Made by a program: the position numbers and the translations under genes. A model generated the notes under the pieces. The model did no database searches. It saw only the letters and a list, made by a program, of their open reading frames with translations, and was not told the DNA's origin. From contig DATJPE010000101.1 of the NCBI GenBank assembly GCA_035506535.1, forward strand, positions 1 to 34,577: a stretch of DNA of 34,577 bases. Reading direction: 5' to 3'. This document shows, in pieces, positions 1 through 34,577 of this stretch (the first letter of the stretch is position 1; each line of letters opens with the position of its first letter). This DNA is from Actinomycetes bacterium. GTDB lineage: Bacteria > Actinomycetota > Actinomycetes > DATJPE01.

Positions 1-152
1 ACGGGCTCCTGCTCTGCTGGGCCCACCACGACTGGCTCCACGAACGCGACATCGGGATCACCACGATCGATGGCGGTGGCCTGCGCTTCGACGGCCGCGA
101 CGGCCGGCACTACGGGACGACCTACCCGCCTCAGCTCACCCCCTCGGGATGA
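1..152 (+). CDS. HNH endonuclease, DUF222-type, C-terminal end (partial)
   Basis: Only the last 49 codons lie in the window, read from base 3 to a TGA at 150-152. The peptide contains LLLCWAHHDWLHE followed by DGRDGRHYGTTYPP. This matches the C-terminal HNH core (zinc Cys, paired His, then His/Glu) and short tail of the DUF222/13E12-type HNH proteins that are abundant in actinobacteria. Such proteins are presumed DNA nucleases, sometimes linked to mobile repeats, but usually have no known role. The 5' end and the DUF222 domain are outside the window, so completeness cannot be judged. The roughly 200 bases after it hold no gene. Confidence 0.7.
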   Translation, partial: GLLLCWAHHDWLHERDIGITTIDGGGLRFDGRDGRHYGTTYPPQLTPSG

Positions 153-336
153 GCACTTGACGCTCGAACCTGCCGACCGCCGACTACCGACGGTAGAGGC
201 CTTCGCTAGCAGAGGTAGCGCCGGCACTGGCGCCGCTCGACGTTGCGCTCCTGTCCGTCGCGTGCACGACTCGGTAACGCGGGGAGGAAGGACACGACTG
301 ATCGTCGCCCGGGTCGAGAGCTGAGGCCCGATCGCC

Positions 337-342
337 TAGCCT
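337..342 (+). promoter_or_regulatory. Possible -10 box, leaderless start of the dioxygenase gene
   Basis: TAGCCT lies 6 nt before the ATG at 349, and there is no Shine-Dalgarno sequence upstream. A -10 hexamer at this distance is what a leaderless actinobacterial transcript looks like. I see no convincing -35 element, so this remains a pattern match. Confidence 0.3.
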
Positions 343-348
343 CGCCTC

Positions 349-1281
349 ATGGGCACTGAGTCCTCCCCCGCGACCCCCTCCACCGCCCGGGCGAGCAGGT
401 CGCCATGGTCCCTGACCGAAGACCAGGTGGCCTTCTTCGACGATCAGGGCTACCTCGTGCTGAAGCAGCGAGTGCCGGTCGGTCTGATCGGTCGACTCCA
501 GCGGGCGTCGCAGCGGTGGATGGCCGATGGCCTCGACCCACACCGTGATCGTCCCGGTGACTGGCTGTTCGCGTCGCGACCCTCTGGTCAGGTGATGTAC
601 CGGGTCGACTACCTGCATGACAAGGGTGAGCGGGCGTCACTCGAGCTCCTCGGCTCCCCGGCGATACTTGGCATCGCCGAGAGCCTGGCCGGACCGGACT
701 TCGTCCCCACCTATGAGTCGATGGTCTTCAAGTCGGCGGGTGACGGGGCCCCGATCCCCTGGCATCAGGACGCGGTCCACTCCCGCGCCCACCGGATCTT
801 CAACATCGACGTCTACCTCGATGCCTCGGTGAGCGGTCAGGGGGCGTTGCGGGTCGTGCCAGGCTCCCAGCACCAACGGATCGACGCGTGCGCACTTGTT
901 GAGCGACACGGCTGGGATGTTCCCGGTGCGATCGAAGTGGAGCTCGAACCCGGCGACGTTCTCGTCCATGATGACATGATCATCCATGGCTCCCCGCCCG
1001 CCGTCGCCAACGAACTGCGGCGCACGATCTACCTTGAGTTCCGTTCGTTTCACTGCATCGTCGAGGACGGTCCGTGGACGCCTGAATGGGCCCGCACGAG
1101 GATGCGCCTCGTCCCACTGGCCCTTGCGGAGCACGCCGCGTGGGCTGGGACAGAGGATCGCTACGTATGGCGAGTCAGCGACCACCTGCGGCCCGAGCCC
1201 TTGCGGGACGCCGATGCGGAGCTTCGCGTCGTGCACGAAGTGCACACTCCCGGGAAGTGGTGCAGCCCCGGAGCCTCGTGA
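349..1281 (+). CDS. Phytanoyl-CoA dioxygenase (PhyH) family protein
   Basis: A 310-residue Fe(II)/2-oxoglutarate-dependent oxygenase of the PhyH family, cytoplasmic, expected to hydroxylate a small organic substrate while decarboxylating 2-oxoglutarate. The iron site is visible as H139 and D141 in PWHQDAVH and H213 in DDMIIHGSPP. R225 in NELRRTIY is the likely 2-oxoglutarate carboxylate ligand. The N-terminus (residues 22-60) has the usual family opening, SLTEDQVAFFDDQGYLVLK. Length is typical. The family acts on substrates ranging from phytanoyl-CoA and ectoine to antibiotic precursors, and nothing nearby identifies this one. It stands alone on its strand, and the missing Shine-Dalgarno suggests leaderless translation from 349. 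Confidence 0.85.
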   Translation: MGTESSPATPSTARASRSPWSLTEDQVAFFDDQGYLVLKQRVPVGLIGRLQRASQRWMADGLDPHRDRPGDWLFASRPSGQVMYRVDYLHDKGERASLELLGSPAILGIAESLAGPDFVPTYESMVFKSAGDGAPIPWHQDAVHSRAHRIFNIDVYLDASVSGQGALRVVPGSQHQRIDACALVERHGWDVPGAIEVELEPGDVLVHDDMIIHGSPPAVANELRRTIYLEFRSFHCIVEDGPWTPEWARTRMRLVPLALAEHAAWAGTEDRYVWRVSDHLRPEPLRDADAELRVVHEVHTPGKWCSPGAS

Positions 1282-1440
1282 GCGGTGTCAACAGCCGCAG
1301 GAGATGCTGGCGGCCATGTCAGGGCGATTCGACCTCACCTCCGTCGCCCGCGGACATCCGGAGCCTGGCGCCTGGCGGCGTCGGCCCCGCGAGATGCTGC
1401 GTCGCAGGGACCTCTGCTGGAAGGGCGCACGGCCATCAGG

Positions 1441-1709
1441 CCTGGTCGCCGACAGGTAGGCGACGGGATCGGGGAGGCCCTTGAGCTCGACGGTGCCGCG
1501 GTCCAAGAACCTGACCTGGTTATCGAGCCCCCCGCGAGGTCGGCGATCCAGGCACTCAGTTCACCTCGCCGGCGGCCGCCGTCGAGCAGGATGCCGAGGG
1601 TCGGTGATGGGCGTCGTGGCAGGATGGCGGAGCCCACGTTGAGTACGAAGGCTCGCGAGAAGACGTGCTCGCTTGGGCTCGACGTCAACCTGCTGCGGTC
1701 CATGACCAT
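1441..1709 (-). pseudogene. Degenerate class III cyclase C-terminus, frameshifted
   Basis: The 509 bases between 1281 and 1791 contain no convincing intact gene. On the minus strand one frame gives GELSAWIADLAGG. After a one-base shift at a run of six G (plus-strand C at 1528-1533) another frame continues LDNQVRFLDRGTVELKGLP and then DPVAYLSATR. Joined, this aligns with the end of class III cyclases, for example VKDLVAGSG...DRGLHELKGVPE in the cyclase at 13633-14958. The cyclase core is absent upstream. I read it as the relic of a cyclase gene; the homopolymer could instead be a sequencing error. The rest of the gap (1282-1440, 1710-1790) shows nothing I can assign. Confidence 0.4.
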
Positions 1710-1790
1710 GGCGAGGATGATCCGACCGACTCGCCCAATCCTCGTGGATCCCCGTAGCCGATCTGCAGGCTCCGTATCGGCGAGCTCAGG

Positions 1791-2732
1791 TCAGTGAAGG
1801 AGTTCACCGACCTCCCGGGCCAGGTCGACTGAGGCTTCGATCTCGACTCTTCGGTTCGTCAGGCTCTCCACGTTGATGCCGAAGGGAAGGCCAAGCCGGC
1901 GACAGAAGCCGATCAGTGCGCGGGCGTTGGTCAGGCACTGGTCGTGGGACTCGGTCAGTGGGTCCTGCGACCGAGTGAGCTCGGTGTGCAGCCAGCGTGG
2001 GACATCGATGCCGAGCCACGACATGAACTGCAGGGTCTTCATGGATCCACAGGGGGCCAGGGTGAGGACGACTGGGCGGGGGACGACGCCCTCGTCCCGG
2101 CAGAGATAGACGTAATCCGACAGCAGGTCCCGGCTGTGATCCAGGTCGTAGCAGACCTGGGAGACGAAGAATTCGCAGCCGTCCAGCTGCTTGCTCAGCA
2201 TCCGACGGTGCTCCTGGCCTGTCCGGACATGCCGTTCAGCGATGCTGACCCCACCGAGGAGAGGGCGTCGGTCCAGACCAGCGTGCAGCCGGTATGCCTC
2301 GGTGAGCCGGGTCTTCACCGCCTGGCGAGGAGAGGCGGCGCCGACCAGCACTGTGAGCACCCGGTCGACGTCCACCTCGGTCAGCCAACGGCTCAGCTCT
2401 GTCTCGGTGTACTTGCCGACTGCGCGATAGACGACCACCGGTCTGGTCCAGCCGGACAGGTGCCGGTCCAAGAAGTCCGCGGGATCCATCATCGGCATGA
2501 ACGGGAAGGGCCGTGGCTCCGGAGAGCGATCGCTTTCGGCATCCACGTCGTAGATGATCAACCCATCCAGCGCCACCGAGTCCAGTCGCGCCAGCGTGGC
2601 CTGGGCGATCTCGTCAGCGCGATCAGGAGTCGTCGCAAGTCTTGGCGGAGTGATCCCGTACAGGAGCACACCGTGCTCAGCCCGTCGCAGCAGTTCCAGC
2701 GCGGGACCGTCTCCGCCCACGGCCATCGGCAC
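1791..2732 (-). CDS. Methylenetetrahydrofolate reductase-like (MetF-fold) protein
   Basis: A 313-residue TIM-barrel protein of the MTHFR type. Family signatures are LLGGVSIAERH (158-168), the GCEFFVSQVCY strand (185-195) and GINVESLTNRR (285-295). True MetF enzymes reduce methylene-THF to methyl-THF with FAD and have a catalytic Glu in a FEFFPP-type motif near the N-terminus. Here the equivalent stretch is LYGITPP, with Gly26 where Glu is expected. It may therefore be a divergent or flavin-independent reductase, as reported for some actinobacterial MTHFR-like proteins, or may act on another substrate. The start is uncertain: GTG at 2732 or the ATG two codons later. It lies 40 nt downstream of the DUF1990 gene on the same strand, so the two may be co-transcribed. 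Confidence 0.7.
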   Translation of the reverse strand: MPMAVGGDGPALELLRRAEHGVLLYGITPPRLATTPDRADEIAQATLARLDSVALDGLIIYDVDAESDRSPEPRPFPFMPMMDPADFLDRHLSGWTRPVVVYRAVGKYTETELSRWLTEVDVDRVLTVLVGAASPRQAVKTRLTEAYRLHAGLDRRPLLGGVSIAERHVRTGQEHRRMLSKQLDGCEFFVSQVCYDLDHSRDLLSDYVYLCRDEGVVPRPVVLTLAPCGSMKTLQFMSWLGIDVPRWLHTELTRSQDPLTESHDQCLTNARALIGFCRRLGLPFGINVESLTNRRVEIEASVDLAREVGELLH

Positions 2733-2772
2733 AGCATGTCAAGACCCTCGGCCCTCGGGTACCGATGTGACG

Positions 2773-3357
2773 CTATCGCGCGGTCGAACGTCCCTTCGAG
2801 CGCCCGACGGCGGTGGGCGAGAGCGCGTGGAGGTATCGCCGCCGATAGGCGTGTTGAGCCAGCCGCACCACCGGCCAGGCGGCGCGCCACACGCCCTTGC
2901 CGGGCGTGGAGAGGGAGCGAATGGTCAGGCGTACGGCTCCCGATGGGTCTCGCGAGACGATGAAGGCTTCCTCACCTGAGACGGGATGCCCGTCCAACGT
3001 TCCGTAGGCGAGCCCGCATCGGTCTTCGGTCTGGACCACGGCAATGACCTCGATCGGTTCGCGCACGGTCAGCGGCCCAGCACCGGCGATCAGCCACAGC
3101 CGGTCGCCCTGACGCGCAGGGCCGACGTGGGGGGACTCGACGGTGAACCCGCTACGGGACTTCACCTTCCACGTGAGCACGTCGTCAGAGGCGGCGACCC
3201 AGCAGGTCTCCCCTCGACCGATCACGGCTGACGCCTCGAAGCTGCGAGGGCCGGTCGACGTCTTCCACTCCTCGGACTCGATGCCGGTCGCGCCGACGAA
3301 CTCGTAGGTCAGGCCTCGCTGGACCAAGGGCGTCCGGCGAGATCCAGCCACGGGCAT
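2773..3357 (-). CDS. DUF1990 family protein
   Basis: A 194-residue protein matching the DUF1990 (UPF0548) family. It shows an opening LTYEFVGATG, then a central CGLAYGTLDGHPVSGEEAF block (near residues 113-132) with the conserved glycines and GEEAF, and a tail with VRLAQHAYRRRYLHAL. The family is widespread in actinobacteria and has no established biochemical function; I do not assign one. There is no signal peptide or membrane segment, so it is probably cytoplasmic. It is flanked on the same strand by a small membrane protein gene upstream (70-nt gap) and the MTHFR-like gene downstream (40-nt gap), suggesting a small operon. Confidence 0.75.
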   Translation of the reverse strand: MPVAGSRRTPLVQRGLTYEFVGATGIESEEWKTSTGPRSFEASAVIGRGETCWVAASDDVLTWKVKSRSGFTVESPHVGPARQGDRLWLIAGAGPLTVREPIEVIAVVQTEDRCGLAYGTLDGHPVSGEEAFIVSRDPSGAVRLTIRSLSTPGKGVWRAAWPVVRLAQHAYRRRYLHALSPTAVGRSKGRSTAR

Positions 3358-3426
3358 ATCGTGCCTCGGCGGCCGCGATTGCCGACACCGGACCCGCCCC
3401 TGGGCGCCGATCGGCTCCGCCGCGCG

Positions 3427-3846
3427 TCAGCCCGGCTGATCGTCGGGTAGCGCCACTATGGACGCGGCAAGGCGACGGGTCGACCAGCCGAGCAGTCCGA
3501 GGATGGTGACAACAACGCCACCCAAGGCCAGCCACGGGAAGACGAACCAGTCGGCCACGGCGATGGCGACCCCGACCACAGGGAGCAGCCAGCCTGGGAC
3601 TCGGTTCCACCACCCGGCCGCGAAGAACCCGCGCGCCCACGCGTCGGCGACGGCTGCGACTGCAGGGTCCGGATGTCGCTGGCCCGCCAAGGCGCGTTCG
3701 CGCACCTCGACCCGTTCCGTTCTCGGCAGTGCCTTCCACGCCCGTCGGGCAGACTCACGATCTCCGCTCGTCCAGCCATCTTCCGGGTGCGCCACCGCGC
3801 GATCGTAAGGCGCGACCCGGAAGTACTCCTGAGCCACCTCGCACAC
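3427..3846 (-). CDS. Small membrane protein with two TM helices, unknown function
   Basis: A 139-residue hypothetical protein. The N-terminal half is hydrophilic and charged (PYDRAVAHPEDGWTSGD onward). The second half has two adjacent hydrophobic stretches, roughly VPGWLLPVVGVAIAVADWF and LALGGVVVTILGLLGW, separated by a short turn, which would place it in the cytoplasmic membrane with most of its mass on one side. The start is a GTG at 3846; the frame is open only about ten codons further upstream, so the start is well bounded even though no clear ribosome site is seen. I do not recognise a family. It is divergent from the hypothetical gene at 3972 and co-directional with the DUF1990 gene. 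Confidence 0.55.
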   Translation of the reverse strand: MCEVAQEYFRVAPYDRAVAHPEDGWTSGDRESARRAWKALPRTERVEVRERALAGQRHPDPAVAAVADAWARGFFAAGWWNRVPGWLLPVVGVAIAVADWFVFPWLALGGVVVTILGLLGWSTRRLAASIVALPDDQPG

Positions 3847-3971
3847 GATCCGCGGATCCGCGTGCCCCGGTCTGTCTCAGGACGAGCTGAATTCCTCGCC
3901 GAAGATCGCCGAGATCGGCTCGGCCGCGAAGCAAGGCCTCGATCGGGCGGTCGAAGGGGCATTCTGTGTGA

Positions 3972-4406
3972 GTGGATGCCGTCGTCGATCTGGTCTCGGG
4001 CTTCCTCGGAGGTAGGGTCGCGGCCTGGGTGGAACCCTCGAGCCGGTTCTCAGCCAAGGGAGCCGTTCGGCGGGTCTCGCTCTTCGGCGACCGGAAACGG
4101 CTGCAAGTCCCCGTCCGCATGACGTCGCGCCCGGTCGGGACGGGCAAGGTGAGTCGCACGACGTTCGGACTGGCCATCGATGGCGGACGATCTCCACACA
4201 AGATCACCAAAGGATGGTGGGATGCGTCGGAGTACGGTCCCTTCGAGGACGTTGTCGGGGATGGCGTGGTGACGGCCGCATCGGACCGTGATCTGCACAC
4301 GGTCGTCTGGATGATCACTCCGCTCGGCCGTGGTCGCGTTCGCGACCTGGAGTTCATCGAGACGGACTGGGCGATCCTGCAGGAAGCCGCTCGCGAAGGG
4401 CGCTGA
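3972..4406 (+). CDS. Hypothetical protein
   Basis: A 144-residue soluble protein without a family I recognise. It has no signal peptide or transmembrane segment. The middle (about residues 60-100) is strand-rich with SRTTFGLAIDGG and KGWWDASEYGPFEDV, and the C-terminus is a charged helix (ETDWAILQEAAREGR). The chosen GTG at 3972 is about 13 nt after an AAGGGG sequence, a weak ribosome site. Third-position GC is high across the frame, as in its neighbours. It runs convergent with the methyltransferase gene, leaving only 36 nt between stop codons, with no obvious terminator hairpin there. Confidence 0.5.
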   Translation: MDAVVDLVSGFLGGRVAAWVEPSSRFSAKGAVRRVSLFGDRKRLQVPVRMTSRPVGTGKVSRTTFGLAIDGGRSPHKITKGWWDASEYGPFEDVVGDGVVTAASDRDLHTVVWMITPLGRGRVRDLEFIETDWAILQEAAREGR

Positions 4407-4442
4407 GCCGTTACGGATGTGATGATGGCGCTAGAGGCACCG

Positions 4443-5135
4443 TCAGCCCGGCTTGCGTGCCCGGCCGGCGATCAACGGCCGCAGGATCGGAGGCATCCCC
4501 CGCCAGGTCGCCTGCCGGACCTCCCCCGGCTCGAGGCCGCAGGTCGCGAGTAGCTCGCCGGTTGACCGGTTGCAGCGGCAGCCCTGGGCGAAGCGGCGCC
4601 ACGGCCTGGCGGCCAGGTCCTGCCAGCGAGCCAGTGTCGGCGAGTCGGATCGGACGTGCTCGATGAAGAGCAGCTCACCACCGGGGCGAAGTACCCGGGC
4701 GATCTCGCGCAGAGCGAGGTCGGGAGCGTCGACCGTGCACAGTACGAAGGTGGACACGACGGTATCCACGGACCGGTCGCCGAACGGCAGCAGCTCGGCG
4801 TGTCCGTCGAGCACCCGCACCGGCCGTTCGTCGCGGCGTCGCAGCCGTCGTTCCAGCCGGGTACGCATAGCAGCGTCTGGCTCGACGATCGCCAGCTCGT
4901 GGAGGTCGTCCGGGTAGTGGGGAAGGTTGAGGCCGGTGCCGCCACCGATCTCCACGGTGCGCCCCCGGGCGTGGCTGAGTTGCTCGGCGCGCAGCGTTCT
5001 CACGCCGAGCCGCTCGCCCGCCCACAGGAAGGGGTCATAGAGGACGGCGAAGGCGTGCGCCCACGCGGTGTCGGATGACTGTGTGGTGGAGGTCCGCTCT
5101 TCTCTTGGTGACGGCTGTGTCGTGGCTGGGTGCAT
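4443..5135 (-). CDS. Class I SAM-dependent methyltransferase
   Basis: A 230-residue methyltransferase of the Methyltransf_11 (UbiE-like) kind. The SAM-binding motif I is VEIGGGTGLN (61-70), the acidic residue ending strand 2 is E85 in IVEPD, the next motif is LPFGDRSVDTVVSTFV (116-131), and the post-motif is RVLRPGGELLFIEH (147-160). The region after it contains paired cysteines (GCRCNRS) and resembles the small-molecule or lipid methyltransferases related to METTL7/UbiE. The substrate is unknown. The first 25 residues are low-complexity and polar, so translation may begin later than the ATG at 5135. It lies 85 nt downstream of the hydrolase-LuxR gene on the same strand. Confidence 0.8.
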   Translation of the reverse strand: MHPATTQPSPREERTSTTQSSDTAWAHAFAVLYDPFLWAGERLGVRTLRAEQLSHARGRTVEIGGGTGLNLPHYPDDLHELAIVEPDAAMRTRLERRLRRRDERPVRVLDGHAELLPFGDRSVDTVVSTFVLCTVDAPDLALREIARVLRPGGELLFIEHVRSDSPTLARWQDLAARPWRRFAQGCRCNRSTGELLATCGLEPGEVRQATWRGMPPILRPLIAGRARKPG

Positions 5136-5220
5136 GGGTACGACGCTGCGCCCGGCGCTCTCTCCGCCGCTTCGCTCGACCAGGCCATCTGACAGCGATG
5201 GCCCGTTCCGGTGATCGGCG

Positions 5221-6255
5221 TCAGATCAGGCCGAGCCGACCGGCCTCGGCCACGGCCGCCGTACGGGAGCCACGGCCGAGCTTGTGACGGATGTTGGCCA
5301 CGTGCCGATGGACGGTGTGTGGGCTCAGGACGAGCTGCTCGGCGATCTCCCGGTCGCTCAACCCGTGCGCGACCAGTTCGAGGACCTCTCGCTCCCGGGA
5401 GGACAGCAGGACGGCGGCTGGCTCGTCGGCCAGCCGCCGTCGCGAGTCCTCCGGCGCGAGGGCGGTCCGCAGGGCGCGCGCCACCGAATGTGCGTCGCCG
5501 GCCCACGGGAAGTGCGCGCTCCCGTCGAGCGGGACCAGGGCCGCGCCAGGGATGGCTGCAGCGATCTCACGGCCGAGCTGGTAGGGGATCGCGCGGTCGC
5601 CGCGGCGGTGGACCACCAGCGTGGGTGCGCGGACACTGCCGAGCTCGGCCCGCACGTCGTTGCGGAAGAAGAACCCGAGCAGCGCGGCAGCGGCCTGCGG
5701 ACTCGCGGCTGCTCGCTGGTAACGAGCCAGCCGCTGCTGCTCAGCGCTGCCCGTGTCGCCCAGGAAGATGTCGGCTAGGACGCGTGCCCCCAGTCCCCAG
5801 TGCAACCGCACGGTCGTCAGCAAGGCCTCGCGAACCTGTGGCGAGGCAACCGCGGAGCCGTCGGCGCTCGCGCCGTACAGCAGCAGGCGGCTGACCCGCT
5901 CGGGAAACCGCGCCGCGAAGGCGATCGCCGCGCAGCTACCCATGGAGCCACCGACCAGCACCACGTCGTCGAGCCCCAGGTGGTCGAGCACCGCGCGCAG
6001 CAAGCCGACCTCAGCGTCGAGTGTCAGGTCTTCCTCGCGCACCCCGCGGTCGGACAGGCCGACTCCGAGGCGGTCGTAGCGCACCAGGGTGTGGCCAAGG
6101 GCCACCGCCTCCCACAGCCCGCGGAAGGCCGTGTTCTCCCAGTCCAGCTCCAGGTGGCTGACCCACCAGGCGGGCGCCACCAGCGCGGGCCCCTCGCCGG
6201 TCACGGCGTACGCGATGCGATGGCCCGCGAACTGCAGGAACCGGTACTCGCTCAC
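5221..6255 (-). CDS. Alpha/beta-hydrolase fused to C-terminal LuxR-type HTH
   Basis: A 344-residue two-domain protein. Residues 1-265 form an alpha/beta-hydrolase with a complete catalytic triad by inspection: Ser104 in GGSMG, Asp220 in HRRGDRAIPY and His248 in DGSAHFPW. Residues 283-344 are a GerE/LuxR DNA-binding domain (LLSSREREVLELVAHGLS, then the recognition helix around SPHTVHRHVANIRHKLG). The design suggests a one-component regulator whose hydrolase domain binds or hydrolyses a small ligand and whose HTH controls nearby promoters. It starts with GTG at 6255 and is divergent from the GH9 cellulase, whose promoter region of about 270 nt it shares, so that gene is a natural candidate target; this is inference from position only. 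Confidence 0.85.
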   Translation of the reverse strand: MSEYRFLQFAGHRIAYAVTGEGPALVAPAWWVSHLELDWENTAFRGLWEAVALGHTLVRYDRLGVGLSDRGVREEDLTLDAEVGLLRAVLDHLGLDDVVLVGGSMGSCAAIAFAARFPERVSRLLLYGASADGSAVASPQVREALLTTVRLHWGLGARVLADIFLGDTGSAEQQRLARYQRAAASPQAAAALLGFFFRNDVRAELGSVRAPTLVVHRRGDRAIPYQLGREIAAAIPGAALVPLDGSAHFPWAGDAHSVARALRTALAPEDSRRRLADEPAAVLLSSREREVLELVAHGLSDREIAEQLVLSPHTVHRHVANIRHKLGRGSRTAAVAEAGRLGLI

Positions 6256-6457
6256 GCGGCCACGGTGTCACAGCCCACGTCTCGCGGCGAGGTCCCGGAC
6301 CGCCGGACGGGCGCTGATCGATCGGAGGAACACGTGATCAGGCAGGATGGGTGCTCTGGCGCACGAGACGCCTGACCGGTCGACCGGACCGGCCAGCCGA
6401 CCGCGCCTGTCAGACACATCGGGCGCGCGGGGGCACGAAGCGTCCGACACGTCGACC

Positions 6458-6486
6458 TTGACGGGGCGGGCGGCGGGCCGTACCTT
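6458..6486 (+). promoter_or_regulatory. Sigma70-like promoter of the GH9 cellulase gene
   Basis: TTGACG at 6458-6463 and TACCTT at 6481-6486 are separated by 17 nt, an ideal spacing for a housekeeping promoter. Transcription would begin near 6493. The start-site region holds AAACCGTAAAGTTTCC (about 6494-6509), with short AAAC/GTTT arms, which could be an operator for carbohydrate control. A GAAGGAG ribosome site (6514-6520) follows, 5 nt before the GTG at 6526. Confidence 0.45.
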
Positions 6487-6525
6487 CCCAACAAACCGTA
6501 AAGTTTCCTGTCTGAAGGAGTCCGG

Positions 6526-8427
6526 GTGCGCAGGCTGATCGTCGGCGGTCTCGCCGTGGTCCTCGCCGCCTCCTTGGTGGGGGGTCCCGCTCGGGGCGCC
6601 ACGCAGCCGCACGGGTACGTCCGGGTGGACCAGCTCGGCTACCTCGCCGGTGAGCGCAAGGTGGCGTACGTCCTGCTGGACCGCCCCACGAAGGACCTCG
6701 CCTTCACCGTCGAGAACGCGGCGGGTCGCCAGGTTTACTCCGGGCACGTCGGCGTCTCGACCGGTTCGTGGAACGCGTCCTACCGCGCGGTCTACCCGAT
6801 CGACATCAGCGCGCTGCGTGTCCACGGCCGCTACCGGATCACAGTCCCAGGGGCGGGCGCGACATCGCCGTGGTTCCGGGTCGCGAACGCGTCGGACCTC
6901 CTGAAGCCGCGGGTCACCGACGCCGTGCGCTTCTTCGAGGCGCAGCGCGACGGCGACGACGTCATCGCGAGCGTGCTGGACCGCAAGCCGTCGCATCTGA
7001 ACGATCGCAAGGCCTCTGTCTACGCCTGGCCGAGGTACGAGAGCCCGGACAGCGACGCCATCGTCGGGTCGACGCTGAAGCGCATCGGCGGCCCGGTCGA
7101 CGTCGAGGGCGGCTGGTTCGACGCCGGCGACTTCATCAAGTTCGCCCACACCACCGCCTATGCCGTCGACCTCATGCTCGTCAGCCAACGCGACCTCGGT
7201 AACCGGCGCGGGACGCTGGACGACGAGGCCCGGTACGGGCTGCGCTGGCTCGCCAAGACCTGGGATCCGACGCACGATGCGCTCTACTTCCAGGTCGGCA
7301 TCGGCTCGGGCAATACGGCCGGCACCTTCTTCGGCGACCACGACTCGTGGCGTCTCCCCCAGGAGGACGACACCGTCAAGGGGTCGGCGAACCGCTACGT
7401 CCGCAACCGACCGGTCTTCGCGACCGACGCCCGGCCCGGCCACCTCGCGCCCAACCTCGCCGGTCGGATCTCCGCCGCCTTCGCGTTGGCGGCCCAGCTC
7501 GACGCGACCCGCCACCCCGTTCGCGCGCGCCGCGAGCTCGCGATCGCGGCCCAGATCTACGGTCGGGCGAAGACCACCCACGTCCACGCGTCCGACGTCG
7601 TCACGGCCCTGCCCCACGCCTTCTATCCGGAGTCAGCCTGGCGCGACGACATGGAGCTCGGCGCCACCGAGCTCTCGCGCGCCGCGTTCGCCCTGCACGA
7701 CCCGCGTGCGCGGCTCTGGCTGGCCCAGGCGTCGCACTGGGCGCGCTCATACCTGGCGCACGAGGCGGGCGACGACACGCTCAACCTGTACGACGTCAGC
7801 GGGTTGGCCCACGCCGAGCTCGCCAGGCTCATCCACGCGCACAAGACCACCGCCGTCATCCACCGGACCCGGTCCCTGGTGCTCGCCGACCTTCGCGCCC
7901 AGCTCGGCCGCGGGATGGCACACGCCAAGGCGGACCCGTTCCGGGCGGGTGGGAACGCCGACGACTTCGACGTCGCGAGCCACACCTTCGGCCTCGCCGC
8001 GACGGCGGCGCTCTACCACCGGGTCACCGGCTCGGACACCTATGACGCGTTCGGCACCTCACAGCGGGACTGGGTGCTCGGCGACAACCCCTGGGGCGTC
8101 TCGCTCATGATCGGAGTCGGCACGACGTACCCCGCCTGCCCGCAGCACGTGGTCGCCAACCTGTCGGGGTCGCTGACCGGCCACGGGCGGGTGCTCAAGG
8201 GCGCTGTCGTCAACGGCCCCAACAGTGCCGACCTCTTCTCTGACGGCCTGGGCGACTTCTTCGACACCGGCCGGACCTGCCCGGTCGACGGGGTGGACCA
8301 CTACGCGATCTTCACCGGCCACGGGGCGCAGTTCGTCGACGACGTACGCGCGTGGCAGACCGACGAGCCAGCGCTCGATTTCACCGCGAGCGCGCTGCTG
8401 GCGTTCGCCGAGCAGAGCGTCGGGTGA
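6526..8427 (+). CDS. Secreted glycoside hydrolase family 9 endoglucanase
   Basis: A 633-residue exported cellulase (beta-1,4-glucanase). A Sec signal peptide occupies residues 1-25 (MRRLIVGGLAVVLAASLVGG, cleavage near ARGA). Residues 30-118 form the Ig-like CelD_N domain that precedes many GH9 modules, and about 125-628 is the (alpha/alpha)6 GH9 catalytic domain. Catalytic residues are the pair D199/D202 in GGWFDAGDF, H541 in CPQHVVANLSG and the acid E614 in TDEPALDFTAS. There is no carbohydrate-binding module, dockerin or cell-wall anchor, so it is probably a free extracellular enzyme for cellulose or cello-oligosaccharides. It is monocistronic: strong ribosome site and promoter upstream, and a hairpin after the stop. 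No other cellulase gene is nearby. Confidence 0.93.
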   Translation: MRRLIVGGLAVVLAASLVGGPARGATQPHGYVRVDQLGYLAGERKVAYVLLDRPTKDLAFTVENAAGRQVYSGHVGVSTGSWNASYRAVYPIDISALRVHGRYRITVPGAGATSPWFRVANASDLLKPRVTDAVRFFEAQRDGDDVIASVLDRKPSHLNDRKASVYAWPRYESPDSDAIVGSTLKRIGGPVDVEGGWFDAGDFIKFAHTTAYAVDLMLVSQRDLGNRRGTLDDEARYGLRWLAKTWDPTHDALYFQVGIGSGNTAGTFFGDHDSWRLPQEDDTVKGSANRYVRNRPVFATDARPGHLAPNLAGRISAAFALAAQLDATRHPVRARRELAIAAQIYGRAKTTHVHASDVVTALPHAFYPESAWRDDMELGATELSRAAFALHDPRARLWLAQASHWARSYLAHEAGDDTLNLYDVSGLAHAELARLIHAHKTTAVIHRTRSLVLADLRAQLGRGMAHAKADPFRAGGNADDFDVASHTFGLAATAALYHRVTGSDTYDAFGTSQRDWVLGDNPWGVSLMIGVGTTYPACPQHVVANLSGSLTGHGRVLKGAVVNGPNSADLFSDGLGDFFDTGRTCPVDGVDHYAIFTGHGAQFVDDVRAWQTDEPALDFTASALLAFAEQSVG

Positions 8428-8428
8428 G

Positions 8429-8487
8429 CCGGTCCCTGACGCCCGCTCCGCTCATGAAGTGAGCGCTACCGGGACCGCCAGGGACCC
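8429..8487. terminator. Nested inverted repeat between convergent genes
   Basis: GGTCCCTG (8431-8438) pairs with CAGGGACC (8479-8486), with CC/GG extending the stem past a one-base bulge. Inside it CGCTCA (8449-8454) and TGAGCG (8460-8465) form a second hairpin with a 5-nt loop. It sits between the GH9 stop and the stop of the small membrane protein gene, which suits a bidirectional terminator. There is no T-tract, as is common in actinobacteria. Confidence 0.55.
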
Positions 8488-8517
8488 GGTCGGTCCACGG
8501 AATGCTCAATCCGTGCC

Positions 8518-8736
8518 TTACGTCAGCCGGGCGTGAGCCGCCGCGGCGGCGTCCTTGCCGAGGCGGGCGATGACGGCCGCCCGCGTGGCCGGGTCGAGGG
8601 CCGACAGCTGCGCCTCGATCTCGTCCGCCGTGTCGTTCGCGACGTGACGTCGCTGCTGCACCTTGATCGCGGCAGCGATCCCCGCGCCGATGAGTGCCAG
8701 GATCAGGAGCAGTCGAAGAACCCTCTGGAACGACAC
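8518..8736 (-). CDS. Small membrane-anchored protein, unknown function
   Basis: A 72-residue protein: an N-terminal transmembrane helix (about residues 5-24, RVLRLLLILALIGAGIAAAI), then a charged helical tail ending in HARLT. The start is a GTG at 8736 preceded by GGAGAGG about 6 nt upstream, a convincing ribosome site that supports it being a real gene. The hydrophobic helix with a basic stretch (KVQQRRH) just after it predicts an N-out, C-in single-pass protein. No family is recognised. It lies about 150 nt downstream of the GAP-family gene on the same strand; that gap holds no other gene I can support. Confidence 0.6.
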   Translation of the reverse strand: MSFQRVLRLLLILALIGAGIAAAIKVQQRRHVANDTADEIEAQLSALDPATRAAVIARLGKDAAAAAHARLT

Positions 8737-8892
8737 GGGTCACCTCTCCGGTCCGCGTTGGGGTGCGGGACGACCCGAGCCTACTCACCCTTCCGCGCAG
8801 GCGACTCGCCGGTGCAGGTTGGGTCGGCGGGCCGCTCCGCGAGGTCGTACGTCGTCTCGACGCCGATGTCGCCGACCGTGGTGACCGGCCGA

Positions 8893-9549
8893 CTACAGCG
8901 ATGAGGCGCCCTTCCAGGCCAGCAGGACGCCGAGCACCACGAGGACGACCGACATCACGACGTCGATCCTCGAGGTGAGCCAGTCCTTCGCCCGCTGCAG
9001 CGGCGCGAGCGCCCGCTCGCCGCGGACCAGGTACATCGCGACCGGAATGAACGCGGTCGACGCGGCGATCACGGTGAAGAGCATCGCGGCGAGGATCTCG
9101 TTGCCGCGCCCCTGCACCTCGGCCCCGATGGAGAAGCCGCCCGCGGCGGCGAGCAGGGCGACCTTCGGATTGGCGGCGGAGGTGAGGAGCCCGAACCGGA
9201 CCGCTCGACGCGGGGTCGCCTCCTCGAGCCGCCGCATCCAGGCCGGCGGATCGGGGTCAGGCGAACGGCGGCGGAACTTCGCCAGCCCGGCCAGAACCAG
9301 AGCGACGCCGATCGCGATGCGCGTCCACGACGCCCACGCGGGTACGACGTCCGGCACGGTCAGCAGATCGGCGAGGAGGACCGCGAGCACGGTCACTCCT
9401 GCGATCCCGGCGAACCAGCCACCGCCGAATCCGGCCGAGCTCGGGGCGGGCCGCGACGTGAACAGCAGCAGGATGGCTGGGACGACGGCGAACGGGGAGG
9501 CGCAGATCCCCAGGGCGGCGACGAGCGCTTCTCCCACGCCAGGGAGCAT
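8893..9549 (-). CDS. GAP family (SfLAP-like) integral membrane protein
   Basis: A 218-residue polytopic membrane protein with about six hydrophobic segments. It resembles the GAP / Sap (sulfolipid-1-addressing protein) family of actinobacteria. Features typical of that family are the opening GEALVAALGICASPFAVVPA, a cytoplasmic loop rich in Arg, Asp and Pro (KFRRRSPDPDPPAWMRR), and the TSAANPKVALLAAAGG block around residues 128-143. Members have been linked to transport of glycolipids or small molecules in mycobacteria, but most are uncharacterised. ATG start at 9549. It is divergent from the MFS exporter, with a 105-nt intergenic region. Confidence 0.75.
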   Translation of the reverse strand: MLPGVGEALVAALGICASPFAVVPAILLLFTSRPAPSSAGFGGGWFAGIAGVTVLAVLLADLLTVPDVVPAWASWTRIAIGVALVLAGLAKFRRRSPDPDPPAWMRRLEEATPRRAVRFGLLTSAANPKVALLAAAGGFSIGAEVQGRGNEILAAMLFTVIAASTAFIPVAMYLVRGERALAPLQRAKDWLTSRIDVVMSVVLVVLGVLLAWKGASSL

Positions 9550-9639
9550 CCCATCCCCGCCTGCTGCCTGTTCCGCCCTACCCGTCGCGCGGTACCCGAG
9601 CCGCTCGAATCTCGGCTGATCGAGGTGGCGGCAGCGCTC

Positions 9640-9645
9640 TAGGGT
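9640..9645 (+). promoter_or_regulatory. Possible -10 box, leaderless start of the MFS gene
   Basis: TAGGGT lies 9 nt before the GTG at 9655, and no Shine-Dalgarno sequence is present. This fits a leaderless transcript. The -35 element is not clear. Confidence 0.3.
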
Positions 9646-9654
9646 CTGCTCACT

Positions 9655-10890
9655 GTGAGCAGCCTGGTCGACCGCATCGCGCCACCCCGGATGGGCTCGA
9701 GCTTTCGCTGGCTGCTGGCCTCCTCAACGGCGAGCAACATCGGTGACGGGCTCGCCCTCGCCGCCGGGCCGCTGCTGGTCGCCTCACAGACCTCGAACGC
9801 GGTCCTGGTCGCCATGGCCGTCCTGCTCCAGCGCCTGCCCTGGCTGTTGCTCGGCCTGTACGCCGGCGCCGTCGCGGATCGCGTCGACCGCCGACTCCTC
9901 GTCATGGCCTCCGACGGGATCAGGGCCCTGGTGGTCGGCGTGCTCTGCCTCACCATCGTCACCGGGGAGGTCAGCATCGCGGTCGTCCTCGTCACGATGC
10001 TGCTGCTCGGTGTGGCCGAGGTCTTCGCCGACACCACGGGCCAGACGCTGCTCCCGATGCTGGTCAAACCCGAGGACCTCGGCATCGGCAACGCCCGCTT
10101 CCAGGCGAGCTCGCTCGTCGCCAACCAGATCGTCGGCCCGCCCCTGGGGGCGTTCCTGTTCGCGGCCGGGATGGCGTGGCCCTTCGCCGGCCAGGCGGTC
10201 CTGGTGGCCTTCGGGGTGCTGCTCGTCGCCCGCGTCGCGACGCCGAAGGGTGCGGTGCGCGACGTGGAGGGCACCCACATCGTCTCCGACATCGTCGAAG
10301 GCGTGCGCTGGCTGATGAACCACAACGCCGTACGCACCCTCGCCCTGGTGATGTTCGTGTTCAACGTCACCTGGGGCGCTGCCTGGTCGGTCATGGTCCT
10401 CTACGCCCTGCACCACCTGCATATGAGCGAGGTCGGCTTCGCGTTCCTCACGACCGCGGCGGCGATCGGCGGGCTCGCCGGAACGCTGTCCTTCGGCTGG
10501 ATCGAACGGCGCTTCGACCTCGCCACGGTCATGCGGGCGTGCCTGCTGCTCGAGGTGCTCACCCACCTGTCACTGGCGCTCACCACCCTCGGCTGGGTCG
10601 CGACGCTCGTCATGGTCGTCTTCGGCGGGTACGCCTTCGTCTGGGCGACCGTCTCCCAGACGGTGCGTCAGCGGGCCACGCCGAAGGCGCTTCAGGGGCG
10701 GGTCGGCAGCGCGTACATGGTGGCGCTCTTCGGGGGCCTCGTCATCGGGCAGGGACTTGGCGGCTGGATCGCCGAGACGTGGGGACTGACCGCCCCCTTC
10801 TGGTTCGCCTTCGTCGGTTCGGGCCTCACCCTCGCCGTGGTGTGGCGACAGCTCGGGTACGTCGCCCACGCCGAGGCCGAGCCCGCCTGA
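9655..10890 (+). CDS. MFS transporter (EntS/MFS_3-type exporter)
   Basis: A 411-residue, 12-helix major facilitator. The signature loop between helices 2 and 3 is GLYAGAVADRVDRRLLV, and the N-terminal half contains SSTASNIGDGLALAAGPLL and LPWLLLGLYAG. Later segments such as FNVTWGAAWSVMVLY and GGWIAETWG are characteristic of the MFS_3 group that includes the enterobactin exporter EntS and macrolide/tetracenomycin-type exporters. Proton-driven efflux of a hydrophobic compound is the likely role; the substrate cannot be told. The gene ends 10 nt from the convergent arsR stop, and there is no sequence reason to assign it to arsenic export. Confidence 0.85.
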   Translation: MSSLVDRIAPPRMGSSFRWLLASSTASNIGDGLALAAGPLLVASQTSNAVLVAMAVLLQRLPWLLLGLYAGAVADRVDRRLLVMASDGIRALVVGVLCLTIVTGEVSIAVVLVTMLLLGVAEVFADTTGQTLLPMLVKPEDLGIGNARFQASSLVANQIVGPPLGAFLFAAGMAWPFAGQAVLVAFGVLLVARVATPKGAVRDVEGTHIVSDIVEGVRWLMNHNAVRTLALVMFVFNVTWGAAWSVMVLYALHHLHMSEVGFAFLTTAAAIGGLAGTLSFGWIERRFDLATVMRACLLLEVLTHLSLALTTLGWVATLVMVVFGGYAFVWATVSQTVRQRATPKALQGRVGSAYMVALFGGLVIGQGLGGWIAETWGLTAPFWFAFVGSGLTLAVVWRQLGYVAHAEAEPA

Positions 10891-10900
10891 CCCGCGCGCC

Positions 10901-11248
10901 TCACGCGAAGATGTCGACCACGTCGCCGAGGCGGGAGGTGTTCAGCGAGTACCAGGCCCAGGACGCCCGGCGTTCCCGCGAGAGCAGGCCGGCGTCGGTG
11001 AGGATCCTGAGGTGGTGGCTGATCGTCGGCTGCGACAGGCCGACAGCCGCGGTGAGGTCGCAGACGCACGCCTCCTGCCCGTCCGCGGCGCGGATCATCG
11101 AGAGCAGCTGAAGACGCACCGGGTCGGCGACCGCCTTGAGGAGGCCGGCCAGGTCCTCGGCCGTCTCCCGGTCGAGGGGCGCCGACAAGGCTCCGGTGCA
11201 GCAGACCGAGCTGGCATCGACCGGCAGCACGTCGAGGACCTTGGGCAT
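10901..11248 (-). CDS. arsR: ArsR/SmtB family arsenic-responsive repressor
   Basis: A 115-residue winged-helix repressor. Start ATG 11248 is chosen because GGAG lies 6 nt upstream and the frame beyond it is a spurious extension; in-frame ATGs at 11254, 11263 and 11269 are alternatives. The DNA-recognition helix is in LSQPTISHHLRILTDAGLL (71-89). Candidate As(III) ligands are C16 and C17 in SSVCCTG and C61/C63 in EACVCDL. A vicinal N-terminal Cys pair plus a cysteine of the CVCDL helix resembles the arrangement in Corynebacterium ArsR, distinct from E. coli ArsR. It is divergent from the ars operon, and should repress both directions from the repeat-rich region between them, releasing DNA on As(III) or Sb(III) binding. 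Confidence 0.88.
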   Translation of the reverse strand: MPKVLDVLPVDASSVCCTGALSAPLDRETAEDLAGLLKAVADPVRLQLLSMIRAADGQEACVCDLTAAVGLSQPTISHHLRILTDAGLLSRERRASWAWYSLNTSRLGDVVDIFA

Positions 11249-11260
11249 CTTCATCTCCGG

Positions 11261-11346
11261 CATCGACATCCATCGACATTGACAATCATCGATGCTACAC
11301 CTAACGTCGCTGCATCGACGGATCTCGATGTCGACTCGTATCGATG
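11261..11346. promoter_or_regulatory. Ars operator region with CATCGA / TCGATG repeats
   Basis: The divergent arsR-arsI intergenic region carries repeated half-sites: CATCGA at 11261, 11271 and 11313, a palindrome CATCGATG at 11287-11294, TCGATG at 11325-11330 and ATCGATG at 11340-11346. Their clustering between an ArsR gene and its operon makes them the likely ArsR binding sites. I cannot place -10/-35 elements with confidence. Confidence 0.55.
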
Positions 11347-11362
11347 CCCGAGGGGACGACCC

Positions 11363-11869
11363 ATGTCGCGCGTACAGCTCGCCCTCAACGTCTCGGACCT
11401 CGAAGCGTCCGTGGAGTTCTACGCCAGCTTGTTCGGGGTGAGCCCGCACAAGCGTCGCCCGGGGTACGCGAACTTCGCGGTCAACGACCCACCGCTCAAG
11501 CTCGTTCTCATCGAGGTCCCCGCCGACGCGCGCGGCCGGGGGACCGTCGACGCGTTGAACCACCTCGGCATCGAGGTCGAGACGACGACCCGGGTGGATG
11601 CCGAAGCCGACCGCCTGCGTGACGCCGGCCTGGCCGCCGTAGACGAAGCGGCCACCACCTGTTGCTTCGCGCTTCAGGACAAGGTCTGGCTGCACGACCC
11701 GGCTGGCGCTCCCTGGGAGATCTACACCGTCAAGGACGATGATCCGGACGGCCTCGGGCTCGGCCCTCTCTCTCCGAATCCGGTCGGAACGACAACGAAT
11801 GATGGCGGCTGCTGCACGACCCCCGTGCCGGCAGGCCGACTCGGACCCGTCGGCGCCAGCTGCTGCTGA
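11363..11869 (+). CDS. arsI: ArsI/CadI-type vicinal-oxygen-chelate metalloenzyme
   Basis: A 168-residue glyoxalase-fold (VOC) protein of the ArsI/CadI group. ArsI enzymes are Fe(II)-dependent dioxygenases that split the C-As bond of trivalent methyl- or aryl-arsenicals. Likely metal ligands are Q5 in VQLALNV, H67 in ALNHLGIEV and E119 in PWEIYTV. The cysteine pair C100-C101 in ATTCCFALQDKVW is the expected organoarsenical binding site. Two further Cys pairs (C150-C151 and the terminal C167-C168) lie in a flexible tail and may bind metal. ATG 11363 has AGGGG upstream. First gene of the ars operon; its stop overlaps the aquaporin start as TGATG. CadI, a cadmium-induced paralogue, is the alternative name, but the arsenic context favours ArsI. 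Confidence 0.85.
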   Translation: MSRVQLALNVSDLEASVEFYASLFGVSPHKRRPGYANFAVNDPPLKLVLIEVPADARGRGTVDALNHLGIEVETTTRVDAEADRLRDAGLAAVDEAATTCCFALQDKVWLHDPAGAPWEIYTVKDDDPDGLGLGPLSPNPVGTTTNDGGCCTTPVPAGRLGPVGASCC

Positions 11870-12576
11870 TGTCAGCGCCGGTACGTCGCCTGACGGCGGA
11901 ATGCCTGGGCACGGCGGTCCTCGTAGCGGCTGTCGTCGGGTCCGGCATCGCCGCGGTGCGCCTGTCACCGGACGTCGGACTCGAGCTTCTCATCAATGCG
12001 CTGGCGACGGTCGCCGCGCTCGGGGTGCTCATCGTCTGCCTGGGGCCGGTCTCCGGTGCGCAGTTCAACCCGGCAGTCACGCTCGTCGCCGCAGCGCGCC
12101 GCGAGATGGCCGCGGGGGAGGCTGCTGGCTACGTCGGCGCCCAGATCGTCGGCGGGCTGGCCGGAGTCGCGGTGGCGAACCTCATGTTCGGCCTCCCGGC
12201 GTGGACGCAGTCGACCCATCGGCGAGATGGCCACGGTGTCCTTCTCGGCGAGGTCGTGGCCACCGCCGGTCTGCTGCTGGTCATCGGCACGCTGACCCGC
12301 ACCGACCGAGGCCACCTCGGAGCCGTTGCCGTACCAGCCTGGATCGGGTCGGCGTACTTCTTCACGGCATCGACCAGCTTCGCCAACCCGGCCGTCACGA
12401 TCGCCCGGGCCCTCACAGACACCTTCGCCGGCATCGCTCCGGCGGACGTGGGCGCGTTCGTCGCCGCCCAGCTCGTGGGCGCCGCTGTCGGGGCCGGTCT
12501 GACCGAAGTCCTCCATCCGCGACACGGGGTGCCCGAGCCACTCGACCTTCCGGAGGCGATCCATGGCCGACCCTGA
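11869..12576 (+). CDS. Aquaporin/MIP channel, arsenite exit route (AqpS-like)
   Basis: A 235-residue major intrinsic protein with six transmembrane helices and the two pore half-helices. Both NPA motifs are intact, at 67-69 (AQFNPAVT) and 173-175 (FANPAVT). Embedded between arsI and arsC with overlapping ends (1 nt upstream, 14 nt downstream), it is most likely an aquaglyceroporin that lets As(OH)3 leave the cell. This is the arrangement described for AqpS in Sinorhizobium meliloti, where arsenate reduced by ArsC flows out passively. No ArsB or Acr3 gene is present in the window, which strengthens that reading. The long stop-free plus-strand frame overlapping it at 11739-13232 is a shadow. 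Confidence 0.88.
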   Translation: MSAPVRRLTAECLGTAVLVAAVVGSGIAAVRLSPDVGLELLINALATVAALGVLIVCLGPVSGAQFNPAVTLVAAARREMAAGEAAGYVGAQIVGGLAGVAVANLMFGLPAWTQSTHRRDGHGVLLGEVVATAGLLLVIGTLTRTDRGHLGAVAVPAWIGSAYFFTASTSFANPAVTIARALTDTFAGIAPADVGAFVAAQLVGAAVGAGLTEVLHPRHGVPEPLDLPEAIHGRP

Positions 12577-13240
12577 CCGACAGCGACTCCTTTACGAGAT
12601 CGACTACAAGCGCATCGTCGACGACCTGGCGTACGACTACGACGGCACGTTCTCGCGAGCCACCGTCGAGCGGGCCGTTGCCGATGCGCACAACGCTCTG
12701 GTCGCCCACGCGACCGTTCCCGACTTCCTACCGGTCCTCGTCCGTCGCTTCGCCAAGGACCAGCTCCTGGCTGCGGCACAGGCCCAGGGTCCGATGGCGA
12801 AGACCACCCCGGAGATCCTCTTCGTCTGCGTGCACAACGCTGGACGTTCGCAGATGGCCGCGGCGCTCGCCCAGCACCTCTCCCGCGGTCGGGTCCACGT
12901 GCGTTCGGCTGGGAGTCAGCCGACTGGGCAGATCCACCCGCTTGCCGTCCAGGTTCTGGCCGAGGATGGCATCGAGCTGTCCGAGGCCTTCCCGAAGCCG
13001 CTCACCGAGACGGTCGTGCACGCCGCCGACGTCATCGTCACCATGGGCTGCGGCGACGCCTGCCCGGTCTTCCCAGGCAAGCGCTACCTCGACTGGAACA
13101 CCGCCGATCCGGCGGTCCAGCCCCTCGATGTCGTGCGCGCGATCCGAGACGACATCAAGACCCGAGTCGCGATCCTGCTCGCTGAACTCCTGCCCACCCC
13201 GACCGGCATCGCCACCGACCGCGAGGACCGCCATGACTGA
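12563..13240 (+). CDS. arsC: Arsenate reductase (mycothiol type) with N-terminal helical domain
   Basis: A 225-residue protein. Residues 1-75 form a mostly helical domain (YEIDYKRIVDDLAYDYDGTF onward); such a three-helix extension is known in some actinobacterial ArsC proteins. Residues 83-215 form a low-molecular-weight-phosphatase-fold reductase with CX5R loop C89-VHNAG-R95. The conserved MGCGDACPVFPGKRY block follows (161-175), then ADPAV. Enzymes of this type form an arseno-mycothiol adduct that a mycoredoxin resolves, yielding arsenite. C163 and C167 also match conserved positions of the family. The start overlaps the aquaporin by 14 nt and the stop overlaps the next arsC by 8 nt, so the three are probably translationally coupled. 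Confidence 0.88.
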   Translation: MADPDRQRLLYEIDYKRIVDDLAYDYDGTFSRATVERAVADAHNALVAHATVPDFLPVLVRRFAKDQLLAAAQAQGPMAKTTPEILFVCVHNAGRSQMAAALAQHLSRGRVHVRSAGSQPTGQIHPLAVQVLAEDGIELSEAFPKPLTETVVHAADVIVTMGCGDACPVFPGKRYLDWNTADPAVQPLDVVRAIRDDIKTRVAILLAELLPTPTGIATDREDRHD

Positions 13241-13661
13241 CGACAAGCCAGTTGTTCTCTTCGTCTGCGTCCACAACGCCGGTCGGTCGCAGATGGCAGC
13301 CGGCTATCTGACGGCGATGTCCGGCGGTGCGGTCGAGGTCCGCTCCGCCGGCTCCGAGCCGGCCGACCGGATCAACCCGGTGGCCGTCGCGGCGATGGCG
13401 GAGGACGGCATCGACATCACGGATGCCACACCGCGGGTGCTCACCACGGACGCCGTCAAGGACTCCGACGTCGTCATCACGATGGGCTGCGGCGACACCT
13501 GTCCAGTGTTCCCCGGCAAGCGCTACGAGGACTGGGACGTGGCTGACCCAGCGGGGTTGCCGCTGGAGGACGTACGTCGGATCCGAGACGACGTCAAGCG
13601 TCGGGTCCTGACGTTGCTCGATGACCTCGGCGTCACGCCAGCACGGCGAACAACCGCCTGA
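13233..13661 (+). CDS. arsC: Arsenate reductase (arsenate-mycothiol transferase type)
   Basis: A 142-residue single-domain paralogue of the preceding ArsC. The catalytic loop is C12-VHNAG-R18 in LFVCVHNAGRSQM. The GCGDTCPVFPGKRYEDWD block and VADPAGLP follow, matching mycothiol-dependent arsenate reductases of Corynebacterium and Mycobacterium. The start ATG 13233 lies inside the end of the upstream arsC (8-nt overlap); the apparent open frame far upstream is spurious. As the last gene of the ars operon it reduces As(V) to As(III) for exit through the aquaporin. Its 3' end overlaps the convergent hydrolase-cyclase gene by 29 nt (13633-13661), so antisense transcription is possible there. Confidence 0.9.
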   Translation: MTDDKPVVLFVCVHNAGRSQMAAGYLTAMSGGAVEVRSAGSEPADRINPVAVAAMAEDGIDITDATPRVLTTDAVKDSDVVITMGCGDTCPVFPGKRYEDWDVADPAGLPLEDVRRIRDDVKRRVLTLLDDLGVTPARRTTA

Positions 13662-14958
13662 CCTCGGGCACGCCCTTGAGCTCGTGAAGACCGCGGTCCT
13701 CGAAGACGATCCCTGACCCGGCCACGAGGTCCTTGACCGTCTGAGACACCAGCACCTCGGAAGGCCCCGCGACGCCGGCGACTCGGGCGCCGATGGAGAC
13801 AGCCAAGCCGGCGCACTTGCCCTCGACCAGGGTGCATTCGCCGGTGTGCACGCCTGCCCGGATCTCGATGCCCAGGCTCCGGACCCGGTCACGCACCTCC
13901 ATCGCGCATCGGATGGCGCGGGCCGGCCCGTCGAAGGTCGCGTAGAAGCCGTCGCCCGCCGTGTCGTTCTCCACGCCACGCCAACGCGAGAGAGCCTCGC
14001 GGACGATTGCATGGTGGGCGGTCACGACTGCTCGCCAGGGGCGGTCACCCATGGCGGCCTGCTGCGCGGTGGAGTCGACGATGTCGGTGAAGAGCACGGT
14101 CGACAGGACCCGGTCGCTCTCCGCCGTCGGGCGCGTGCCCGTCACGAACTCCTCGATCTCGTCCACGATCGCGTCCGCGTCGCCGAGGAAGGGGATGTGG
14201 TCGTCGCCGCGCAGCTCCACGAGCCTTGCGTGGGGGATCGCCTCGGCCAGAAACCTCGCCTGGTCTGCAGGCACGATACGGTCGCCGCTGCGCTGCAGCA
14301 CGAGGGTGGGCGCCTGGATCGAGGGGAGCACCGCCCGGACGTCGACGTCACTGAAGATCCCGGCCAGCTCCCGATACGCCGTGGGCGTCGCGACGAGTCG
14401 CTCGAACCGCGCCCACCAGGTGACGAAGGCCGGATCGTCTGCGCCGCTGGGCCCCTGAAGGTCGAGGTTGCGTCCGGTGCCCATCTCCGCGACGAAACGG
14501 CCGAAGAACTCACGCTGCTGGGCCGGTGTCCGGCCATAGGGGTGGTCGGCGCTGCGCACCGTCTTGGCGAGCGCGCCATAGAGGATCAGCGCCCGGGTCC
14601 GCTCGGGGTACGTCGCCGCGAAGAGCATGGACATCGCTCCACCCCGCGCCCCGCCGAACACGACCGACGTCTCGCTCCTCGCGGCTGCCATGACCGCCAC
14701 GATGTCGTCCATCTGGACCTCGAGGAACGGCGGCTCGGGCCCGCGGTCGGACAGGCCGACCCCGCGCATGTCGAAGACGATCAGTCGGGAGAAGGACGCT
14801 AGGCGGTTCAGGTAGTGGGCCCAGCGCGGCTCGTCCCACATGACGTCGAGGTTCGACCAGATCCCCGGTGTGTAGACGAGATCGACCGGGCCGTCCCCGA
14901 CGACGGTGTACGCGATGTGCACGTCGCCGTTGACCGCGTAACGCACCTCTCGCAGCAC
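13633..14958 (-). CDS. Alpha/beta-hydrolase fused to class III cyclase, both sites altered
   Basis: A 441-residue two-domain protein. Residues 1-272 are an alpha/beta-hydrolase, but the nucleophile-elbow motif reads GGARGG, placing Ala104 where Ser is expected; D226 and H254 of the triad remain. Residues 285-441 are a class III cyclase domain. Metal-binding D292 (LFTDIVDST) and D336 (TAGDGF) and the R392 equivalent are present. The adenine-selecting Lys is D332, and its partner Asp is replaced in GLAVSIGARV. The same architecture occurs in M. tuberculosis Rv1900c. This member may be a ligand sensor with weak, altered or no cyclase activity. The GTG start is 4 nt after the stop of the large cyclase gene, so they form one operon. 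Confidence 0.85.
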   Translation of the reverse strand: MLREVRYAVNGDVHIAYTVVGDGPVDLVYTPGIWSNLDVMWDEPRWAHYLNRLASFSRLIVFDMRGVGLSDRGPEPPFLEVQMDDIVAVMAAARSETSVVFGGARGGAMSMLFAATYPERTRALILYGALAKTVRSADHPYGRTPAQQREFFGRFVAEMGTGRNLDLQGPSGADDPAFVTWWARFERLVATPTAYRELAGIFSDVDVRAVLPSIQAPTLVLQRSGDRIVPADQARFLAEAIPHARLVELRGDDHIPFLGDADAIVDEIEEFVTGTRPTAESDRVLSTVLFTDIVDSTAQQAAMGDRPWRAVVTAHHAIVREALSRWRGVENDTAGDGFYATFDGPARAIRCAMEVRDRVRSLGIEIRAGVHTGECTLVEGKCAGLAVSIGARVAGVAGPSEVLVSQTVKDLVAGSGIVFEDRGLHELKGVPEVRRLFAVLA

Positions 14959-14962
14959 GGGC

Positions 14963-17900
14963 TCACCCTAGGGGCGTGTCCGCGTCTGCCGGGTCGAGCA
15001 GGGGCAGCAGTGCTGGAGCGCCGATGCGCTCCAGGAATTCGCGCGCGCTCGCGATCTGGTCCTCGGGCAGGGCCGCGGCCGCCAGGGTGTGGACGGCGCA
15101 GATCGAGGCGAGGGCGTGGTCGAGGGGACTGTCGATGCCGGCCCACTCCTCCAGCGCCGCGGCGAAGGCTTCCGCGGCTCCCTCGTCACCGTCCAGCGCG
15201 TGCAAGGACGCCGTGGCCGTGGCCCGCATCGCCAAGGTCGACCTTCCGCGCAGCGGCCGGCTGAGGTCGAGCACGTCGGCCAGCGCCTCCCGGTCGCGCA
15301 GGACGCAGGCCGCGACGATGGCCACCCACGCGTTGCGCAGCGCGTTGGATCCGGCGCGCTGCATGGCGAGCCCGGTGCGACCGTCCTCGAGGGCGCCTGC
15401 CGGGTCGCCGGCGGCCAGCCGGACCAGGCCACGGGAGCGGCGGAACCAGGTCTGCATCTGGATGTGCGGCCAGCGGTTCTCCACCGGCTCCATGGTGTCC
15501 AGCAGCGCGATCCCCTCAGCGACGTTCCCCGTCAGGGCCTCGATCGTCGCCAGGCTGAAGGCCATGCCGTCACTGGCCGGGTCATCCGCGGGGACGTCGC
15601 CGACCAGTGCCTCACGAGCGATCCCCAGCTCGCCGAGATCGGTCGCGGCCTCCGCGAGGTTCGCCCGGTTCATCCAGTCCAGCGGTCGGATCCCCAGGCG
15701 GGCGGCGATGCGGTGGGCCTCCTGGAAGGCCTCCATGCACCCCCTGAGGTCGTCCTCACCGAGCACCACCCCGAGCGAGGTCAGCGCCTGGGCCAGCTCG
15801 GTGGCACTGCCCATCGTGCGCGCCAGCTCGACGACGCCGCCGATCAGCAGGCCCGCCTCCCAATGGCGCCCGCTGTCCCCGAGCGCCCAGGTCTTCGCCG
15901 ATGCCGCCAGGCGCAGCGCGACGTCGTCGTCCACCTGCTCGGCGAGCTTCATCGCCTCCTCCGCCCAGCCGAGCGCCTCCTCGTGCGCTCCGCGGCTGGA
16001 GCACCAGTCGGCCATGGTGGCGATGACCTGGACCCGGACGAGGTCCTCGCGACCACGAGTGATCTCCTCCGCGAGGCGCAGCATCCGCTCACCGAGCTCC
16101 GGCAGGCGGTGGGCCACGATGCGCAGGTCGTCGGCCATGAGACGCCCGACCTGTTCGTGGTGACCAGTCCGCTGCGCGGCGAGCATCGCCTCCTCGATCA
16201 GGTGCCCCATCCGTTCGCCGTCCCCGACCTGCGCTGCGAAGTGCGCGGCGAGGGCCAGGGTCGAGGCCCGCTCCACGGGATCGACGCTGAGGCTCAGCGC
16301 CTGCTCGGCGTGGCTCAGCGCCACCTCCGGCGACCCGAGAGAACCGGCTCGTTCTGCCGCCCGGGTCAGCCAGGTCCGCGCCAGGACGGCGAGGTCCTCG
16401 GAGTCGGGCGCCCCGGGCTCGGCACGGTATGCCTCCAGGTAGTGCGACGCCACGACGCCGGCCAGCTCGTCGTCCCCGAGGGAGTCGAAGTACCGGGCAG
16501 CAGCCAGGTGGCCGGTACGCCGTGCCGGCTTGGCCAGCGTGGAGTAGGCCACCTCGCGCAGCACGGCCTGGACGAAGCCGTACTGGCCGCGCTCGGGGGA
16601 GAGCGGGTCCACGTCCTGGTCCAGCAGCTCGCGGCGGACGAGGGCGCGGACGGTGGGCTCCACCTCGTCCACCGGCCGGCCGCTCACCGCCGACAGGCCC
16701 GCCACGGTGAAGCGCTCGCCGACCACGGACGCCGCCTGCAGCAACGTCCGTTCGGGGTCCGGCAGCCCGTCCATCCGGGCGAGCAGCAGCGCGTGCAGCG
16801 TGTGCGGGATCTCCAGCTCGCCGCCGAGCTCGGCCACCGCCCGGTAGGTGTCACCGACCTGCTCGAGCACCCCACGGTCCGCGAGCATGCGGACCGTCTC
16901 GACGGCGTAGAGCGGGATGCCCTCGGCGCGGTGCACCACCCGCTCGACGTCGGAGCTCGGGAGACCCTCCACGTAGCCGGTCACCAGGTCGCGCATCGCC
17001 TCGTCCGGCAGCGGCTCCAGGTGGGTCCGGGTGGCGTTGTGCCGTCCCGCGCCCCACGCCGGGTGACGCTCGTAGAGCTCCGGTCGCGTCAGCACGTAGA
17101 CGATGAGCGGGACGTGGCGCGAGCCGGCCAGCAGCGACTCGATGAACTCGAGCAGTCCCGGGTCGGCCCAGTGCACGTCCTCGAAGACCAGGACGGTCGT
17201 ACCCAGCTCGGCCACCCGCTCGAAGTAGCGCCGCCAGGCGCCGAACAGCTCCTCTGCGCCGCCCGGCGGTGCCGGGGCGAGCCCCAGGAGGTGGCCGATC
17301 CGCGGCTCGAGCCAGGCGCGTTCCTCCGGATCCGCGACGAGGTCGTCCAGCGAGGCGTGGAGCAGCTCCCTCGCCCGGTCCGGCTCGTCGCCGTCGGCGA
17401 TGCGGGCCCGCCGGCGGACCATGTCCGCCACGGCGGAGAACGTCACGCCCTCGCCGTAGGACGGGCAGCGGCCCTGGTGCCAGTAGATGTTCTCGGTCAG
17501 CCCGTCGACGTACTTCTGCAGCTCCCAGACCAGCCGGGACTTGCCCATACCCCCGATCCCCGAGACCACAGCGAGCCGCGGGCGTCCTTCGCGGCCGGTG
17601 GCGTGCAGCAGGTCCTTGAGCAGTCTCAGCTCCTCGACCCGTCCCACGAACGGCGGCTCGGGAGCGGCGCCGCGCAGGTGACCACCGCGCTCGGCCACCA
17701 CGCGCTCGGCCCGCCACGCGTGCACCGGTTCGGACTTGCCCTTGAGCTGCAAGGGTTCCACTGCCGTGAAGGCGATCGCGCTCGCGGCTGCGCGGAAGGT
17801 TCCCTCACCCACGAGGACGGCGCCCGGCTCGGCGGCGGCCTGCAGTCGCGACGCGGTGTTCACCAGGTCGCCGGCCACCAGCCGCTGGTCGGACGCCCCT

Positions 17901-18433
17901 GGCGAGGCCACTGCCTCACCGGTGAGCACGCCGGCGCGTGCCTGCAGCGGGAGGCCCTGGGAGCGTCCGAGCGCGGCGACCTCGGGCACGATCTCCAGGG
18001 CCGTCCGCACCGCCCGCTCGGCATCGTTCTCGTGCGCGACCGGGGTCCCCCACACCGCCATCACCGCGTCGCCGATGAACTTCTCGACGACCCCGCCGTG
18101 GCGCTGGACGGCCTCGGAGGCGACGTCGAAGTAGCGGCCGAGCACCGACCGTACGTCTTCGGCGTCGCGGCCCGAGGCGAAGGAGGTGAACCCGACGAGG
18201 TCGACGAAGAGCACGGTCACCAGGCGGCGTTCCGCGAGCTCCGACGGCGGGCGTACGGCTGCGCCCGACTCGACCTCGTTCGCGCCCAGGGGGTTGCCGC
18301 ACTGGCCGCAGAACCGGCTGCCCGCCGGGTTGGGCGATTCGCACGCGGGACAGGAGGTGGTCTGCGGCGTCCCGCACTGGGTGCAGAACCGGCTGCCCGG
18401 GGGAACCGGGGAACCGCACGCGGGACACTCCAT
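14963..18433 (-). CDS. Zinc-ribbon / adenylate cyclase / AAA-ATPase / TPR protein
   Basis: A 1156-residue signalling protein. Residues 1-48 hold two zinc ribbons (CPACGSPVPPGSRFCTQCG and a second CPAC...CGQCG copy). Residues 68-240 are a class III cyclase with every key residue: metal Asp D78 and D122, adenine-selecting K118 and D189, and R196. Residues 260-520 form an AAA_16-type ATPase with Walker A GIGGMGKS (292-299) and Walker B-like VLVFEDVHWAD. The remaining 600 residues are TPR-like helical repeats rich in Ala, Leu and Glu. It should make cAMP under control of the NTPase/TPR sensor. ATG 18433 has GGAGG 6 nt upstream. It leads an operon with the hydrolase-cyclase. Confidence 0.9.
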   Translation of the reverse strand: MECPACGSPVPPGSRFCTQCGTPQTTSCPACESPNPAGSRFCGQCGNPLGANEVESGAAVRPPSELAERRLVTVLFVDLVGFTSFASGRDAEDVRSVLGRYFDVASEAVQRHGGVVEKFIGDAVMAVWGTPVAHENDAERAVRTALEIVPEVAALGRSQGLPLQARAGVLTGEAVASPGASDQRLVAGDLVNTASRLQAAAEPGAVLVGEGTFRAAASAIAFTAVEPLQLKGKSEPVHAWRAERVVAERGGHLRGAAPEPPFVGRVEELRLLKDLLHATGREGRPRLAVVSGIGGMGKSRLVWELQKYVDGLTENIYWHQGRCPSYGEGVTFSAVADMVRRRARIADGDEPDRARELLHASLDDLVADPEERAWLEPRIGHLLGLAPAPPGGAEELFGAWRRYFERVAELGTTVLVFEDVHWADPGLLEFIESLLAGSRHVPLIVYVLTRPELYERHPAWGAGRHNATRTHLEPLPDEAMRDLVTGYVEGLPSSDVERVVHRAEGIPLYAVETVRMLADRGVLEQVGDTYRAVAELGGELEIPHTLHALLLARMDGLPDPERTLLQAASVVGERFTVAGLSAVSGRPVDEVEPTVRALVRRELLDQDVDPLSPERGQYGFVQAVLREVAYSTLAKPARRTGHLAAARYFDSLGDDELAGVVASHYLEAYRAEPGAPDSEDLAVLARTWLTRAAERAGSLGSPEVALSHAEQALSLSVDPVERASTLALAAHFAAQVGDGERMGHLIEEAMLAAQRTGHHEQVGRLMADDLRIVAHRLPELGERMLRLAEEITRGREDLVRVQVIATMADWCSSRGAHEEALGWAEEAMKLAEQVDDDVALRLAASAKTWALGDSGRHWEAGLLIGGVVELARTMGSATELAQALTSLGVVLGEDDLRGCMEAFQEAHRIAARLGIRPLDWMNRANLAEAATDLGELGIAREALVGDVPADDPASDGMAFSLATIEALTGNVAEGIALLDTMEPVENRWPHIQMQTWFRRSRGLVRLAAGDPAGALEDGRTGLAMQRAGSNALRNAWVAIVAACVLRDREALADVLDLSRPLRGRSTLAMRATATASLHALDGDEGAAEAFAAALEEWAGIDSPLDHALASICAVHTLAAAALPEDQIASAREFLERIGAPALLPLLDPADADTPLG

Positions 18434-18449
18434 GACCGCCTCCGGCCCG

Positions 18450-18455
18450 AATCTA
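18450..18455 (-). promoter_or_regulatory. Possible -10 box of the large cyclase gene
   Basis: Read on the minus strand, TAGATT lies about 16 nt before the GGAGGCGGTC-ATG start of the cyclase. No good -35 is seen. If real, the cyclase operon has its own promoter, separate from the GH32-like gene 84 nt upstream. Confidence 0.3.
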
Positions 18456-18517
18456 GTGTGCCGGGCCGTCCTGGGTGGTCCGGTCGCGGCTCTGTCGCGT
18501 CCCGCGTGGGCGATAGG

Positions 18518-19477
18518 TCACTTCCGCCTGGACATGGCCATGAGGCGGCCGTTCTCCATCCGGACGGGCACCGGGTCGATGATGTCGAAGCTGAGAATCC
18601 CCTGCGGCTCCAGGTTCCGGAATCCGACGAACGCCCACGTCCCGTCGCGCTGCTGGACGAGAGGGGCTGCGAACAGTGCCGGTTCCTCGGTGAACGGCTG
18701 CGCCGCGCCGATGTCCCACGGCCCGATCACGCTGTCTCCCGTCACCGACCAGGTCGAGAAGCTGCCGACGGTGTCGAGCCGCTCCTGCGTCTGCTCCTGC
18801 GGGTGGCAGGTGAAGACGAGGACGACCTGCCCGTCCACGACCCGGACCTGCGCCACTTCCAGCTGTCCGAAGCCGGCCCCAGGCGAGCAGACCGGCGGGC
18901 CCACCTCCCAGGTCAGCAGGTCGTGGCTGCGCGCCTCCGCCAGCACCCCGTCGTCGTTGGGGGCGGCCCCCGCCGCACGGGCCGTGATGAGCATGCGCCA
19001 TCCGTCGCCATCGGGGTCGCGGAACACGAAGGGGTCGCGCCAGGTCTCGCTCGCCGCTGGGTCCTCGTCGAGGGACTTGTACCAGCGGGTGTCGACCTCG
19101 ACCGCGGGGTGGTCGAGGACCCTCCGCCACGTGAACAAGTCGGCCGACTCGGCCACGCCGACCCGCTGGTCCTTCAGCCCGTGCCCGCCTGTGTTGATGG
19201 CCGTGTAGAACATCCGCCAGAGACCGTCGTCGCCACGAACGACCGACCCGGTCCACAGGGCGAGGTCGTCCCAACCGTGCGGATCCGGGCCGAGGGCGAC
19301 TCCGTGGTCGGTCCACTCGATGAGGTCCGTCGAGGTCGCGTGGCCGATCGCCGCCGCGGCGTGCCGACGTCCCGGGTCGCCCAGCGAGCGGGGCGCCCGA
19401 AGGAAGTAGAGGTGGTACAGGTCGCCATCGTCGGCGATCCAGCTGTCCCAGATCCAGTCGTCAGGGTGACGGAACAC
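18518..19477 (-). CDS. GH32/GH68-like beta-propeller glycoside hydrolase
   Basis: A 319-residue five-bladed propeller protein of the GH32/68/43 superfamily, with no signal peptide, so probably intracellular. Candidate active-site acids follow the GH32 order: D11 in WIWDSWIADDGD (nucleophile position), D148 in the WRDPFVF motif (the RDP transition-state stabiliser) and E207 in FGQLEVAQV (acid/base position). Members split beta-fructosides such as sucrose or fructans; closely related propellers act on other furanosides. It is divergent from the amylosucrase gene with 138 nt between them, suggesting joint sucrose or fructoside use. The GTG start at 19477 has GAGGGGAG 6 nt upstream. At 319 residues it lacks the C-terminal beta-sandwich of classical invertases. 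Confidence 0.7.
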   Translation of the reverse strand: MFRHPDDWIWDSWIADDGDLYHLYFLRAPRSLGDPGRRHAAAAIGHATSTDLIEWTDHGVALGPDPHGWDDLALWTGSVVRGDDGLWRMFYTAINTGGHGLKDQRVGVAESADLFTWRRVLDHPAVEVDTRWYKSLDEDPAASETWRDPFVFRDPDGDGWRMLITARAAGAAPNDDGVLAEARSHDLLTWEVGPPVCSPGAGFGQLEVAQVRVVDGQVVLVFTCHPQEQTQERLDTVGSFSTWSVTGDSVIGPWDIGAAQPFTEEPALFAAPLVQQRDGTWAFVGFRNLEPQGILSFDIIDPVPVRMENGRLMAMSRRK

Positions 19478-19615
19478 GAGGCTCCCCTCGAGGGCGCGGG
19501 TCTCGGCGGGTCACTGTACGGCGAGACGGCCTGGCGTTTCCGTGGGAGCGTGGCTGGCTGCGCACCGGCCCCTCGACGCCTACCCTGCCCAAGCACCGGG
19601 ACGAGGGAGGTGGCG

Positions 19616-21574
19616 ATGACCCACGGTTCGGCGTCGGACGACGTCGTCCGTCGCCTGCTCGCCGGCGCGGTGGCCGATGCGGCGGGACGGCTCGCCGAGC
19701 CCGATGCGGCAGCCTTCGTCCTGCGCGCGCAGCGCTGGCTGCCTGACGTGTTGCGTCCTCTCGAGGCGCTGTACGGCGATCGCGTCGACGTCGCGGAGCT
19801 CGTGCGAGACCTCCTCGACGACGCGGTGGGTCTCGTGGCCGAGCGGAGCGACGAGCTTCGTGCCCTGGACCGCCAGCGGGAGTCCGACCCCGACTGGTTC
19901 CAGGAGTCGCGGATGGTCGGCTACGTCTGCTACGTCGACCGATTCGCGGGCACGCTCACCGCCATGCGCTCGCACCTGGACTACCTGGCCGAGCTCGGGA
20001 CGACGTACCTGCACCTCATGCCGGTGCTCGCGCCGCGCGAGGGCGAGAGCGACGGTGGGTACGCCGTCGCCGACTACGACGCGGTCGACCCACGCATCGG
20101 CGTCATCGGCGATCTCACGGCCCTGGCGAGCGACCTGCACCGGCGTGGCATCGCCCTGTGCGTCGACCTGGTGCTCAACCACACGGCGCGGGAGCACCCG
20201 TGGGCGCAGCGCGCCCTGACCGGCGACCCACGATTCCGCGACTTCTACCTGGTCTATCCCGACCGGCTGATGCCCGACGCCTTCGAGGCCACGCTGCCGG
20301 AGATCTTCCCCGGCCTCGCACCGGGGAGCTTCACCCACGTCGAGGGGCTCGGCTGGGTGTGGACGACGTTTCGTGAGTTCCAGTGGGACCTCAACTACGC
20401 CAACCCCGACGTGTTCCGAGCGATGCTGCGCACGATGTTGACCCTCGCCAACCGGGGGGCGGACATCCTGCGTCTGGACGCGGCCCCGTTCCTCTGGAAG
20501 CGGCTCGGGACCGACTGCCAGGACCAGCCGGAGACGCACCTGCTGCTGCAGGCGTTCCGCGCCATGCTGTCCGTCGCGGCCCCCGGTGTGCTGCTCAAGG
20601 CCGAGGCGATGGTGGCCCCTGACATCCTGACCCGCTACCTGGGCGACCACGGGGAGTACTGCCGCGAGTGCGACCTCGCTTATGACAACCAGCTCATGGT
20701 GATGCTGTGGTCGATGCTGGCCACCGGCACCTCCGACCTCGCCCGACAGGCGCTCACCCGCCGGCCCGCCGCTCCCCGCTCGACGAGCTGGGTGACCTAC
20801 GTGCGCGGCCACGACGACATCGGCTGGGCGGTGGCCGACGCCGACGCTGCCGCAGTCGGGCTCGACGGCCCCGCGCACCGGCGCTTCCTCAGCGAGTTCT
20901 ACGACGGGACCGTGCCCGGCTCCTTCGCCGAAGGGGACGTCTTCCAGGCCAGCCCGACGGGGGCGTCGCCGATCAGCGGGACGACCGCGTCACTCTGCGG
21001 TGTCGGGATCGCGCTGGAGGCCCAGGACGAGGTCGCGCTCGACCTGGCGCTCTCCCGGCTCGAGGCGCTGTACTCCGTGGTCTTCTCCTTCGGGGGGATC
21101 CCCCTCGTCTACATGGGCGACGAGCTGGCCCTGCGCAACGACCCGGCCTGGGCCGACGAACCGGGCCACGGCCACGACAACCGATGGGTCCACCGCCCGC
21201 GGATGGACTGGGCCGCTGCCGAACGCCGCAACCAGGAGGGCACGGCCGAGTCGCGGGTGTTCGCGACCATGAAGGTGCTTGCAGCGGCGAGGGGGGAGCT
21301 CAGCGCCCTGCGCTCCGATGCCTCCTCGACCGTGCTCGACCTCGGCGTGCCGGGCCTGCTCGCCTATGTCCGAGGAGCCGAGGACGGCAGCGGCCTGCTC
21401 GCCCTCGTCGACATCGGCGGGAACGGGCAGGTGGTCGGCTTCGACATCCTTCGCTCGGCAGGGTTCGACGTTCCCGCCATCGCGGTGGTCGGGCGGCACA
21501 CGGCGTCGGTCGCCGACGACGCGGTCCACCTGCGGCCGTACGGCTTCGCCTGGCTGCCGCTCCCTCGCGACTGA
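19616..21574 (+). CDS. Amylosucrase (GH13 subfamily 4)
   Basis: A 652-residue cytoplasmic enzyme predicted to use sucrose to build an alpha-1,4-glucan and release fructose. The N-terminal helical domain (about 1-98) precedes the (beta/alpha)8 barrel, as in Neisseria polysaccharea amylosucrase. Catalytic residues are the nucleophile D288 in ILRLDAAPFLWK, the acid/base E330 in LLKAEAMVAP and D400 in YVRGHDDIGW; the last block and FREFQWDLNYANP are diagnostic for amylosucrases and related sucrose hydrolases. ATG 19616 follows GGGAGG with 5-6 nt spacing; a GTG two codons earlier is possible. The frame is open far upstream on this strand, but that part is antisense to the cyclase and GH32-like genes. 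Sucrose hydrolase is the main alternative. Confidence 0.9.
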   Translation: MTHGSASDDVVRRLLAGAVADAAGRLAEPDAAAFVLRAQRWLPDVLRPLEALYGDRVDVAELVRDLLDDAVGLVAERSDELRALDRQRESDPDWFQESRMVGYVCYVDRFAGTLTAMRSHLDYLAELGTTYLHLMPVLAPREGESDGGYAVADYDAVDPRIGVIGDLTALASDLHRRGIALCVDLVLNHTAREHPWAQRALTGDPRFRDFYLVYPDRLMPDAFEATLPEIFPGLAPGSFTHVEGLGWVWTTFREFQWDLNYANPDVFRAMLRTMLTLANRGADILRLDAAPFLWKRLGTDCQDQPETHLLLQAFRAMLSVAAPGVLLKAEAMVAPDILTRYLGDHGEYCRECDLAYDNQLMVMLWSMLATGTSDLARQALTRRPAAPRSTSWVTYVRGHDDIGWAVADADAAAVGLDGPAHRRFLSEFYDGTVPGSFAEGDVFQASPTGASPISGTTASLCGVGIALEAQDEVALDLALSRLEALYSVVFSFGGIPLVYMGDELALRNDPAWADEPGHGHDNRWVHRPRMDWAAAERRNQEGTAESRVFATMKVLAAARGELSALRSDASSTVLDLGVPGLLAYVRGAEDGSGLLALVDIGGNGQVVGFDILRSAGFDVPAIAVVGRHTASVADDAVHLRPYGFAWLPLPRD

Positions 21575-21584
21575 GGCCGTCACT

Positions 21585-21601
21585 CACTGCCCCGGGCAGT
21601 G
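21585..21601 (+). terminator. Hairpin after the amylosucrase gene
   Basis: CACTGCC and GGCAGTG form a 7-bp stem with a 3-nt loop, starting 10 nt after the amylosucrase stop. No T-tract follows. It may act as an intrinsic or partial terminator between amylosucrase and the fusion gene. Confidence 0.4.
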
Positions 21602-21691
21602 CCTGCTCACAGGTTCACGGGACGTCGAGCGCGTCGCGCTCCACCGTGCGAGGCTGATCCGAAAGACAGGATCGCGACGTCGAGGAGACCG

Positions 21692-24600
21692 ATGACGGTC
21701 GGGGACGCCACGCGCCGGCTGACACGGGGACGGGGGCGGATCTCCGAGCGCACCGTGCTGCTCGTCGCCTCCTTCGGCGCGTTCCTCGCCTTCCTGGACG
21801 CGACCATCGTCAACGTCGCCTTCCCCAGCATTCAGCGGTCGTTGCCCGGCTCCTCGATCTCCTCGCTGTCGTGGATCCTGAACGCCTACAGCATCGTCTT
21901 CGCCGCGTTCCTCGTCGTCTCCGGACGGCTGGCCGACCTCGTGGGTCGACGGCGTGCGTTCACCGTCGGGGTGCTGCTCTTCACCCTCTCCTCCGCCGTG
22001 TGCGCCGCCGCCGGCTCCGTGGGCTTCCTGGTGGGTGCGCGGATGTTCCAGGCCCTCGGGGCGGCGATCCTGGTACCGGCGTCGCTCGCCCTGGTCGTCC
22101 AGGCCTTCCCCGCCGCGCGCCGCTCGCACGCGATCGGGCTCTGGGGGGCATCGGCGGCGCTCGCCGCCGGGCTCGGACCTCCTGTCGGAGGAGCTCTCGT
22201 GGAGGCCGGCGGTTGGCGCTGGGCCTTCCTCGTCAACGTCCCCGTTGGTCTCGCCGCGACGTGGGCGGGCCGGTCGCTGCTCGTCGAGAGCCGCGCCCCG
22301 GGCCGTCGCCGCCGACCCGACCTGCGGGGTGCGGTTCTCTCGGCGCTCGCGCTCGGTCTGCTCACCCTCGGCCTGGTCAAGAGCGGTGACTGGGGATGGG
22401 GCAGCGCGCAGGTCTGGGCGTGCTTGCTCGCCTCCGCGGCCTTCTTCGGCGGATTCGTGCTCAGCTCCCGCAACCATCCGACGCCGCTGCTCGACCCGAC
22501 CCTGCTGCGCATCCGGGCCTTCGCCGTCGGCAACCTGTCCTCGCTCGTGGCCGGCGCCGGCTTCTACGCCTACCTGCTGACGAACATCCTGTGGCTGCAA
22601 TACGTCTGGGGCTACTCGGTGTTTCGCGCCGGCATGGCCGTCGTCCCCGGTGCCCTCGTCGCCGCGCTGCTCGCCGCCGCGCTGGGTCGGGTCGCGGAGA
22701 CCCGCGGCTACCGGTTGGTCGTCGTGCCCGGCGCCCTCGTCTGGGCACTGGCCTATGTCTGGTACGCCACCCAGGTGCCGGTCACGCCAGACTTCCTGGC
22801 GACCTGGCTCCCCGGCCAGATCCTCAGCGGCATAGGGGTGGGAGCGACCTTGCCCGTGCTGGGCAGCGCGGTGCTGGCCGCGGTGCCCGGGGGCAGGTTC
22901 GCGACGGCGTCGGCGGTCAACACCAGTGCGCGCCAGGTGGGCGCCACCTTGGGCATCGCGATCCTCGTCATCATCGTCGGGACGCCTAGCGCGACTTCTA
23001 CCACGACGCTCGTCGACGGATTGCGTCACGCCTGGGTGTTCTCGTCGGTCTGTTTCGTCATGACCGCGGCGCTGGCCGGGCTCCTCGGCCGGGTTCGGGT
23101 GGACCTCACTGCCGAGGAGGTGGACGACGGCTCACTCCCGAGCGTGCTGCTCCCCGTCGCGGCGTCGCCCGCGGTAGCCGCCGGCGCGGGCGTCACCACC
23201 ACCGGATTGCTGTCCCGCTTGCCCGAAGACGTCCGCAAGCAGCTGGAGGCGGACGCTACCGAGGTGCATCTGGCGGCGGGGGAGTGGCTGTTCCGCGAGG
23301 GCGACCCTGCAGACGACTTCTACCTGCTGGTCACGGGTCGGCTCGAGGTGTCGACGGGTTCGGTCCAGCTGCGCCAGCTCGGCGCCGGGGCCGTGATCGG
23401 CGAGCTGTCCCTGCTCACCGGGGGCCGGCGGTCGGCGTCGATCAGGGCGCGCAGGGACAGCCGGCTGCTGCGTGTGTCCCGAGGCGCTTTCGACTCAGTG
23501 GTCCGAGAGGACCGGGCGGCTCTCGACGCGCTCGCCACCGTGCTCGCCGAGCAGATCCAGGACGGAGCCGTCCCGGAGCGCTCCAGTCGTCCTCCTCGAC
23601 CGAGCGTGGTCGCCGTTGTCGGACTCGTCCCCGAGGCCCCGGTCGCAGCGGTGGCCGAGGCGCTGCGGGGTGCCCTCGAGAGGTTCGTCGAGGTGCTCCG
23701 GCTGGACGCGGCGACCCCGGACGGATTGGAGCGGGCCGAGGCGGAGCACGAGCGGGTCATGCTCGTCGCCACGGATCCGGAGGGCGAGTGGTGGCGGCGC
23801 TGCGTCAGACAGGCCGACCACCTCGTGCTCGTGGCGCCCGCGGACACGCCGCCGCCGGCGGAACCGCCGCTCGGGCGCACCGGTGCGGACGTCGTGCTGG
23901 TCGGCCCGCGCCCGGCCACCGGGGCGCAGGTCCGCGCCTGGGCAGCCGCGACGGATGCGTGGGCGGTGACGAGCACGCAGTCCCCACCCGGCGTGGGCGA
24001 CCTACGCCGGCTGGCCGCCCGTATCGGGGGCGGCTCGGTCGGCGTCGTGATGGCGGGGGGAGGTGCGCGTGCCTTCGCACACATCGGCGTGCTCCACGAG
24101 CTGAGCGCGGCGGGGATCGAGGTGGACCGGGTCGCCGGGGCGAGCCTGGGCGCCGTGGTCGCGGCTCTATGGGCCAGCGGTCACAGCGCCCAAGAAGTCG
24201 AGGACATCTGCTACGAGGAGCTCGTACGGCGGCGGCCGTTCAGCGACTACACCCTCCCCGTCGCGTCGGTGGCCAAGGGCCGGCGCCTGGAGCACGCGCT
24301 GCACCGCCGGTTCGGCAACCTCGCGATCGAGGAGCTCCCGAGGCGGTTCGCCTGCACCAGCACCGACCTGCAGGCGCGGACCGTGCACGACATGCGGCGT
24401 GGGCGAGTCGTCGACGCCCTGCTCGCGTCGGTGTCGCTGCCGGTGCTGTTCCCCCCTCGACGTGACGGGCCGCGCCTGCTCTCCGACGGCGGGATCCTGG
24501 ACAACCTCCCGGTGCGCCTGCTCACCGATCGCGACGAGGGCCCGGTCCTCGCCGTCAACATCGGTACCGGCGGCTCCCCGACCCGGCCGGCATCCGGCGA

Positions 24601-24838
24601 CACTTCAGAGACGGCAGGCACTGTGAGGGTGCCGACGCTCGGCGAGACCCTGATGCGCACGATCTTCATCGGGAGCGGCCGAGCGCTCGCCCAGGCGCAG
24701 GCCGCCGGCGCGGTGGTCGTGACGCCGTCCACGCGCGGTGTGGGACTGCTCGAGTTCCACCAGCTCGACCGCATGGTGGAGTCGGGCCGCGCTGCGGCGC
24801 GAGCCGTCCTGGACCAGGCGCCGAGGTTCCTGTCGTAG
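21692..24838 (+). CDS. MFS exporter - cNMP-binding - patatin phospholipase fusion
   Basis: A 1048-residue protein with three modules. Residues 18-468 are a 14-helix DHA2-type drug/proton antiporter (motif A-like SGRLADLVGRRRAF, and LGPPVGGALVEAGGWRW). Residues 505-625 are a cyclic-nucleotide-binding domain whose phosphate-binding cassette is IGELSLLTGGRRSASI (E571, R580). Residues 780-1040 are a patatin/NTE phospholipase with oxyanion loop GGGAR (789-793), nucleophile S818 in GASLG and D932 in SDGGILDNLP; the Ser-Asp dyad is intact. Mycobacterial proteins such as Rv3239c and Rv3728 share this architecture as I recall it. Cyclic nucleotide may gate lipid hydrolysis or export. ATG 21692 follows GAGGAG; an upstream in-frame extension lacks a ribosome site. 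Confidence 0.92.
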   Translation: MTVGDATRRLTRGRGRISERTVLLVASFGAFLAFLDATIVNVAFPSIQRSLPGSSISSLSWILNAYSIVFAAFLVVSGRLADLVGRRRAFTVGVLLFTLSSAVCAAAGSVGFLVGARMFQALGAAILVPASLALVVQAFPAARRSHAIGLWGASAALAAGLGPPVGGALVEAGGWRWAFLVNVPVGLAATWAGRSLLVESRAPGRRRRPDLRGAVLSALALGLLTLGLVKSGDWGWGSAQVWACLLASAAFFGGFVLSSRNHPTPLLDPTLLRIRAFAVGNLSSLVAGAGFYAYLLTNILWLQYVWGYSVFRAGMAVVPGALVAALLAAALGRVAETRGYRLVVVPGALVWALAYVWYATQVPVTPDFLATWLPGQILSGIGVGATLPVLGSAVLAAVPGGRFATASAVNTSARQVGATLGIAILVIIVGTPSATSTTTLVDGLRHAWVFSSVCFVMTAALAGLLGRVRVDLTAEEVDDGSLPSVLLPVAASPAVAAGAGVTTTGLLSRLPEDVRKQLEADATEVHLAAGEWLFREGDPADDFYLLVTGRLEVSTGSVQLRQLGAGAVIGELSLLTGGRRSASIRARRDSRLLRVSRGAFDSVVREDRAALDALATVLAEQIQDGAVPERSSRPPRPSVVAVVGLVPEAPVAAVAEALRGALERFVEVLRLDAATPDGLERAEAEHERVMLVATDPEGEWWRRCVRQADHLVLVAPADTPPPAEPPLGRTGADVVLVGPRPATGAQVRAWAAATDAWAVTSTQSPPGVGDLRRLAARIGGGSVGVVMAGGGARAFAHIGVLHELSAAGIEVDRVAGASLGAVVAALWASGHSAQEVEDICYEELVRRRPFSDYTLPVASVAKGRRLEHALHRRFGNLAIEELPRRFACTSTDLQARTVHDMRRGRVVDALLASVSLPVLFPPRRDGPRLLSDGGILDNLPVRLLTDRDEGPVLAVNIGTGGSPTRPASGDTSETAGTVRVPTLGETLMRTIFIGSGRALAQAQAAGAVVVTPSTRGVGLLEFHQLDRMVESGRAAARAVLDQAPRFLS

Positions 24839-24906
24839 GGCGCGGGCGGGATCGATACTGGGGACCGGAGAGCGGATACCTGTCGGCACTCGTCGTCGGG
24901 GAGGTC

Positions 24907-25305
24907 ATGGTGGTCACGTCCGCCGAGCTCGGTGCCGTGCCGCTGTTCGACGGCCTCGACGACGAGGTGCTGTCGACGTTGGCCTCACGCTTTGTCGTCG
25001 AGCGCCACGAGCGGGGATCCGTGGTCGTGGCCGAGGGAGAGGACGCCCGGGCGTTCTACGTCCTCGCATCCGGCCGCGTCACGGTGACAGCGGGCGGCCG
25101 CCGGGTCGGGGATCTGGGACAGGGCGACTTCTTCGGCGAGATCGCCGTCCTGGGCGCGGGAGCCAGGACGGCGACGGTCACTGCCGTCGAGCCGGTCGTC
25201 GTGTGGGCCCTGCCGACCGACGCGTTCCGGTCCCTGACCATGAGTCGCCCGGCGGTGGCCTTGGCACTTCGCGGTGTCATGACCGAACGGCTCGGGCAGG
25301 TCTGA
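24907..25305 (+). CDS. Stand-alone cyclic-nucleotide-binding domain protein
   Basis: A 132-residue protein consisting only of a Crp-type cNMP-binding fold: helix LFDGLDDEVLSTLASRF, beta-roll with YVLASGRVTV, and phosphate-binding cassette FFGEIAVLGAGARTATV containing the expected Gly-Glu and Arg-Thr/Ser-Ala residues. It has no HTH, kinase or channel part, so it must act by binding a partner. ATG 24907 follows GGGGAGG. It lies 68 nt after the MFS-cNMP-patatin gene on the same strand and could modulate it or compete for the same nucleotide; this is inference from adjacency. A truncated Crp regulator is an alternative, but the length and clean end look deliberate. Confidence 0.82.
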   Translation: MVVTSAELGAVPLFDGLDDEVLSTLASRFVVERHERGSVVVAEGEDARAFYVLASGRVTVTAGGRRVGDLGQGDFFGEIAVLGAGARTATVTAVEPVVVWALPTDAFRSLTMSRPAVALALRGVMTERLGQV

Positions 25306-25380
25306 GGTCGGGACGTCCAGTAGCAAATGCCGCGATGTCACGAAGAGGAAACACCAGCGTCCCGGCGTTGCATCGACGAG

Positions 25381-25393
25381 GCAAAATCTTTGC
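25381..25393. promoter_or_regulatory. AT-rich inverted repeat, possible operator
   Basis: GCAAA-ATC-TTTGC is a perfect 5-bp inverted repeat in an unusually AT-rich patch (25379-25410), just upstream of the predicted -35 of the permease operon. Its position and base composition suggest a regulator binding site; the regulator is unknown. Confidence 0.35.
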
Positions 25394-25421
25394 AGGACAA
25401 CGCTTTTTCCGTCTCATGACG

Positions 25422-25451
25422 TTGACCCGCAGTCGCTCTCCGCTCTAGCGT
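25422..25451 (+). promoter_or_regulatory. Sigma70-like promoter of the permease-P450 operon
   Basis: TTGACC at 25422-25427 and TAGCGT at 25446-25451 are separated by 18 nt. Transcription would start near 25458, leaving a leader of about 200 nt before the GTG at 25661. The 355-nt gap 25306-25660 holds this promoter, the inverted repeat above it and two hairpins below it; I see no gene in it. Confidence 0.5.
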
Positions 25452-25483
25452 CACCTGCGTGACCGCTCGCCCGGGCCTCTCGT

Positions 25484-25500
25484 CGACACCGTCGGTGTCG
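25484..25500 (+). other. Leader hairpin 1
   Basis: CGACACC-GTC-GGTGTCG forms a perfect 7-bp stem with a 3-nt loop in the predicted 5' leader of the permease operon. It could be part of a cis-regulatory RNA together with the larger hairpin downstream. Confidence 0.45.
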
Positions 25501-25594
25501 CGGGTCGGCGCGTGTTGTCGTCCGTGTCGCTGACCTCTGGCTGAACGAGCCGCGTCGCCGCGCCCGCGTGTGGGCGCCTCCCCGCCGTCCCCGA

Positions 25595-25640
25595 GGTCAC
25601 CCCGTCGCCACGGCCGACCGGTCGGCTCCGCGGGGTGACC
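25595..25640 (+). other. Leader hairpin 2, long two-part stem
   Basis: GGTCACCCCG (25595-25604) pairs perfectly with CGGGGTGACC (25631-25640). Inside, GCCGACC (25613-25619) and GGTCGGC (25620-25626) form a second palindromic stem. It ends about 20 nt before the GTG start and just upstream of its GAAGGA ribosome site. The position fits translational control, an attenuator-like element or a protein-binding site; it matches no riboswitch class I can recognise by eye. Confidence 0.5.
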
Positions 25641-25660
25641 CCTGCCCCGAAGGACTCACC

Positions 25661-27223
25661 GTGACCACTTTCGCCGAACCGACCTCCGACACGCTGCACG
25701 AGCGCCATCGACGCCATCACCTCGCGCACGGCAGCCTCAATCACCTGGAAGTCTTCGCCCAGTCCCTGGCGGCGACCGGCCCCAGCATCGCCATCGCCGG
25801 GACCATCCCCGTCGCCTATCTCATCGCCGGCGACGGCACAGTCTGGTCGTTCGTGATCGGCACCGTCATCGTCCTGCTGGCCAGTCACAGCGTGGCTCAG
25901 TTCGCCCGCCGCGCCGCGTCGACCGGGTCGCTGGCGACGTACGCCGCGAGCGGGCTCGGCCCGACTGCCGGATTCACGGCGGCGTGGGCGCTCGTCCTCG
26001 GCTACCTCGGGATCGCCGCGGCCACGACCACGGGCGCCGTCATCTACGGCGGGGCCTTCCTCGACTCGATCGGCGTCACCATCAGCGGGACCGGGGTTAC
26101 CCTGCTGCTCCTCCTGCTCGCCGCGGCGATCGGCGCCTACTTCCCGTTCCGTGGCGTGCGCCTGTCGACCCGAGCCGCCATCATCTTCGAGGTTGCGAGC
26201 CTCATCGCCATCGTGGCCGTGCTCGTCGTGACCCTTGTCCACGTCGGTTTCTCGGTGGACGGTGCCCAGCTGCGTGCACACGGTTCGACCATCAGCGACA
26301 TCTCGGTCGCCGCGGTGCTCGCGGCCGCGGCCTTCGTCGGCTTCGAGTCGTCCAGCTCTCTCGGAGCCGAAGCCAGGCATCCCTTCCGCGCCGTCCCCCG
26401 AGCGATCCTGCTGACAGTGCTCGGTGCCGGGATCCTCTACGTCATCTCCAGCTACATCCAGGTGCTCGGCTACAAGTCCGTCACCACACCACTCGCGGAG
26501 ACCTCATCCCCGCTGAACGCCCTCGCCGCTCAGGCCGGCGTGTCCTGGCTCGGCAGCATCGTCGATCTCGGCATCGTCGTTTCGGCTCTCGCGTGCACGA
26601 CGGCCAGCCTCAACGCCGCGTCGCGGCTGCTGTTCAACCTCGGCCGCGAGCAGGTGCTCCCGGTACGGCTCGGGGACGCCCATCACCGCCATCAGACCCC
26701 GCACGTCGCCCTGGCGATCCTCACCCCGGTCATCTTCCTCATCCCGGCGGTGCTCGTCCTCGTCGGCGCCGACCTCCTGGACATCTTCGGCTGGGTGGCC
26801 ACCGCCGCGACGTTCGGCTATCTGCTGGCCTACCTCCTGGTGCTCCTCGCGGCCCCGCGCTACCTCAAGCGCATCGGTCAGCCCAGCGCCGCCGTGCGGA
26901 TCACGAGCATCCTCGGCATCCTCGGCATCGCGTTCGTCATCTACAAGAACCTCGTCCCGGTCCCGGCCTATCCGTACTCGATCCTGCCGTACGTCTTCCT
27001 GGGCCTCCTTCTGGTCGGCCTGGCCTGGTACGCGGTCATCCGCCGCCGCAGCGACCGTGACCCCGCGAGCCTGGGCAGTCTCGTCGTGCACGCGCACGAG
27101 GTGGCGGACGAGAGCAGCGCTAGGGACACGGTGGACCTCGACGCCGCCACGGCCGTGGACATCGGCTCGTTGTCGGAGAGCACTCAGACGGTCTCCGCCG
27201 GCCCCGACGGGTCCTCCCGATGA
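25661..27223 (+). CDS. APC family amino acid / amine permease
   Basis: A 520-residue integral membrane protein of the amino acid-polyamine-organocation superfamily, with about 12 hydrophobic segments between residues 30 and 460. Family features are the first helix region SLAATGPSIAIAGTIPVAYL and GSLATYAASGLGPTAGFTAAW. A hydrophilic tail of about 50 residues ends the protein. It probably imports an amino acid or amine that the following gamma-glutamyl ligase-type enzyme processes. GTG 25661 follows GAAGGA; the open frame upstream to 25568 runs through the leader hairpin and has no ribosome site. It begins MTTFAEP, exactly as the next protein does. Its stop overlaps the next start by 4 nt (ATGA). 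Confidence 0.88.
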   Translation: MTTFAEPTSDTLHERHRRHHLAHGSLNHLEVFAQSLAATGPSIAIAGTIPVAYLIAGDGTVWSFVIGTVIVLLASHSVAQFARRAASTGSLATYAASGLGPTAGFTAAWALVLGYLGIAAATTTGAVIYGGAFLDSIGVTISGTGVTLLLLLLAAAIGAYFPFRGVRLSTRAAIIFEVASLIAIVAVLVVTLVHVGFSVDGAQLRAHGSTISDISVAAVLAAAAFVGFESSSSLGAEARHPFRAVPRAILLTVLGAGILYVISSYIQVLGYKSVTTPLAETSSPLNALAAQAGVSWLGSIVDLGIVVSALACTTASLNAASRLLFNLGREQVLPVRLGDAHHRHQTPHVALAILTPVIFLIPAVLVLVGADLLDIFGWVATAATFGYLLAYLLVLLAAPRYLKRIGQPSAAVRITSILGILGIAFVIYKNLVPVPAYPYSILPYVFLGLLLVGLAWYAVIRRRSDRDPASLGSLVVHAHEVADESSARDTVDLDAATAVDIGSLSESTQTVSAGPDGSSR

Positions 27224-28578
27224 CCACCTTTGCGGAGCCCCAGGTCGCAGGCGGGGAGCTCGCGACGGACTACCTGGACGTCCCTCTCGAGCAGGCCATC
27301 GACCGCGGCTGGGTCCACGAGGTGGAGGTCGCCTGGCCGGACCAGGGCGGTCACGTGCTCGGCAAGCGGATCCCGGCGCGTCGCTTCCTCGGTCACGTCG
27401 CGGCCGGCGGCTTCACCTTCTGTGACGCCGCCCTCGCGTGGAATCTGGTCGGGGAGGTGGTGGACGACGCGCGCCTGAGCAACGCCTCGACGGGATATCC
27501 GGACGCCTTCGCGGTTCCTGACCTGTCCACGGCCAGACCGCTTCCCTGGCGGAAGCGGACCATCCAGGTGATCGCTGATGTCGTCGACCACCACGGGCAG
27601 CCGGTGCGCACGTCTCCGCGCGAGGTGCTGCGCCGGGTGGTCGGTCGGCTGGCCGAACTGGGCTTCTCCGCGCGCGTCGGCGTCGAGCTGGAGTTCTTCC
27701 TGCTCCAGGCCGACGGGACGCTGCCGCCCCAGCTGCTGCAGTGCTACTCCCTGGAGAAGGCCAACGAGCTCGATCCCGCGCTCGAGCAGATCGTCGACAC
27801 GGTCCACGGCTTCGTCCCGCTCGAGGGTGTGCACACCGAATACGCCCCCGCGCAGGTCGAGCTCAACCTGCATCACGCGGAGGCGGTGACCGCGGCCGAC
27901 GACGCCTTCCGGCTCCGGTACGCCGTCCGGGAGGCAGCGCGCCGTGCCGGCCAGCTGGCCACGTTCATGGCGAAGCCGTTCTCCGAGTGGTCGGGGTCGT
28001 CCCAGCACCTGCACGTGTCGTTGTGGCGGGACGGCAAGCCGGCGTTCGCTTCTGACGACCTCGTCGAGCCGGCGGCGGCGAGGCACGCTATCGGTGGCCT
28101 GCTCGCTCACCTGCCCGGCATCACCGTGTTCGGCGCGCCCACGGTCAACTCCTACAAGCGCTACACGGTGGCGTCCTTCGCACCCACGACAGCGAGCTGG
28201 AGCGGTGACAACAGAACGGGTGCGGTCCGCTCGCTCATCGAAGCCCCTGAGGCGACGCGTATCGAGCTGCGTACCCCGGCCGCGGACGCGAACCCGTACT
28301 GGGCCGTCGCCGCTGCTCTGGCCGCGGTCGTGGCCGGGCTCGAGAGCGCCGCCGAGCCCCCGTCGCGTCGGGCGGGCGACCTGTACGCCGGCGGGGGTCC
28401 GCCTCTCCCGGCGACGCTGGGTGAGGCGGTCGACGCCGCCCGTGCGGACTCGCGCATCGCGGAGATCCTGGGCGAGGACGCGGTTCACGACTTCCTCGTG
28501 CTCGCTGAGTCGGAGTGGAGCGCGTACAGCCGGGAGGTGACGCAATGGGAGCGCGACAGGTACTTGCGCAACCGGTGA
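27220..28578 (+). CDS. Glutamine synthetase-like gamma-glutamyl ligase
   Basis: A 452-residue member of the glutamine synthetase superfamily (GSI fold). Metal and ATP/glutamate residues are visible: VGVELEFFL (E156, E158), YAPAQVELN (E214), GSSQHLHVSLW (H263), NSYKRY, the DNRTGAVR loop (R332) and ATRIELRTP (R347, E349, R351). The sequence and permease context resemble PuuA/GlnA3-type ligases that attach glutamate to an amine, rather than the housekeeping GlnA. The GSI adenylylation-site Tyr motif is not evident. The substrate could be a polyamine, ethanolamine or another amine. ATG 27220 overlaps the permease stop; the following gene starts 34 nt before this one ends. Confidence 0.85.
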   Translation: MTTFAEPQVAGGELATDYLDVPLEQAIDRGWVHEVEVAWPDQGGHVLGKRIPARRFLGHVAAGGFTFCDAALAWNLVGEVVDDARLSNASTGYPDAFAVPDLSTARPLPWRKRTIQVIADVVDHHGQPVRTSPREVLRRVVGRLAELGFSARVGVELEFFLLQADGTLPPQLLQCYSLEKANELDPALEQIVDTVHGFVPLEGVHTEYAPAQVELNLHHAEAVTAADDAFRLRYAVREAARRAGQLATFMAKPFSEWSGSSQHLHVSLWRDGKPAFASDDLVEPAAARHAIGGLLAHLPGITVFGAPTVNSYKRYTVASFAPTTASWSGDNRTGAVRSLIEAPEATRIELRTPAADANPYWAVAAALAAVVAGLESAAEPPSRRAGDLYAGGGPPLPATLGEAVDAARADSRIAEILGEDAVHDFLVLAESEWSAYSREVTQWERDRYLRNR

Positions 28579-29906
28579 CCGCATCGGCCGTTCCGCCGGT
28601 GGAGGCGCTCGAGGCGGCGACGTCCTTCCCCGCACTGGAGGCGCTGTTCAGCCGACGGGCGAGGCGCTTTCCCCTGGGCGGGGCGCTCAGCGGTCCGCTG
28701 GAACACCGCTCCCGGCACGAGCCGCTGGCGCTGTCGCGGCTGGAGGAGGCCGTTCTCGTGGCGGCTGCCACCGGGATCACCGGGGTGGTACGAGAGGAGT
28801 GGCCATTCCTCGACGCCGACGGTCGCCCCACGGGGGGTGACAAGCTCGGCAGCTTCACGGGACGGACCTATCCCAGCCCTCTGGCCAACCACTCCACCGA
28901 GGTGTTCTGGACCAACGACGAGGGCGTGTACGTGCTGCCGCAACGCGATGCCCGGCCCACGACGTACGTGCAGAACCAGACGCCCGCGGACAACCTCGCC
29001 CACCTCGGCGGAGCCGTGCGCCTCCAGGACGGCAGGCTGGACGTCCCTCGGGCCAGGCCCAACCTCTTCGCCTTCAACCACCAGCTCGTCAACGTGGCGG
29101 GGTCGACGCTGTTCATCCCCGTCGCGGACGTGACGCGCCAGGCCATCTCGGCGCTGCTCCTGTACTTCGACCGACCGCACGGGTACTACCTCGTCGACAA
29201 GCGGCTGGGCGCCGACCCGCTGCGCGCGTTCGCGAGCAGCGGCTTCCTCGACGACAGCCACCCGGTCGACCTCGCGGACTTCGAGCGCTGGCAGATGGTG
29301 GACGCCAACGGCGTCGAGTCCGGCCTGGTCGTGGCCAATCTCGGGTTCGCCACGCAGGCGCTGGGGCTCGGCGGCTTCCCGTTCTCCGGGGGCAAGGGCC
29401 GGGTCACCATGGGCGGAACCCCACGCTGGCACGAGGCCGGCGGCGAGGGCGACGCGGGCGGCCTCGGATTCCGGTTCCTGCAGGTGCCGGACGACGCGCC
29501 GGTCGGGCCGGGCGAGTGGATCCCGATCGGCCTCGACGGCATCTTCGAGGCGGCGCTGCCGCCCTACCACCCCAGCATCGAGGCCGCCGTGGACTTCGTC
29601 GTCGGCCTTCGATGGGGCGCAGATGGGATCTTCCGGCGCACGGACGGGGTCCCCTGGACCGACCCGCGTGTCGTGGAGCGCATCCCACGCCCCAGCGACG
29701 AGGCGATCGAGGCCACCAAGACCCTCGTGCGCTACGTGTGGGACACCTATGGCCGCTTCCCGGCGACCATCGACCCCTTCCTGACCACCGTCTGGTACCA
29801 GGCCCATCACCTTGACCTGGACTTCTACGACCGCTACTACCCCGCGGAGGCGGTCCCCGGCCACATCCGGTCCCATCTCGCCGACTGGCACGGGGTGTCC
29901 CCGTGA
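28545..29906 (+). CDS. Uncharacterised protein, possible nitroreductase-fold flavoprotein
   Basis: A 453-residue protein that I cannot assign firmly. Two segments recall nitroreductase-fold flavoenzymes: ALEALFSRRARRFPLGG and LEEAVLVAAATGITG near the N-terminus (the SRRS/R opening and following helix), and LGFATQALGLGGFPFSGG in the middle (the ALGLGG flavin-loop signature). The remaining blocks, such as HSTEVFWTNDEGVYVLPQR and FYDRYYPAEAVPGHI, are unfamiliar, and the protein is about twice the usual nitroreductase length, so two fused or highly elaborated domains are possible. There is no signal peptide. ATG 28545 is chosen for its strong GGGAGG ribosome site within the upstream gene (34-nt overlap). 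It overlaps the P450 start by 4 nt (GTGA). Position suggests a flavin-dependent step, or P450 partner, in the same pathway. Confidence 0.55.
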   Translation: MGARQVLAQPVTASAVPPVEALEAATSFPALEALFSRRARRFPLGGALSGPLEHRSRHEPLALSRLEEAVLVAAATGITGVVREEWPFLDADGRPTGGDKLGSFTGRTYPSPLANHSTEVFWTNDEGVYVLPQRDARPTTYVQNQTPADNLAHLGGAVRLQDGRLDVPRARPNLFAFNHQLVNVAGSTLFIPVADVTRQAISALLLYFDRPHGYYLVDKRLGADPLRAFASSGFLDDSHPVDLADFERWQMVDANGVESGLVVANLGFATQALGLGGFPFSGGKGRVTMGGTPRWHEAGGEGDAGGLGFRFLQVPDDAPVGPGEWIPIGLDGIFEAALPPYHPSIEAAVDFVVGLRWGADGIFRRTDGVPWTDPRVVERIPRPSDEAIEATKTLVRYVWDTYGRFPATIDPFLTTVWYQAHHLDLDFYDRYYPAEAVPGHIRSHLADWHGVSP

Positions 29907-31180
29907 CGGCAACCTCCGCGATCAGCCTCGCCGACGTCGACCTCACCGACCAGGACGCCTTCCAGCGTGCCGTGCCCTACGACTGGTTCCGTCTCCTGCG
30001 CGAACGCGCGCCGGTGCACTGGAACCCGGAGCGGAGCGGCCGTGGCTTCTGGTCGGTGACGCGCTACGCCGACGTGGTCGCGGTGTCGCGCGACACGGCG
30101 ACCTACTCCTCGGAGCGGGGTGCCTCGGCGCTGGAGGACCTGGAACCGGACGCGCTCGAGGCACGGAAGTCGATGATCGACATGGATCCGCCGGGTCACA
30201 CGAGGCTGCGGCGCAAGGTCGCGCCCGAGTTCACCCGACGCGGCGTCTCCCACTACGAGCAGCTCGTCCGGGAGACCGTCACCGAGGTGCTCGACGCTGC
30301 CCTGCCGAAGGGCGAGTTCGACTTCGTCCCCGATGTCGCGACCGAGGTGCCGATCCGAGTCCTCTGCCGCATCCTAGGCGTCCCCGAGCGGGACGAGCGC
30401 AGGCTGGTCGAGCTGGGTGACCGGATGTTCGGCAACACCGATCCCGACATCGCCGACGTCCTGCTCGACAGCCCGGCGAGCGAGCAGTACCGGCTGGTGC
30501 CCTTTCGCAGCCCGGCGGCGCTCGAGATGCACGACTACGCGCGGTGGCTTGCCCGCCAACACCTGGCGGACCCCGGCGCGGACCTGATGTCCCGCCTGGT
30601 CCGGTCGGACAACAGCGGTCCGGCGCTGGTCGGCAAGGAGCTGGACGCGATGTTCCTGCTCCTGGTGGTCGCCGGCAACGAGACGACCAGATCGGCGCTC
30701 GCGTTGGGGTTGCAGGCGTTCGTCGAGAACCCGGAGCAGTGGGACGCTGTGCGCCGCGGTGACGCCCGCGGCCTCGACTCGGCGGTCGAGGAGGTCCTGC
30801 GCTTCACGACCCCCTTGCACCACTTCAGGCGTACGGCGACCCGCGACACCGTCCTGGGCGGGACGTCCATCACCGAGGGGGACAAGGTGGTGGTGTGGTT
30901 CACGTCGGCGAACCGTGACGAGGAGGTCTACGCCGACCCCGACGCCTTCGACGTCACGAGGGATCCCAACCCCCACGTCGCGTTCGGCCGGGGAGGTCCC
31001 CACCGGTGCATCGGCGAGCACCTCGCCCGTCTCGAGATCCGCATCGTGCTCGAGCAGCTCCTCGCGCGCACCGAACGCTTCGAGGTCGTCGGATCGCCGC
31101 GCCGTGTGCGGTCCAACTTCTCCAACGCGCTGACCTCCCTGCCCGTGCGTGTCGTGGGAGCCCGCTCCGCCGGGGGCTAG
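29903..31180 (+). CDS. Cytochrome P450
   Basis: A 425-residue soluble bacterial P450. The I-helix oxygen-activation motif is VVAGNETTRSA (AGNETT, 257-262), the K-helix ExxR is E297-VL-R300 in AVEEVLRF, and the heme loop is AFGRGGPHRCIGEH with the thiolate ligand Cys369. MIDMDPPGHTRLRRKV (91-106) is the conserved C-helix region. It should hydroxylate or dealkylate a small substrate using NADPH through a ferredoxin and reductase, neither of which is encoded in the window. The fold resembles the CYP124/125/142-like and linalool-hydroxylase-like group, but the substrate is unknown. It is the last gene of the four-gene overlapping operon. Its TAG stop overlaps the convergent cysteine desulfurase stop in a CTAG palindrome at 31177-31180. 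Confidence 0.92.
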   Translation: MTATSAISLADVDLTDQDAFQRAVPYDWFRLLRERAPVHWNPERSGRGFWSVTRYADVVAVSRDTATYSSERGASALEDLEPDALEARKSMIDMDPPGHTRLRRKVAPEFTRRGVSHYEQLVRETVTEVLDAALPKGEFDFVPDVATEVPIRVLCRILGVPERDERRLVELGDRMFGNTDPDIADVLLDSPASEQYRLVPFRSPAALEMHDYARWLARQHLADPGADLMSRLVRSDNSGPALVGKELDAMFLLLVVAGNETTRSALALGLQAFVENPEQWDAVRRGDARGLDSAVEEVLRFTTPLHHFRRTATRDTVLGGTSITEGDKVVVWFTSANRDEEVYADPDAFDVTRDPNPHVAFGRGGPHRCIGEHLARLEIRIVLEQLLARTERFEVVGSPRRVRSNFSNALTSLPVRVVGARSAGG

Positions 31181-33234
31181 GGCCGTCCGGCCTGGATCTT
31201 GCGAAGTGCCTCCACGAGGCAGTCGACGTCCTCAGGCGTGTTGTACAGCGCGAGGGAAGGCCGCACCGTGCTCTCCACGCCGAAGCGGCGCAGGATCGGC
31301 TGCGCGCAGTGGTGCCCGGCCCGCACCGCGATGCCCTCGCGGTCCAGCGCCGCGCCGACGTCCTCGGTCCGGAAGCCGTCGAGGACGAAGGAGATGACGC
31401 CGGCCTTGTCAGCGGCCGTCCCGATGAGGCGCAGGCCGGGGATGGTACGCAGGCCGTCGGTCGCATAGCCGAGGAGCTCGTGCTCGTACGCCGCGACGTT
31501 GGCCACACCGATGCCGCTCAGGTAGTCCAGCGCCGCGCCGAGACCCACGGCGTCGGCGATGTTGCCGGTGCCCGCCTCGAACTTCGACGGCGGGTGCTGG
31601 TACACCGTCCGCTCGAAGGTCACGTCAGCGATCATGTTCCCCCCGCCCTGCCAGGGAGGCATGTCCTCGAGCAGCCGCTTCTTGCCGTAGACGACACCGA
31701 TGCCCGTCGGGCCGAAGACCTTGTGTCCGGAGAACACGAAGAAGTCACAGTCGAGTGCCTGCACGTCGGTCGGCATGTGCGAGACCGACTGGGCGCCGTC
31801 GAGCAGGACGGGTACGCCGTGCCGGTGGGCGATGTCGATCATCGCAGCGGCCGGGGTGATCGTGCCCAGCGCGTTGGACACCTGGGTGAAGGCGACCAGC
31901 CGGGTCCTCGGCGTGATGAGCCGCTGGTACTCGGAGAGCACCACCTGGCCCGTGTCGTCGACGGGAGCAACTCGCAGGACCGCTCCGGTCCGGGCGCAGA
32001 CCTGTTGCCAGGGCACGATGTTCGCGTGGTGCTCGAGCCAGGTGATGAGGACCTCGTCGCCTCGGTCGAGGTTGGCGATCCCCCAGCTCTGGGCGACGAG
32101 GTTGATGCCCTCCGTCGTCCCCCGGACGAAGACGACCTCCTCGTCGGAGGGTGCGTTGAGGAAGCGCCGGACCTTGTCCCGCGCCGCCTCGTAGGCGTCG
32201 GTGGCGCGTGCCGCAAGGACGTGCGCGGCACGGTGGATGTTGGAGTTCTCGTGCTCGTAGAAGTGCGACAGGCGGTCGATCACGGCCTGCGGCTTCTGGG
32301 TCGTCGCCGCGTTGTCCAGCCACACCAGCCGCTTGCCGTGCACCTGGGTGCGCAGGATCGGGAAGTCACCACGCACCAGGTGCGGGTCGAAGGGTCCCGG
32401 CGCGCGCTCCAGCGTGGGCACCAGGTCCGGGTGGAAGCCGAGTGAGCTCTCCGAGATCTGGAGATCGGCGGACCGGACCGGGCTCGCCAGGGCGGAGCCG
32501 GCCTCGTCCATCGGGTACGCCACGGCCGGCTGTGCCGAGACCGGGACGGCCAGCGGATCGGGGACACCCTCGAGGGAGCTGGGCTCGGCGGCGTCGGGCG
32601 TGGCCGAGGGCACGACGGGCATGAACGGCACGGCCGCGACGAAACCCATCACCGCACCCAGGGTGGTCGGCACCTGAGCCAGCTGCACCTCGTCGGGCAT
32701 CGGCACGGGGGAGCCGGCGGGCTGCTCGAACGCCGGGGTCGTCGCGACGTCGTGCGAGGCGGTCGGTACCGACGAGGCGAGGGGCTGCGGAACCTCCGCG
32801 GCAGGTGGGTCGGCGGTGGCAGGGCCGTCGGCCAGGCTCAGCAGCGCGACGAGGTCCGGAGGAGCCGGGACGCCGGGTGGGAGCGACGGCAGCGTGGTGA
32901 AGGACGCGACGCCCAGCGGTGGGGGGAGCTCAGTGAGGTAGGGCGCGTCCGGGACCGGCACAGGTGACACCAGCGGTCCCGGGAGGGGTGCGCTCGCGGT
33001 GGCCGCGGACGTCGGGGGTGCGGGTTGGCTGCGAAGCGACGGCGAGGGCGGCGACAGGGGAGCGGGTGGGGGCAGGTTGCCGGGTGCCGCCGAGGGAGCG
33101 ACGGTGGCGCCGTCGGGCAGGGCGCGGAAGAACTCGTTGGCCAGGGCGGTCAGCGTCGCGACGTCCGGCAGCCCGACCGCCGGCCCCTCGCCATCCGTCG
33201 GCACGCCGTCACCGACGACGTCACTTGTACTCAT
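31177..33234 (-). CDS. Encapsulin cargo: SufS-type cysteine desulfurase with long N-terminal domain
   Basis: A 685-residue protein. Residues 286-685 form a class V aminotransferase-fold cysteine desulfurase of the SufS group. PLP-binding K505 lies in FVFSGHKVFGPTG, and persulfide-forming C643 in VRAGHHCAQPILRRFG, within the usual active-site loop. Before it lies an extension of about 280 residues, 1-60% of it Pro and Ala, predicted disordered, containing islands such as LPDVATLTALANEFFRALP (22-40) and two related motifs, LTELPPPLG (100-108) and LAQVPTTLG (185-193). Family 2A encapsulins load exactly this kind of desulfurase through its N-terminal extension. It converts cysteine to alanine and enzyme-bound sulfur, and links to sulfur storage. 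ATG 33234 overlaps the encapsulin stop by 14 nt. Confidence 0.93.
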   Translation of the reverse strand: MSTSDVVGDGVPTDGEGPAVGLPDVATLTALANEFFRALPDGATVAPSAAPGNLPPPAPLSPPSPSLRSQPAPPTSAATASAPLPGPLVSPVPVPDAPYLTELPPPLGVASFTTLPSLPPGVPAPPDLVALLSLADGPATADPPAAEVPQPLASSVPTASHDVATTPAFEQPAGSPVPMPDEVQLAQVPTTLGAVMGFVAAVPFMPVVPSATPDAAEPSSLEGVPDPLAVPVSAQPAVAYPMDEAGSALASPVRSADLQISESSLGFHPDLVPTLERAPGPFDPHLVRGDFPILRTQVHGKRLVWLDNAATTQKPQAVIDRLSHFYEHENSNIHRAAHVLAARATDAYEAARDKVRRFLNAPSDEEVVFVRGTTEGINLVAQSWGIANLDRGDEVLITWLEHHANIVPWQQVCARTGAVLRVAPVDDTGQVVLSEYQRLITPRTRLVAFTQVSNALGTITPAAAMIDIAHRHGVPVLLDGAQSVSHMPTDVQALDCDFFVFSGHKVFGPTGIGVVYGKKRLLEDMPPWQGGGNMIADVTFERTVYQHPPSKFEAGTGNIADAVGLGAALDYLSGIGVANVAAYEHELLGYATDGLRTIPGLRLIGTAADKAGVISFVLDGFRTEDVGAALDREGIAVRAGHHCAQPILRRFGVESTVRPSLALYNTPEDVDCLVEALRKIQAGRP

Positions 33235-34150
33235 GGTAGTTCGTGACGTCGACGTCGGTCAGCGCGCCAATGGCGTCGTGGGTGTGCACCGCCGCCGAGC
33301 AGTACAGCGACACCAGGTACGACGCGATGGCCTTGTGGTCGATGCCCATGAAGCGGACCGACAGACTGGGAGTGACCTCTCCGGGGACACCCGGCTGGAA
33401 CAGTCCGACGACGCCCTGCTTCTCGGCCCCGGTGCGCAGCAGCAGGACGTTCGTCCTGCCCTTGTCCGTCACGTCGAGCTTGTCGCAGGGGATGACGGGC
33501 AGTCCGCGCCAGGTGAGGAACTGGGCTCCGAACAGGTTCACCGTCGCCGGTGGGACGCCCCGGCGCGTGCACTCTCGTCCGAAGGCGGCGACCGCCCTCG
33601 GATGGGCCAGGAAGAAGCTCGGCTGCTTCCACACGAGCGAGATCAGCTCGTCGAAGTCGTCCGGCGTCGGAGGGCCGGTACGGGTGGCTACCTTCTGGGA
33701 GTCGACCACCTGGTTCAGCAGCCCGTAGTCCGTGTTGTTGACCAGCTCCCCCTCCTGGCGCTCCTTGATCTTCTCGATCGTGAGGCGCAGCTGTTCGCGA
33801 ATCTGGTCGTGGGGCGAGCTGAAGAGATCCGACACCCGGGTCTGGACGTCCAGCACCGTCGTCACGGCATTGAGCACGTACTCCCGCGGTTCCTTCTCGT
33901 AGTCGACGAACGTCTCGGGCAGCTCCTCCTCCTGCTCCGGGCTGCACTCCACGTCCGCAGCGCCCGCTTCCGCGTCCTTGACCTTGTTGACGCGGTAGAC
34001 ACCCGCCTCGACCGGGACCCACGGCAGCAGGCTGACCAACCATCGGGGCGTGATGCCTGACCACTGCGGGGCGGTCTTCGTGGTCGTGGACAGCTGCCGT
34101 GCAGCCGCCTCCCCAAGGGTGTGCCTCACGTCGGTCGTCGCGTCCGCCAT
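33221..34150 (-). CDS. Family 2A encapsulin shell protein
   Basis: A 309-residue HK97-fold shell protein of the SrpI type (Family 2A). Family features are an extended N-terminal arm with TAPQWSGITPRWLVSLLPWV, the EYVLNAVTTVLDVQTRVSDL helix, LVNNTDYGLLNQV, FDELISLVWKQPSFFLAHPR and the terminal CSAAVHTHDAIGALTDVD. There is no inserted cyclic-nucleotide-binding domain, which separates it from Family 2B. It should self-assemble into an icosahedral protein compartment housing the cysteine desulfurase encoded next. ATG 34150 is chosen because homologues begin near MADATTDVRH and the frame beyond it (to 34438) overlaps the divergent dehydrogenase gene. The region 34151-34343 must hold promoters for both directions, but I cannot place them. 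Confidence 0.93.
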   Translation of the reverse strand: MADATTDVRHTLGEAAARQLSTTTKTAPQWSGITPRWLVSLLPWVPVEAGVYRVNKVKDAEAGAADVECSPEQEEELPETFVDYEKEPREYVLNAVTTVLDVQTRVSDLFSSPHDQIREQLRLTIEKIKERQEGELVNNTDYGLLNQVVDSQKVATRTGPPTPDDFDELISLVWKQPSFFLAHPRAVAAFGRECTRRGVPPATVNLFGAQFLTWRGLPVIPCDKLDVTDKGRTNVLLLRTGAEKQGVVGLFQPGVPGEVTPSLSVRFMGIDHKAIASYLVSLYCSAAVHTHDAIGALTDVDVTNYHEYK

Positions 34151-34343
34151 CGCTCTCGCCCTCGCTTCCAGCCCACTCGGTGGCCGCACGTTGCCGCGCG
34201 CGACCAACGATCTCCGACTGACGAACTTACTCCCGCGCGGTCGGCCCGGCGGGCGCTCCGCGCGTCCGGATCGACCGGTTCCTCCGCGCCCCCGGCCCGA
34301 GCCCCTGCTGACGGTGCCGATCCGCGTCGGGCAGGGTAGGGGC

Positions 34344-34577
34344 GTGGAACGGATGCTGGCCTGGGTCGTGGATTCACCCCGCCCCATCGATTCCGGGCCG
34401 CTGCGCCGGGTCGAGCGGGAGGTGCCCGAGCCCGGCACCGGTCAGGTCCGGGTCCGCGTCCGCTGCTGCGGGGTCTGCCGCACGGACCTGCACCTCGCGG
34501 AGGGGGACCTGGCGCCGCGCCGGCCCGGGGTCACCCCGGGCCACGAGGTGGTCGGGGTCGTGGACGCCGTCGGACCC
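34344..34577 (+). CDS. Zinc-dependent alcohol dehydrogenase, N-terminal part (partial)
   Basis: The first 78 codons of a medium-chain zinc alcohol dehydrogenase, running off the window end. Visible features are the opening strands MLAWVVDSPRPI and VRVRVRCCGVCRTDLHLAEG, in which the Cys of GVCRTD is the catalytic zinc ligand, and PGHEVVGVVDAVGP, which supplies the zinc-site His-Glu pair. This matches the AdhA/AdhP-like propanol-preferring group. GTG 34344 or ATG 34353 may be the start; neither has a strong ribosome site. It is divergent from the encapsulin gene with about 190 nt between them. No functional link to the encapsulin is evident. Confidence 0.88.
   Translation, partial: MERMLAWVVDSPRPIDSGPLRRVEREVPEPGTGQVRVRVRCCGVCRTDLHLAEGDLAPRRPGVTPGHEVVGVVDAVGP

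What the first reader, a model, noticed from the sequence alone, without database searches (positions are those of the whole stretch)
21692..24838. Exporter, cNMP sensor and phospholipase in one polypeptide
A 14-helix DHA2 exporter is fused to a cNMP-binding domain with an intact phosphate cassette and a patatin domain with an intact Ser-Asp dyad (S818, D932). Mycobacterial relatives of this architecture exist but their substrate and the link between transport and lipid hydrolysis are unknown. It could be a cAMP-gated lipid remodelling or lipid export machine.
Basis: partly seen in the sequence, partly recalled or inferred. Interest (0 to 1): 0.6.

Follow-up and report, generated by a model that had tools for sequence, protein, structure and literature searches.

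The report
Cyclase-linked cAMP-sensing transporter–phospholipase
This bacterial protein joins a membrane exporter, a cAMP-sensor domain and a fat-cutting enzyme in one chain, and in many related bacteria its gene sits beside genes for the enzyme that makes cAMP, so it is probably a cAMP-switched machine for reshaping or exporting membrane lipids.

Summary
Window 21692-24838 (+) is one intact 1048-aa frame: a 14-helix DHA2/EmrB-type MFS transporter, a CRP-like cNMP-binding domain, a degenerate NTE-type Rossmann domain and a patatin domain with the S818/D932 dyad. The architecture is not new. Full-length colinear homologues (39-71% identical) occur across Actinobacteria, including Mycobacterium, where relatives are filed as efflux pumps. 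In 75 homologues S818, D932 and the cassette Arg are invariant; the cassette Glu is kept in 74.

The new evidence is genomic context. Class III adenylyl cyclase genes of several unrelated architectures neighbour this gene: 15 of 28 well-flanked non-mycobacterial loci and 5 of 20 mycobacterial ones. In three Microbacterium genomes the neighbouring cyclase is the only one in the genome. In two mycobacteria cyclase and transporter overlap by 4 nt; in one of them a wax-ester/diacylglycerol acyltransferase and a second cNMP-patatin follow. The window itself has two cyclase genes 3-8 kb upstream and a lone cNMP-binding gene downstream, but that alone is weak (about 0.05 expected by chance).

Best reading: cAMP from the linked cyclase controls a cytosolic (lyso)phospholipase fused to an EfpA-like lipid transporter. 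cAMP sensing is likely, catalysis very likely; lipid substrate and transport-hydrolysis coupling remain inferred.

The parts
21692..24838 (+). MFS-CNB-patatin fusion protein, 1048 aa
21746..23077 (+). DHA2/EmrB-type MFS transporter, residues 19-462, 14 predicted TM helices; motifs D1 (D36), A, B (R117) and C conserved in at least 74 of 75 homologues
23207..23563 (+). cNMP-binding domain, residues 506-624
23387..23449 (+). Phosphate-binding cassette, residues 566-586: E571 (74/75 homologues) and R580 (75/75)
23597..24031 (+). Rossmann/P-loop-like domain of NTE type, residues 636-780; no Walker A in any of 75 fused homologues
   Evidence: (PF24179 below cut-off)
24038..24562 (+). Patatin domain, residues 783-957; nucleophile S818 at 24143-24145, D932 at 24485-24487
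24907..25305 (+). Stand-alone 132-aa cNMP-binding protein, 68 nt downstream, same strand
14963..18433 (-). Class III adenylyl cyclase: double zinc ribbon + Guanylate_cyc + AAA_16; canonical catalytic residues present
13633..14958 (-). LipJ-like alpha/beta hydrolase + class III cyclase domain (closest solved structure LipJ, 1ybt)

Best explanation
The protein is a cAMP-controlled lipid-remodelling transporter. Steps: (1) a class III adenylyl cyclase, often encoded next door and carrying an AAA/TPR half, makes cAMP [association shown by genomics; activity inferred from residues]. (2) cAMP binds the CRP-like cNMP-binding domain tethered by a short linker to the cytosolic end of helix 14 [binding inferred from the conserved cassette]. 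(3) The resulting movement changes the activity of the adjacent patatin domain, which deacylates phospholipid or lysophospholipid at the inner leaflet [dyad shown intact; substrate inferred from the NTE family], and of the MFS unit. (4) The EfpA-like MFS unit moves a lipid, most likely the lysolipid or fatty-acid product, through the membrane by proton antiport [inferred from fold similarity and conserved DHA2 motifs]. In some mycobacteria a co-encoded WS/DGAT acyltransferase could store or re-esterify released acyl chains.
For: Domains and residues. Model with 14 helices. Best structural match EfpA with lipids, TMt 0.84; PlpD phospholipase for the patatin part, TMt 0.82. EfpA described as a lipid transporter resembling MFSD2A: (PMC10802681). 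Cyclase neighbours: (15/28 non-mycobacterial and 5/20 mycobacterial loci with at least 4 kb on both sides). The neighbour is the only cyclase gene of the genome in three Microbacterium genomes of a 99-genome sample (G756, G813, G862) and in M. mangrovi. Genes overlapping by 4 nt, and WS/DGAT plus a second CNB-patatin. The fused MFS half groups apart from the unfused DHA2 paralogues of the window's genome (two rows labelled unfused, L110 and L113, fall inside and look like broken copies), and MFS and C-terminal distances correlate at r = 0.91, as expected for one old fusion. The window's genome has this as its only patatin gene.
Against: No binding or activity data. For mammalian NTE, whose CNB domains look similar, a 2022 paper states that no evidence showed cAMP binding (PMC9319352). 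The window's nearest relatives (L037, L038, L103, L133-L136) have no cyclase adjacent; several have an MBL-fold gene instead. In the window's own genome there are about 10 cyclase genes, so two at 3-8 kb could be chance, about 0.05 expected. Mycobacterial homologues are filed as drug efflux pumps.
Confidence: 0.5

Rival explanations
1. The transporter and phospholipase are both cAMP-regulated but not mechanically coupled: the MFS half is a general exporter for drugs or amphiphiles, the patatin repairs or adjusts the surrounding membrane, and one sensor co-regulates the two.
For: TIGR00711 drug-efflux subfamily above cut-off; EmrB and QacA also match well; MFS-CNB fusions without patatin occur beside it and in the window's own genome by sequence, so the sensor can serve a transporter alone; stand-alone CNB-patatins also exist.
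Against: The full MFS-CNB-patatin chain is kept as one polypeptide with an invariant dyad in 75 sequences.
Confidence: 0.25
2. The CNB domain is only structural (NTE-like) and does not bind cyclic nucleotide; the protein is a constitutive membrane-anchored phospholipase whose MFS half acts as an anchor or constitutive lipid exporter.
For: In mammalian NTE no evidence of cAMP binding was known; 6 of 13 stand-alone relatives have Asp for the cassette Glu.
Against: Cassette E in 74/75 and R in 75/75 fused proteins; recurrent cyclase neighbours of several architectures.
Confidence: 0.12
3. The CNB responds mainly to a nucleotide other than cAMP (for example cGMP).
For: Only residues, not ligand, are known; cGMP kinases are among the closest PDB matches to the CNB region.
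Against: Neighbour cyclases carry the Lys (KxxGD) and Asp of adenylyl cyclases (sequences; reading of the residues from established knowledge of class III cyclases).
Confidence: 0.06

Closest known systems
Mycobacterial MFS-CNB-patatin proteins (Rv3239c and Rv3728 type)
   Same: Same domain order and length; Mycobacterium proteins are 48-51% identical end to end, often as two or more paralogues. That Rv3239c and Rv3728 themselves have this architecture is from general knowledge.
   Different: Not next to GH13/GH32 genes; usually no cyclase adjacent (5 of 20). In the papers read, Rv3239c and Rv3728 are treated as efflux pumps of unknown or rifampicin specificity.
Neuropathy target esterase family (PNPLA6/7, Swiss cheese; bacterial CNB-patatin such as Rv2565)
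   Same: CNB, P-loop-like domain, patatin with Ser-Asp dyad, membrane-bound.
   Different: NTE has one TM anchor and three CNB domains; here a 14-TM transporter and one CNB. PF24179 is below its curated cut-off.
EfpA (DHA2 lipid/drug transporter of M. tuberculosis)
   Same: Best PDB match for the MFS half by sequence (1e-46) and fold (TMt 0.84).
   Different: No cytosolic sensor or phospholipase.
LplT-Aas lysophospholipid remodelling system
   Same: An MFS lipid flippase paired, sometimes fused, with a lipid-modifying enzyme (PMC11416262).
   Different: Aas acylates rather than hydrolyses; no cyclic-nucleotide sensor.
Mammalian soluble adenylyl cyclase (ADCY10)
   Same: The recurrent neighbour cyclase has two cyclase domains, AAA ATPase and TPR; ADCY10 architecture from general knowledge.
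   Different: Neighbour gene, not the protein itself; bicarbonate response untested.

Membership tests
DHA2 (EmrB/QacA) MFS transporters | Score above TIGR00711 cut-off | tested here: met
   238.9 against 230.2 bits
DHA2 (EmrB/QacA) MFS transporters | 14 TM helices | tested here: met
   14 long helices, residues 19-462, high pLDDT
DHA2 (EmrB/QacA) MFS transporters | Motifs A, B, C and D1 | tested here: met
   Key residues in 74-75 of 75 homologues
DHA2 (EmrB/QacA) MFS transporters | Proton-coupled export | not testable with these tools
   Needs transport assay
NTE-type CNB-patatin proteins | Patatin domain with Ser-Asp dyad and oxyanion loop | tested here: met
   PF01734 108 bits; S818 and D932 75/75
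NTE-type CNB-patatin proteins | CNB domain N-terminal to the catalytic part | tested here: met
   PF00027 72 bits
NTE-type CNB-patatin proteins | NTE P-loop-like domain at curated score | tested here: inconclusive
   22.3 against 27 bits; Rossmann-like strand/helix order in the model
NTE-type CNB-patatin proteins | (Lyso)phospholipase activity | not testable with these tools
   Needs enzyme assay
Mycobacterial MFS-CNB-patatin (Rv3239c/Rv3728) architecture | Colinear full-length homology over all domains | tested here: met
   48-51% identity over about 1030 residues to Mycobacterium proteins; the H37Rv sequences themselves were not compared
cAMP effector proteins | Intact phosphate-binding cassette (Glu, Arg) | tested here: met
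   E571 74/75, R580 75/75
cAMP effector proteins | Measured cAMP binding and allosteric response | not testable with these tools
   Needs binding assay

The most novel reading that the evidence does not exclude
Actinobacteria possess a dedicated class of cAMP-gated secondary transporters: MFS proteins with a fused cNMP-binding domain, with or without patatin, encoded with their own adenylyl cyclase and often a lone CNB protein and an MBL-fold hydrolase that may destroy cAMP. The MFS-CNB-patatin form couples cAMP directly to phospholipid hydrolysis and lipid export, bypassing transcription.
Probability: 0.35. Interest if true: 0.82.

Novelty: new member of a known kind. Interest (0 to 1): 0.57.

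Why it matters
Mycobacteria carry many cyclases and CNB proteins, and most effectors are uncharacterised. The recurrent gene linkage names the likely signal and effector pair and offers a genus outside the mycobacteria (Microbacterium) with a single cyclase gene in which to test it. It would also give a tractable case for the open question of whether NTE-type CNB domains respond to cAMP, and show a post-translational route from a second messenger to membrane lipid composition.

Tried and rejected
Plasmid collection: no match at 1e-60. All-against-all neighbour search with every ORF timed out; repeated without the main gene. FHA proteins directly upstream in L062/L102 first looked like cyclases by a weak match, rejected by Pfam. 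The matches of the window cyclase in L067, L068, L070 and L106 fall in kinase/AAA proteins cut by the locus end, so these loci were not counted as cyclase-linked. The protein between cyclase and MFS gene in nine loci matches no Pfam family in the examples scanned. The MBL-fold neighbour could be RNase Z-like or a cAMP phosphodiesterase; scores are far below either curated cut-off, so left open. Structure prediction of the C-terminal half with 4 rows was too poor to use (pLDDT 51). No paper in the library holds patatin, major facilitator and cyclic nucleotide-binding together, nor three of the four terms CNB domain, MFS transporter, adenylate cyclase, patatin-like phospholipase; this covers only open papers.

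Full report
The thing itself. Window 21692-24838 (+) is an uninterrupted 1048-codon frame. It holds MFS_1, cNMP_binding and Patatin domains at strong scores and passes the curated cut-off for the EmrB/DHA2 family. An AlphaFold2 model from 55 homologues (pLDDT 88, pTM 0.85) has 14 long helices up to residue 462, a CNB beta-roll (506-624), a Rossmann-like domain (636-780) and the patatin part (783-957). The closest solved structures are EfpA with lipids for the MFS half and PlpD for the patatin part.

Conservation. Full-length homologues were found in Nocardioides, Microbacterium, Knoellia, Janibacter, Phycicoccus, Actinotalea, Flexivirga, Jatrophihabitans, Mycobacterium (often two or more copies), Solirubrobacterales and unnamed Actinobacteria. 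In 75 sequences S818, D932 and R580 are invariant and E571 is present in 74; MFS motif residues are present in 74-75. Average conservation is highest in the MFS half (0.72) and the patatin domain (0.67), lower in the CNB (0.58), and lowest in the linker (0.32). Distances in the MFS half and the C-terminal half correlate (r = 0.91); in the MFS tree the fused sequences group apart from the unfused DHA2 paralogues of the window's genome, with two rows labelled unfused (L110, L113) inside the group that look like broken copies of the fused gene. One old fusion is the simplest reading. The family is nevertheless patchy: besides the window's own genome, 2 of 396 sampled genomes of the phylum at E <= 1e-120 and 3 of 99 Microbacterium.

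Context in the window. On the minus strand upstream lie a GH32 gene (18518-19477), a zinc-ribbon/class III cyclase/AAA protein (14963-18433) and a LipJ-like hydrolase-cyclase (13633-14958); a GH13 gene (19604-21574) precedes the fusion on the plus strand; a stand-alone CNB gene (24907-25305) follows after 68 nt. The larger cyclase aligns with solved adenylyl cyclases and carries both metal Asp, the Lys and Asp of adenine recognition and the Asn-Arg pair (reading of the residues from general knowledge). The genome has 11 cyclase-domain matches in about 10 genes, so a cyclase within 8 kb has roughly 0.05 expected by chance; the window alone is suggestive only.

Context in relatives. The commonest neighbour is a protein with class III cyclase, AAA_16 and TPR. 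Most non-mycobacterial ones have two cyclase domains, the metal-binding Asp in the first and the Asn/Arg motif in the second. Cyclase-bearing neighbours were found in 15 of 28 non-mycobacterial loci with at least 4 kb on both sides, in nine genera or groups, and in 5 of 20 mycobacterial loci; Jatrophihabitans (L073), Knoellia aerolata (L100) and L093 have them too but fall outside that count because of shorter flanks. Architectures include tandem cyclase-AAA-TPR, cyclase-AAA (L064, L071), kinase-AAA-cyclase (L072) and CHASE2-cyclase (L093). Against this, twelve genomes examined hold 1 to about 15 cyclase genes, giving about 0.16 expected chance neighbours for the set, where nine were seen; these twelve were chosen partly because they had neighbours. 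A less biased sample is Microbacterium: in 99 genomes the fusion occurs in 3 and the tandem-cyclase type in 7; all 3 with the fusion have the cyclase, within 7 kb, and it is their only cyclase gene (co-occurrence by chance 2e-4). Related genomes are not independent, so these figures overstate the evidence somewhat.

Operons. In Mycobacterium simulans (L064) and M. angelicum (L071) the cyclase gene ends inside the start of the fusion gene (4-nt overlap). In M. angelicum a WS/DGAT acyltransferase and then a second CNB-patatin gene follow on the same strand; in M. simiae (L069) a WS/DGAT also follows. In Solirubrobacterales a CNB-patatin gene lies directly upstream. The window's close relatives have an MBL-fold hydrolase next door, also seen at several of the cyclase loci. 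MFS-CNB fusions without patatin lie beside it in L058, L104 and L138.

Mechanism. Shown: architecture, intact sites, conservation, cyclase linkage. Inferred: cAMP binding, control of patatin and transporter, lipid as cargo. EfpA is described as a lipid transporter with three lipids in its path, and LplT-Aas is a precedent for an MFS lipid flippase joined to a lipid-modifying enzyme. For mammalian NTE, cAMP binding by the similar domains had no evidence as of 2022, which is the main reason for caution.

Known or new. Mycobacterial proteins of this kind are filed as efflux pumps or membrane proteins, so the protein is a new member of a known kind. The cyclase linkage was not found in the open papers searched, which is not proof that nobody has noted it.

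Noticed in passing
L141 (own genome C63:84000-98000), 4479-8306 -, 8346-10208 -, 10165-11381 +: A second cAMP locus in the window's genome: tandem-cyclase/AAA/TPR gene, a 620-aa frame that reads as an MFS-CNB fusion, a CNB-like match and the MBL-fold gene, the same partners that flank MFS-CNB-patatin elsewhere.
   Followed up: partly
L140 (own genome C14:2000-16000), 2944-4275 +, 5605-8985 -, 9071-10678 +: Paralogous cluster of LipJ-like hydrolase-cyclase, cyclase-AAA and an MFS gene without CNB, resembling the window arrangement.
   Followed up: partly
L138 3518-5218 and 6176-7906; L058 9199-10980; L104 4091-5992: MFS-CNB fusions without patatin near the MFS-CNB-patatin gene: a wider set of possibly cyclic-nucleotide-gated transporters.
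   Followed up: partly
L050 4883-5848 -, also L051, L054, L056, L057, L058, L073, L089, L116: About 330-aa protein with a signal-peptide-like N-terminus and conserved Cys, no Pfam family in the examples scanned, near the cyclase and the MFS gene in nine loci; possible exported partner.
   Followed up: partly
L037 9162-10004 -, L038, L039, L103, L073, L104: Conserved MBL-fold hydrolase (HxHxDH) near the fusion, weakly like RNase Z and like a cyclic-nucleotide phosphodiesterase; candidate for switching the signal off.
   Followed up: partly
window 18518-21574: Divergent GH32 (minus) and GH13 alpha-amylase-family (plus) genes between the cyclases and the fusion gene, perhaps sucrose metabolism.
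   Followed up: no
window 31177-33234 -: Class V aminotransferase domain at the C-terminal end of a 685-aa frame with about 300 residues before it that match no Pfam family; start not checked.
   Followed up: no
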